DNA from: a candidate division Zixibacteria bacterium SM23_81
GTDB taxonomy: Bacteria > SM23-81
Length of the DNA stretch: 39,942 nt
Reading direction: 5' to 3'
NCBI GenBank assembly: GCA_001304015.1
Contig: LJUY01000018.1
Span: 1-39,942 of the forward strand
In this document: piece after piece, positions 1-39,942 of the stretch
How the letters are laid out: every line of letters starts with the position of its first letter
How positions within the stretch are numbered: the stretch's first letter is position 1
The notes under the pieces: generated by a model
Told to the model about the DNA's origin: nothing
The model's input: the letters and a program-made list of their open reading frames with translations, nothing else
Database searches by the model: none
Program-made: the position numbers and the translations under genes

Positions 1-1563
1 CGACTGTGGCATAGGATCTGACACCGTCCATGATCGGGGGGACGAGGTTTTCAGTGGTCTTGGCTGCCTTCTTTATGGCTGCGAGTCTCTCTGCAACTTC
101 CTCCTGGTTTCTCCGCTTCTTGGCCTCGTTCAGTTTCTCCTTCTGTCTTCTTTCAACCTCTGGATTGATGCGGAGAATCTCCTCGGAAGGTGTCTCCGTG
201 ATTGTGAACTCATTCACACCTACAATGGTTGTAGCCTTCGTCTCAATGCCTTTCTGATACTGGTAAGCGCTGTCCGCAATCTCCCGCTGCATGTAGCCGG
301 ACTCAATGACCTTCACGGCCCCTCCTACGGCATCGATTTTTTCGATGTATGCCGCAGCTCCGGCCTCGATCTCGTCGGTCAGGGCCTCCTTTCATGGGCA
401 ATAATCTGTTGGGTTCTGAGGGCGATCCGGACGGCCTCCTCCGAGGGAAGGGCGAGAGCTTCATCCCTAGAGTTCGTATGGAGCGATTGGGTTCCACCGA
501 GAACGGCGGCAAGGGCCTGAAATGCGACACGGACCACGTTATTATCAGGCTGCTGGAGGGTCAGTGTTGATCCTGCTGTCTGGGTATGGAATCGGAGCAT
601 ACAGGATGCAGGCTTCTGGGCATGGAACCGCTCTTTCATTATTCTTGCCCAGAGTCGCCTGGCAGCGCGAAATTTGGCGATCTCTTCCAGTAAGTTATTG
701 TGACAATTAAAGAAGAATGACAACCGCTTCGCAAAATCGTCCACATCGAGCCCGACGTCGATGGCCGCCTGGACATAGGCAATGGCGTTGGCGAGGGTGA
801 AGGCGACCTCTTGAACTGCAGAGGACCCTGCCTCCCTCATGTGGTAGCCGCTGATGCTGATCGTGTTCCACTGAGGGACGTTGTCTTTGCAGAAGGCAAA
901 AATGTCCGTGATAATGCGCATGGAGGGACGGGGGGGGAAGATGTGGGTTCCTCGAGCCACGTACTCCTTGAGGATGTCATTCTGAATGGTTCCTCTGACT
1001 TGCTCCGGTTTTACGCCCTGCTTCTCTGCAACGGCGAGATACATGGCGAGAAGAATGACCGCTGTGGCATTGATCGTCATGGAGGTACTGACCCTATCCA
1101 GGGGGATGCCTTCGAAAAGGGTCTCCATATCTGACAGGGTATCGATGGCTACACCGACCTTACCCACCTCACCCAGAGACATCGGGTGATCTGAGTCGTA
1201 TCCGATCTGAGTGGGGAGGTCAAAGGCCACGCTCAACCCGGTCTGTCCCTGTTCCAGGAGGTATTTATATCGTTTGTTGGTCTCTTCGGCGGTAGCAAAA
1301 CCGGAATATTGTCGCATGGTCCAGAATCGGCCGCGATACATAGTGGGTTGAACCCCACGCGTGAAAGGATACTCACCGGGAAATCCCAATCGCTCAATAT
1401 AATCGTCCTCGCGCTCGTCGATCGATGTATATAGCCGCTTGAATTCGATATGAGAAGTAGATTCGAACTTCTTTTTTCTCTCAGGAAACCGGCTGACAGA
1501 TTTGCTGAAAGTGGTCTCCTCCCATCTTTTTGTCTCAGCTATGAGTTTTTCCCTTTCCTCCAT
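1..1563 (-). pseudogene. Methylmalonyl-CoA mutase-type large subunit, frameshifted and cut by the window edge
   Basis: B12-dependent acyl-CoA mutase large (catalytic TIM-barrel) subunit without its own B12 domain. The intact N-terminal frame (394 codons, start 1563) carries the family motifs: WTMRQY with Tyr86, ARGTH with Arg204, and SGYH with His241. By family knowledge these match Tyr89, Arg207 and His244 of Propionibacterium methylmalonyl-CoA mutase, so the substrate should be a methylmalonyl-type (carboxylated) acyl-CoA. The frame breaks at about 386-391: the segment expected between IIAHE and ALTDEIEAG, with the conserved DPLAGSYYVE motif, is missing (about 15 residues, roughly 46 nt), which shifts the frame. 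Downstream, 1-385 still reads as an intact mutase continuation without stops up to the edge. So this is either a recent lesion or an assembly error. The start overlaps meaB by 29 bp, implying translational coupling. Family certain; pseudogene status less so. Confidence 0.88.
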
Positions 1564-2521
1564 GATCGCTCCTCAGATGGCTCTTCAAATGCTCTCTCAT
1601 GATCTTTTCCACCAAGCCATAGGGATTGCCCTTCCTGTCCACCAACTGCTGAAGCATCTTGTCGAGGGTTTCGCCCTCCTCCATGCGTCCCAGAACGCTT
1701 TCCAGCAATCGGGTCTGAAGCAGTTTCAGGAAGTGTTTCTTGGTCCGGAGTTTGTTTTTCCCATCGAGTTTCTTCGATTCGATCAGAGAGTTGCGGTGTC
1801 TGGATACCCCATAGATCAGCTCAAAAACGCCCTTTCCCAGGACGGCTTCGGTTTTGAATATGGGAGGGGTCCACCCGTCCTGTCGAGGGGGGGCCATCTC
1901 AATCATCACTCGGAGTTCTTGCTCCAGCTTCTCGGCCCCCTCCCGTTCACTCTTATTAATGACAAAGATGTCGGCGATCTCAAGGAGTCCTGCCTTGATG
2001 ATTTGGACCTCGTCTCCGAGTCCGGGGACTGTTACGACGATGGACGTGTGGGCCGTGTTGACAATCTCGACCTCGTCTTGCCCGACCCCTACCGTTTCGA
2101 CGATGATAATGTCTTTGCCCATGGCATCCATGACATTGATGATGTCGTGGGTCGACCTGGAGATTCCTCCCAGATAACCGCGAGTGGCGAGGCTTCTGAT
2201 AAAGACACCGTCATCTGTACTGTGCCGCTGCATCCGGATTCTGTCGCCGAGAATCGCGCCTCCTGTAAAGGGGCTTGTGGGATCAACCGCAACGATTCCG
2301 ATAGTTTTTCCCTCTTTTCTAAATATCTCTACGATCTTATCGACCAGGGTGCTTTTGCCAGAACCCGGCAGTCCTGTTACCCCTATGATATACGCGCGAC
2401 CTGTCTTGGGATAGAGTTTTTTCAGCTCATGCCAGGCATCTGGGAGATCGTCGTCGATATCCCGCATGAGGCGGGCTGCCGCCCTCACATCGCCTTTGAG
2501 TATTCTTTCAGCAAGCCCCAT
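1535..2521 (-). CDS. meaB: MeaB/ArgK-family G3E GTPase, mutase chaperone
   Basis: A 328-residue P-loop GTPase of the MeaB (ArgK/MMAA) family, which gates cofactor loading and protects B12-dependent acyl-CoA mutases from inactivation. Visible motifs are the Walker [13 protein letters not shown] (about residues 47-58), [19 protein letters not shown], the ETVGVGQ region with its Walker B-like acidic residue, and INKSE in place of the usual NKxD guanine-specificity motif. Length fits the family. It precedes and overlaps the mutase large-subunit gene by 29 bp, so it probably serves that mutase and possibly the second mutase at 6.2-8.4 kb. The C-terminal stretch ([12 protein letters not shown] and onward) is the expected dimerisation helix region. 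Confidence 0.95.
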
Positions 2522-2539
2522 TGAAAACTACCTGGTCGC

Positions 2540-2726
2540 CACTGAGAAATGCTCCGTTCGCTCACTGAACGAGATCTCTGACCCGTTCTAAGGCTCGGTC
2601 GTTCGACCTTCCGAACTCGGCATTGTGGCCTCACACAGCGGAATCTCGCCCCTTCGGGGACATTCCCTTCACCAAGACGGGTACCCCAGAGATTTCGTTA
2701 TATTAGCTCCGAGGACATTTCTCAGC
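2540..2726. repeat. Long imperfect inverted repeat between meaB and the acyl-CoA dehydrogenase
   Basis: The 229-nt gap folds on itself. CTGAGAAATG at 2542-2551 pairs with CATTTCTCAG at 2716-2725. Inside, 2568-2580 (AACGAGATCTCTG) matches the reverse complement of 2687-2699 at 12 of 13 positions. The centre holds a small GCCCC-TTC-GGGG hairpin (about 2648-2659). It is probably a transcribed structured spacer; whether it terminates, attenuates or stabilises mRNA cannot be told. Confidence 0.7.
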
Positions 2727-2750
2727 ACGAATTAGCTAACGTGAAAGAGC

Positions 2751-3923
2751 CTAACCTCTCGGATCGCCCGGAACACCAATGTGACGGGCGATGACGATTC
2801 GCTGAACTTCGCTGGTGCCCTCGCCGATGTCCAGGAGTTTCTGATTCCGATAGTGTCTCTCCACGGCATATTCTTTCATCAGTCCATAGCCTCCGTGGAG
2901 TTGAACCGCATGGTTCACGACCCGATGGTAGGTTTCTGAGCACACCAGCTTCGCCATGGCGGATTCTTTGGTATAGGGTTTCTTATTATCGGCCAACCAG
3001 CAGGCCTTGTAAAGAAGAAGCCTGGCCATCTCTATCTCTGTATACATATCAGCCAACTTGAAAGCGTTGACCTGGAAGGAGCCAATCGCACGGCCGAACT
3101 GTTCCCGCTCATGAGCATATTTCATGGCTAGTTCATAGGCCCCCTGGGCCCCTCCGAGACCCATGGCGGCAATGCTGAGCCTTCCCCCGTCCAGTGTCTG
3201 GAGCATCTGGTGAAACCCCTCACCTTGTCGGCCGAGGAGGTTCTCTTTTGGAACACGGCAGTCGGCAAAGTAGAGTTCCCCAGTATTGGAGGCACGCCAG
3301 ACCATCTTCTTATGCATCGTCTTGGCACTGAAGCCTGGAGTTCCATTGGGCACCAGAATGCAGCTCAGCTCTTTTCGTCCGTCAGGCCTTTTACCCGTTA
3401 CAGCCTGGACAATGCACACCGCGCTGATATCAGAGGAAGAATTGGTTATGAAGATCTTGCTTCCGTTGATGACCCACTCGTCCCCATCCAGGAGAGCCGT
3501 GGTTTTCGAATCTCCAGCATCTGAGCCAGCGTCGGGCTCTGTCAGGCCAAAAGAGGCGAGCTTTTGACCGGCACAGAGGTCTGGAAGCCACTGGCGCTTC
3601 TGCTCCTCGCTTCCAAAGGTGTAGATGGGATAAATCCCCAGGGAATTTCCGGCAGCAAGGGTCGCAGCCTGGGAGCCATCGATCCTGGCAATCTCCTCTG
3701 TGGCGATGATATACCCCATATAGCCGATGTCAGACCCCCCGTACTGTTCAGAGACGAAGGGACCCAACAGGCCGAGCTCTCCCATTCGGTGTGTGAGTTG
3801 AACGGAGAATTCCTCTTTCTCGTCCAGCTCTTCGGCAACCGGCGCGATCTCTTTTTCGGAAAAAGCCCTGACCATTTTCCGGATGCTCTCCAGCTCCTCA
3901 TCAAGGTCAAAATTAAGCGCCAT
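2751..3923 (-). CDS. Acyl-CoA dehydrogenase
   Basis: FAD flavoprotein of the acyl-CoA dehydrogenase family (390 residues from the chosen start) that oxidises an acyl-CoA to the 2-enoyl-CoA and passes electrons to Etf. It shows FGLTEPDAGSDAG (flavin/substrate loop), INGSKIFITN, the LHGGYGLMKEYAVERHYRN region, and IGEGTSEVQRIVIARH with the catalytic-base Glu in the EGT motif. The start at 3923 has GGAGGAG a few bases upstream; a longer frame to 3959 adds 12 unconserved residues. It lies downstream of the DUF35/thiolase-like pair and upstream of meaB on the same strand. Chain-length or branched-chain specificity cannot be read from sequence alone. Confidence 0.93.
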   Translation of the reverse strand: MALNFDLDEELESIRKMVRAFSEKEIAPVAEELDEKEEFSVQLTHRMGELGLLGPFVSEQYGGSDIGYMGYIIATEEIARIDGSQAATLAAGNSLGIYPIYTFGSEEQKRQWLPDLCAGQKLASFGLTEPDAGSDAGDSKTTALLDGDEWVINGSKIFITNSSSDISAVCIVQAVTGKRPDGRKELSCILVPNGTPGFSAKTMHKKMVWRASNTGELYFADCRVPKENLLGRQGEGFHQMLQTLDGGRLSIAAMGLGGAQGAYELAMKYAHEREQFGRAIGSFQVNAFKLADMYTEIEMARLLLYKACWLADNKKPYTKESAMAKLVCSETYHRVVNHAVQLHGGYGLMKEYAVERHYRNQKLLDIGEGTSEVQRIVIARHIGVPGDPRG

Positions 3924-3972
3924 AGGCACTCCTCCGAATTGGCAACTCGCTAATGGCAAGCCTCTCCGTTTT

Positions 3973-4152
3973 GGGGTCCGTGGACCGCGTCAGTTGTCCG
4001 TTGTCCGTGGTCAGTTGCAGAGCTAATCTCGATCTTTGGATTACCCATGGGATACTGTCCGACTCCTCTCGACGTTTCTTGAAACACTACCGTCTTACAA
4101 TCGCAACAACGGACACCGGACCACGGACACGAATCACAAGCACGGACCACGG
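3973..4152. repeat. Inverted repeat built from GTCCGTGG/CCACGGAC words
   Basis: Left side 3973-4017 repeats GTCCGTGG and GTTGTCCGTTG variants. Right side 4103-4152 carries the complementary CAACAACGGAC and GGACCACGG words. The two halves form an imperfect stem around a loop of about 85 nt. It fills the whole 237-nt gap between the DUF35 gene and the acyl-CoA dehydrogenase. No convincing ORF lies in it. Confidence 0.7.
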
Positions 4153-4160
4153 CAGAAACT

Positions 4161-4661
4161 TTATTCCTCATACGGAACCCAATAGATGTTCAGAATCGTG
4201 TTTGTGGGTACCTTCTGAAATTCAGCCTTTACCTTCATTCCGATTTTGGGTTCTCCATACCTGAGCCATCCCTTGAAGATGGTACAGACACCCGGAAGCT
4301 CGACGTCGATCTGCCAGTAAGGTTCGGAAATCTCAAGACCCATTCCTCCGTAGGCCACCTTGGTGTATGTGTATATGGTCCCAATGACCGGATGAGAGAT
4401 CTCTTCCCAGTCCATCGGTTGATGACAGTCCGGACAATCGGCCCGCGCTGGTAGCCAGAGACGGTTTTCTGAGCATTTGGAGTTTGTGCATCGTGTCGCA
4501 AGGAGCCTGCCTTCCTGGAGCCCCTTGAAAAAGGGTGTCAATTTCCCGTAAGTGTGCCTATGCAAGAATGTCCTTGGCCACTCGACGACCATGGCTGGCT
4601 CCGTCTGGATTACCTTGGCTGGCTGACCAATGAATTGGGCTTCATCTTTTCTATTCCCCAT
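4161..4661 (-). CDS. DUF35 (zinc-ribbon/OB-fold) acyl-CoA-binding protein
   Basis: A 166-residue DUF35 protein. The zinc ribbon has Cys58 and Cys63 (CTNSKC), then Cys76 and Cys79 (CPDC), followed by an OB-fold-like stretch (VIGTIYTYTKV, VCTIFKGWL, IGMKVKAEF). By family knowledge, DUF35 proteins bind acyl-CoA and form complexes with thiolase-superfamily partners, for example ChsH2 with Ltp2, BbsA with BbsB, and archaeal thiolase/DUF35 pairs. The partner here is the thiolase-like gene immediately upstream. I chose the ATG at 4661 because a GAGGAG ribosome site lies 7 nt before it. An ATG at 4682 would overlap the thiolase stop as ATGGTAG but has a poorer site. Either way the two are tightly coupled. 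Confidence 0.9.
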   Translation of the reverse strand: MGNRKDEAQFIGQPAKVIQTEPAMVVEWPRTFLHRHTYGKLTPFFKGLQEGRLLATRCTNSKCSENRLWLPARADCPDCHQPMDWEEISHPVIGTIYTYTKVAYGGMGLEISEPYWQIDVELPGVCTIFKGWLRYGEPKIGMKVKAEFQKVPTNTILNIYWVPYEE

Positions 4662-4675
4662 GAGACTCTCCTCTT

Positions 4676-6070
4676 CTACCATGCTTTTCGCAGGATTCCC
4701 ATTGTGACGTGGGAGCCAACACCGGCATGGGAAACCCAAGCGGCCTGGCATCCGTTGCGGTCCGGAATCTGAAGACTCTCCCAATCTTCGGGCTTTTTCT
4801 TGCCCCAGAACTCCCAGATCTTGGGATCCCCATGGAATCTGTCGTATTTCTGCTGAACCTGCCAGAGACACTCTACCCCCTGGAAGATACCCGTTGCCCC
4901 CACAGCGTGCATGGTGCCGATGAGGCCCCCTGAGAGGTTGGAAGGGCACTTCCCTGGTTTTTCCGTGTTCGGATTGATGTAATAGGCATCACCAGATTCG
5001 ATATAGTCTGGTTCCTGGCCATAAGGCCTGAGACCAATATCGCCGTAGGTCTGGATGTCGCTGATAGTGAAGGCGTCGTGAAGTTCGACGAGGTCCAAGT
5101 CTTCTAGTGGGTTCTCGATGCCTGCCATACGATAACAGAACCAGGCAGCCATCCGAGAGGCCAGAAAACTCTCAAATCCAGGATATCGTGATCCGGGTTT
5201 TATGAGTTCCTTGTACGTCTCTGGCGTCTCATGAGGAAGGAGTGGAATCTCCTGGTGCCTTCGATCCGCCACCCGGAGGGTATGACTCCCTCCAGCAATG
5301 AACAGCTCGCAGGGCCGGTCTGTGAGTTTGTAGGCAGTCTTCTCATCACAAAGGAGAATGCAAGCGGCCCCCACACTCATGGCGCAACACTCCAGAAAGC
5401 GAAGCGGCCAGGCAGACATTCTGCTGTTGAGAATGTCCTCCACGGTGTACTTGCCAGGTTGCTGGGAATAGGGGGAAGAGCAGGCATAGAGATGGTTCTT
5501 GACGGCCACTTTAGCCCTGGTTTCTTCCGACAGCTTGTAGGTCTCCATGAAACGCTTTGCCATAGGAGCGTAGTAGGCCGAATACATGCGTGCAAGACGG
5601 GTCTCGTAGTCCTTACAAGCAGCGAAAGAAATATACGTGTTGCCTGTACGGGTATCCACCTCATCCATTCGTTCCCAACCGGCAACGAGGACCACATCGG
5701 CGTAGCCGCTAGCCACAGCCATGGCACCTGTGAGAACGGCGCTTCCTCCTGTGGCACCACCGGTCTTCACCCCGATGTTGTAAAGGGGGTCGAGGCCGAG
5801 GTAGTCATGGACCTTGGCCTCACAGAGGAGTTGGTCCTGGAAATGGTCTGCAAATTCAGCGTACACGGCGTAGTTGACGAGACCCTTCACCTCAAGAGGA
5901 TCTATTTTGAGGTCATTCTTTTCTAGCATCTGACGGAAAGCGGTCATGACCAGCTCTTCCAGCTTATATTCCGGGAATCGTTTCCTATAGTCCGTCAATC
6001 CCCCGGCTACTGCGAAGACTTTTCTGCCCCACTTCGGGATTCGTTTGTTCCCTTCCTTCATAACAATCAT
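4676..6070 (-). CDS. Thiolase-superfamily (SCP2-thiolase-like) protein lacking the nucleophilic Cys
   Basis: A 464-residue thiolase-fold protein of the group that pairs with DUF35. The position that holds the catalytic Cys in thiolases (ACASGG type) reads GGATGG at residues 104-109, so Cys is replaced by Gly105. The active-site His residues persist: His331 in ELHDAF and His388 in MHAVGATG. The C-terminal Cys/NxGGG region is also altered (SHAGVGSH). Loss of the nucleophile argues against ordinary Claisen thiolysis. By analogy with the Ltp2-ChsH2 aldolase, a retro-aldol C-C cleavage is possible; a non-catalytic scaffold is the alternative. The ATG at 6070 follows GGGAGGA by six bases; ORF extension to 6091 is not supported. 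It lies between the mutase small subunit and the DUF35 gene. Confidence 0.88.
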   Translation of the reverse strand: MIVMKEGNKRIPKWGRKVFAVAGGLTDYRKRFPEYKLEELVMTAFRQMLEKNDLKIDPLEVKGLVNYAVYAEFADHFQDQLLCEAKVHDYLGLDPLYNIGVKTGGATGGSAVLTGAMAVASGYADVVLVAGWERMDEVDTRTGNTYISFAACKDYETRLARMYSAYYAPMAKRFMETYKLSEETRAKVAVKNHLYACSSPYSQQPGKYTVEDILNSRMSAWPLRFLECCAMSVGAACILLCDEKTAYKLTDRPCELFIAGGSHTLRVADRRHQEIPLLPHETPETYKELIKPGSRYPGFESFLASRMAAWFCYRMAGIENPLEDLDLVELHDAFTISDIQTYGDIGLRPYGQEPDYIESGDAYYINPNTEKPGKCPSNLSGGLIGTMHAVGATGIFQGVECLWQVQQKYDRFHGDPKIWEFWGKKKPEDWESLQIPDRNGCQAAWVSHAGVGSHVTMGILRKAW

Positions 6071-6163
6071 GGAAATTCCTCCCTGCGTCACTGTCCCCTT
6101 CGAAAACGGGAAAGACGTGAGAAAGCTTTCTACCAGAGAAGACAGATTGCAATATTGGTGCCG

Positions 6164-6571
6164 TCAACCTCGTAGTTTCACATGTCCCTTAACCCACGCC
6201 ACAGCCTCTTCTATTCTGGTTCCAGGGGTGAAGATCGCCTTGACTCCGGCCTTGTTCAACTCTGGAATGTCCTCCTCCGGAATGATTCCACCGCCAATCA
6301 CCGTGATATCGTCGGCTCCCTCTTCCCGGAGAAGCTCTGTGATTCGAGGGAAGAGATAGTCGTGGGCACCTGAAAGGGCACTCAGCCCGATGACGTCCAC
6401 GTCCTCCTGAATGGCTGTCGCCACGATCTGTTCAGGCGTCTGATGGAGGCCTGTGTAGATGACCTCGAAACCGGCATCTCGAAAGCCTCTGGCAATGACT
6501 CGTGCTCCTCTGTCGTGTCCGTCGAGGCCTGGTTTAGCAATGAGAATCCGGATTTTTCGTTTTGGGCTCAC
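6164..6571 (-). CDS. Acyl-CoA mutase small subunit (B12-binding)
   Basis: A 135-residue stand-alone cobalamin-binding domain of the methylmalonyl/isobutyryl-CoA mutase type. The B12 ligand motif DxHxxG is present as Asp17, His19 and Gly22 (GLDGHDRG), followed by the expected Rossmann elements ([13 protein letters not shown] and [12 protein letters not shown]). The length is typical of split-mutase small subunits. The start codon is GTG, preceded by AAAGGAG. It lies 113 bp downstream of the intact large subunit (6685-8358), its most likely partner, though it may also serve the broken paralogue. An 18-bp near-palindrome shared with the MerR gene lies 42-59 bp upstream of the start, suggesting direct regulation. 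Confidence 0.95.
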
Positions 6572-6612
6572 GGTTACTCCTTTGGCTCGGTCAGCTTAGC
6601 ATGTGGTTTCTG

Positions 6613-6630
6613 TCACTTAACGCAAACTGA
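6613..6630 (-). promoter_or_regulatory. Candidate MerR operator upstream of the mutase small subunit
   Basis: The plus strand reads TCACTTAACGCAAACTGA. It matches 17 of 18 positions of the site at 20785-20802 upstream of the MerR gene, in the same orientation relative to the downstream gene. The consensus is a near-palindrome, as expected for a dimeric MerR-type regulator. Binding is inferred. Confidence 0.5.
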
Positions 6631-6684
6631 CAACCCTGATCCTAGCAGATTCTGCCGCTTCCAACATTCCCGCCCTGGGAATCT

Positions 6685-8358
6685 TCAAAACATGCCTGGA
6701 TCCTGGTAGGTCCCAAAAACCTGTCTGAAAACGTCACAGATCTCCTGGAGGGTGGTATACTCTCGCACGGCATCGATGATCAAGGGCATGAGGTTTTCAT
6801 CACCTTCGGCCCCTCTGCGGATTCGCTCCAGATGAGTCCTCACCCTATCATTGTTTCTCGTTGTCTTAACCGCTTTGAGTCGCTCAAGCTGTTTCTTCTC
6901 GATGGCCGGGTCCATCCGCCAGATAGGGATGGGTGGGTGATCTGTCACGTATTTGTTGACTCCAATCAGGGTCTTTTCACCACTGTCGATCTGCTGTTGA
7001 TAGATATAGGCTGATTCTGCAATCTCCGCTTGGGGGTACCCCCTGTCGATCGCCTTTACCATCCCCCCCAGTTCATCGATCTTGTGGATATACTCCCAGG
7101 CGTCCTCCTCTATTCGATTGGTCAGGGCCTCGACGAAATAAGATCCGGCCAGGGGATCAATGGTGTTGGCCACTCCGGTTTCTTCGGCCAGAACCTGCTG
7201 GGTTCTCAAGGCGATGAAGGCCGCTTCCTCCGTGGGGATGGCATAGGTTTCGTCCAGGGAGTTGGTATGGAGTGATTGGGTTCCCCCCAGAACGGCGGCC
7301 AGAGCCTCACAGGTCGTTCTGACCACGTTATTGTATGGCTGCTGGGCGGTAAGAGAGACACCGGCCGTCTGCGTATGGAACCTTAGCATCCAGGACCGTG
7401 AGCTTTTCGAACCAAATCTTTCCTTCATAATCCTCGCCCACATCCGACGGGCGGCCCTGAGTTTTGCGATTTCCTCAAAGAAGTCGATATGGGCGTCGAA
7501 GAAGAAAGAGAGGCGGGGAGCAAAACGGTCAATATCGAGGGCACGGTCGATGCATGCCTCCACGTAGGCAATACCGTCGGCCAGAGTAAAGGCCAATTCC
7601 TGAACGGCAGTGGCGCCTGCCTCCCGGATATGATAACCGCTGATGCTGATGGTATTCCACCGAGGGACCTCAAGGGTGCAGAATTCAACAGTGTCGACGA
7701 TGAGGCGTATGGAGGGATTGGGGGGAAGCATGAGGGTCTTCTGGGCGATGAACTCTTTCAGCATGTCATTCTGAATCGTTCCGCTGATCTGTTCTCGATT
7801 CACGCCCTGCTTCTCTGCGGCCACGATATACATGGCCAGAAGAATCGATGCAGGGGGGTTGATGGTCATGGATGTGGTTACCCTATCGAGGGGGATGCCA
7901 TCAAACAGAATCTCCATGTCTTTGAGGGTATCAACTGCCACACCGCACTTGCCGACCTCCCCCTTTGCCATGGAGGAGTCGCTGTCGTAGCCCATGAGGG
8001 TAGGGAAGTGGAAGGCCACACTTAGGCCGGTCTCGCCGTGTTCGAGTAGGTATTTGAAGCGTTGGTTTGTCTCCTCGGGCCCTCCGAGACCCGAGAACAT
8101 CCGCATCGTCCAAAGTCTTCCTAAATACATCGATGGTTGGATGCCCCGAGTGAAGGGGTACTGACCAGGAAATCCGATTTTTTGAAAATAATCGAGGTGT
8201 TTGATGTCCTCAGGAGTGTAGAGCCCTTCGATTTCGAGATCCGAAACCGTAGAAAAACGATTGCGTCGAAGTGGAACTTTCGACCGAGCCTCGTCCAGGT
8301 CTTTTTTCCACCGACCTTTGCCCTGCCTCAGTTCCGCGAACTCTTCCTCTTTGACCAT
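6685..8358 (-). CDS. B12-dependent acyl-CoA mutase large subunit, isobutyryl-CoA mutase-like
   Basis: A 557-residue catalytic subunit of the acyl-CoA mutase family, full length for the split form. Family motifs are [37 protein letters not shown] with the catalytic His243, and FHTQTAG. The substrate-site positions differ from methylmalonyl-CoA mutase: Tyr89 is Phe88 (RMFSG) and Arg207 is Gln206 (IAQKT). By family knowledge Phe/Gln is the isobutyryl-CoA mutase signature, while 2-hydroxyisobutyryl-CoA mutase has Ile/Gln plus an Asp at the position that is Ala115 here. So a non-carboxylated branched acyl-CoA such as isobutyryl-CoA is the likely substrate. Oddity: the usually conserved AFD is AFH (His117). 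The ATG at 8358 follows GGAGG. Its B12 subunit is the next gene. Confidence 0.93.
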
Positions 8359-8428
8359 CGGTGCCTCCTTCCCTTAAGTTCTGTGATGCCGGTTTCGTGA
8401 CGTAAAGGGATTAGGCTTTTCCGGCAGA

Positions 8429-10372
8429 TCACTCGCCCATACAAAGGGCATAAACCTGGGCAATAATTTGCTCTGGTTTGAAGTGTTTCAAGGAGATGGC
8501 GCCGGCCGGACATGCCGAATTGCAAGCGCCACAACCCTTGCAAAGAGCTGTGTTGATGGTCATTAGTCGTCTGTAAGGGTCCAGCGTCAGAGCAGCATAC
8601 TCACAGACCTCTTCGCAGATACCACAGCCGGAACAGATCCCCTCGTCGATAGCGGCGATGACAGGGTCGATTGCGACCTTCCCCTGAAAAAGAGTTGTCG
8701 TGGCTCTGGAAGCTGCTCCATGGGCCTGAGCCAAGGTGTCGGCAATGTCCTTGGGACCTTGACAGGTTCCCGCGAGGAAGATGCCATCGACTGCCGTGTC
8801 GAGGGGTCTGAGTTTGGGGTGGACCTCCATGAAAAAGCCATCAGGGCTGAGGGATAGTTTCATAAGATTCTTGAGACTCTGTGCGCCTTGGGACGGAATA
8901 AGACCCGTTGCCAAGACCACTAGATCGAACGCTTTCTCGTAGGGCTGACCAAGAAGGGCGTCTTCACCCCGCAGCACCACCTTATCCCCCCCCCTGAATA
9001 TCTCCGAGGGGACTCCCTTCTTATAGATCACTCCCCTTTTTTGTGCTCGTTCGTAGAGTTCCTCGTATCCCTTTCCGAAGGTCCTCACGTCAATATAGAA
9101 GACCATCACCTCTGAATCAGGGATATTCTCCCGGACCCAAAGCGCCTGTTTTGCGGTGTAGGTGCAGCAGACCCTTGAGCAGTATTCATTGCCCACCTGC
9201 TTGTCCCGTGAACCCACACAATGGACAAAGGCGATGGCCTTTGGAACCGTATCGCCGATCCTTGGGGTCTCCTTGGTCCGCCCCCAAGAGGCGGTCAGCC
9301 TCTCGAATTCCGCGGCCGTGATCACCTGCTGGTACTTCCCGTACCCGAGCTCGGTCTTCTTTGTTGCATCGAAAATGTCGTGGCCCGTGGCCACAATAAT
9401 GGTTCCGACTTGGACTTGTTCGAGTCGACCCTCTTGAGTGAAATCAATCGCCCCCTGAGGGCAGGTCCGTTGACACCGATCGCACGATTGATCCTTGAAG
9501 TGGAGACAGGCCTCGGTATCTATGAGAAGGATCTCGTTTGGACCGTCGGTGGATGGGAAATAAACGGCCTTCCGCGCATTCCGGCGATAGTTGGAATCAT
9601 CGATCACATCAACTGGGCAGGATTTGAGACATTCACCACATCTGTCGCATTTCTCCCCGTCGACGTAATGCGGTCTCCTTCGTATTTCGGCAGAGAACTC
9701 TCCGACTGACCCGTCGATTTTCTCGACCTCAGAGAAGGGCATAACCTCAATTCTGGCATGATTCAGAACGGCCTCGATTCTTGGACCGATCAGTTGCTCT
9801 GCCTCTTCAAGATAAGGGAAAGTCCGATTTAGGCGAGCCACATGGCCTCCGAGCACCGGTGTCTTTTCCACGAGTACCACCCGAAAGCCAGAGGCCGCAA
9901 TATCGAAGGCTGCCTGCATGCCGGCAATACCACCCCCTATGACCAGAGAGCTGGGAGTGACGCTCTTCTCCTGGGCCTGGAGAGGTTCAAGAAGCTGCGC
10001 CTTGGCAATGGCCGCCGACACCAGATCTTTTGCCTTTTCCGTTGCTCTAGTTCGGTCGTGGTGAACCCAGGAACAGTGTTCGCGAATGTTGGCGATTTCC
10101 AGAAAGTAGGGGTTAAGACCCGATTTGGAGATGACATTCCGAAAAGTCCGCTCATGCATGGTTGGCGAACAGGCGGCTACGACGATCCGGTCCAGTCGTT
10201 CCATCTCTATATCCCTCATGATGAGGTCTTGGCCCGGATCCGAGCACATGTAGGTGTAGTCTCTCGCAATGACAACCTGTGGATGATCCTTAGCGAAATC
10301 CCTGACGGCCTCCACATCGACATGGTCGGCTATATTGATCCCACAGTGGCAGATGTAAACACCGATCTTCAT
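8429..10372 (-). CDS. hdrA: HdrA-like FAD/iron-sulfur protein, long form
   Basis: A 647-residue soluble heterodisulfide reductase A homologue. It has the HdrA N-terminal domain (ICHCGINIA near residue 10, YMCSDPGQ, ACSPTMHERTF, NIREHCSW), then an FAD dinucleotide fold (VIGGGIAGMQAAFD, about 144-157), an inserted ferredoxin (CDRCGECLKSCP, then CDRCQRTCP), HCVGSRDKQVGNEYCSRVCC, and a C-terminal two-cluster ferredoxin (CSGCGICEEVC and CKGCGACNSACP). The CxxC after the flavin fold, normally in TLDCSxCILTPKM, is lost (LEEAEQLIGPRI). HdrA is the flavin-bifurcating electron hub in methanogens and many anaerobes. The start at 10372 is fixed by conservation at MKIGVYICHC; the long open frame upstream overlaps the previous gene out of frame. 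Ten bases separate it from the short HdrA-like gene. Confidence 0.93.
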   Translation of the reverse strand: MKIGVYICHCGINIADHVDVEAVRDFAKDHPQVVIARDYTYMCSDPGQDLIMRDIEMERLDRIVVAACSPTMHERTFRNVISKSGLNPYFLEIANIREHCSWVHHDRTRATEKAKDLVSAAIAKAQLLEPLQAQEKSVTPSSLVIGGGIAGMQAAFDIAASGFRVVLVEKTPVLGGHVARLNRTFPYLEEAEQLIGPRIEAVLNHARIEVMPFSEVEKIDGSVGEFSAEIRRRPHYVDGEKCDRCGECLKSCPVDVIDDSNYRRNARKAVYFPSTDGPNEILLIDTEACLHFKDQSCDRCQRTCPQGAIDFTQEGRLEQVQVGTIIVATGHDIFDATKKTELGYGKYQQVITAAEFERLTASWGRTKETPRIGDTVPKAIAFVHCVGSRDKQVGNEYCSRVCCTYTAKQALWVRENIPDSEVMVFYIDVRTFGKGYEELYERAQKRGVIYKKGVPSEIFRGGDKVVLRGEDALLGQPYEKAFDLVVLATGLIPSQGAQSLKNLMKLSLSPDGFFMEVHPKLRPLDTAVDGIFLAGTCQGPKDIADTLAQAHGAASRATTTLFQGKVAIDPVIAAIDEGICSGCGICEEVCEYAALTLDPYRRLMTINTALCKGCGACNSACPAGAISLKHFKPEQIIAQVYALCMGE

Positions 10373-10382
10373 AGGAAGTGTC

Positions 10383-11708
10383 CTAGCTTCGCCCTTCGGC
10401 CAGGCATATGCAGGCCATGGCAGCGGCGCCACTCGCCTGGGCGACCGCATCCGGGATGTCTTTTGGGCTCTGGCAGCAACCGGCCAGGAATACCCCTGGT
10501 TTCGAGGTGGGGATGGTTTCTTTTGTTTCGGCCTCTTTGAAAAAGCCTTCCGGAGTGTGAGAAATCCCCAGCATTCTGCCGAGTTGTTCCGCATCCTGTC
10601 TGGGAACGAGACCGGTTGCCAGCACCACAAGGTCCGTTTCTTCCTCGTAAGGTTCTCCCAGAAGCGTATCTTCTCCACGAATCATGAGGGACTCGCCCCG
10701 TTTATAGATTTCGGATGGATTCCCACGCCTGAAGATGATCTTTTCTTTCTGGACTCGATCGTAGAATTCCTCGTATCCCTTTCCAAAGGCCCTGATGTCC
10801 ATGTAGCAGATCGTGATCTTGGCATCGGGAATCCGCTCTCGAACGAGATGGGCCTGCTTGGCCGTATACATGCAGCACACCCGTGAACAGTATTCGTTTC
10901 CAACGGTCTTGTCTCTGGATCCCACGCACTGAATAAAGACAACCCGTTTCGGCTCTACCCCATTGTATTCGATACTTCCCTTTGTCGGGCCCGACGCAGA
11001 ACAGAGTCTCTCAAACTCGATGCCAGAAAGGACGTTCTCATAGCGCCCATACCCGTATTCCGGTTTTAGTCTTGCATCAAACTGATCGTAACCTGTTGCC
11101 ACCACTATCGCACCGGCCTGAATGGTGACGTTTTCCTCTTTCTGATTGAAGTCGATCGCATGGGTGCCGCAGGCCTTCTGGCATCTCGGTTCTTTTCCAC
11201 ATTTTCCTTTGGTCAACATCAGACAATGGTCTGGATCGATAAGGTACTTCTGAGGAACAGCCTGAGGAAAGGGGATATAGATGGCAGCGCGTTTGCCGAT
11301 ACCCATATCAAACTCGTTGGCGATCCTCGTCCGCTGGACACATGCCTCTGCACAAAGACCGCATCCGGTACATTTTTTCAAATCCACATATCGAGGCTTC
11401 TTCCTGATGGTGATTTGGAAATCACCCATCTCCCCCTGGATCTCGATCACCTCTGAGTAAGTCATCGCCTCGATGTTCGGATGGCTGCCAACTTCAACCA
11501 TTTTGGGTGTCAGGATGCAGGAAGAACAGTCAAGTGTGGGGAAGGTCTTATCCAGTTGGGCCATGTGTCCCCCAATGGTTGGCTCCTTTTCCACCAGGAC
11601 GACCTTGAACCCCTTGTCCGCAATATCGAGGGAGGCTTGCATGCCGGCAATGCCGCCACCAATCACAAGGGCGACTGGGGACTCTATTTTCTGAGCTGGC
11701 ATTTCCAT
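10383..11708 (-). CDS. HdrA-like FAD/iron-sulfur protein, short form
   Basis: A 441-residue HdrA homologue that begins directly at the flavin fold (VIGGGIAGMQASLDIA, residues 15-30). It keeps the HdrA cluster motif TLDCSSCILTPKM (Cys61, Cys64), an inserted ferredoxin (CTGCGLCAEAC, then a CGKEPRCQKAC region), and QCVGSRDKTVGNEYCSRVCC. It lacks both the N-terminal HdrA domain and the C-terminal ferredoxin found in its neighbour, so the two proteins are complementary halves that probably form one complex. The start may be 11708 or the ATG two codons later; neither has a strong ribosome site. It lies between an acyl-CoA dehydrogenase and the long HdrA gene. Confidence 0.92.
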   Translation of the reverse strand: MEMPAQKIESPVALVIGGGIAGMQASLDIADKGFKVVLVEKEPTIGGHMAQLDKTFPTLDCSSCILTPKMVEVGSHPNIEAMTYSEVIEIQGEMGDFQITIRKKPRYVDLKKCTGCGLCAEACVQRTRIANEFDMGIGKRAAIYIPFPQAVPQKYLIDPDHCLMLTKGKCGKEPRCQKACGTHAIDFNQKEENVTIQAGAIVVATGYDQFDARLKPEYGYGRYENVLSGIEFERLCSASGPTKGSIEYNGVEPKRVVFIQCVGSRDKTVGNEYCSRVCCMYTAKQAHLVRERIPDAKITICYMDIRAFGKGYEEFYDRVQKEKIIFRRGNPSEIYKRGESLMIRGEDTLLGEPYEEETDLVVLATGLVPRQDAEQLGRMLGISHTPEGFFKEAETKETIPTSKPGVFLAGCCQSPKDIPDAVAQASGAAAMACICLAEGRS

Positions 11709-11790
11709 ATTCTCATCAGCCGCAATGTCATTTGTGATTATGATTCTTGTTTCTTGTTAAGTGCTTTGCCTTCCTGTGGTCTGTCCGCGA

Positions 11791-12945
11791 TCATTTCGGT
11801 TTTCCTACAAGCGTACTCGCAATTGTGTTTTTTTGAATCTCTCGGGTTCCCTCATAGATTTCCATGATCCTTGCATCCCGATAGAACCGCTCCACCTCGT
11901 ACTCCGTTATGTAGCCGTAGCCGCCAAGTATCTGAATGGCCTCGTCGGCGACCTCTACACTGACCCTTCCGGCGTACAGCTTTGCCATGGAGGTCAACTG
12001 AGGATCAATACGGCCCTGGTCATAATTCCACGCAGCCTTGTACGTCAAGAGGCGAGCCGTCTCGAGCATGGTATACATGTCAGCGAGTTTGTGCTGAGTG
12101 GCTTGGAAGTCCGCGATTCTTCGCCCGAATTGCCGTCTCTCCTTTGCATAGGCAAGGGCCCTGTCAAAGGCTCCCTGGGCGATTCCCAGGGCCTGGGCAG
12201 CTATCTCGATCCGGCTCTCGTCAAAGAACTCCAGAACGTGATAGAAACCTCGGTTTTCCTGACCGATTAGATTTTCCACGGGGACGTGGACTTCGGACAG
12301 AGAGAGCTCTGCCGTTGAAGTCATTCGAATGCCCATCTTGTCGCCAAGCTCGGTGGCTTCAAATCCTGGGGTCCCCCGTTCCACCACGATGGTACTCATC
12401 CCTCGGTGAGGAGGATCAGCCTCTGGGTCGGTCTGACAGAGGATCACAAAGTGGTTGGCCAGTGTTCCATTGGTGATGAAGGTCTTGGTGCCGTTGATGA
12501 CGAATTCCTGTCTGTCCTTTATCGCTGTCGTCGATAGGCGGGTGATGTCGCTTCCATGATCCGGCTCAGTATAGGCGCCGGCAGAAATCGCCTCTCCCAT
12601 TGTCACCGGTGGGAGATACTTCTGTTTTTGCTCTTCGGTGCCGAACCTGAGGATGACCTCAGAGCTAAAATCGGTCAAGGTCAGGGCAACCCCGATGCCA
12701 GAGTCCTGACGGCAGAACTCCTCCACCAGCAGGGCGTTTTCCAGAATTCCGAGCCCCTGACCTCCATATGCTTCAGGAAAATGGATCCCTACGAAGCCCA
12801 GCTTGCAGGCCTTCTGCCAGATGGATTTTGGGAAGGTGTGCTCCCTTTCCAGCTCCATGGCCAGGTCCTTGTCAAACTCTCCCTGCGCAAACTCCCTGGC
12901 GGCACGCTGAATATCCTTCTGTTCATCGCTCAGTTCAAAATCCAT
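11791..12945 (-). CDS. Acyl-CoA dehydrogenase
   Basis: A 384-residue acyl-CoA dehydrogenase family flavoprotein. Motifs are AGAYTEPDHGSD (flavin loop), INGTKTFITNG, RRQFGRRIADFQATQ, ILGGYGYITEYEVERFYRDARIM, and IYEGTREIQ with the catalytic Glu. The ATG at 12945 has GAGG upstream. It sits between etfA (upstream, across a 307-bp repeat-containing gap) and the two HdrA-like genes, so its electrons are likely taken by the encoded Etf. Substrate unknown; butyryl-CoA or another short acyl-CoA is plausible from context only. Confidence 0.93.
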   Translation of the reverse strand: MDFELSDEQKDIQRAAREFAQGEFDKDLAMELEREHTFPKSIWQKACKLGFVGIHFPEAYGGQGLGILENALLVEEFCRQDSGIGVALTLTDFSSEVILRFGTEEQKQKYLPPVTMGEAISAGAYTEPDHGSDITRLSTTAIKDRQEFVINGTKTFITNGTLANHFVILCQTDPEADPPHRGMSTIVVERGTPGFEATELGDKMGIRMTSTAELSLSEVHVPVENLIGQENRGFYHVLEFFDESRIEIAAQALGIAQGAFDRALAYAKERRQFGRRIADFQATQHKLADMYTMLETARLLTYKAAWNYDQGRIDPQLTSMAKLYAGRVSVEVADEAIQILGGYGYITEYEVERFYRDARIMEIYEGTREIQKNTIASTLVGKPK

Positions 12946-13030
12946 CTTGACCTCGTAGTGGAAGAGAGCTCCTGACTCTTACCTGGCTCGGCGTTAAGAT
13001 ATTCCAGCCAGGATCGGTTCTCGGTCGAGC

Positions 13031-13178
13031 AGCGCTTCGCTCAAGGATCGCTCGGCCCGATGGGCTTCGCTCAAGGCAGGATCCCTTGATTTAAATTCTA
13101 GGGTTTCTGCCTCGAGGGGACGAAGTCCCCGATCCTCTGTCCTCAAGTCCCGCGCGGCGGGACGCTCCTCAAGCGAAC
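13031..13178. repeat. Intergenic repeat element, copy 1 (pairs with 18865-19013)
   Basis: About 148 nt, beginning AGCGCTTCGCTCAAGGATCG and ending at CTCCTCAAGCGAAC. It aligns end to end with 18865-19013, with nearly identical outer arms and a diverged centre. Each copy is an imperfect inverted repeat holding two internal hairpins, here GGGGAC-GAA-GTCCCC and GTCCCGC-GCG-GCGGGAC. It lies in the 307-bp gap between etfA and the acyl-CoA dehydrogenase. No protein is evident. Confidence 0.85.
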
Positions 13179-13252
13179 GAAGTTCGGGCTCTGTCTATCT
13201 CAAGGCCAGCCTGTTTTTCCTCGATCCTTTATCCTTGCCCCTTTCTCCTGAG

Positions 13253-14227
13253 TCAAGCAAACGCCTCCTTGACCTTTTCCTTTAGGCTCGGAACGATCTT
13301 GAACAGATCTCCCACGATTCCGTAGTCGGCAACATTGAAGATCGGAGCCTTGGGATCTTTGTTGATTGCAATGATCGTCCCAGACGTCTTCATCCCGGCA
13401 ACATGCTGAAAGGCCCCACTGATGCCGACAGCAATGTAAACTTTAGGTTTCACGGTCTTGCCAGAGGTCCCGACCTGGCGCTCTTTGGGAAGCCATTTTT
13501 TGTCGACCACAGGACGACTGCACGAAAGTGCGGCCCCCAGGGAGTCGGCCAGGTCCTGCACAATGGTGATGTTCTCCTGATCCTTGATGCCCCGTCCAAC
13601 CGAAACCAGGATGGGGGACTGAGTGATATCTACCTCTCCCGCGGCAGCTTCCACATACTCGAGAAACCTCTTGGAGGCGATTTCTTCTGTAAGCGGTGAG
13701 GCTACGTTGACAATCTCGCCGGGCAGGGAGTAATCCTCCGGGGAGAAGGATGCAGGCCGGACGGTGATCAGGTGGGGTTGACCTGGCTTGAGATGAACCT
13801 CAACGTTTAGCTTGCCTCCGTAAACTTGGCGGATGGCTTTGAACCGTGCGTTCACCACCATGACATCGAGACAGTCCGTGGCGATAGGTGCGTTGATCGC
13901 GGTAGCAAGGCTCGGCGCCAGATCCATTCCAAAGGCTGTGTGGCCTATGAGGACGGCGAGGGGGTTCTCCTGTTCAATCAGATTCACGAGGGCCTTGTGA
14001 TAGGCCTCGGAGTTATAATTCTCCAGTTTGGGATCTTCAACGAGCATCACCCTGTTCGCCCGATCTTTGAGCTGATCGGCCATCTTACCAGCGTTGTGCC
14101 CGAGGAGAAGAGCCACGAGAGGCTTTCCCATCTCTTCGGACAGCGTCTTCCCCTTCGTGAGCATTTCAAAAGTAATGTCTCGAAGTTCACCCTGCCGGTG
14201 TTCAGCGAGTATAAAGATATCGTCCAT
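13253..14227 (-). CDS. etfA: Electron transfer flavoprotein alpha subunit
   Basis: A 324-residue EtfA with the C-terminal FAD domain intact: SCSRPVVDKKWLP, QVGTSGKTVKPKVYIAVGISG, FQHVAGM, and IAINKDPKAPIFNVADYGIVGDL. With EtfB it accepts electrons from acyl-CoA dehydrogenases. The ATG directly abuts the etfB stop (TAGATG), so the two subunits are translationally coupled. Neighbouring HdrD- and HdrA-like genes suggest that electrons go to a soluble Hdr-type complex, since no membrane Etf:quinone oxidoreductase is encoded in the window. I cannot tell from sequence alone whether this Etf is bifurcating. Confidence 0.96.
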   Translation of the reverse strand: MDDIFILAEHRQGELRDITFEMLTKGKTLSEEMGKPLVALLLGHNAGKMADQLKDRANRVMLVEDPKLENYNSEAYHKALVNLIEQENPLAVLIGHTAFGMDLAPSLATAINAPIATDCLDVMVVNARFKAIRQVYGGKLNVEVHLKPGQPHLITVRPASFSPEDYSLPGEIVNVASPLTEEIASKRFLEYVEAAAGEVDITQSPILVSVGRGIKDQENITIVQDLADSLGAALSCSRPVVDKKWLPKERQVGTSGKTVKPKVYIAVGISGAFQHVAGMKTSGTIIAINKDPKAPIFNVADYGIVGDLFKIVPSLKEKVKEAFA

Positions 14228-15022
14228 CTAGGCCACCCCTCCCTTCTCCTTGAGTATAGAGACAACCCTCTCGGCAATATTCTCCACCGTCCCCTCGAGC
14301 ATTTCGGCACCCTCTCCAACAGGAGGGAGAAAGACTCGCTCGATAACGGTTTTCGATCCATTCTCCCCCGCCTCATCAGGTTTTATGCCCAGATCCGTAA
14401 GGCCAAGAACCTTGATCTCTTTCTTGGCCACCTTTCGGATTCCCATGATGGAGACATACCTGGGCTCGTTGATACCAGACTGAATGGTGAGAACAGCGGG
14501 AAGTTCGAGATCGAGAATCTCCTCTAGTCCTCCCTCGAGTTCACGATGGACCCTGGCCGTATTCCCCTCAATCCTTTCGATCCCGTTGACAACAGTCGCG
14601 TGATTGATACCGAGCATTTTTGCGAGGGTAGGTCCCACCTGACCGTAGCCATCGTCCTCCGCCTGAACCCCGGTCAGGATCAGGTCGTAGGGCAGCGGTT
14701 TGATGGCCTGGCTCAATACTGTCGCAATCGCGTGCCCGTCGGATCCGGCAAATGCGGAGTCTGTCAAGCGAATTGCCTCGTCGCCTCCCATGGCCAGAGC
14801 CCTCCTGAGCGTCTCATTGGACTCTTCTGGTCCCATTGAGATGACCGTGACAGAGCCGCCATACTTTTCCTTCAGAAGGACTGCCTCCTCCACGGCGTAG
14901 TTATCCCACTCATTGATGTCAAAAACGAGTCCGGCCTTATCGATGCCTTTTCCCGTACTGTCAATGACAATGTCGGCTTCGGCTGTTTCCGGGACCCGTT
15001 TGACACAGACAATGATGTCCAT
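14228..15022 (-). CDS. etfB: Electron transfer flavoprotein beta subunit
   Basis: A 264-residue EtfB. It begins MDIIVCVKRVPE, then shows VFDINEWDNYAVEEA, VISMGPEES, RALAMGGDEAIRL, the nucleotide-site region AEDDGYGQVGPTLAKML, and the C-terminal recognition-loop region ELPAVLTIQSGINEPRYVS that contacts dehydrogenases. Start ATG 15022 is preceded by AAAGGAGG. It is the first gene of the etfBA pair, downstream of the HdrD-like gene across a 216-bp repeat-containing gap. Confidence 0.96.
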   Translation of the reverse strand: MDIIVCVKRVPETAEADIVIDSTGKGIDKAGLVFDINEWDNYAVEEAVLLKEKYGGSVTVISMGPEESNETLRRALAMGGDEAIRLTDSAFAGSDGHAIATVLSQAIKPLPYDLILTGVQAEDDGYGQVGPTLAKMLGINHATVVNGIERIEGNTARVHRELEGGLEEILDLELPAVLTIQSGINEPRYVSIMGIRKVAKKEIKVLGLTDLGIKPDEAGENGSKTVIERVFLPPVGEGAEMLEGTVENIAERVVSILKEKGGVA

Positions 15023-15122
15023 ACATCCTCCTTTCTTGAAGGCCCTGCGCGCCGCAGCTTTCGTTGTACTTTGTCGGTCAAAAAAACAGAAGAATCAACT
15101 CCCTCGGCGCCAGGTTGTAAGG

Positions 15123-15238
15123 GCGTCCCACGCAGCGGGACTTGAGGTTGGAGGCAGAAAACCTCTGGCCTCAAACCTCGAGCGAAGCAGGAGCGGTCCT
15201 CAAACCTCAACCTGCAGCCCACTTCGTGGTGCTGTGGT
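15123..15238. repeat. Intergenic repeat element, related family, reverse orientation
   Basis: GCGTCCCACGCAGCGGGACT at 15123-15142, then TTGAGG, is close to the reverse complement of the right arm of the element at 13031-13178. It is followed by CTCAAACCTCGAGCGAAGC and CTCAAACCTCAACCTGCAG words that complement the TTGAGG arm. It occupies the etfB/HdrD gap and ends at the HdrD stop codon. Confidence 0.65.
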
Positions 15239-16369
15239 TCACAGGGCTTCAACCAGAATTTCGGCGATATCCAGGATCTTTAGCTTCTCCTCGTTGCCGG
15301 TCGTCTTGACGGCGTCCTCGAGCGTCAGTAGACAGAAGGGACAGGCCGTGGCCAGAATCTCTGCACCCATCTCAACTGCATCTCGAATCCGGATTTCTGC
15401 TGAACGGGGGCCCTGATCAGAGGCTTCTACCCACATACGCCCCCCGCCCCCCTCGCAGCAGAGGCTCTTCTCTCTCGATCGGTCGAAATCGATGAAAGTC
15501 ACCCCGGGAATGCTTTTCAGGATCTCTCGTGGCTCATCAAAAACGCCGTTCTGCTTCCCCAGGAAGCAGGGATCATGATAGGTAATCACCCTCTTCATTT
15601 CCTTGGAGAAGGGATTATGCTTCTCAATAGCCTCGGCGATGACCTGCGTATAGTGGCGAACGACCAGTCCATCCTGGGCATAATCATTCTTCATGGCATT
15701 GTAACAGTGGGGAGATGTGGTGACGATGGAGCGAACATTAAGTGCCTTGAAACTCTCTGCGTTTTGCTCCATGAGCATTTCGAAGAGGCCCTCTTCGCCC
15801 ATTCTCCGAATCTCACTTCCACAACAGGTCTCGTCGTTTCCGAGGATGGCAAAGTCAAGGCCTACCTGGCGAAAACATGTAACCATGGATCGGGCCACGT
15901 TCTGCACCCGGGTGTCATAGGCCGCGGTACAACACACAAAATACAGGTGCTCCGCATGGCATTCCTCGGATAGAACCTTCAGGTCAAGTCCCTGGGCCCA
16001 CTCGCTCCTCTTGTTTTTCACTGCTCCCCAGGGATTTCCATACTTGTAAGCGCTTTCAAGGGCTTCGATGACAGTCTTAGGAATATGGCCCTCCTCGATA
16101 AGTGCCGTGCGCATGCCAATGATCAGATCAGAAGGTCGTAACTCTCGGGGGCAGCGGATAGTGCATGTTTTGCAGGCTGTGCACGCCCAGAGATCGTCCC
16201 TTTGATAGATAGACTCTAGATCGTCCAGAACCAGGGCCTCCTGCATGAGGCGTCGGATGTTCAGGGGAGAGTTGAGTGACACGGGGCAGCCGCCTGTGCA
16301 CTTTCCGCACTGGATACAGCCGAACAGCTCATATTTCTCATAGAAAGAATCGTTTTCAACCATTAGCAT
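15239..16369 (-). CDS. HdrD-like iron-sulfur oxidoreductase (fused HdrC + HdrB type)
   Basis: A 376-residue soluble protein with an N-terminal HdrC-like ferredoxin domain (CIQCGKCTGGCP and CTACKTCTIRCP) and two CCG domains as in HdrB/HdrD/GlpC (CCTAAYD with ETCCGSE, then YHDPCFLGK with CCEGGGGRMW). CCG domains hold noncubane [4Fe-4S] centres that reduce disulfides or pass electrons onward. No membrane segment is visible, unlike the membrane DUF224 Etf:quinone oxidoreductases. Placed between an acyl-CoA dehydrogenase and etfBA, it probably links Etf to the HdrA-like proteins. I chose ATG 16369, which has GAGG nine bases upstream; ATG 16378 is possible, and a frame to 16447 is not supported. 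Confidence 0.9.
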   Translation of the reverse strand: MLMVENDSFYEKYELFGCIQCGKCTGGCPVSLNSPLNIRRLMQEALVLDDLESIYQRDDLWACTACKTCTIRCPRELRPSDLIIGMRTALIEEGHIPKTVIEALESAYKYGNPWGAVKNKRSEWAQGLDLKVLSEECHAEHLYFVCCTAAYDTRVQNVARSMVTCFRQVGLDFAILGNDETCCGSEIRRMGEEGLFEMLMEQNAESFKALNVRSIVTTSPHCYNAMKNDYAQDGLVVRHYTQVIAEAIEKHNPFSKEMKRVITYHDPCFLGKQNGVFDEPREILKSIPGVTFIDFDRSREKSLCCEGGGGRMWVEASDQGPRSAEIRIRDAVEMGAEILATACPFCLLTLEDAVKTTGNEEKLKILDIAEILVEAL

Positions 16370-16521
16370 GCGTGACATCCTCGATTTTGCTAAGAATCCT
16401 GAATTCAGGGCGATAGGAGGGGCCCAGAGGCTTCGGCATTGATACAATCGGAGAACACATTGATTTGCAGCTGCTAATGAATATACATTAATTCGTCGAA
16501 AGAATTCACGCGATATGGACC

Positions 16522-17667
16522 TTATCTGCCAAGGATTTCACGAGAAATCACGATCCGTTGCACTTCCGAGGTTCCCTCGTAAAGGGTCGTTCCAATAATA
16601 TCCCTCAGATATCGCTCCACCGGGTATTCCGTGGTATAACCATATCCACCCAGCATCTGAACCGATCGAAGGGCAACCTCTTTTGCCGTCTCTGTGGCAA
16701 GGAGTTTTGCCATGGAAGCCTCCTTGGTAAATCCCTGGCCACTTTCTTTGAGAGAAGCAGCTCTGAGGGTGAGTAGCTGGGCCGCCTCAAGCTCGGTGTA
16801 GCTGTCGGCAATCATCCACTGAATGGCCTGAAACCTGGATAGCTTCTGGCCAAAAGCTTCCCTCTCTTTCACGTACTGGGTTGCATATTCGATGGCTGCC
16901 GATCCGACACCGATGGCCAGGGAGGCGATCCCGATTCGGCCCCCATCAAGCTCCACCATGGCAATTTTGAAACCATCACCCTCCTGACCCAGAAGGCATT
17001 CCCTGGGGATGCGACAGTTGTCAAAGACGAGTTCATGCATGGAAGAGGCCCTGTGGCCCATCTTGGTTTCGGCTTTCCCAATGACAAAGCCAGAGGTTCC
17101 CTGTTCAACTAGAAAAGCACTAATTCCCTTTCCTTTTCGAGCGGTTCTGTCCGTGACGGCCCAGACCACGACGACACCGGCCTGCTCCCCACTGGTAATG
17201 AGGCTTTTCCTCCCATTTAAGACAAAAGAGTCTCCGTCGACTACGGCCATGGCCCTGATGTTTGCGGCATCGGAACCGGTGTGGGGCTCTGTGATCGCAA
17301 AGGCCCCGGCTGGATAATGACCATTGCAGAGTTTGGGAATGTGCTTTTCCTTCAAGGCATCAGATGCAAATTCATAGATGACCTCAGCGACCATGTTAGT
17401 TACAGCGGTGGTTACGGCATGCGAGGCACAGGCCTTCGCGATTTCGGTGACAGCCAGGCTATAAGCCACCGCACCAACCTCCGAACCTCCATACTTTACA
17501 GGGACGTTCATCCCCATCAGTCCAAGGTCAGCCATTTTCTTCAGATTCTCATGGGGAAACTCCTTGTTTTCGTCCAGTTGGGCAGCCACGGGCCTGATGT
17601 GCTTCTCTGCAAAATCCCTGACCATGTCCCGAATCATTTCCTGCTCAGATGTTAACGTGAAATCCAT
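16522..17667 (-). CDS. Acyl-CoA dehydrogenase
   Basis: A 381-residue acyl-CoA dehydrogenase. Key segments are AGAFAITEPHTGSDAAN, LNGRKSLITSGEQ, REAFGQKLSRFQAIQ, MLGGYGYTTEYPVERYLRD, and LYEGTSEVQRIVISREIL with the catalytic Glu. It is the third paralogue of this cluster and lies between the HdrD-like and 3-hydroxyacyl-CoA dehydrogenase genes. The ATG at 17667 is set by the conserved N-terminus; the ribosome site is weak. The short-chain type is suggested by the sequence pattern and by neighbours of the butyryl-CoA oxidation sequence. Confidence 0.93.
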   Translation of the reverse strand: MDFTLTSEQEMIRDMVRDFAEKHIRPVAAQLDENKEFPHENLKKMADLGLMGMNVPVKYGGSEVGAVAYSLAVTEIAKACASHAVTTAVTNMVAEVIYEFASDALKEKHIPKLCNGHYPAGAFAITEPHTGSDAANIRAMAVVDGDSFVLNGRKSLITSGEQAGVVVVWAVTDRTARKGKGISAFLVEQGTSGFVIGKAETKMGHRASSMHELVFDNCRIPRECLLGQEGDGFKIAMVELDGGRIGIASLAIGVGSAAIEYATQYVKEREAFGQKLSRFQAIQWMIADSYTELEAAQLLTLRAASLKESGQGFTKEASMAKLLATETAKEVALRSVQMLGGYGYTTEYPVERYLRDIIGTTLYEGTSEVQRIVISREILGR

Positions 17668-17748
17668 TTGACTCGCATCAATTAAAAGAATGGATCTAGT
17701 GATTAACCCGTATTGCTCACCGCAGAGACATAAAGTGCTTTGCAGGCG

Positions 17749-17850
17749 GAGGCTTGAGGATCACTCGGCTGCCGCTTCGCTTGAGGTTTGAGGCTTGAAA
17801 TCTTCTGCCTCCATCCTCAAGGCCTCTAGGGCCGCTCCTGCGACCTCTGC
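17749..17850. repeat. Intergenic inverted repeat with TTGAGG/CCTCAA words
   Basis: GAGGCTTGAGGATCACTCGG and GCTTCGCTTGAGGTTTGAGG on the left are complemented by CCATCCTCAAGGCCTCTAGG and GCCGCTCCTGCGACCTC on the right. The vocabulary matches the elements at 13.0, 15.1 and 18.9 kb. It lies in the 251-bp gap after the 3-hydroxyacyl-CoA dehydrogenase gene. Confidence 0.65.
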
Positions 17851-17918
17851 GTCTCAGCGGTGACATTAAACAGCATTCCAATTTCGGATTTCGTGCTTCG
17901 AATTCATAATAATCTGAT

Positions 17919-18767
17919 TTAGTATGTGTAGAACCCTCTTCCGGATTTTCTTCCCAGATACCCAGCATCAACATATCTTTTGAGGAGGGGGCAGGGACGG
18001 TACTTGGAATCCGCAAAACCCTGATAGAGAACCTCCATGATGGCCAGGCAGGTGTCGAGACCAATCAGGTCTGCCAGTGCCAGTGGCCCCATGGGGTGAT
18101 TCATTCCCAGCTTCATCACTCCGTCTATAGCCTCGAGGCTTCCCACTCCCTCAAATAGCGCATATACCGCCTCATTGATCATGGGCATGAGAATCCTGTT
18201 GGAGATGAATCCAGGAAAATCCTGGGCCTCCAGAGGCGTCTTGCCCATGTGTTCGCTGAGGCTCTTGACTTTCGCAAAGGTCTTATCTGATGTGGCCAAG
18301 CCCCGAATGATCTCCACCAATTTCATCACGGGTACGGGATTCATGAAGTGCATCCCAATCACACGGTCCTGTCTTTCTGTGGCAGAAGCGATCTTAGTGA
18401 TAGAGATGGAGGACGTATTGGTGGCAAGAATGACGTCTTTCCGACAGATTTCATCGAGGCTTTTGAAAATCTCAAGTTTCAGAGACTCGTTCTCTGTGGC
18501 TGCCTCAACCACCAAATCCGCACGGCCCATATTTTCCATTCGGGTCGTTTCGCTGATTCTGGCGATGATTTGGTCTTTGTCCTGTGAGGTGATCTTTTCC
18601 TTCTGAACAGACCGGTCGAGGTTCTTGCCTATGGTTGCCAATCCCTTCTGAACGAGTTCGTCTGTGATGTCGCTCATGACCACGCTAAGGCCAGAGGCAG
18701 CCGCGACCTGAGCAATGCCGTTTCCCATCTGTCCAGCCCCGATGACGCCAACAGTTCTTATTTCCAT
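17919..18767 (-). CDS. hbd: 3-hydroxyacyl-CoA (3-hydroxybutyryl-CoA) dehydrogenase
   Basis: A 282-residue NAD(P)-dependent dehydrogenase of the Hbd/PaaH type, oxidising 3-hydroxybutyryl-CoA to acetoacetyl-CoA. The Rossmann motif GVIGAGQMGNGIAQ is at residues 7-20. The catalytic-region motifs ATNTSSISI, GMHFMNPVPVMKLVEII (His-Asn) and SNRILMPMINEAV follow, and it ends DAGYLGRKSGRGFYTY. Length fits the stand-alone bacterial form with no fused enoyl-CoA hydratase. A strong GGGGGGAGGT site precedes the ATG. It is flanked by repeat elements on both sides, between thiolase and acyl-CoA dehydrogenase genes. Confidence 0.96.
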   Translation of the reverse strand: MEIRTVGVIGAGQMGNGIAQVAAASGLSVVMSDITDELVQKGLATIGKNLDRSVQKEKITSQDKDQIIARISETTRMENMGRADLVVEAATENESLKLEIFKSLDEICRKDVILATNTSSISITKIASATERQDRVIGMHFMNPVPVMKLVEIIRGLATSDKTFAKVKSLSEHMGKTPLEAQDFPGFISNRILMPMINEAVYALFEGVGSLEAIDGVMKLGMNHPMGPLALADLIGLDTCLAIMEVLYQGFADSKYRPCPLLKRYVDAGYLGRKSGRGFYTY

Positions 18768-18864
18768 ACCTCCCCCCTTTTTGTTTGAGCTCCAATCAAT
18801 TAAGTTCGCGACATAGCTTGCTGGGCAGCGGTCTAAGGATCGCTGCGCTATGCTACGCTTCAGG

Positions 18865-19013
18865 AGCGCTTCGCTCGAGGATCGCTCCGCCCCATGGGCT
18901 TGGCTTGAGGCAACATTCTCTGAATGCTAATCTTATGTGTTGTGGCTCGAGGGGACAAAGTCCTCGGTCCTCCAACCTTAAGTCCCGCACCGCGGGACGC
19001 TCCTCAAGCGAAC
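18865..19013. repeat. Intergenic repeat element, copy 2 (pairs with 13031-13178)
   Basis: About 149 nt, aligning along its length with 13031-13178: left arm AGCGCTTCGCTCGAGGATCG, right arm with AGTCCCGCACCGCGGGACG and CTCCTCAAGCGAAC. The centre diverges more than the arms. It lies between the thiolase and 3-hydroxyacyl-CoA dehydrogenase genes. No coding potential is seen. Confidence 0.85.
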
Positions 19014-19082
19014 TCTTTCCGCGATCTGCCTGCCTTTGATGCACCTCCTGAGCGGACGGTCATCTAGATTCCCTTGATATCT

Positions 19083-20258
19083 TTAGCGCTCAACAATGAG
19101 AGACACCGCCTCCCCTCCACCCAGGCAGAGAGTAGCCATGCCCAGTTTCGCGTCCTCATCCTTCATGGCGTATAGAAGAGTTGTCAGAACTCGCGCTCCG
19201 CTCGCCCCTATAGGATGTCCGAGGGCAACGGCCCCGCCCCTCACATTGACCTTTCGGGTATCGAGGCCAAGCTCCCGGATTATTGCCACCGTGGATGCAG
19301 CAAAGGCCTCATTGATCTCAAAGAGGCCGATCTCCTCGATGGAGAGGCCAGCTTTCCGAAGCACCTCGGGAATGGATTTGATGGGCGCGACCAGGACGTC
19401 CTCCAACTCAACTCCTGCCGCGGCCTGGGCTCCCACCGTCGCCATGGGAGATACACCCAACTCCTTTGCCTTTTTGATGGACATCAGGACCAGGGCACTT
19501 GCACCGTCACTGATTTTTGAAGCGTTACCCGCCGTCACGACCCCTCCGTCCTTGAAAACAGGCTTTAGCCTGGCCATGGCCTCCAGATCAGGCTGCCGTG
19601 GCCCCTCGTCTCGGTCAAGAATGATCGGGCTGCCCTTCTTCTGGGGTATCTCAACCGGGAGAATCTCTGCTCTGGACTTGCCCTCAGCGGTTGCATTAAG
19701 AGCTTTTTCATTTGACTCGAAAGCAAACCGATCCTGATCTTGGCGAGAGACCTGAAACTTCTGAGCGACCAATTCCGCCGTGTAGCCCATGTGGAAGTCG
19801 CTTACTACATCCCACAGACCGTCATGGACCATCGCATCGATCAATTTTCCGTCCCAAAGCCGGTATCCATCCCTGGCCTTGTCGAGATAGTAGGGGGCCC
19901 GGCTCATGGATTCCATGCCTCCTGCGACGACAACCTCAGCATCTCCCGCCATGATGGAATGGGCACCCATCATCACGGCCTTCAATCCAGAACCGCAGAC
20001 CTTGTTGATTGTCGTGGCGCACGATTCCATAGGGAGTTTGGCCTTGATCATGGCCTGACGTGCAGGATTCTGCCCAAGGCCATGGGGAAGAACATTTCCC
20101 ATGATGACCTCGTCGACGTCATCCTTTTCGATTCCCGATCGTCGAATCGCCTCCGTGATGACCAAAGCCCCGAGGTCTGTTGCTGAGAAACCACTCAGCC
20201 CCCCCATGAAGTTTCCTATGGGCGTTCTGACCGCACTTGTGATAACAACTTGATCCAT
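19083..20258 (-). CDS. Acetyl-CoA acetyltransferase (thiolase)
   Basis: A 391-residue type II thiolase with all catalytic elements: nucleophilic Cys in NKVCGSGLKAV, NEAFA, GGAVALGHPIGASG with the catalytic His, and CLGGGEA with the second Cys. It would cleave acetoacetyl-CoA (or a short 3-ketoacyl-CoA) to acetyl-CoA. This contrasts with the Cys-less thiolase-like protein at 4676-6070. I chose ATG 20258 (MDQVVITSAVRTP), which has AAGGAG upstream; a TTG seven codons earlier is less likely. It is the first enzyme gene downstream of the MerR regulator and is probably co-transcribed with it (40 bp). Confidence 0.96.
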   Translation of the reverse strand: MDQVVITSAVRTPIGNFMGGLSGFSATDLGALVITEAIRRSGIEKDDVDEVIMGNVLPHGLGQNPARQAMIKAKLPMESCATTINKVCGSGLKAVMMGAHSIMAGDAEVVVAGGMESMSRAPYYLDKARDGYRLWDGKLIDAMVHDGLWDVVSDFHMGYTAELVAQKFQVSRQDQDRFAFESNEKALNATAEGKSRAEILPVEIPQKKGSPIILDRDEGPRQPDLEAMARLKPVFKDGGVVTAGNASKISDGASALVLMSIKKAKELGVSPMATVGAQAAAGVELEDVLVAPIKSIPEVLRKAGLSIEEIGLFEINEAFAASTVAIIRELGLDTRKVNVRGGAVALGHPIGASGARVLTTLLYAMKDEDAKLGMATLCLGGGEAVSLIVER

Positions 20259-20298
20259 CGCTTCCTTCTCCTTGGTCAAAGAACTCTGTCAAATGTCC

Positions 20299-20772
20299 CT
20301 ACTCCACCCCCTCGTTCAGCTTGGATTTGATTCTTTCTTGATAGTCGATGATCTGGTTTTTGAGTTTGCTAAGATTCTGAATTCGCTCGTCAATGCGATT
20401 CGTATGATGTTGTAGGAGTTCGAGCAGTCTCGGGAGCACCTTGCGGTTGGTTCGATGGATCTGATAGATGTCCTCAAGCTCCTGCATCTCCGCCAGGGTC
20501 AGTCCCAGGTGTTTCAGACGCTTGACAAATCTCAGCCGCTGGCAGTCTTTGTCTGTGTAGATTCGTTTTCCCCCCTCTACACGTTTCACCGAATTGAGAA
20601 GCCCGATTTCCTCGTAATACCGAATGGTTCGGGTGGTGAGTCCCACCATGGTAGCCAATTCACCGATCTGATAATGGGTCGACTTTTCCAGGGAGGTTTT
20701 TCTCCTCCTCATATGTCGGTCAGTCATCTCCGCATCGGTCTCCGCCGTTTTAGGGCTCTGGTAATGGGCCAT
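20299..20772 (-). CDS. MerR-family transcriptional regulator
   Basis: A 157-residue MerR protein. The winged helix-turn-helix starts at YQIGELATMVGLTTRTIRYYEEIGLL (about residues 33-58), followed by GGKRIYTDKDCQRLRFVKRLKHLGLTLAEM and a coiled-coil dimerisation helix (HHTNRIDERIQNLSKLKNQI). No metal-binding Cys cluster or ligand domain is visible. It resembles regulators of acyl-CoA or branched-chain catabolism (LiuR type), an inference. ATG 20772 lacks a ribosome site and the first 30 residues are not HTH; the ATG at 20727 is an alternative. It heads the minus-strand catabolic cluster, with a candidate operator just upstream. Confidence 0.92.
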   Translation of the reverse strand: MAHYQSPKTAETDAEMTDRHMRRRKTSLEKSTHYQIGELATMVGLTTRTIRYYEEIGLLNSVKRVEGGKRIYTDKDCQRLRFVKRLKHLGLTLAEMQELEDIYQIHRTNRKVLPRLLELLQHHTNRIDERIQNLSKLKNQIIDYQERIKSKLNEGVE

Positions 20773-20784
20773 GAATCTGAGAAT

Positions 20785-20802
20785 TCACTTAACGTAAACT
20801 GA
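20785..20802 (-). promoter_or_regulatory. Candidate MerR autoregulatory operator
   Basis: The plus strand reads TCACTTAACGTAAACTGA, a near-perfect palindrome (14 of 18 positions symmetric) immediately upstream of the MerR gene. It matches the 6613-6630 site at 17 of 18. The TTnACGTnAA core resembles operators described for LiuR-type MerR regulators. Promoter elements around it are not resolved. Confidence 0.55.
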
Positions 20803-21167
20803 TGATCAGACCCTTCAGCATACCCTTTTCTCGGTCCTTTTTCAATGAATAGTGTCGGGGAGCTTCGGAGCGAAAGAACAACAGTGTTCACATACGAAAA
20901 CTACAGGGCACAATATAATCAACAGATTAGAAAGGTGATGCACCCAAAAGTCAGGAAACTCCTGTTCCAAGGACATAGGGCATGAAATAATAGTCACAAA
21001 ACCCTGTGATGTCAATGCATGGCAGGACTCTGGCAATCTTCCCCTAACTGTAGCACGCACTTTGCAGCTATCGCCAGAATATGGCATTCTTGGATACGAA
21101 TCACGGTGGACGCGGTTTACAAACCGACGGGTATAGAGGTATGAAAACATATGGAGGCACTATCGGG
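20803..21167 (+). promoter_or_regulatory. Leader region of leuCDB with possible promoter and tiny ORF
   Basis: This 365-bp stretch between the operator and leuC has a perfect TATAAT at 20914-20919, without a good -35 box. A 15-codon ORF (ATG 20938, stop 20985) follows AAAGGTG and contains a Leu-Leu pair, which is too little to call a leucine attenuator. An open frame on the minus strand (20842-21150) has no recognisable features. No known riboswitch was recognised. Confidence 0.3.
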
Positions 21168-22436
21168 ATGGAGATGACAATAACAGAGAAAATCCTGGCT
21201 GCCCATGCCGGCCTGGCAGAGGTTCGCCCAGGTCAACTGATTAACGCGAAGGTGGACCTTGCCTTAGGGAACGATATTACAGCCCCGATAGCTATTGAAC
21301 TGTTCAGAAGGACTGGTGCCAAGAATGTATTCGACAAAGAAAAGGTTATTCTGGTTCCAGATCACTTTGCCCCGAACAAGGACATCCAGTCCGCCGAGCA
21401 GTGCAAGATTTTGAGGACCTTTGCCCGTGAGCAGGAGCTTACGCAATACTATGAAGTAGGCCAAGTGGGGATCGAGCACGCGCTCCTTCCAGAGCAGGGA
21501 CTTGTACTTCCAGGTGACCTCGTTGTGGGAGCAGACAGCCACACCTGCACCTATGGGGCTCTTGGGGCTTTTTCCACTGGCGTAGGGAGCACAGACCTGG
21601 CGGCAGCGATGGTTACGGGTGAGCTCTGGTTCAAGGTTCCTGAGACGACCAAGCTGATATATCGGGGAGAACTCAGGCCCTGGGTGGAAGGAAAGGACCT
21701 GATCCTCTACACGATCGGAGAGATCGGGGTGGACGGGGCCTTGTATAGAGCAATCGAATTCACAGGAGAGACGATTGAAAGCCTTCCCATGGCAGGGCGT
21801 TTCACTATGGCCAACATGGCCGTCGAGGCTGGCGCCAAGAACGGCATATTCCTTCCAGATCGGGTAACCAAGCAGTATGTGAAAGCAAGGGCAAAACGGA
21901 AGTATTGTTTCTACGCAAGCGACAAGGGAGCTAAGTACGAGGAGATTAGGGAATTTGACGTATCCAACATCGAGCCACAGGTTGCCTTCCCCCATCTTCC
22001 TAGCAATACGAGAGGAATCAGTGAGATTGGAGAGATCCCGATCGATCAAGCAGTGATCGGATCCTGTACCAATGGATGGTTGGAAGATCTACAGACGGCT
22101 GCGAAGGTACTGAGGGGACATAGAATCTCACCGAACACCAGACTGATCATCATCCCAGCCACTCCATCCATCTATCGACAGGCCATGAAGGACGGCCTGT
22201 TCGAGGTCTTTCTGGATGCCGGTGCCGTTATCAGCCCCCCGACTTGTGGGCCTTGCCTGGGAGGCTACATGGGGGTCTTGGCAAAAGGTGAAAGGGCTAT
22301 CGCCACTACCAACAGGAATTTCGTCGGGAGGATGGGTCATCCAGAGAGTGAAGTCTATCTGTCCAACCCCGCAGTGGCGGCGGCATCGGCGGTTTTAGGA
22401 AGGATAGCCGGGCCGGATGAGCTGGACCATGGATAG
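21168..22436 (+). CDS. leuC: 3-isopropylmalate dehydratase large subunit (LeuC/HacA family)
   Basis: A 422-residue aconitase-superfamily large subunit of the archaeal/HACN type. The [4Fe-4S] cluster cysteines are visible in GSCTNG and in PPTCGPCLGG. Also present are the conserved GADSHTCTYGALGAFSTGVGS and the ending NRNFVGRMGHPESEVYLSNPAVAAASA. With LeuD it isomerises 2-isopropylmalate to 3-isopropylmalate; related enzymes act on homoaconitate or methylmalate, so the substrate is likely but not certain. I chose ATG 21168 because GGAGG lies ten bases upstream; ATG 21174 and 21141 are alternatives. It heads leuC-leuD-leuB, transcribed away from the MerR cluster. Confidence 0.93.
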   Translation: MEMTITEKILAAHAGLAEVRPGQLINAKVDLALGNDITAPIAIELFRRTGAKNVFDKEKVILVPDHFAPNKDIQSAEQCKILRTFAREQELTQYYEVGQVGIEHALLPEQGLVLPGDLVVGADSHTCTYGALGAFSTGVGSTDLAAAMVTGELWFKVPETTKLIYRGELRPWVEGKDLILYTIGEIGVDGALYRAIEFTGETIESLPMAGRFTMANMAVEAGAKNGIFLPDRVTKQYVKARAKRKYCFYASDKGAKYEEIREFDVSNIEPQVAFPHLPSNTRGISEIGEIPIDQAVIGSCTNGWLEDLQTAAKVLRGHRISPNTRLIIIPATPSIYRQAMKDGLFEVFLDAGAVISPPTCGPCLGGYMGVLAKGERAIATTNRNFVGRMGHPESEVYLSNPAVAAASAVLGRIAGPDELDHG

Positions 22437-22465
22437 GGATTGAAGATGGAGAAAGGAGGCCATTG

Positions 22466-22960
22466 ATGATGAAATTTAGGGGAAGGGCCTGGAGATTTGG
22501 CTCCAACATAGATACCGACGCCATTATCCCTGCCCGCTATCTCAACGTATCGGATCCAGAAGAGCTGGCTCGACACTGCATGGAGGATGAAAACCCCAAG
22601 TTTGTCAAAGAGGTCAAACAGGGCGATATTATCATTGCTGATTCAAATTTTGGTTGCGGTTCTTCCAGGGAGCATGCTCCGATTGCCATAAAGGCAAAAG
22701 GGATATCCTGTGTTATTGCCAGGAGTTTTGCCAGAATATTCTATCGAAATGCCTTCAACATGGGGCTGCCCATCATAGAAAGCGGTGAGGCCGTCGACGG
22801 GACCGAGGATGGCCATGAGCTTGAGGTGGATCTAGACAGGGGGGAGATCAGAAACGAGATGACCGGTCGCGTCTTTAAGTCCAGTCCAATCCCTCCCTTT
22901 ATGCAGAGGATCATTGATGATGGAGGCTTGATGGAGCATATCGCGAGAAGGAGGAACTAG
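22466..22960 (+). CDS. leuD: 3-isopropylmalate dehydratase small subunit
   Basis: A 164-residue LeuD swivelling domain. It shows FGSNIDTDAIIPARYLN, the substrate-recognition stretch DPEELARHCMED, NFGCGSSREHAPIAIKAKG (the GCGSSRE motif), and ARIFYRNAFNMGLP. It pairs with LeuC to complete the active site. AAAGGAGG precedes the ATG at 22466 by six bases; the upstream TTG at 22463 and the ATG one codon later are less well spaced. The stop codon directly abuts the next start (TAGATG), so leuD and leuB are coupled. Confidence 0.95.
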   Translation: MMKFRGRAWRFGSNIDTDAIIPARYLNVSDPEELARHCMEDENPKFVKEVKQGDIIIADSNFGCGSSREHAPIAIKAKGISCVIARSFARIFYRNAFNMGLPIIESGEAVDGTEDGHELEVDLDRGEIRNEMTGRVFKSSPIPPFMQRIIDDGGLMEHIARRRN

Positions 22961-24025
22961 ATGGGGAAAACACATAGGATCGGGGTGATTCCCGGGGACG
23001 GGACAGGACCTGAGGTTGTCGCCGAAGGACTGAAGATCTTAAAGGCGGTAGCGGAGAAGACGGACGCTGAGTTCGACTTCATCCAATACGATTTTGGGGG
23101 GGAAAGGTATTTGAGAACAGGCGAGATACTCCCCGATTTGGCCATCGAAGAGCTGGGCCAACTGGACGCTATTTATCTGGGAGCCATCGGCCATCCGGAT
23201 GTGAAACCGGCGATTCTGGAGAAGGGGATCCTTCTTAGACTGAGGTTCTCCTTAGATCAGTACGTCAATCTTCGGCCCGTGAAGCTCTACCCGGGGGTGG
23301 AGACCCCTTTGAAGGACAAGGGGCCAGAGGACATTGATTTCGTGGTGGTCCGCGAGAACACCGAGGGGCTTTACACCGGTGGTGGAGGGTTTCTGAGAAA
23401 GGGAACCTCAGACGAGATCGCTGTCCAGGAGTCTATCAACACCCGAAAGGGTGTGGAGAGGTGTCTACGATACGCATTTGAGTATTGCCGGAAGCGAAAC
23501 AAGAGAAACAAGCTCACTCTCTGTGGCAAGACCAACGTCCTCACCTATGCCTTTGACTTGTGGGAGAGGGCCTTCCATGAGATAGGTCAGGAGTATCCTG
23601 AAATAGAGCGAGACTATGCCCATGTGGATGCGATCTGCATGTGGATGGTCAAGAACCCAGAACGCTTCGACGTGATCGTGACCGACAATATGTTCGGAGA
23701 CATCATCACGGACCTTGGGGCTACAATCCAGGGAGGGATGGGCATCGCTGCGGGAGGAAACATCAACCCAGAGGGGACTTCCATGTTTGAGCCCATTGGC
23801 GGCTCTGCTCCAAAATATACGGGGAAAAACCTGATCAATCCCCTGGCCGCTATTCTGGCCGGTCAGATGATGCTGGACCATCTTGGGGAACCGGAGGCCG
23901 CGAGGCGGGTAGAACAGGCCGTGATAGACGTAGTTGAAAAGCACATGAAAAGCATGGAAGCGGGGATGATGGGCGTGAGCACCACCGAGGTCGGCGACCT
24001 GGTTGTGAAATACATTCAAGAATGA
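22961..24025 (+). CDS. leuB: 3-isopropylmalate dehydrogenase (actinobacterial-type)
   Basis: A 354-residue beta-decarboxylating dehydrogenase. Motifs are [30 protein letters not shown] (as in actinobacterial LeuB rather than the E. coli form), [24 protein letters not shown] (catalytic Lys region), [22 protein letters not shown] (metal Asp residues), and EPIGGSAP. It would oxidise 3-isopropylmalate to 2-oxoisocaproate. Tartrate dehydrogenase-like or homoisocitrate activities belong to the same superfamily and cannot be excluded. No leuA is adjacent, but a stand-alone LeuA regulatory domain is encoded at 30634-31110. It starts on the ATG immediately after the leuD stop. Confidence 0.92.
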
Positions 24026-24121
24026 TCTGGGATGTGCGATGTGCGATCTGCGATCTGGGATATGAGATCTGGAATGTGACAGTTTCCTTTTCTTGAGGCC
24101 CACATCCCAGATCCCAGATCG
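24024..24121. repeat. Inverted repeat with GATCTGGGAT/ATCCCAGATC words; possible two-way terminator
   Basis: It starts at the leuB stop codon. The left side repeats GATCTGGGAT, GTGCGATCTG and GATCTGGAATGTG variants, and the right side (24101-24121) reads CACATCCCAGATCCCAGATC. It lies between leuB and the convergent cutA gene, so it could act as a terminator for both, though no clean T-tract follows. Confidence 0.75.
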
Positions 24122-24157
24122 TTGGATTGTTACCGTGGTAGTGCCGAACCGATGATT

Positions 24158-24484
24158 CTAGGTGGGCTCAGCCGTCTCTTGCTTGATCCATTCAAGGTAA
24201 GCATGGAGACCCTCCACAATGGGCAGGGCTATGATCTCGGGGACATCATAGCTATGGAGAGCCCTGATCCTCTCCTGGAGGGCTCCAAAAAGGCTCTGGC
24301 GGGTCTTGATGATCAGATAGTACTCCGGCTCATCACAGATTTTCCCCTCCCATCGATAAACGGAGCGAATCTGCGGAAGGAGGTTGACACAGGCGGCAAG
24401 CCTCTCTTCTACCAGAGTCCTGGCAATGGTCAGAGACTCCTGCTCTGACCCCACAGAGACGTAGACGACAAAGGATGGGTCCAT
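24158..24484 (-). CDS. cutA: CutA1 divalent-ion tolerance protein
   Basis: A 108-residue CutA1 homologue, the usual length. It shows VYVSVGSEQESLTIARTLVEERLAACVNLLP, VYRWEGKI, EYYLIIKT, and the C-terminal HSYDVPEIIALPI with the conserved YxxPE-like segment. CutA1 is a trimeric ferredoxin-like protein linked to copper/divalent metal tolerance; its molecular role is unsettled. ATG 24484 follows GGAGGGAG. It is convergent with leuB and divergent from the acetoacetyl-CoA synthetase gene, apparently monocistronic. Confidence 0.96.
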   Translation of the reverse strand: MDPSFVVYVSVGSEQESLTIARTLVEERLAACVNLLPQIRSVYRWEGKICDEPEYYLIIKTRQSLFGALQERIRALHSYDVPEIIALPIVEGLHAYLEWIKQETAEPT

Positions 24485-24567
24485 GATTCTCCCTCCTTGT
24501 AAGACGTTGAGTGCTTGCTCGATCAGACGATATTACAAGTTCCTGGTCATCAGGTAAATAAACAAAT

Positions 24568-24584
24568 GTCCGGAATTTCCGGAC
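24568..24584. promoter_or_regulatory. Palindrome in the cutA/aacS divergent region
   Basis: GTCCGGAATTTCCGGAC has perfect 8-nt arms around a single T. It sits in the 289-bp divergent intergenic region, where an operator would be expected. The loop is too small for an RNA hairpin, so a protein-binding site is more likely. The cognate regulator is unknown. Confidence 0.45.
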
Positions 24585-24669
24585 GTTTCGTTTCCTTCCT
24601 GTGGGTTATCGGCCCGACTGGGTCTCACGTCCGCAGGCTAGTATGGCCTAGACTCCAATGCCAGGGGAG

Positions 24670-24696
24670 TTGACAATTGTTCCTAGATGTGAAAAT
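24670..24696 (+). promoter_or_regulatory. Possible sigma-70 promoter for aacS
   Basis: A perfect TTGACA at 24670-24675 is followed after 15 bases by GAAAAT, a mediocre -10 at short spacing. It lies about 80 bp upstream of the acetoacetyl-CoA synthetase start. Only the -35 is strong. Confidence 0.35.
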
Positions 24697-24773
24697 GAAA
24701 TAAGTAGACACGTGTGGAGAACTGAACGCAGATTCGCTCGGTGTGAAGCCGCTTCCGGGCAAAGGGAGGGCCT

Positions 24774-26726
24774 ATGAACGAGGCGCTTTGGAGGCCGTCG
24801 GAAGATCAAATAGGGAAGACCAACATGGCCCGGTTTATCCGGTTTGTCAACCAGAGGTGCGGGAGAGAACTTAAGGACTATCCTGAGACCTACCAGTGGT
24901 CAATCGAAAACATCCCCGATTTCTGGGCAGCCATGTGGGATTTCACTGATATTAGAGTCTCCAGGGGCTACGACACGGTTGTTGACGATCTGGGCAAGAT
25001 GCCCGGGGCCAAGTGGTTTACCGGGGCGAGGATGAACTTCGCTGAGAACCTTCTTCGGTATCGGGACGATCATGTGGCTTTAGTATTCCAAGGCGAGGGC
25101 CAGCCTTCGACCCGGATGACATATGCGGAACTCTATGATTCGGTGGCCCGTCTGGCAGGATCGCTTCGTGACCTTGGAATCAGGCCAGGCGATCGGGTGG
25201 CTGGCTTCATGCCCAACATGATGGAGACCGTTGTGGCCATGCTCGCTTCTACGAGTCTTGGGGCCACCTGGTCCTCATGTTCGCCCGACTTCGGTATCAG
25301 GGGGGTTTTGGACCGATTCGGGCAGATCGAGCCGAAGGTTCTGTTCACTGCCAACGGGTATTCTTACAATGGCAAACGTTTTGACTCCCTGGGCCGGATC
25401 GGTGAAATACTGAAACAACTCCCCTCGATCAAGACGGTAGTGGTTGTTCCGTATACCGAAGCGAGACCCGGCCTTGGGTCTGTTCCCAATGCCGTTCTCT
25501 ATGGGGATTTCATATCCGGGGGAGGAAGGTCCGAGCTAGAGTTCGAGCAGGTTCCCTCTGACCATCCTCTGTATATTATGTACTCCTCTGGGACGACGGG
25601 TCTTCCCAAATGCATGGTTCAGGGGGTCGCCGGCATCCTGATAAACCACATAAAGGAGCTACAGCTCCACACCGACCTCGGTCGGGAGGATACAGCTTTT
25701 TACTTCACAACGTGTGGATGGATGATGTGGACCTGGCTGGTTAGTGCACTGGCCCTGGGATCAACCCTGGTCCTCTTTGATGGGGCTCCTTTCTATCCAG
25801 ATCCGGGCGTTCTGTGGAGGCTGGCCGAGGATGAGGGGATCACGGTTTTTGGAACCAGTGCCAGATACATTGCCGCAATTGAAAAGGAGGATATCAAACC
25901 GGGGCGAGATTATGATCTGACCCGTCTCAGGGCGATTCTCTCAACAGGGTCTCCCCTTTCGGTAGAGGCGTTTGAATACGTCTACCGTGATGTTAAGGCG
26001 GATGTTCAACTTGCCTCTATCTCTGGTGGCACAGACCTCAACGGGTGCTTTGCCCTGGGGAATCCTACCGGGCCAGTATACCCTGGGGAGCTTCAGTGCC
26101 GGGGCCTAGGCATGAAGGTGGAGATCTTTGATGCGGACGGGGGATCGGTTGTGGGTCAGCAAGGGGAACTGGTCTGCACGGCTCCCTTTCCCTCCATGCC
26201 TCTCTATTTCTGGAATGACCCGGATGGGTCGAAGTACCGGGCAGCTTATTTTGAGGCCTATCCTAATGTCTGGCGGCACGGTGACTATGCCGAGATCACA
26301 GACACCGGGGGCATGATTATTTATGGTCGGTCCGACGCCACCCTGAACCCAGGAGGAGTGCGAATCGGCACGGCCGATATCTATCGAGTGGTGGAATTTA
26401 TTGATGAAGTGGCAGACAGTGTTGTGGTCGGGCAGGAGTGGGAAGGCGATGTTCGTGTGATTCTTTTTGTCAAGCTCGTCCAAGGGGTAAAGCTCACCGG
26501 GGCGCTGATCAAGAAGATCAAGGACAGCATTCGAGAGAACACCACGCCGAGACACGTGCCAGCCAAGGTCATCGCGGTGAAGGATATTCCATACACGATC
26601 AATATGAAGAAGGTTGAGCTCGCAGTCAAGAACATGATCCATGGGAGGCCGGTTCTGAACAGAGACGCTCTGGCCAACCCCGAATCGTTGGATCAATACA
26701 CGAAGATCCCCGGACTTGAGAGCTAG
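24774..26726 (+). CDS. aacS: Acetoacetyl-CoA synthetase
   Basis: A 650-residue ANL-superfamily acyl-CoA synthetase of the acetoacetate-specific type (acetoacetate + ATP + CoA to acetoacetyl-CoA). It has the family N-terminal region (LWRPSEDQIGKTNMARF, FAENLLRY), the P-loop MYSSGTTGLPKC near residue 267, TTCGWMMWTW, ISGGTDLNG, and the adenylating Lys region YTINMKKVEL near 610. Length matches the family. ATG 24774 follows GGGAGG. The product feeds the thiolase of the minus-strand cluster metabolically, but the gene is on the opposite strand, behind its own promoter region with a palindrome. Cytosolic. Confidence 0.95.
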   Translation: MNEALWRPSEDQIGKTNMARFIRFVNQRCGRELKDYPETYQWSIENIPDFWAAMWDFTDIRVSRGYDTVVDDLGKMPGAKWFTGARMNFAENLLRYRDDHVALVFQGEGQPSTRMTYAELYDSVARLAGSLRDLGIRPGDRVAGFMPNMMETVVAMLASTSLGATWSSCSPDFGIRGVLDRFGQIEPKVLFTANGYSYNGKRFDSLGRIGEILKQLPSIKTVVVVPYTEARPGLGSVPNAVLYGDFISGGGRSELEFEQVPSDHPLYIMYSSGTTGLPKCMVQGVAGILINHIKELQLHTDLGREDTAFYFTTCGWMMWTWLVSALALGSTLVLFDGAPFYPDPGVLWRLAEDEGITVFGTSARYIAAIEKEDIKPGRDYDLTRLRAILSTGSPLSVEAFEYVYRDVKADVQLASISGGTDLNGCFALGNPTGPVYPGELQCRGLGMKVEIFDADGGSVVGQQGELVCTAPFPSMPLYFWNDPDGSKYRAAYFEAYPNVWRHGDYAEITDTGGMIIYGRSDATLNPGGVRIGTADIYRVVEFIDEVADSVVVGQEWEGDVRVILFVKLVQGVKLTGALIKKIKDSIRENTTPRHVPAKVIAVKDIPYTINMKKVELAVKNMIHGRPVLNRDALANPESLDQYTKIPGLES

Positions 26727-26851
26727 AGCGTTTCTCTCCAGCAGAGATTTCACGATCCAATCTCGTCTATTTGCCAACATAGAAAGCTTGGCACAGAGCT
26801 AGCCTGAAATGGGTATTCTTTGTTAAGTGGTTCAGATTACTCGGGGTTCTC

Positions 26852-27766
26852 GTGAAACTCCACAAGGATTGTATTACCTGTCTGGGTCGGATTGGGCATC
26901 AGGTTGCCAGAAATGCCTGCAAAGACCGTCATGCGAAGCGGGAAGTGGTGCGCCTGGGAGAGGCTGTCCTCCGGGAAGCATTTCGTCCCGACAAATGCCC
27001 ACCATGGCTCGCTAGCCGGGCGCTTGAAGAGATTTCGGCCGTGACAGGGGAATCGGATCCTTACCATAGTGTCCGACAGAAGGAAATGGCGGCAGCACAG
27101 AAGATCTACAGGAGAATCAGTTCCCTGTTCGGAGGTGATTTCACATCTTGCGTCGAACTGGCCGTGTTGGGCAATAACCTCGATTTTTTTCGAGACACCA
27201 GGGACCTGGAGGCTGTCTTGATCGAAGAACACGGCAGACGGCCCAACTTCTATATCGATCATATTGAGAGGGCTCAAAGCGTCCTGAATTCGTTGAAGAA
27301 TGGATCAGTGCTCTTTCTGGCGGACAATGCTGGAGAAGTCTTCTTCGATATTCCCCTCATGGAAAACATCAATTCCCTGGGGGCAAAAGTCGTCTATGGA
27401 GTGAAGGATAAACCTTTCCTCAATGATCTGACATGGGCGGACCTCGAGGAGTTCGGCATCCTGTCACAGATTCCCAGGGTCATGTCGACGGGAACCGCAG
27501 CCATTCTGGATTTGCAGTCACTTTCAGAGGCTTTCCGGCAAGAATTGGAGACCTGCGATCTTATCATTTCAAAAGGTCAGGCCAATTATGAATGTCTGAG
27601 TGAGCTGCCTATCAAGAGGAATATCTTCTATCTTCTCAAAGCCAAGTGCCAGCCTATTAGCAGAGCACTCAACGTTCCGCTCAACAGTCATGTCGCTTTA
27701 TTGGCTGAGACCTCCGTGAAGGAGAATTCAACCCGACAGGATGAGGCGGGGGACCGTCCCGTCTGA
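26852..27766 (+). CDS. DUF89 (ARMT1-like) metal-dependent phosphatase family protein
   Basis: A 304-residue DUF89 protein of the CxxC-bearing bacterial/archaeal subgroup: Cys7-x-x-Cys10 (CITC), LADNAGEVFFD near 155-166 with the Asp158-Asn159 metal site, and SKGQANYECL in the C-terminal third. By family knowledge DUF89 members are proposed damage-control phosphatases acting on sugar phosphates or cofactor by-products; no specific substrate is predicted. The start is GTG at 26852 with a weak ribosome site. The last 15-20 residues are polar and unconserved. It stands alone downstream of aacS by 125 bp. Confidence 0.88.
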   Translation: MKLHKDCITCLGRIGHQVARNACKDRHAKREVVRLGEAVLREAFRPDKCPPWLASRALEEISAVTGESDPYHSVRQKEMAAAQKIYRRISSLFGGDFTSCVELAVLGNNLDFFRDTRDLEAVLIEEHGRRPNFYIDHIERAQSVLNSLKNGSVLFLADNAGEVFFDIPLMENINSLGAKVVYGVKDKPFLNDLTWADLEEFGILSQIPRVMSTGTAAILDLQSLSEAFRQELETCDLIISKGQANYECLSELPIKRNIFYLLKAKCQPISRALNVPLNSHVALLAETSVKENSTRQDEAGDRPV

Positions 27767-27866
27767 GCTTTCCAGGACCCTGCCTGTGGTCTTTTGTAAT
27801 AGGGCGTGGGCGATACCTAGGCGCAAGGACCGTTTCCTCCACCGGGCCAAGAGGTGCGCAGATGGG

Positions 27867-27894
27867 TTGACTTGTTAGAGCAATCTGCTAATAT
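27867..27894 (+). promoter_or_regulatory. Sigma-70-type promoter for the SPOR-domain gene
   Basis: TTGACT at 27867-27872, a 16-bp spacer, and TAATAT at 27889-27894, about 55 bp upstream of the ATG at 27950. This is one of the better sigma-70 matches in the window. Confidence 0.55.
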
Positions 27895-27949
27895 GAGGGT
27901 GAATGGCTTGCTTGGCAGGCCTGTACAGCACGGTGACGGGAGGGTAAGA

Positions 27950-28858
27950 ATGACGATTAGATTTCGATGTGAGTGTGGCAGGGTGCTAATGGCCTCAGAT
28001 GACCAATCCGGTCGGGAAGGCCAGTGCCCCGCCTGTGGAGAGATCGTTACCATTCCTCAGGCAGAAGTCCTCGACAGGAAAGAGTCCGAGCAGGACTCTT
28101 CTGAAAAGGAATTTGAAGACGAAGCAGCAGAAGGGGAGGCATCCATGGGAATCGAGGAGCTGGACGATATGGAAAGAGAGCTGGAAGAGAAGGCGGAGAA
28201 TCAGCATGAAAGGAAGAGTTGGCTTCGATCGCCACGGTTTGCCATGCTGGCCAGCATTGTGGTGGTTGTTATCGTTGCTCTGGTCGTGTTCATGATCATC
28301 CGAAGAGAGAAAGAGCCACGTGAGGAACTTGTCATCATCAAGAAGATCGAACCCCTGGCCAAGAGTGAAGAGGAGACGCCAGCTCCTCCTGTCGGAAGTC
28401 GGTTGGAGGAGGGCGAGGAGCCCCCCCAGTTCAAAGAGGCTGAGCCCATTGTGTCCGAGGTAGCAGAGGGCGAATCGGTTGAAGAAGTTTCACCTGAGAC
28501 ACCGGTCGTCACGGAAACAGAAGTCGTTTCGGATGAAGAGGTGAAAGAGGAGAAAAAGATTGTTGCCAGTACTATGGAAGAGACGCCCCCAACCATAACG
28601 CTCCCGCCAATCGGAGCCTACACGATCAATGTGGCCTCATTCAGAAAAAGGCAGAGTGCCGAGCGTTACGTTGAAGAACTGAAGAAAATGGGGATTGAAG
28701 CCTTCAACTGGGAAGTGAACCTGCCGGAAAAGGGGAAGTGGTACCGTGTCTCGGTGGGAGATTTTTCCAGCCGCGAGGAAGCTGAGGATTACGCGAACGA
28801 TTTGAAAGCAAAGGGAATATCCGACATTTTCATTACCCAGGTTTCGGGGACGTCGTAG
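27950..28858 (+). CDS. Zinc-ribbon, single-TM, SPOR-domain protein
   Basis: A 302-residue protein. An N-terminal zinc ribbon (Cys7, Cys9, Cys26, Cys29) is followed by an acidic linker, one transmembrane helix (about 97-117, IVVVVIVALVVFMII), a long Glu/Pro-rich periplasmic linker, and a C-terminal SPOR domain (YTINVASFRKRQSAERYVEE through VSVGDFSSREEAEDYAN, about 228-298). SPOR domains bind denuded septal peptidoglycan, so a cell-envelope or division role is likely. The cytoplasmic ribbon suggests a nucleic-acid or protein contact. GGGAGG precedes the ATG; a longer frame from 27854 lacks support and would overlap the promoter. Confidence 0.88.
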   Translation: MTIRFRCECGRVLMASDDQSGREGQCPACGEIVTIPQAEVLDRKESEQDSSEKEFEDEAAEGEASMGIEELDDMERELEEKAENQHERKSWLRSPRFAMLASIVVVVIVALVVFMIIRREKEPREELVIIKKIEPLAKSEEETPAPPVGSRLEEGEEPPQFKEAEPIVSEVAEGESVEEVSPETPVVTETEVVSDEEVKEEKKIVASTMEETPPTITLPPIGAYTINVASFRKRQSAERYVEELKKMGIEAFNWEVNLPEKGKWYRVSVGDFSSREEAEDYANDLKAKGISDIFITQVSGTS

Positions 28859-29170
28859 CATGGAGGCCAACGTGTTCTCCTTCCTGTGTGGGGGCCGATA
28901 ACCTTTCTGTTGGCCTGTTGCAAATATCTCCAGGGTCGGCATATAGCCCAGTTCGTAGAGCGGCCGTCTCCCTCTGGGAGGAGACGGTCCCTTCTTTACG
29001 TACTCCTCGGACAGGGGGGAGTTAGTGTTTTGGATGGGAGGGAGCTACTGTGTGAGTGCGCTGATCTGGTCTGGATATGGGCGAAAAGGAGATCGAGAGG
29101 GAGCCTGGCGTCTCGGTATTCCTTAGAGGAGGACTCGTGCGGGCCAGAGTAGGAGGGGCAGACCGGGGGA
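28859..29170. other. Gene-poor gap with one hairpin
   Basis: This 312-bp gap holds a perfect 8-bp hairpin, CCGTCTCC (28964-28971) and GGAGACGG (28980-28987), with an 8-nt loop followed by a pyrimidine-rich run. It may be a weak terminator of the SPOR gene. Open frames on both strands here show no recognisable protein features, and I see nothing else. Confidence 0.4.
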
Positions 29171-29980
29171 GTGATAGGGGAGGGGAGTTTTCTCAAATTT
29201 GTTGGAACCGCTGGTGCTCGATTTGTGGTGATCAAGCAGCTCCGAGCTTCAGGGGGAATATGGATCTCATCGGGTAAGACCAACTTGTATCTGGACCCTG
29301 GGCCTGGGGCTCTTGTCCGGTGCCTATCCAGTCGTCCTCGGTTAGATCCAGGAAAGCTTCAGGGGATTCTCCTGTCCCACAAGCACCTCGATCACTCCGG
29401 AGACGTCAACGTTATGATCGAGGCCATGTCTCAAGGGGGATCCAGGAAGGGGGGCGTTCTCTTTGCCCCCCATGATGCTTTCGGAAGCGGTGGGGTCGTC
29501 TTCGAGTACGTGGTGAACTACCTGGAGAGGGTCGAGATTCTTAGGGCCAACCAGAACTATCGCCTTGGAGGTCTTTCTTTCTCTACCGGTTGTGCGCACA
29601 TCCATCCCGTGGAGACTTACGGGTTCAATTTCCAGTTTCCTGAGGCCGAGGTTTCTTTCGTTACTGACACGCGTTTTTTCGATGAGATTGCAGATACCTA
29701 CACCGGCCAGGTGATGGTGATAAACGTTGTGAGGTATCTCCCCATCGAGACCGTTGATATCGATCATCTCTCTATTGAGGACGTCAGGAGAATCATTGAG
29801 AGACGCCGCCCTCGGTTGACGGTGTTGACCCACTTTGGAATGACCATGATCAAGGCCAAGCCTTGGGAGGTGGCGGAAATGCTCGAGAGGGAGACTGGCC
29901 TGAGAGTCATCGCAGCCCGTGACGGGATGAGGCTGGATCTCGCTGACTATCTCCAATCGAATGAGGCACATGGCAGATGA
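29171..29980 (+). CDS. MBL-fold metallo-hydrolase
   Basis: A 269-residue metallo-beta-lactamase-fold protein. The metal-binding motif is SHKHLDHSGD (His70, His72, Asp74, His75), with DTR near the middle and THFGM toward the C-terminus as further metal ligands. It resembles UlaG/RNase Z-like single-domain hydrolases; the substrate is unknown. The start is uncertain: GTG 29171 is the earliest in frame with GGGGGA abutting it, and no internal ATG precedes the core fold. It is followed closely by the TPR lipoprotein gene (52 bp), so the two may be co-transcribed. Confidence 0.85.
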   Translation: MIGEGSFLKFVGTAGARFVVIKQLRASGGIWISSGKTNLYLDPGPGALVRCLSSRPRLDPGKLQGILLSHKHLDHSGDVNVMIEAMSQGGSRKGGVLFAPHDAFGSGGVVFEYVVNYLERVEILRANQNYRLGGLSFSTGCAHIHPVETYGFNFQFPEAEVSFVTDTRFFDEIADTYTGQVMVINVVRYLPIETVDIDHLSIEDVRRIIERRRPRLTVLTHFGMTMIKAKPWEVAEMLERETGLRVIAARDGMRLDLADYLQSNEAHGR

Positions 29981-30032
29981 TGCGCAGAGAGACCAATGGC
30001 TTGCTGACCTTGAGAACACAAGAGGAGGCATC

Positions 30033-30611
30033 ATGAAGGGTGTGGGATTCAGTCTGATCATAGTGTTTTCGGTTGTCATGTTTGGATGTGCGACAGGATC
30101 AAAGCCCACGTCTACCGGTCCTTCGCAAAAGGCCAGCACCTATTACCAAAAAGGCGTATCGCTCAGCCGGGAGGGAAAGTATGAGGAGGGCCTCAAAGCG
30201 TTGAAGAAGGCTGTGAGGCTCTATCCACAGTATGGGAACGCCTATTATAATATGGGCATTGTGTATTATGAGTTGGACCGGGTCCGGGAGGCGGTCGAGG
30301 CATACCAGAAAGCCATAGAGATCAAGCCAGGAGACGCAGCGGCTCACAATAATCTCGGCAATGTCTATTTGCGACAAGGTCAGCTAAGCGCTGCGATCGT
30401 GGAATTGGAGCAGGCCGTAAGAATCGACCCCAACTATGGACGTGCCCACCATAATCTGGCCCTGGCCTACTACCTTGCCAGAATGTACCATAGAGCCCAG
30501 GATCACCTCGATGAATTGAAGCGACTGGGGATCTCCCCTGAGGCCGATTTAGTGGAAGCTGTGGATGCAGCCCTCAGTTTCGAAGAGGGAACCGTGAGAG
30601 AGAAGAGATAG
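30033..30611 (+). CDS. TPR-repeat lipoprotein
   Basis: A 192-residue protein with a lipoprotein signal peptide (hydrophobic SLIIVFSVVMFG, lipobox Cys19 in MFGC) and at least four tetratricopeptide repeats (YYQKGVSLSREGKYEEGLKA, YYNMGIVYYELDRVREAVEA, HNNLGNVYLRQGQLSAAIVE, HHNLALAYYLARMYHRAQDH). It is probably membrane-anchored on the periplasmic side and mediates protein contacts. GAGGAGG stands four bases before ATG 30033, so the longer frame from 29961, which overlaps the MBL gene, is rejected. The LeuA-domain gene follows after 22 bp. Confidence 0.9.
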   Translation: MKGVGFSLIIVFSVVMFGCATGSKPTSTGPSQKASTYYQKGVSLSREGKYEEGLKALKKAVRLYPQYGNAYYNMGIVYYELDRVREAVEAYQKAIEIKPGDAAAHNNLGNVYLRQGQLSAAIVELEQAVRIDPNYGRAHHNLALAYYLARMYHRAQDHLDELKRLGISPEADLVEAVDAALSFEEGTVREKR

Positions 30612-30633
30612 CTGGATTGCAGGAGAAACTCCC

Positions 30634-31110
30634 GTGATTAATCTGGATATTAAGAACGCGACTGAGGCACTCAATATCCTGAGGTCGAAGAAGGACTACA
30701 TCCCCCCTTTTGAGATCATCGGTCAGTATCGGCTCATCGACACAGGAGACTGCCCTGAGGCGACGGTGATACTTCGGGCTCATGGGCGTGAGATGCACGA
30801 GGCGGATACGGGCGTGGGACCTGTTGACGCCCTGGCAAAGGTGTTGAAGAAATCACTCAAAAGCATATTTCCTATGATCAATCGTGTTAAGTTGATCGAT
30901 TTCAAGTCGCGGATTTTTGATTCAACAACCGGGACGGCAGCAAAGGTGGAAGTGGCGATCATATTCAGCAACGGAAAGGATGTCTGGCGGGTGACGGCGT
31001 TCTCAGAGAACATTAACAGGGCATCCTTTCTAGCCCTGATAGATGGATTCGAATATGCCATTCTGAGGTCTAAATCTGAAAGGCCCGAAGGGAAAAAACC
31101 AGCGGATTAG
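30634..31110 (+). CDS. Stand-alone LeuA-type allosteric (regulatory) domain protein
   Basis: A 158-residue protein matching the C-terminal regulatory/dimerisation domain of 2-isopropylmalate and citramalate synthases. It shows TGVGPVDALAKVLKKSL, VKLIDFKSRIFDSTTGTAAKVEVAIIF and SENINRASFLALIDGFEYAIL. No TIM-barrel synthase domain is present or adjacent. In the full enzymes this domain binds the feedback inhibitor (leucine or isoleucine). A free copy could regulate a synthase encoded elsewhere or sense amino acids independently. leuCDB lies 6.6 kb upstream on the same strand. The start is GTG 30634 after AGGAG. Confidence 0.85.
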   Translation: MINLDIKNATEALNILRSKKDYIPPFEIIGQYRLIDTGDCPEATVILRAHGREMHEADTGVGPVDALAKVLKKSLKSIFPMINRVKLIDFKSRIFDSTTGTAAKVEVAIIFSNGKDVWRVTAFSENINRASFLALIDGFEYAILRSKSERPEGKKPAD

Positions 31111-31152
31111 GCCCTCGAAGGACCTTGGGCCTTTTGACAGGCGAGTTTCAGG

Positions 31153-31737
31153 TCAGTAGGAGGCAGTGGCGTAGACGCTGTTTCTTCGCAGGATTTTGAC
31201 CACGACTTTCCTTTCCATAAATCCAGTCTGCTCCTTATACTCCTGCGCCATCTTACGGGCGATCCGCCGCACGCTCTCTCTGGAAGCGTACTTTTCAGGA
31301 GGCAACCGGACCCAGATCTGCCAATCCGATTTGAACTCGATAAAGGTCACCGGGATCTCATCGAGGGCCCAGTTCTGAAAGTCTATCTGCCTCTCCTCAA
31401 AATCGGGTGGTTTCCCGGAGAACTGGATGAGCCTCCTGAAGATCCACGTCTCGCCTTCCCAGGGGCCAGGATTCTCGTCACCCTTATTGAATCTGATCTG
31501 CTCGAGGGTCTCATCCTCGATGTCGATTTGCACCCACAGGTCTTTTACTTTGAGGATTGGAAAGCGATCCCCCTTCTTCACCCTAGCCACGATTTCATAC
31601 TTGGTCCCCGGCCCACTCCGGACATTGACAACAGGCCCTGTCACAATAGCTTCCTGGCAAAGGGCAGCCTCATAGATCGATACGGTCGCCGCAAGGACGA
31701 TCAGAATCCAGTAGCTCCCTCTGACCTTAGCGATCAC
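31153..31737 (-). CDS. Secreted SH3b-domain protein
   Basis: A 194-residue protein with an N-terminal signal peptide (hydrophobic [19 protein letters not shown]) followed by a bacterial SH3 domain ([36 protein letters not shown] in sense, about 36-71). The remaining C-terminal region is unrecognised and charged. SH3b domains often bind peptidoglycan or proteins in the periplasm. The start is GTG 31737, with GGAGG upstream inside cysE; the two genes overlap by 11 bp, so expression is coupled to cysE. The functional link to cysteine synthesis is unclear. Confidence 0.82.
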
Positions 31738-32719
31738 CCTCCCTCCTCTCCGGCGTCATGATCCTGAGCTTTGGCTCCTCAATCGCCACGTGGCTTCCGG
31801 GGGGAACGGATTGTGTGAGCCACACGTTTCCTCCGATGATGGATCCGGCCCCGATGACCGTTTCCCCTCCCAGAATTGTGGCTCCTGCGTATATGATCAC
31901 ATCGTCTTCAATGGTGGGATGACGCTTGTACCCCCGCTTCAGGGAACCGTCCGGGTCTTTCAGAAACCCGTGGGCTCCAAGGGTCACGCCCTGGTAAATC
32001 CGCACGTTGTTGCCGATCTCGGTGGTTTCTCCAATGACCACGGCCGTGCCGTGGTCGATAAAGAAGTTCTCTCCGATGGTGGCCCCAGGATGGATGTCGA
32101 TCCCGGTGACACTGTGGGCATACTCGGTCATCATTCTAGGGAGAAGCGGAATGGACCGGATGTAGAGTTCATGAGCGATCCGGTAGGTGGTGACGGCCAT
32201 GGTGGCAGGATAGCTAAAGACGATTTCATCCAGACTCTTTGCCGCTGGGTCGCCATTGTAGGCCGCCCTCACATCCCCAGCAAGGGTCTTTCTCAGGCGA
32301 GGCACCTTCTGGAGGAAAAAGATTGCCTCGGCCTGGCTCCGGTTGAGACAATGGGTGCAGATGATCTCGCTTCGGTGGCACTCGTGGCGAATCGCCTTGG
32401 CGATCTGATGGGAGAGCTTCTCAAAGACGACATTGACTTCACTGCCGATGTGATAGGTCAGATAGTCTCGATCGATTTCCTGGTTGCCAAAGTAACCGGG
32501 GTAGAGCAGGTCTCTGAGATCCTCAATCAGTCCAATAACCGACTCTTGGTCGGGAATGGCCACCGCGTCGATATGGTCAATGCTGTCCTCATCTTGACAA
32601 CTCTCGACGATCCCGTCGACGATTTCAGGAAGCTGGCCCCTGAAATTCTCGGTGGGTTCAATGGGGGCCTGGCATTCATCCGTTCTGGCAACGACACGAA
32701 TCTTCTCTCTGGCTGGCAT
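31727..32719 (-). CDS. cysE: Serine O-acetyltransferase
   Basis: A 330-residue serine acetyltransferase of the longer EpsC-like form, making O-acetylserine for cysteine synthesis. After a helical N-terminal region ([24 protein letters not shown]), the left-handed beta-helix shows hexapeptide repeats with the catalytic residues in [20 protein letters not shown] and [21 protein letters not shown], and a GG turn in [15 protein letters not shown] 32719 follows AAGGAG. A good minus-strand promoter lies at 32753-32780. The last codons overlap the SH3b gene. Confidence 0.95.
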
Positions 32720-32752
32720 GCGGCTCCTTATTAAGATCGATCTGAAAGATGA

Positions 32753-32780
32753 ATCATATACTACAGTTTATGGGCGTCAA
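32753..32780 (-). promoter_or_regulatory. Promoter of cysE
   Basis: On the minus strand, TTGACG (32775-32780), a 16-bp spacer and TATGAT (32753-32758), about 35 bp upstream of the cysE ATG. A nearby TTGACA could give a second, weaker overlapping promoter. Confidence 0.5.
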
Positions 32781-32958
32781 TCTGTGTTTGTCAAGTTCAC
32801 CAAACCGTCCAGTCTGCCCCTGGCCCAAAGCGCCTGGGGCCTCATCGTTGCAGGGAAGCAAGGCTTGTGCCATAATAATCTGTGAGTCTTCTGGCTCCTA
32901 ACAGTTCATCATTTTGGAGACACCAGGCTGAATAAACGTCCACATGTTCTACAGGCCA

Positions 32959-32985
32959 TTGAAATAATGTAGGTTTTCATATAAT
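32959..32985 (+). promoter_or_regulatory. Possible promoter for the DUF488 gene
   Basis: TTGAAA (32959-32964), a 15-bp spacer and a perfect TATAAT (32980-32985), 61 bp upstream of ATG 33047. Spacing is short. The rest of the 327-bp cysE/DUF488 divergent gap shows nothing else I can name. Confidence 0.4.
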
Positions 32986-33046
32986 GTTCACATGGAACGA
33001 GGTATTCAGATGATGTTCCGGTAGGAGCAGACGAGGCTGACTCACC

Positions 33047-33490
33047 ATGATCAGGGAGACCGATACTTTCGCCAAGAAGAAAGCCATCCCCCAGGGTGAC
33101 ACGGTGGTGGACGTCTCCCGATCCAGAGACAACAAGGGCGAGGTCAGCCCACTCGCTCCGAGCAGAAAACTCCAGGACGACTGGAATCAGGGCAGGATCG
33201 TCTGGAAAGACTACGTGGAAAGGTACTACCAGGAGCTAAAGGAGAACAAGGAAGCCAACTCTCTGATTGAAGAGATTGCCGATTTGGCGGCCCAGGGAGA
33301 CGTCTGGCTGGTTGGCATGGAGAGGGAATACCCCTGTCATCGTTTTCTGGTCAAGCAGATCGTTGAAAGGATTCTCGTCGGGAGAGGGGTGCTCGGGAAA
33401 CCTGAGGACTACAGCGAATGCTACGAGCGGTACAAAAATCTCACCCGTCCGGAAATCAAGGCCCTGACGGAACCGATTCAGTCCCCTTAA
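33047..33490 (+). CDS. DUF488-family protein
   Basis: A 147-residue DUF488 protein. It shows a DVSRSRDNK start of the core, LAPSRKLQDDWNQGRIVWKDYVERYYQELKEN, and VWLVGMEREYPCHRFLVKQIVERIL with the conserved Glu and the CHR motif of the family. DUF488 function is not established; the CHR motif suggests a redox or metal site. ATG 33047 has GAGG ten bases upstream. The 3' end overlaps the convergent PilZ gene by 35 bp, so both genes reuse the same DNA for their C-termini. Confidence 0.85.
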   Translation: MIRETDTFAKKKAIPQGDTVVDVSRSRDNKGEVSPLAPSRKLQDDWNQGRIVWKDYVERYYQELKENKEANSLIEEIADLAAQGDVWLVGMEREYPCHRFLVKQIVERILVGRGVLGKPEDYSECYERYKNLTRPEIKALTEPIQSP

Positions 33491-33839
33491 CGTATTCGAT
33501 GAACTCATCCATCAGCTCTTCAACCACGTCGGGGACATTCTCATATTCGATCCCCATGCCCTGGTGTGGATCGCCGGGCTGGGTTGACCAGGCGACCCTG
33601 CCCTGGATACTTCCCAGTTTGACCGGAATGTCAGTAAACGAGAATTCCAGCCAGATCCCCGTTCCCCGGGGTAGAGGTGAGTCTGTCTGGACAAAACATC
33701 CTCCCTTACTCACGTCTCGAGTGACGGCCGAAAAGACCGTATCAACATTTCGGCAATTGACGTGGACCTGAAAGCCGTATCTCTGATGCTTCCGCCTATC
33801 TTCAACCTGCTGGGGTGACTTATCTGGCATAACAGGCAT
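33456..33839 (-). CDS. PilZ-domain protein
   Basis: A 127-residue single PilZ domain. The c-di-GMP binding motifs are visible: RRKHQRY near residues 15-21 (RxxxR type) and RDVSKGGCFV (DxSxxG) about 25 residues later, followed by the barrel (GTGIWLEFSFTDIPVKLGSIQGRVAW) and GMGIEYENV. It probably acts as a c-di-GMP effector. Start ATG 33839 has only AGG as a ribosome site; the ATG at 33830 is possible. It is convergent with DUF488 with a 35-bp overlap. Confidence 0.9.
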   Translation of the reverse strand: MPVMPDKSPQQVEDRRKHQRYGFQVHVNCRNVDTVFSAVTRDVSKGGCFVQTDSPLPRGTGIWLEFSFTDIPVKLGSIQGRVAWSTQPGDPHQGMGIEYENVPDVVEELMDEFIEYVKGTESVPSGP

Positions 33840-34179
33840 ATCAACCTAGCAATTTTCCTGCCAAATTCAAAAGGCTAAGTCTAGCATCTTCTCCCTCTTC
33901 CGAATCTGTTGTGCTTTGGCAGCATGTCGTCACGCATGCCGGGGGAGAGAAAGGCGGCGAAGGTGAAACGATTTGGAAATCAGGTTTCAAAACCGTCCTC
34001 TTGTTGCCTTCCTGATGCTTAGGTCCCACTCAATCTCGTCGCCTAACGTGCCAGGGTTCACGCTTTGGGCGACCGTTTTGGCCCAGAGAGAATCTTGACA
34101 GGGTTAGAAACTATGATAGTCTTTTCTCCGGGAGATAGCCAGTCAACCAGAAAATGCCTATTCGCTCTGGTCGTCTCAA
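33840..34179. other. Intergenic gap upstream of the MerR-TPR gene
   Basis: This 340-bp region is divergent between the PilZ and MerR-TPR genes. It contains a TTGACA at 34095-34100 without a well-placed -10 box, and no recognisable ORF, repeat or RNA. I see nothing further that can be supported. Confidence 0.3.
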
Positions 34180-35037
34180 ATGGAAGAGCTGTTTACGACG
34201 AAGGACATCGAGAGAATAACCGGACTCAAGGCGGGAAGGATTCGCTATTGGCAGAAGACCGGCTTCATTCGGCCCGGGGTTCTTAGGGAGAATGGTCATT
34301 ACTACTATACTTTTGCAGACCTTGTCTGTTTCAAAACGGCAAAGGAGCTTTTAGACGGAGGCGTTTCCCTGAGGAAAGTCAGGTCCAGCCTGGAGAAGCT
34401 GGAGAGGATTCTTCCAGCTATGAAGAGGCCCCTTGCCCGGCTTCGAATCAGTGCCGACGGAAAGGGGGGACTCGTTGTGCGGCACAGGGGCGTTCGCTTT
34501 GAGCCAGAGGGGCAGATGCTCTTAGACCTTTCCGCCGGGGAGGCAGAGAAGCGATCACAGATAAAATCATTCCCTCTGAGCTCGGATGTTCAGTACTGGT
34601 TTGAAAGGGGATGTGCCCTGGATTCCGTTCCTGGAACTCTCGATCTGGCCATTGAGGCATACTGGAAGGCTCTCGAAATTCAGCCGGACTTCCCCGATGC
34701 CCTCACCAACCTGGGGAACATCTATTACCATCAGGGGGAACTGGAAAAGGCGAAAGAGTGCTATCACAAATCTCTGTCCCTCGATCCGAATCACATAGCG
34801 GCCAACTTCAACATGGGTAATCTCCTTGAGGAGAGAGGACGTCTCCTTCAGGCGATTTTCTATTACGAGAAGGCCCTATCGAAAGACCCCCTATTTGCCG
34901 ATGCCCATTTCAATCTCGGTCTTGTCTATGAGAAACTACAGCTGAAAAAACGGGCAAAACCTCACTGGAGCAAATTCATCGAGCTCAAACCGCATTCCGA
35001 GGAGGCAACCCTCGCCAGAAAGTTCCTCGAAGACTAA
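34180..35037 (+). CDS. MerR-type HTH fused to TPR repeats
   Basis: A 285-residue fusion. Residues 1-75 form a MerR-like winged helix (FTTKDIERITGLKAGRIRYWQKTGFI, YTFADLVCFKTAKELLDGGVSLRKVR). A linker (80-135) follows, then at least three TPR units (AYWKALEIQPDFPDALTNLG, CYHKSLSLDPNHIAANFNMG, YYEKALSKDPLFADAHFNLG). The typical MerR coiled coil and ligand domain are replaced by TPRs, suggesting protein-controlled rather than small-molecule control. The architecture occurs in Desulfobacterota-like genomes but I know of no assigned function. The start at 34180 has no clear ribosome site. No target operator was identified. Confidence 0.88.
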   Translation: MEELFTTKDIERITGLKAGRIRYWQKTGFIRPGVLRENGHYYYTFADLVCFKTAKELLDGGVSLRKVRSSLEKLERILPAMKRPLARLRISADGKGGLVVRHRGVRFEPEGQMLLDLSAGEAEKRSQIKSFPLSSDVQYWFERGCALDSVPGTLDLAIEAYWKALEIQPDFPDALTNLGNIYYHQGELEKAKECYHKSLSLDPNHIAANFNMGNLLEERGRLLQAIFYYEKALSKDPLFADAHFNLGLVYEKLQLKKRAKPHWSKFIELKPHSEEATLARKFLED

Positions 35038-35115
35038 CAAACCGAACCGTGGAGACGAGACTGTATTAGCTGACCCCTAGCAACCGACGACTGACAGTCG
35101 GAAGGAGGCCACAGA

Positions 35116-35535
35116 ATGAAATCCTATAGGGAAGAACTATGGTTTCAGACGCCATCGAGGAGAGACTACGTCAATATCACCCGAAAAGTTGAAGAATGCC
35201 TTAAGAAAAGCGGCATCAGGGAAGGACTCTGCCTGGTCAATGCCATGCATATTACTGCGTCAGTATACATCAATGACGCCGAAAGCGGATTGATTCACGA
35301 TTACGACCAGTGGTTGGAGAAGCTCGCACCTCACGAGCCCACGTCCCAGTACAGACATAATCGGACCGGTGAAGACAATGGCGATGCCCATCTGAAGCGT
35401 CAAATCATGGGTCGGGAGGTCGTCGTTGCCGTGACGAGTGGAGAACTCGACTTTGGCCCATGGGAGCAGATCTTTTATGGAGAGTTCGATGGGAGGCGGC
35501 AAAAGCGTGTCCTCGTGAAGATCATCGGTGAGTAA
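35116..35535 (+). CDS. yjbQ: YjbQ/UPF0047 family protein
   Basis: A 139-residue UPF0047 (YjbQ) protein: [97 protein letters not shown]. The conserved His/Glu residues ([15 protein letters not shown]) form the presumed active site. Family members show weak thiamine-phosphate synthase activity in vitro; the true role is unsettled. AAGGAGG precedes ATG 35116 by seven bases. It lies 78 bp after the MerR-TPR gene on the same strand and before tRNA-Thr. Confidence 0.93.
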
Positions 35536-35588
35536 CCCTAACCGCCACTTGCCTAACTCCCCGAAAGCTTGTATAAGATAGAAATGAG

Positions 35589-35681
35589 CCTTCAGCGATC
35601 AGCACTCAGCCATCAGCAAATACCCGTCGGCGGAGAATTGATACAGGGAAGCTGAATGCTGACAGCCAAGGGCTGAAAGCT
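35589..35681. repeat. Inverted repeat with CAGCGATCAGC-type words before tRNA-Thr
   Basis: Left side 35589-35616 strings together TTCAGCGATCAGCACTCAGC and CATCAGC. Right side 35651-35681 has GCTGAATGCTGACAGCC and GGGCTGAAAGC. The two sides are complementary in variant form around a loop of about 34 nt. It sits between yjbQ and tRNA-Thr and ends seven bases before the tRNA. Confidence 0.75.
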
Positions 35682-35688
35682 CGTAAGT

Positions 35689-35763
35689 GCCTCCGTAGCT
35701 CAACGGCAGAGCAACTGATTTGTAATCAGTAGGTTGGGGGTTCAAGTCCCTCCGGGGGCTCCA
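35689..35763 (+). tRNA. tRNA-Thr (anticodon UGU)
   Basis: A 75-nt cloverleaf including an encoded CCA: acceptor GCCTCCG/CGGGGGC, D-arm TAGCTCAACGGCAGAGCA, anticodon stem ACTGA/TCAGT with loop TTTGTAA giving UGU, and T-arm GGGGG-TTCAAGT-CCCTC. Discriminator base T precedes CCA at 35761-35763. A strong terminator follows 12 bases later. Confidence 0.97.
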
Positions 35764-35774
35764 GTGAAATCGAG

Positions 35775-35806
35775 GACTCAGACAGATCCGTCTGAGTTCT
35801 TTTTTC
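35775..35806 (+). terminator. Rho-independent terminator after tRNA-Thr
   Basis: Perfect 8-bp stem ACTCAGAC (35776-35783)/GTCTGAGT (35790-35797), loop AGATCC, followed by TCTTTTTTC. Confidence 0.9.
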
Positions 35807-36466
35807 TTTCGCATGAGGATCCTGCAGGCCCCACTTACAGCCAAAAACCTCAAAACAATGACCTGAGTCGTAGTGGGTGTCCATGAGGCGATAAGGAGAT
35901 GCCCGAATCCGTGCCAAGGATCCTAAATCAGGGGGAAGAAACCTTCGCAATCGGCCTCGGGCGGAAGACCGGTTGGCCTGCCAATCCTCGAGGGTCAGGA
36001 TATTCGATGCGGAAAGGTCGGGCCATGGTTAGCAAGAGACCGTAATCAGCAAGAATTGTCAAAAAAAGACCCCTTATCCTGCTTATCCTTTATCCTCCTC
36101 CCCTCCCATCTCCTCCTCTCTCACCTCCTCCCTTCCCCTAACCGGGAAGTATGTTCATACCTATTTAGTTTCGCCGATATTTTTCGCTTGACATTTGCTT
36201 CCTGGATTTGGGATCATGCGGAAAGACGAGAAGGTTTGCCGGTCATACCCCCAGAACAGCGAACGGCACTAACGGAACAGTCGATCTTTCGAAAAAGGGA
36301 TTCCTTTTCACGAAGGAGTGGGCTGCTATCACATCTTAGAGTCTATCGATCATACCTCTTTGAACAACACAACACGACCTGTCTTTGATAGAGCCCAAGG
36401 ACTTGAAGGGGGGTGGTGTGTAAAGAAGTGTTGAAGACTAGAGATGAAGTTTGAAAAGGGGGTGAT
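35807..36466. other. Long non-coding stretch with a polypyrimidine tract
   Basis: About 660 bp between the tRNA terminator and the small ORF before the symporter. It has a nearly pure C/T tract at 36070-36138 built from TCCTCC/TTATCC words, one copy of a 19-bp repeat at 36016-36034, and a TTGACA at 36188-36193 without a convincing -10. The open frame at 36056-36388 runs through the pyrimidine tract and has no protein-like features. A promoter for the symporter probably lies here. Confidence 0.4.
36016..36034 (+). repeat. 19-bp direct repeat, left copy
   Basis: GGTCGGGCCATGGTTAGCA. It matches 39583-39601 (GGTCGCGCCATGGTTAGCA) at 18 of 19 positions, in direct orientation, 3.57 kb apart. The pair encloses the symporter and MBL genes. 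Confidence 0.55.
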
Positions 36467-36577
36467 ATGAAAGAGATTTCGAAAACTGGGGATGAAGAAG
36501 GAACAGTTGATTTCTTACGACCTCTATTGAATGTCCAATCTTTATCCCAAGCGAGACCAAACACGAAAGGAGAATAG
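36467..36577 (+). CDS. Possible 36-residue leader ORF of the symporter
   Basis: ATG 36467 is preceded by a strong AAGGGGGTGAT ribosome site. The frame runs 36 codons to a TAG at 36575-36577, two bases before the symporter ATG. The product (starting MKEISKTGDEEGTVDFL, ending RPNTKGE) is polar with no membrane segment and is not recognised. The symporter's ribosome site (AAAGGAG) lies inside this frame, so its translation could couple to, or modulate, symporter translation. It could also be a chance frame. Confidence 0.4.
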   Translation: MKEISKTGDEEGTVDFLRPLLNVQSLSQARPNTKGE

Positions 36578-36579
36578 TT

Positions 36580-37992
36580 ATGATTGGGATCGATTGGGTA
36601 ATGATGATTCTCTATTTTGTCATCCTCATTTTCATGGGGATCGCGGCAGTGAGAAGTCTCAAATCGATGGACGACTTTGCTATCGCCGGCCACAAGGTTC
36701 CGGCATCTGTTGTCTTTGCGACTCTTTCAGCCTCCTTCATCGGGGCTGGTTATACGATGGGGACGGCTGCCAAAGGCTATAGTGGCGGTATAGGATTTCT
36801 ATTCATAATCGGTGCGTTCTCGATTCAGACAACGCTCGTTGGGATATTCATTGCTCCCAAGCTAAGGGAGTATGAGAATGCCTATACCATCGGCGATATC
36901 ATGGGGTATCACTTCGGCCCGCTCGCAAGACTCCTCACGGGTATTATTGCGATTATATTCTGTGCAGGTATTGTGGGAGTTGTGGCTCGTGCTTCGGGTT
37001 TTGTCTTACAGAGCGTGGCAGGTATCCCATTTGTTTACGGCGTTATTCTTAGTGCTGGGATCGTAGTCCTTTATGCCGCAGTTGGTGGTATGTGGTCGGT
37101 GGTCCAGACGGACATCTTACAGTTCGTGGTCATCGTGATCGCTGTCCCGTTGGTCCTTTTACTTGGGCTTTCCGACGTCGGCGGTGTAGGTGGCTTGGTG
37201 GAGAAAATTCCTGGCGAATTCCTGAGACCGTTTCACAAGTTTTCATTTGTGGCATTTATCGGGCCCTTCCTCGGATTTTTACTCGGAGAAACGCTCGTCC
37301 CGCCTTACGCTCAACGGGCCTTTGTTTCTACGGACGTAAAAGGGGCACGTGCCGGATTCATCGCCTCAGGGATATACTCCTTTATTTGGTTCTTCATCGT
37401 CATAGCCATCGGAATCGTGGCATACCCCTTGGTGCCGAATGTGGACCCCGATGCCGCGATGGTAGAGATGGTCTTGAAGTTTCTACCTCACGGGATGATT
37501 GGCTTTGTTATTGCCTCGATCGTATGTGTGATAATGTCCACCCAGGATTCCTTTCTCAATTCCGGGGCCACCCACTTCTTCCGGGATGTTTACAAGCCCT
37601 TCTTCCATCCTGCGGTTAGTGATCGGGGAGCAATCATGGTAGGCAGGCTTTTCACGATCATTATGGGTGTTTTGGGGATTGTCTTTGCCATCAGCATCCC
37701 TTCCCTTATCGATGGCCTGCTATACATCTATGCATTGTGGGCGCCAACGATCATCCTCCCACTGGTAATCGTGGCACTTTGGAAGAAGGCCAGTCCGTAT
37801 TGTGGAGTGTATGCCATAGTCTTTGGTGGATTGGTTACGGCGCTTTGGATCTGGGTCTTCAAAAATCCATGGGGGATCGATGGTTTAATTCCGGGGATTA
37901 TCGCAAATCAGATAGCCTTTTGGGTTGTTCATTATCTTACAAAAGACTGGAAGGAAATCTCCCGGGTATTTGCCCCGGAATCAAGTTCGTAA
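36580..37992 (+). CDS. Sodium:solute symporter (SSS family)
   Basis: A 470-residue integral membrane transporter of the SSS (PutP/PanF) family with about 12-13 hydrophobic segments. Recognisable parts are the N-terminal DDFAIAGHKVPASVVFATLSASFIGAGYTMG, GYHFGPLARLLTG, YAAVGGMWSVVQTDILQFVVI (TM5-6 region), GETLVPPYAQRAFVSTDVKGARAGF, and IMSTQDSFLNSGATHFFRDVYKPF, the family signature with Na-site Ser/Thr. The substrate cannot be assigned; SSS carriers take up organic acids, amino acids or pantothenate. ATG 36580 follows AAAGGAG. A small membrane ORF follows after 15 bp, as in SSS systems with an accessory subunit. Confidence 0.94.
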   Translation: MIGIDWVMMILYFVILIFMGIAAVRSLKSMDDFAIAGHKVPASVVFATLSASFIGAGYTMGTAAKGYSGGIGFLFIIGAFSIQTTLVGIFIAPKLREYENAYTIGDIMGYHFGPLARLLTGIIAIIFCAGIVGVVARASGFVLQSVAGIPFVYGVILSAGIVVLYAAVGGMWSVVQTDILQFVVIVIAVPLVLLLGLSDVGGVGGLVEKIPGEFLRPFHKFSFVAFIGPFLGFLLGETLVPPYAQRAFVSTDVKGARAGFIASGIYSFIWFFIVIAIGIVAYPLVPNVDPDAAMVEMVLKFLPHGMIGFVIASIVCVIMSTQDSFLNSGATHFFRDVYKPFFHPAVSDRGAIMVGRLFTIIMGVLGIVFAISIPSLIDGLLYIYALWAPTIILPLVIVALWKKASPYCGVYAIVFGGLVTALWIWVFKNPWGIDGLIPGIIANQIAFWVVHYLTKDWKEISRVFAPESSS

Positions 37993-38007
37993 GGAAAGGA
38001 GGAAGGT

Positions 38008-38118
38008 ATGTTCACCTTTGCTGTATATGTGTTTCCAATAGTCTCTATAATCGCGGGGGTCTATGTGATCATCCGCGGATTTACCTTTTTTTATAGAACC
38101 AGTCTGGCAGGTGAATGA
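38008..38118 (+). CDS. Small single-TM protein, possible symporter accessory subunit
   Basis: A 36-residue peptide beginning MFTFAVYVFPIVSIIAGVYV, almost entirely one hydrophobic helix, ending in a short polar tail with Arg/Glu (YRTSLAGE). The ribosome site AAAGGAGG is excellent, five bases before the ATG, and the gene lies 15 bp after the symporter stop. SSS transporters often have small membrane partners (for example DUF485 YjcH with ActP, YhdT with PanF), so an accessory role is plausible, although this one belongs to none that I recognise. Confidence 0.7.
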   Translation: MFTFAVYVFPIVSIIAGVYVIIRGFTFFYRTSLAGE

Positions 38119-38429
38119 TCTTTGAGACTCTGCTGATGGAGTTGGCTACGGGCGGGATTCTCATGTCGGGGCAGGATCAAGGGAACCTGATTCCGATGCT
38201 GAAACCGAGGTCCTAATCCTGCTTGGGACGAACCTCATCTCCCGGTCATGCCTAATAACTCTTCCCGCCCGGGCCAAGCTTCAATGGGCGAGCCAGGCGG
38301 AAATGGAATGCGAGGTTTTTGTCCTGGCAGAGTGCCGAATACTATTCAAGAGGGTTGAAAAAGACATGGGATGGCACCATGGATCTAGAAATGTTTTTGC
38401 TTCTACCCTTCGAGAAAAAGAGATGAATC
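38119..38429. other. Gap after the small membrane protein gene
   Basis: About 310 bp. A 33-codon frame (ATG 38115 to TAA 38216) starts by overlapping the previous stop as ATGA, but its product (MIFETLLMELATGGILMSG and so on) is not recognised and may be a degraded remnant. Nothing else is evident. Confidence 0.3.
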
Positions 38430-39308
38430 ATGGGCAAGAATGATAGCGTGAGTAGGATGGTAGTTACCGTTCTTACGGAGGATTATGCAGGGTATGACTC
38501 TCCCCTGTTCGGAAGCCACGGCATTTCACTGCTGCTGGAAATCTGTGGTTCAAATTACCAAAAAAACATCCTATTTGATGTCTCGCAATCATCTGATTCT
38601 ATCCTCCATAATATGGAGATTCTGGGCATCTCTCCTAAAGCTGTGGATCTTATCTTTCTCTCCCACTGTCACTACGATCACACGGGTGGACTACTCGGCA
38701 TGGTGAAAGCGATTCAGAAGGAGGATCTTCCAATTGTGGGTCACCCGACCCTCTTCAGGCCTCATTACGTCCTCGAGCCGCACATTAGACATATAGGGAT
38801 TCCTAAGGAGAGTTGCCCAGAGAAGTTGGGAAAACTGTCTCGGCTGGTTTTGATAGGTACGTCGTTCTCCTTGATGCCCGGGGTCATTTCCACGGGAGAG
38901 GTGAAACGTGAGGTCCCATTCGAGAGAACAGCGACACTGGAAACCTTCACGGAAGAGCATGGGAAACTGATTCCTGACGGGCTACAGGACGACCTTTCGT
39001 TGGCAATCAAAATGGAGACGAAGGGTATTGTGGTTGTCACGGGGTGCTCCCACGCGGGCATTGTCAATATTGTCCAGCAGGCGATCCGACTAACCGGCGA
39101 GAAGAAGGTTCATGCTGTCATTGGAGGGCTTCATCTAATCGATGCTGACGAAGATAGGATTCATAAGACAGCCAAGGCGCTTATGGATCTCGATGTAGAA
39201 AGCCTGTATGTGGGCCATTGCAGCGGACTGAAAGGAGAAGCCGCTTTGCTTCAGCTATTCAAAAATCGGTTGTGCAAGTTGTACAGCGGGATGAGAATTG
39301 ATTTGTAG
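38430..39308 (+). CDS. MBL-fold hydrolase, COG1237 type
   Basis: A 292-residue metallo-beta-lactamase-fold protein of the group annotated as 7,8-dihydropterin-6-methyl-4-(ribofuranosyl)aminobenzene 5'-phosphate synthase-like. The metal motif is SHCHYDHTGG (His79, His81, Asp83, His84), with VTGCSHAGIVNIVQ, VIGGLHL and YVGHCSG supplying further ligands. Actual substrates of the bacterial members are largely unknown, so the dihydropterin name should not be taken literally. ATG 38430 has a weak GAGAT site. It lies about 310 bp after the small membrane ORF, possibly in the same transcript as the symporter. Confidence 0.88.
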   Translation: MGKNDSVSRMVVTVLTEDYAGYDSPLFGSHGISLLLEICGSNYQKNILFDVSQSSDSILHNMEILGISPKAVDLIFLSHCHYDHTGGLLGMVKAIQKEDLPIVGHPTLFRPHYVLEPHIRHIGIPKESCPEKLGKLSRLVLIGTSFSLMPGVISTGEVKREVPFERTATLETFTEEHGKLIPDGLQDDLSLAIKMETKGIVVVTGCSHAGIVNIVQQAIRLTGEKKVHAVIGGLHLIDADEDRIHKTAKALMDLDVESLYVGHCSGLKGEAALLQLFKNRLCKLYSGMRIDL

Positions 39309-39582
39309 CCACTCGTGGCAAAGTCCTTGGTAAAGGGATTGAATTTTTTCGAATAGAAGTTGGGCGGACCATTTCTCTGGTTTATCGCATGGAGCGTAGG
39401 GCTTTATCCAAATTGATCTTCCTCTCAATTCATATTGCAGGCCGCGCAAACATTGCCATAATTCCCCAGTGAAAAGGCCCCGGTTATCTCCTTCGAAATT
39501 ACCCCTCGAGATAGAGACCGTTTAATCTGTGAATCGTCGATTCATTACGGAATAATAAGTGCCAGAATACTGGTTAGGTAAT

Positions 39583-39601
39583 GGTCGCGCCATGGTTAGC
39601 A
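39583..39601 (+). repeat. 19-bp direct repeat, right copy
   Basis: GGTCGCGCCATGGTTAGCA, one mismatch from 36016-36034. It abuts the palindrome at 39600-39630. Confidence 0.55.
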
Positions 39602-39630
39602 GTTAAAGAAAAAGGTTTTTCCTTTAACTG
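39600..39630. repeat. 31-bp near-perfect palindrome
   Basis: CAGTTAAAG at 39600-39608 and CTTTAACTG at 39622-39630 flank an A-run/T-run centre, giving an almost continuous dyad. It may be a protein-binding site or an RNA stem; no adjacent gene explains it. Confidence 0.55.
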
Positions 39631-39800
39631 CCCATTGTGGGAGGAGGCAAGCGGGAGCCCCTGGGGTGCGGATGGGCGATGTTTCAAAGGCCAAGAGGGG
39701 GGCTGGAGGAAGGACCTGGATCGTGGCACTCAGAGAGGTCGGGTAGTTTACACCAGGCTTCCGGCCATCCGATAATCCATGTTATGCAATCGCTAAACAA

Positions 39801-39841
39801 AAAAGCCGTGCCAAGGGAACGTCCCGTTGATCACGGCTTTT
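39801..39841. terminator. Bidirectional terminator-like hairpin
   Basis: Perfect 10-bp stem AAAAGCCGTG (39801-39810)/CACGGCTTTT (39832-39841) with flanking A-run and T-run, so it works on either strand. The 21-nt loop holds an inner GGGA-ACG-TCCC hairpin. No gene lies directly upstream within 490 bp on the plus strand, so it may end an unseen small RNA or a gene beyond the edge. Confidence 0.7.
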
Positions 39842-39942
39842 GCATGCTCTTACATACCATTGGGGAATTATCTGACTGCCATCGCCCTCATCCCCCAACC
39901 CTCCCCAAGAAAACCAAAAACGAGCTGAAGATAGAATCCTCA

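Follow-up and report, generated by a model that had tools for sequence, protein, structure and literature searches.

The window (the whole 39,942-nucleotide stretch analysed, contig LJUY01000018.1 of a candidate division Zixibacteria bacterium SM23_81) encodes a protein, P0001 (gene thl), that has the fold of a thiolase (acyl-CoA C-acyltransferase) and lacks both its nucleophilic and its second catalytic Cys. P0001 keeps three conserved His, is paired with a DUF35 protein (P0002), and lies among acyl-CoA mutase and dehydrogenase genes. The data point to an uncharacterized and widespread enzyme family, and the cysteine-less P0001, judged by its sequence, probably cuts carbon chains by non-thiolase chemistry. 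Our leading explanation, which falls somewhat short of probable, is that the thl-DUF35 pair is a retro-aldolase of 3-hydroxyacyl-CoA in branched-chain degradation, with 3-hydroxyisovaleryl-CoA as its likeliest substrate.

Active site, partner, and distribution of the family

The two catalytic Cys of classical thiolases have well-known roles. P0001 has the Pfam domains Thiolase_N and Thiolase_C_1; the closest NCBIfam model, PRK06365 (NF004982), matches over the full length at 512.7 bits, short of its curated cut-off of 695, and gives no function beyond "thiolase domain-containing protein," the only current annotation of the family. Direct reading of the sequence places Gly at 105, His at 331, 388, and 448, and Ala at 333. 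In MAFFT alignments (two modes) the nucleophilic-Cys column is undisplaced; the loop reads KVCGSG in AtoB of the window, ESACASGG in a thiolase from the same genome, QSACSAG in BbsB, and VKTGGATGG in P0001. His448 stands in the column of the AtoB CxG Cys, and Ala333 occupies the position of the HDCF-type second Cys. The preliminary description had read Gly105 as the replacement of the nucleophile and both active-site His as retained, and the alignments agree (His331 and His388). A displaced catalytic Cys, which it had named as evidence that would overturn its reading, is absent from the nucleophile loop in both modes. Cys229 is invariant across the 86 loci, yet lies outside any catalytic-Cys column.

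G105, H331, D332, A333, H388, and H448 are identical in all 86 scored loci. The sample is partly motif-selected, as a pattern search with GGATGG or F[SA]DHF supplied 80 of the loci; the G/H/A/H/H set is also present in 15/15 homologs from a whole-genome protein search made with no motif pattern. Because the residue set is conserved throughout, a chance origin of the Cys loss is excluded, and the family is, by its residue pattern, constrained rather than decaying. Carriers make up 16 of 290 sampled genomes, and the family spans Deltaproteobacteria, Chloroflexi, Planctomycetes, and Lokiarchaeota. Stand-alone thl-DUF35 pairs occur in Phycisphaerae and in a Patescibacterium (L077). A search of open-access PMC papers on the DUF35/thiolase/branched-chain theme, mutase syntrophs, and BbsAB found none on the Cys-less family.

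P0002 starts 14 nt past the thl stop codon, with GAGGAG upstream of the start, and carries the zinc motif C-x4-C-x13-C-x2-C. It matches Pfam zf-ChsH2 (24.1; cut-off 23.2) and, slightly below the cut-off of 27.1, OB_ChsH2_C (24.1); its structure model resembles the ChsH2, Shy, BbsA, and 6esq DUF35 chains. The intact, coupled partner gene noticed earlier is a family trait: in 79/80 named loci a DUF35 gene follows thl within 2 kb and on the same strand, the exception (L072) being without one. From the gene pairing and the modeled fold we infer a complex of P0001 with its DUF35 partner.

Table 1. Features of the window around thl, with positions, strands, and basis of assignment
Feature	Position	Strand	Basis or remark
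Second mutase large subunit, Tyr/Arg methylmalonyl-CoA type	379..1563	(-)	frameshift near 388, cut by contig end
MeaB-type mutase chaperone GTPase	1535..2521	(-)	profile match
Acyl-CoA dehydrogenase acd1, commonest recurrent neighbor	2751..3959	(-)	profile match and neighbor count
P0002, DUF35 partner (zinc ribbon and OB fold)	4161..4661	(-)	ORF, Pfam, structure model
P0001, Cys-less thiolase-like protein, 464 aa	4679..6070	(-)	stop codon 4676-4678
His448 codon (SHAG), column of classical CxG Cys	4727..4729	(-)	alignment and direct reading
His388 codon, GHP-motif His	4907..4909	(-)	alignment and direct reading
His331 codon, HDAF motif	5078..5080	(-)	alignment and direct reading
Gly105 codon, column of thiolase nucleophilic Cys	5756..5758	(-)	alignment and direct reading
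Mutase small subunit (mutS), B12-binding	6164..6571	(-)	profile match
Acyl-CoA mutase large subunit (mutL), Phe88/Ala115/Gln206, isobutyryl-CoA-mutase-like	6685..8358	(-)	profile match and residues
Two HdrA-like flavin/FeS proteins (ORFs 8429-10678 and 10383-11708)	8429..11708	(-)	read from sequence
Acyl-CoA dehydrogenase acd2	11791..12945	(-)	read from sequence
Electron-transfer flavoprotein, etfA (13253-14227) and etfB (14228-15022)	13253..15022	(-)	read from sequence
CCG-domain FeS oxidoreductase	15239..16447	(-)	profile match
Acyl-CoA dehydrogenase acd3	16522..17667	(-)	
3-Hydroxybutyryl-CoA-dehydrogenase-like protein	17919..18767	(-)	read from sequence
Classical Cys-containing thiolase atoB	19083..20279	(-)	profile match and alignment
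MerR-type regulator, head of operon	20299..20772	(-)	read from sequence
Acetoacetate--CoA ligase (AACS); orthologue adjoins thl-DUF35 elsewhere	24774..26726	(+)	

Relation to known thiolase-fold enzymes

The AF2 model of P0001 (pLDDT 90.2) confirms the thiolase fold, with Z values of 36.7 to 54.9 among the 50 matches listed, and its best matches are all DUF35-coupled or SCP2-type thiolases. The closest fold among these matches is the archaeal acetoacetyl-CoA thiolase of the thiolase/HMGS/DUF35 complex (6esq; Z 54.9, rmsd 1.6, 388 residues, 27% identity), which shares the DUF35 partner and both His with P0001 but keeps the nucleophilic Cys and the HDCF Cys and has neither the P0001-family insert nor the SHAG motif. 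The BbsAB benzoylsuccinyl-CoA thiolase (7pxp; Z 48.0) likewise combines a thiolase with DUF35 and has the HDAF motif and the GHP His, whereas BbsB retains the nucleophilic Cys where P0001 has KTGGATGG. TbSLP (5ab4) and ST0096 (4yzo; Z 51.0) are thiolase-like and, as P0001, without the nucleophilic Cys; in place of HDAF, TbSLP has YDCF (accessible part of PMC12329534) and ST0096 has HDM with a Ser. In a tree that left out TbSLP, ST0096 groups apart from the P0001 clade. SCP2 thiolase has HDCF where P0001 has HDAF.

The preliminary description had argued for a retro-aldolase from homology to Ltp2-ChsH2. The steroid side-chain aldolases Ltp2-ChsH2 and CtSal-Shy (6ok1, 9myr; ChsH2 and Shy are the DUF35 chains) do share with P0001 the thiolase fold, the zinc-ribbon DUF35 partner, an acyl-CoA degradation context, and Gly at the nucleophile position, as given for CtSal in the accessible part of PMC12329534. 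The homology argument is nevertheless not supported. The P0001 family forms its own clade (support 100/99), separate from the Sal/Ltp2 clade (100/100), and by fold it lies nearer to the archaeal thiolase than to Ltp2 (Z 44.6) or Sal (Z 43.7), so that the suggested comparison with Ltp2 and BbsAB finds the same fold but a different nearest relative. The catalytic Tyr of the YDxF motif (YDHF in Ltp2, YDCY in Sal) is replaced by His331 of HDAF in 86/86 loci, Ala333 takes the place of the His or Cys of YDHF/YDCY (including Sal Cys304), and His388 that of Ltp2 Tyr344 or Sal Gln352. The general acid, Tyr344 in Ltp2 or Cys304 in Sal, has no equivalent, and the steroid context is absent around P0001. 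What still speaks for the retro-aldolase is the constrained, Cys-less, DUF35-paired family, the rarity of HADH near it, and the Gly of CtSal.

Operon, neighborhoods, and genome co-occurrence

The window operon seems to serve branched fatty acid breakdown; it encodes an HADH and AtoB and lacks an ECH gene. The mutase-cluster setting described earlier extends to the homologous loci, where an ICM-type mutase and ACAD, ligase, and ECH genes recur. We take Phe and Gln at the Tyr89 and Arg207 positions of methylmalonyl-CoA mutase (MCM) to mark isobutyryl-CoA mutase (ICM); the window mutL has both, and all seven mutL near thl (the window and six others, plus L098) are Phe/Ala/Gln. The acd1 product has Glu at the IGEGTSE position, at which isovaleryl-CoA dehydrogenases presumably differ. 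Other thiolases are encoded in the same genome. The mutase system of PMC5017805 has mutL, mutS, and MeaB in common with thl neighborhoods; a Cys-less thiolase is not named in the accessible part of that paper. A CobO-like adenosyltransferase, read from the sequence at L015 and L016, is a further element in common.

In the fetched flanks of the 86 loci, ACAD genes are the most frequent neighbors (28), followed by ECH (12), other AMP ligases (10), AACS (8), mutS (8), and mutL (5); hbd-type HADH genes are rare (3, vs. 28 ACAD and 12 ECH), and 40/86 loci have none of the reference neighbors. Seven of the eight neighboring AACS show 59 to 64% identity. An ECH gene lies directly upstream of thl on the same strand at L018, L026, L049, L087, and L089; at L026, L087, and L089 its second-best model, below cut-off, is the gamma-carboxygeranoyl-CoA hydratase PRK05674, an enzyme whose substrate is a beta-branched enoyl-CoA. 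mutS is immediately 5' of thl in 7/16 unselected carrier genomes (G000, G023, G043, G051, G101, G170, and G228), and L164 and L166 have ACAD/ETF/mutL/mutS/thl/DUF35 operons. L065 has the order 2-oxoacid dehydrogenase E1a-E1b-E2, AtoB, HADH, thl, DUF35, IcmF (1751.7 bits; cut-off 1500), FadE.

Across the 290 genomes, AACS co-occurs with an MCC-type carboxyltransferase (16/28, p 2e-6) and with thl (5/16, p 0.012; p 0.04 without the source genome of the window). thl and MCC are found together in the source genome only; this avoidance falls short of significance (p 0.32; 0.08 with that genome left out).

Candidate reactions

P0001 with its DUF35 partner would act as a CoA-thioester lyase on a thiolase fold. 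Thiolysis would not occur because P0001 has no Cys to hold the acyl group; His331 and His448 may serve as base and acid, His388 and the amides of the Gly105 loop may form the oxyanion hole, and the C2-C3 bond of a 3-hydroxyacyl-CoA would be split by retro-aldol cleavage to an acyl-CoA and a ketone or aldehyde. We infer this chemistry and the individual His roles from sequence and model: because equivalents of the catalytic Tyr, Tyr344, and Cys304 of Ltp2 and Sal are missing, the His trio would have to supply both acid and base. The enzyme would serve the degradation of branched-chain acyl-CoAs alongside an isobutyryl-CoA-type mutase, and the ligase/ACAD/ECH setting with HADH rare is consistent with a 3-hydroxyacyl-CoA being cleaved unoxidized. 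The earlier suggestion of a branched beta-carbon in the substrate is plausible. 3-Hydroxyisovaleryl-CoA, a tertiary alcohol that would yield acetone and acetyl-CoA, may be the sole branched-amino-acid intermediate beyond reach of the mutase and ordinary beta-oxidation; it is the favored candidate and the weakest part of the explanation.

We count for the retro-aldolase the lost Cys columns and invariant His, the AF2 fold and DUF35 model, the ACAD, ECH, ligase, and mutase neighbors, the ECH with PRK05674 second-best, the upstream mutS, the Phe/Ala/Gln mutL, the L065 cluster, the AACS statistics, and the Ltp2/Sal precedent. Against it we count the catalytic Tyr used by known DUF35-coupled aldolases and absent here, the loci without reference neighbors (stand-alone pairs included), the HADH and atoB of the window operon and its want of ECH, the acd1 Glu, the MCC-type carboxyltransferase of the source genome, the PF08882 null, and the nonsignificant thl-MCC avoidance. 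To our knowledge, a His-based retro-aldolase on the thiolase fold is without precedent. If the retro-aldolase is correct, the His trio would be a third solution for aldol chemistry on this fold, beside Tyr/Tyr (Ltp2) and Tyr/Cys (Sal); beta-oxidation would be misjudged in many metagenome models, which take the family for a thiolase; and beta-branched acyl-CoAs would be opened in anoxic sediments by an unrecognized route, possibly with acetone release. An analogy is LrcC, an HMG-CoA-synthase-superfamily protein with a proposed cleavage at a tertiary carbon (limonene paper, accessible part of PMC12583861).

It is rather unlikely that the pair defines a carboxylation-free leucine/isovalerate route in several bacterial phyla and Asgard archaea, in which the three-His, Cys-free enzyme would cleave 3-hydroxyisovaleryl-CoA to acetone and acetyl-CoA, bypass methylcrotonyl-CoA carboxylase and HMG-CoA lyase, and form, with the co-encoded isobutyryl-CoA mutase, a complete module for branched-chain acids. 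Since G001 and G002, of the same phylum, have an MCC-type carboxyltransferase without thl or HMG-CoA lyase, and the source genome also has one, the data do not show that the pair simply replaces the carboxylation route. Acetone carboxylase gamma (PF08882) gave no match in the source genome or in control genomes, and is uninformative.

The same retro-aldol chemistry could act on 2-methyl-3-hydroxyacyl-CoA (valine/isoleucine branch), releasing an aldehyde and propionyl-CoA for methylmalonyl-CoA mutase or the methylcitrate cycle. The methylmalonyl-type mutase of the window, the order mutS-thl-DUF35-meaB at L100 (in whose genome only Tyr/Arg mutases were found), prpB/C/D adjoining thl in L075, and the release of propionyl-CoA by Ltp2 all suit this substrate; it is nonetheless quite unlikely, as HADH oxidation and thiolase cleavage would make the bypass unneeded and the AACS neighbors are left unexplained. 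Next in rank, and also quite unlikely, is a malonyl- or alkylmalonyl-CoA decarboxylase beside a carbon-skeleton mutase, akin to the Cys-less, decarboxylating KSQ ketosynthase domains. A His pair without Cys suits decarboxylation, the mutase neighborhood fits, and TbSLP slowly decarboxylates malonyl-CoA, but CtSal has no decarboxylase activity (both from the accessible part of PMC12329534). In the mutases near thl, Gln replaces the Arg that binds the carboxylate, so their substrates should have no second carboxylate; these Phe/Gln mutases weaken the alkylmalonyl-CoA version, and the ACAD, ECH, and ligase neighbors are unaccounted for.

A nonhomologous HMG-CoA lyase, yielding acetyl-CoA and acetoacetate for reactivation by AACS, looked promising in the source genome, which has an MCC-type carboxyltransferase and lacks the PRK05692 HMG-CoA lyase, and the AACS orthologue adjoins thl elsewhere. 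It failed in the larger samples (50 carriers, 290 genomes) and is very unlikely: the carboxyltransferase occurs in 7/50 named carrier genomes and is missing from 43, HMG-CoA lyase is over cut-off in 12/50, and just one genome of the 290 has both thl and MCC. Still less likely is a synthase in the reverse direction (joining an acyl-CoA enolate to a ketone or other acceptor by aldol/Claisen-type condensation) or a Cys-independent acyl transferase; the reaction is in principle reversible and the nearest folds in the matches listed include the archaeal thiolase/HMGS/DUF35 and PhlABC complexes, but the neighborhood is catabolic (ETF, ACAD, ligases). Least likely is an inactive scaffold or regulator like PhlA, an inactive thiolase homolog (accessible part of PMC2954200), which the loss of both Cys and the second thiolases of the source genome would allow but which is at odds with an active site whose His, Tyr, and Arg are the same in 86/86 loci and with stand-alone pairs that have no other thiolase nearby.

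The gene pair and its family

The preliminary description reported a Cys-less thiolase paired with an intact DUF35 protein, and our alignments bear this out. Gly105 of P0001, the thiolase-like protein encoded by thl, occupies the nucleophilic Cys column, both thiolase His positions are retained (His331 in HDAF and His388 in MHAVGATG), and a four-Cys DUF35 gene starts 14 nt after the thl stop codon. The other catalytic Cys is absent too: Ala333 stands at the HDCF position, and where the window's classical thiolase has the CxG Cys, P0001 has His448 of a SHAG motif (two MAFFT modes).

Whole-genome protein searches found thl in 9 of 60 and 16 of 290 genomes, the SM23_81 genome included in each. 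A pattern-based scan retained 80 loci out of at least 466 candidates, in Deltaproteobacteria, Chloroflexi, Planctomycetes, WOR-3, Marinimicrobia, Acidobacteria, Lokiarchaeota, three Patescibacteria and others; six longer stretches from further genomes complete a set of 86 loci. G104, G105, Y163, Y166, Y167, R266, D269, R270, E281, Y286, R306, H331, D332, A333, H388, S447 and H448 are identical in all 86, the conservation of Gly105 being partly selected since GGATGG or F[SA]DHF served as scan bait; 15 of 15 homologs found without pattern selection match the family at all 12 sites compared. Judged by this conservation, P0001 belongs to a genuine family whose sequence is strongly constrained. Of the 80 pattern-scan loci, 79 have a same-strand DUF35 gene no more than 2 kb downstream (L072 has none), and in L097 its distance from thl is ∼7 kb; overall, 85 of 86 loci have a DUF35 match, 84 with the four-Cys motif.

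Features of the window and of compared loci
Feature	Location	Strand	Description
thl (P0001)	4679-6070, stop to 4676	-	464 residues; Pfam Thiolase_N + Thiolase_C_1
DUF35 gene (P0002)	4161-4661	-	166 residues; four Cys zinc ligands
Second mutase, stretch with the break	1-450	-	methylmalonyl type; break near 388
ETF, CCG-type FeS protein, two HdrA-like proteins	8429-16447	-	within acyl-CoA operon
Classical thiolase (atoB)	19083-20279	-	
MerR regulator	20299-20772	-	heads minus-strand run
Second Cys-less thiolase	L096:7281-8459 = C94:15280-16458		ENGPASG, HDAF; SM23_81 genome
MCC-type carboxyltransferase stretch	L095:4411-9043		SM23_81 genome, C49
XRE-type regulators	L091:4469-5011; L024:9382-9924		
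Lokiarchaeal thl-DUF35 pairs	L084:11899-16432; L090:12150-17567		
Patescibacterial stretch	L092:3098-21377		contig assigned to Giovannonibacteria

Fold and relation to known aldolases

An AlphaFold2 model of P0001 from a 65-row alignment (pLDDT 90.2, pTM 0.93) is closest to 6esq, an archaeal acetoacetyl-CoA thiolase (Z 54.9, rmsd 1.6, 388 aligned); other near structures are Pyrococcus thiolase 7yvy (Z 51.7, 1.5, 355), ST0096 4yzo (Z 51.0, 1.6, 346) and BbsB 7pxp (Z 48.0, 2.0, 373). Ltp2 6ok1 (Z 44.6, 2.1, 363) and Sal 9myr (Z 43.7, 2.5, 378) score lower. The DUF35 model (pLDDT 93.2) matches SSO2064, ChsH2 of Ltp2, the 6esq DUF35, Shy and BbsA.

Sal and Ltp2, like P0001, have Gly at the nucleophile position. 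Their catalysis, in the account of PMC12329534, relies on the Tyr of YDCY/YDHF plus Cys304 or Tyr344; unlike them, P0001 aligns His331, Ala333 and His388 at these positions. In a 30-row tree its family forms a single clade (100/99), separate from that of Sal, Ltp2 and 4u4e (100/100). Alignment and tree thus place P0001 outside the Ltp2-type aldolase family, although it may resemble those aldolases in action. The pair is a further variety among Cys-less, DUF35-coupled thiolase-fold enzymes. A second Cys-less thiolase of the same genome, followed by its own DUF35 gene, groups with ST0096 of Sulfolobus (98/96), another Cys-less branch.

The operon and its mutase

After the MerR gene the run reads atoB, 3-hydroxyacyl-CoA dehydrogenase (HADH), acyl-CoA dehydrogenase (ACAD), FeS protein, etfB, etfA, ACAD, two HdrA-like proteins, mutL, mutS (mutase large and small subunits), thl, DUF35, ACAD, the mutase chaperone MeaB and a second, broken mutase. 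The latter shifts frame at its break, lacks ∼16 residues there and then runs on in a different frame as far as the end of the contig; it is either an assembly error or a pseudogene. The ETF, FeS and HdrA-like proteins are a candidate route for ACAD electrons.

The operon core recurs in L015 and L016 (thl, mutL and mutS 75-82% identical), and ACAD/ETF/mutL/mutS/thl/DUF35 recur in L164 and L166, whose genomes came from the motif-free search (thl ∼40% identical). In 7 of 16 unselected carriers mutS lies immediately 5′ of thl, the contigs of G035 and G047 being too short upstream to score. MutL near thl (window, L015, L016, L065, L092, L098, L164, L166) carries Phe/Ala/Gln at three substrate positions, where methylmalonyl-type mutases of the same genomes carry Tyr/Ala/Arg; following the specificity rules for these mutases, we take the former to be isobutyryl-CoA-type, for a substrate without a second carboxylate. 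The L065 mutase is IcmF, above the equivalog cut-off, in a run with 2-oxoacid dehydrogenase E1a/E1b/E2, AtoB, HADH and FadE; the E1/E2 proteins, scoring under every cut-off, may be branched-chain enzymes. Syntrophic isobutyrate degraders, as described in PMC5017805, have mutL, mutS, adenosyltransferase and MeaB. The patescibacterial contig, an unusual gene set for that phylum, holds ligases, an enoyl-CoA hydratase (ECH), thiolase, thl-DUF35, 2-oxoacid dehydrogenase, isobutyryl-type mutase, MeaB and ACAD.

Candidate substrate and mechanism

Valine- and isoleucine-derived acyl-CoAs can be used by a mutase or normal β-oxidation; isovaleryl-CoA cannot, because methylcrotonyl-CoA becomes a tertiary alcohol when hydrated. 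The anaerobic solution known from Desulfococcus (PMC5109826) is carboxylation plus HMG-CoA lyase. Among 290 genomes are 28 with acetoacetate–CoA ligase (AACS), and 16 of them also have methylcrotonyl-CoA carboxylase (MCC)-type carboxyltransferase (5.3 expected, p 2e-6). Of the 16 thl carriers, 5 have AACS (1.5 expected, p 0.012; p 0.04 without the SM23_81 genome) and 1, SM23_81 itself, has MCC (3.0 expected, p 0.32; p 0.08 without it). Fifty pattern-scan carriers include 7 with MCC-type carboxyltransferase and 12 with HMG-CoA lyase above cut-off (8 of 60 background genomes); PRK05692 HMG-CoA lyase was not found in SM23_81. The pattern is compatible with an alternative isovalerate route but no proof of one, and SM23_81 and its relatives G001 and G002 are at odds with simple replacement of carboxylation. 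AACS may activate acetoacetate, or isovalerate as a similarly shaped acid. In L095 the MCC-type carboxyltransferase, a DUF35 gene, a transporter and a Cys-containing thiolase adjoin one another.

Neighbors across the 86 loci comprise ACAD (28), ECH (12), AMP ligases (10), AACS (8) and hbd-type HADH (3), with 40 loci having no reference-protein neighbor. ECH lies immediately 5′ of thl on the same strand at five loci; three of these ECH proteins have gamma-carboxygeranoyl-CoA hydratase as their second-best model, below cut-off. The L018 run has ligase, dehydrogenase and hydratase without HADH, the gene set that cleavage of the hydroxyacyl-CoA itself would require.

The retro-aldolase proposed in the preliminary description is plausible from gene context; kinship with Ltp2 falls away as an argument, given the separate clade and missing catalytic Tyr. 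On context, then, a role for thl-DUF35 as a retro-aldolase in branched acyl-CoA degradation is a credible reading, if just short of an even chance. DUF35 would assist CoA binding, as in known complexes; His331 or His448 could remove the 3-hydroxyl proton; the C2-C3 bond would then break to an acyl-CoA enolate, stabilized by His388 and by backbone amides around Gly105, a residue that may leave space at the former Cys site; and a His would return the proton. What the alignments show for these residues is their conservation and their columns; the roles are proposals.

An XRE-type regulator lies immediately 5′ of thl-DUF35-ACAD in L091, L024 and similar loci of several Desulfobacterota and one Spirochaete, with XRE matches near 10 of 86 loci. 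The Lokiarchaeal pairs adjoin genes resembling BKACE/DUF849 and another thiolase-like pair whose active-site motifs are unusual (TTGGTTGG; gap at Cys).

Follow-up and report, generated by a model that had tools for sequence, protein, structure and literature searches.

A soluble EtfAB-HdrD-HdrA gene module adjoining acyl-CoA dehydrogenases in a candidate division Zixibacteria genome

In syntrophic fatty-acid oxidation the hardest step is to oxidise butyryl-CoA (about -10 mV) when its electrons must end up in H2, formate or NADH. The accepted view is that these electrons pass through the membrane enzyme EMO and menaquinone, with the help of a reversed redox loop (PMC8805022); some candidate butyrate oxidisers possess neither FixC/X nor quinones and no obvious alternative (MAG9, PMC13422317). 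EMO, or EtfD (the ETF:(methyl)menaquinone oxidoreductase of Syntrophus, Syntrophomonas and mycobacteria; 9ojn), is encoded with EtfBA. HdrA is part of HdrABC-MvhAGD and FdhAB-HdrABC of methanogens and of MetVF-HdrABC-MvhD of Moorella; in class II benzoyl-CoA reductase (BamBCDEFGHI), a CoA-ester redox enzyme is coupled to HdrA (BamE), which adjoins a soluble His-type HdrD (BamD); and in the bifurcating Bcd-EtfAB, CarCDE and LctBCD of anaerobes, an acyl-CoA (or lactate) dehydrogenase is combined with EtfAB. For the tandem or fused HdrA heterodimers and HdrA-NfnB fusions of ANME archaea and for HdrL of Desulfobacterium autotrophicum, the texts consulted (PMC9012536, PMC2702500) give HdrBC/HdrD, FdhAB or MvhD as partners and do not pair them with EtfAB or acyl-CoA dehydrogenases. 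Every part of the module reported here has known relatives; the combination was found in no description in the open literature searched, and searches on Etf-Hdr names gave nothing, in line with an earlier reading made from the letters alone (the sequence-only reading), which had held that it appears not to be a standard characterised complex.

The window, that is, the whole stretch of DNA analysed, was contig LJUY01000018.1 (GCA_001304015.1, candidate division Zixibacteria bacterium SM23_81; 39,942 nt). The sequence-only reading had placed a soluble Etf-Hdr conduit next to acyl-CoA dehydrogenases (ACADs) in it, and all seven genes were found in the order claimed on the minus strand (ACAD1, HdrD, EtfB, EtfA, ACAD2, HdrA-short and HdrA-long; Table 1). 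The same-strand run extends beyond these seven genes, with thiolase and 3-hydroxybutyryl-CoA dehydrogenase (HBD) genes upstream and, downstream of HdrA-long, genes for the large and B12-binding subunits of an isobutyryl-CoA-mutase-like enzyme, a thiolase-like protein, an ACAD and MeaB. Gaps of 82-307 nt separate some genes of the run and leave room for separate transcripts. A mechanical ORF (8429-10678) overlaps HdrA-short, and the probable initiation codon of HdrA-long is the ATG at 10372 (MKIGVYICHCG). HdrD starts with the ATG at 16363, and its residues were numbered from the codon preceding this ATG.

Table 1. Features of the same-strand gene run and its upstream regulator in the window
Feature	Position	Strand	Basis
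MerR-family regulator	20299..20772	(-)	Pfam MerR_1; directly upstream of run
Thiolase (acetyl-CoA acetyltransferase type)	19083..20279	(-)	Pfam Thiolase_N 2e-94
3-Hydroxybutyryl-CoA dehydrogenase	17919..18767	(-)	NCBIfam PRK05808, 475.9 bits, above cut-off of 408
Acyl-CoA dehydrogenase 1 (ACAD1)	16522..17667	(-)	Pfam Acyl-CoA_dh N/M/C
Soluble HdrD/EtfD-like protein	15239..16363	(-)	HdrC-type 2x[4Fe-4S] and two CCG domains, no transmembrane helix
EtfB, non-bifurcating type	14228..15022	(-)	Motif and tree
EtfA (FAD-binding)	13253..14227	(-)	Pfam ETF, ETF_alpha
Acyl-CoA dehydrogenase 2 (ACAD2)	11791..12945	(-)	Pfam
HdrA-short	10383..11708	(-)	FAD/thioredoxin-reductase core with inserted ferredoxin
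HdrA-long	8429..10372	(-)	N-terminal cluster domain, FAD core, C-terminal 2x[4Fe-4S]
Coenzyme-B12 mutase large subunit	6685..8358	(-)	Pfam MM_CoA_mutase; isobutyryl-CoA-mutase-like F/Q residues
Mutase B12-binding small subunit	6164..6571	(-)	Pfam B12-binding 1e-26
Acyl-CoA dehydrogenase 3, same operon run	2751..3959	(-)	80% identity in sister operon
MeaB-type mutase chaperone GTPase	1535..2521	(-)	Pfam MeaB 1e-89

The surroundings of the module (thiolase, HBD, isobutyryl-CoA-mutase-like enzyme and acyl-CoA synthetase) look catabolic. Alignment of the mutase large subunit with solved methylmalonyl-CoA mutase (MCM) and 2-hydroxyisobutyryl-CoA mutase placed Phe and Gln at the positions of MCM Tyr89 and Arg207, which we take to be the residue rule of isobutyryl-CoA mutases. 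In NCBIfam the ACADs, ACAD1 among them, scored best against acryloyl-CoA reductase AcrC, below its cut-off. Orthologues of ACAD1 (75% identity in L060), of ACAD2 (76%, same position in L152/L153) and of the thiolase (70% in L060 and 53% in L045, same position) were found in related loci.

HdrD (375 aa, zero predicted hydrophobic segments) was closest among solved structures to mycobacterial EtfD (9ojn_A, E 6e-58 over residues 52-374; HdrB, 5e-4). Compared at the EtfD cluster-ligand positions (PMC13083937), H220 and C221 align exactly with the ligands His583/Cys584, and C182 occupies the position of Thr539. With its homologous CCG and HdrC-like regions, its gene beside EtfBA and an Etf of the same class, HdrD is, by sequence, the soluble half of EMO/EtfD; it differs from EMO/EtfD in having no N-terminal haem-b membrane domain or quinone site, in pairing with HdrA and in the Cys for Thr539. 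The five-Cys CCG motif of HdrB is broken in domain 1 (TSPHC, with Ser and His in place of CxxC) and complete in domain 2. The retained cluster-capping histidine of EtfD argues that HdrD is probably an electron wire rather than a disulfide reductase, and the replacement of the HdrB arrangement by histidine makes a disulfide improbable as acceptor; the disulfide-reductase role was rejected, as the first CCG motif is not HdrB-like. The proposal that HdrD supplies HdrC and HdrB functions held in that HdrC- and HdrB-like domains are fused in it, and failed in that an EMO/EtfD-type wire is not a full substitute for HdrB and HdrC. The histidine signature was also considered as a marker of Etf partnership and rejected, because BamD-type HdrDs carry it as well.

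EtfB carries DDGYGQ where the solved bifurcating Etfs compared have DGDTxQ, and in the tree it grouped with the AMP-type Etf 1o94 and EMO-linked Etfs (support 98), outside the bifurcating (group II) Etfs. By motif and tree position it belongs to the non-bifurcating Etfs; bifurcation at Etf was rejected on these grounds, and any bifurcation would therefore sit at HdrA, where the sequence-only reading had placed the flavin coupling. The module thus resembles Bcd-EtfAB, CarCDE and LctBCD in its dehydrogenase and EtfAB, and differs from them in an EtfB that lacks the bifurcating motif and lies outside their group, with coupling that would occur at HdrA.

The two HdrAs both conserve the FAD-site Lys409 and the cluster residues Cys386/399/403/404. 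HdrA-short has neither the N-terminal nor the C-terminal ferredoxin domain and retains the equivalent of Cys197 (C64); HdrA-long retains the N-terminal and C-terminal cluster domains and has lost Cys194/Cys197 (FPYLEEAEQ). This complementarity of N/C domains and Cys197 was found in all six tandem HdrA loci of the module type (6/6), and the intact single-HdrA loci inspected all have the N/C domains and Cys197. The same pattern, in which the members of a tandem pair have lost the N-domain and Cys197 in complementary fashion, was proposed for ANME HdrA heterodimers by Chadwick et al. (PMC9012536). Judged from sequence, HdrA-short and HdrA-long appear to be complementary halves of one heterodimer, with the pattern expected of an obligate heterodimer, a relation overlooked in the sequence-only reading, which had rightly recognised a short and a long HdrA. 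Identity of the pair as QmoAB was rejected: no FlpD domain was matched in HdrA-long (Pfam), no QmoC gene occurs in the run, and the pair falls together with the single HdrAs of the module. In-frame TGA matches in the sister HdrA-long were dismissed, the annotated ORFs being intact without read-through.

On balance we favour, as somewhat the more probable reading, a soluble complex in which acyl-CoA dehydrogenation is joined to the HdrA flavin site for acyl-CoA:ferredoxin/NAD(P)H (or formate) confurcation or bifurcation; the physical complex, its direction, its low-potential partner and its intermediate carrier are what we infer. Butyryl-CoA-type substrates would reduce ACAD1/ACAD2, from which single electrons would pass to non-bifurcating EtfAB; EtfAB would dock on HdrD, whose noncubane-type and cubane clusters would lead to HdrA. 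In the asymmetric HdrA heterodimer, HdrA-short would provide Cys197 for the N-terminal cluster of HdrA-long, and the N- and C-terminal cluster domains would lie on HdrA-long alone. The HdrA FAD would be the site where electrons of high potential from Etf (near -10 mV) and electrons of low potential from ferredoxin are exchanged with an intermediate carrier, for which NAD(P)H or formate is the most likely candidate. Such a complex would share with HdrABC-MvhAGD and FdhAB-HdrABC the HdrA core, FAD residues, clusters and HdrC-/HdrB-like domains (fused in HdrD), and differ in the HdrB disulfide-reducing CCG motif, which is not intact, in the absence of MvhD from the window, in the split HdrA heterodimer and in EtfAB/ACAD as partner. 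It resembles MetVF-HdrABC-MvhD as an HdrA-based complex with a non-disulfide enzyme at the high-potential end; this enzyme differs, and HdrB and HdrC are separate in the Moorella complex.

Conservation of the gene order, a check proposed with the sequence-only reading, was confirmed in distant bacterial and archaeal phyla. In a phylogeny of 116 HdrD/EMO proteins, HdrD fell in a clade of 14 (SH-aLRT 100), all soluble and spanning at least five phyla including Archaea, and HdrA or HdrL adjoins in every intact locus. The arrangement is far from chance: Bacillota, Actinomycetota, Bathyarchaeota and Thermoproteota, phyla remote from one another, are among those that have it. EtfBA was adjacent in 10/12 members of the clade, and in 5/34 of the second large clade of soluble proteins (Fisher p 4e-5, uncorrected for relatedness). 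This adjacency across Bacteria and Archaea argues against co-transcribed EtfAB and Hdr with separate functions, in which Etf would serve another acceptor and HdrD-HdrA would form a redox complex of its own, for example a disulfide reductase; the EtfD-type histidine of HdrD in place of the HdrB motif and the failure to find another Etf acceptor in the genome do likewise, and we consider such a separation improbable. It would fit the intergenic gaps of more than 150 nt and the Chloroflexi loci L065 and L067, which keep HdrA-short, HdrD and HdrA-long with no adjacent Etf, so that partners other than Etf are possible for the Hdr trio. The Bam system, identified by gene content in L091, is similar in its HdrD-HdrA pair and in the FlpD and NuoEF that are added in relatives of the module; AFOR-type BamB was found in L091 and L108 and not in the window, where the CoA-ester enzyme is an ACAD reached via Etf and HdrD belongs to another clade.

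Genome-wide family searches found no ETF-QO, full-length EMO or CCG protein with transmembrane segments, and the operon encodes no membrane oxidoreductase, as had been claimed; at 92.6% completeness, these absences from the assembly are not proof. No NIR_SIR domain or DsrAB was found in the genome, and sulfate-reducing growth, which had been suggested, was rejected. Rnf, FeFe and NiFe hydrogenases and a NuoEF-type (NADH-type) formate dehydrogenase are encoded.

In the sister operon (L060 and L152) the gene order is the same, with NuoE-NuoF-Fdh as an addition and an NfnB/GltD-like domain within the short HdrA. This insert, present in L045, L152 and L153 and reminiscent of the ANME HdrA-NfnB fusions and D. 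autotrophicum HdrL, is absent from both window HdrAs. An MvhD/FlpD [2Fe-2S] input subunit is likewise missing, no FlpD being found in the window run; FlpD occurs in the second module of the same genome, which also adds flavodoxin and HdrL. With no FlpD, NfnB-like domain or FDH, no low-potential or NAD(P)H partner was found in the window operon, so that the full HdrABC-like complex proposed earlier lacks the input module (MvhD/FlpD, NfnB-like domain or NuoEF-Fdh) of its relatives. This lack of a second partner would suit a plain conduit without bifurcation, from Etf through HdrD and HdrA to one acceptor (ferredoxin, flavodoxin) or to a membrane complex whose genes lie elsewhere. We think this very unlikely: direct transfer of acyl-CoA electrons to NADH-level carriers costs about +52 kJ, so that the uncoupled path cannot run forward, and the FAD-site residues are kept in both HdrAs.

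In the oxidative direction of the favoured HdrA-coupled complex, confurcation would rid the cell of acyl-CoA electrons with no need for quinone, reduced ferredoxin could be made from NADH by Rnf via the ion gradient, and the product would be removed by hydrogenases or the NuoEF-type formate dehydrogenase. Confurcation to NADH was calculated to be slightly uphill (+10 kJ), except with ferredoxin near -500 mV and a low NADH/NAD ratio. The same complex run reductively, with enoyl-CoA (crotonyl-CoA-type) as the acceptor and reduced ferredoxin made at HdrA by bifurcation of electrons from NAD(P)H or formate, as in Bcd-EtfAB with the bifurcating flavin moved to HdrA, would be exergonic by about 25-40 kJ at standard-like potentials. 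Rnf is present to use this ferredoxin, bifurcation by HdrA complexes has precedent (PMC5861303), and the best ACAD match, though below the cut-off, is a reductase. The catabolic look of the neighbouring genes and the grouping of Etf with EMO-linked oxidative Etfs speak against this direction, neither fixing it, and we regard it as a rather unlikely one.

A soluble Etf-HdrD-HdrA complex would be an alternative for the candidate butyrate oxidisers without FixC/X and quinones, with the coupling flavin in HdrA instead of Etf. EMO was not found in nine other module-bearing genomes and coexists with a full module in three (G060, G062 and G070). Only tentatively, and with some doubt, do we propose a widespread, unrecognised quinone-free acyl-CoA oxidation, in which electrons would pass from non-bifurcating EtfAB through a soluble, EMO-derived HdrD to a split HdrA confurcating with ferredoxin to NAD(P)H or formate. 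In many anaerobes, both bacterial and archaeal, this route would take the place of EMO, and it would have arisen by more than one assembly. Comparable sets of genes, present in several bacteria and archaea far from one another, may represent a second general solution to the energy problem of fatty-acid-eating anaerobes. The loci form a natural series (single HdrA, split pair, NfnB-like insert, addition of FlpD/flavodoxin and addition of NuoEF-FDH) that bears on how HdrA modules swap partners. The phylum of the host is shared by only three other genomes of the 60 nearest.

The gene set around the Etf genes is a genuine, recurring module. By gene-by-gene reading, the operon in the window (contig C99 of a 3.07-Mb bin, 92.6% complete) runs on the minus strand, in the order of transcription, MerR regulator, thiolase, 3-hydroxybutyryl-CoA dehydrogenase (HBD), acyl-CoA dehydrogenase (ACAD) 1, HdrD, EtfB, EtfA, ACAD2, HdrA-short, HdrA-long, mutase large subunit, B12-binding subunit, thiolase-like protein, OB-fold protein, ACAD3, and MeaB; the order from ACAD1 to HdrA-long given in the sequence-only reading was correct.

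Coordinates of features in the window and in related loci (L-numbers)
Location	Position	Strand	Feature
Window	16363	-	Most likely start of HdrD
Window	10372	-	Most likely start of HdrA-long, rather than 10678
Window	379-1563	-	Second mutase gene, stopping early after LRTQQIIA; C-terminal remainder runs on toward the contig end in a different frame, some expected residues missing; either broken gene or assembly error
Window	34180-35037	+	Single protein joining tetratricopeptide repeats to a MerR DNA-binding domain
L045 (own genome, contig C49)	3158-16177	-	Second module: thiolase, HBD, two ACADs, HdrD, EtfB, EtfA, flavodoxin, HdrL (HdrA-NfnB fusion), FlpD, enoyl-CoA hydratase
L045	10560-11914	-	HdrD of second module; an internal segment that holds the second CCG cysteines is missing; frame change; either broken gene or assembly error (intact relatives exist)
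L091 (record labelled Acidobacteria)	1043-12645		Class II benzoyl-CoA-reductase-like cluster: AFOR, HdrD, fused double HdrA, FlpD, NuoE, NuoF, NuoG-like
L049	1749-4238	-	HdrA gene with in-frame TGA
L154	near 2505		In-frame TGA in HdrA gene
L157	near 8748		In-frame TGA in HdrA gene

The window HdrD comprises an HdrC-like 2 × [4Fe-4S] part and two CCG domains. A simple hydropathy scan showed no hydrophobic stretch of membrane-helix length. Among solved structures, its top relative was mycobacterial EtfD (9ojn, 6e-58), with 1e-18 for HdrC and just 5e-4 for HdrB. In EtfD, His583 completes a noncubane cluster and makes it non-catalytic, one Hdr cysteine is replaced by Thr539, and the linear cluster next to it is bound by Cys584 (PMC13083937). 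H220, C221, and C182 of the window HdrD were aligned by phmmer with His583, Cys584, and Thr539, respectively; the protein therefore combines the EtfD capping histidine with the extra cysteine found at the Thr539 position in several anaerobic membrane ETF:(methyl)menaquinone oxidoreductases (EMOs) of the compared set. Nearly every EMO-type row has the histidine, as do the window clade and the BamD-type proteins (soluble HdrD of Bam clusters); the more distant Hdr-type rows lack it. We therefore infer that it signals a wire to some non-disulfide partner rather than to Etf specifically.

A four-sequence HdrD alignment was scanned against 85,000 species genomes, giving at least 80 loci. In a 116-row tree of HdrD and EMO proteins, the window HdrD fell inside a 14-row clade (SH-aLRT 100). 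The membrane EMOs formed a different clade of 44 rows, and a second soluble clade, of 34 rows, contained the BamD-type proteins. Members of the window clade were labelled Deltaproteobacteria, Pseudomonadota, Actinomycetota (Geothermincola), Bacillota (Syntrophomonadaceae, digester bins), Chloroflexota, Syntrophorhabdaceae, Bathyarchaeota, and Thermoproteota; most are bins from metagenomes, in which taxon labels or the placing of contigs may be in error. HdrA or HdrL adjoins HdrD in every member except L046, at a contig end. Among the matches listed, EtfBA lay in the same locus in 10 of 12 members (L046 and the window itself left out); for the second soluble clade the count was 5 of 34 (Fisher p 4e-5, a guide only, as the rows are related). 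Conservation of gene order, named as a check in the sequence-only reading, was observed across bacterial and archaeal loci. Its further remark that the combination appears not to be a standard characterised complex agrees with the open-access literature covered, in which no account was found of EtfAB combined with an HdrA pair and a soluble HdrD of EMO type beside ACADs. Each component has a relative that is already known (EMO, Hdr, Bam, ANME tandem HdrA, HdrL).

Etf-HdrD-HdrA sets were also found outside the clade, in L055 (same phylum) and in L083, L094, and L133 (Chloroflexota), so the set may have been assembled more than once. The order in L083 and L133 is HdrA-HdrD-EtfA-EtfB, and their EtfB groups with bifurcating Etfs, giving two possible bifurcation sites within one cluster. 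In the Chloroflexota loci L065, L155, and L159, HdrA-short, HdrD, and HdrA-long occur with no Etf; FrhB-like, FlpD, and FAD-binding fumarate-reductase-like proteins lie nearby, and the same trio seems to serve another partner there.

In methanogen HdrABC, the partner HdrA in the dimer supplies Cys197, one ligand of the N-terminal cluster. In the window, HdrA-short is without both the N-terminal and the C-terminal cluster domain and carries FPTLDCSSC; HdrA-long has both domains and FPYLEEAEQ at the cysteine site. Judged from sequence, the pair fits exactly the pattern proposed for the tandem HdrA heterodimers of ANME archaea (PMC9012536). The same split was seen in every tandem pair of the module type (window, L065, L067, L070, L152, L153), and all inspected intact single HdrAs (L045, L055, L061, L062, L063, L064, L069, L071, L072) had both domains and the cysteines, as did truncated L066 as far as its sequence runs. 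Each window half groups with its L152/L153 counterpart inside the larger clade that also holds the single HdrAs, and both retain the FAD-region residues Lys409 and Cys386/399/403/404. In L049, L154, and L157, the TGA lies exactly at the Cys197 position (LDCS/T-TGA-ILGPKM), apparently encoding selenocysteine as the shared ligand of the cluster.

The window EtfB groups at 98 support with AMP-type Etf (1o94) and EMO-linked Etfs, the DGDTxQ segment of three compared bifurcating Etf structures is absent from it, and the EMO-linked Etf of Syntrophus was reported as non-bifurcating (PMC8805022); an electron-splitting or -joining flavin, if any, would therefore sit in HdrA. Candidate partners appear in a sister operon (L060, L152), where the window genes follow in succession at 57-80% identity: thiolase, HBD, ACAD1, and HdrD, then the additional NuoE, NuoF, and formate-dehydrogenase-like NuoG/molybdopterin protein, then EtfB, EtfA, ACAD2, short HdrA with NfnB/GltD-like insert, HdrA-long, mutase, ACAD3, and MeaB, the middle part being repeated in L153. 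Through their extra genes, this operon and the second module point to probable partners of the HdrA flavin: NAD(P)H, formate, and either flavodoxin or ferredoxin. No such partner gene was seen in the window copy of the operon, which is its main gap.

ETF-QO, full-length EMO, and a sulfite reductase domain were not found by family search of the own genome (bin 92.6% complete), in line with the claimed lack of a membrane ETF oxidoreductase; Rnf, two FeFe-hydrogenases, NiFe hydrogenase sequences, and NuoE-NuoF-FDH are present. With a full-length EMO query, a membrane-length match was not found in eleven genomes (G000, G001, G002, G061, G063, G064, G066, G067, G068, G069, G072) and was present in G060, G062, G065, and G070; these are mostly bins without a completeness figure, and G063 is smaller than 1 Mb.

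The mutase large subunit has Phe at MCM Tyr89 and Gln at Arg207, which we take to point to isobutyryl-CoA mutase; taken with the presence of two ACADs, HBD, and a thiolase, isobutyrate or butyrate may be the compound oxidised. The mechanism proposed for the module is plausible but unproven. Passing electrons straight from butyryl-CoA to NAD+ costs ~52 kJ for each pair at -280 mV; with two ferredoxin electrons added, the balance is about +10 kJ (ferredoxin -500 mV, NADH -280 mV) or -2 kJ (NADH -250 mV), and remains +13 to +40 kJ with ferredoxin at -420 mV. Confurcation can therefore run only if ferredoxin is strongly reduced and the NAD pool is oxidised; Rnf could meet this cost. The opposite, reductive direction is exergonic.
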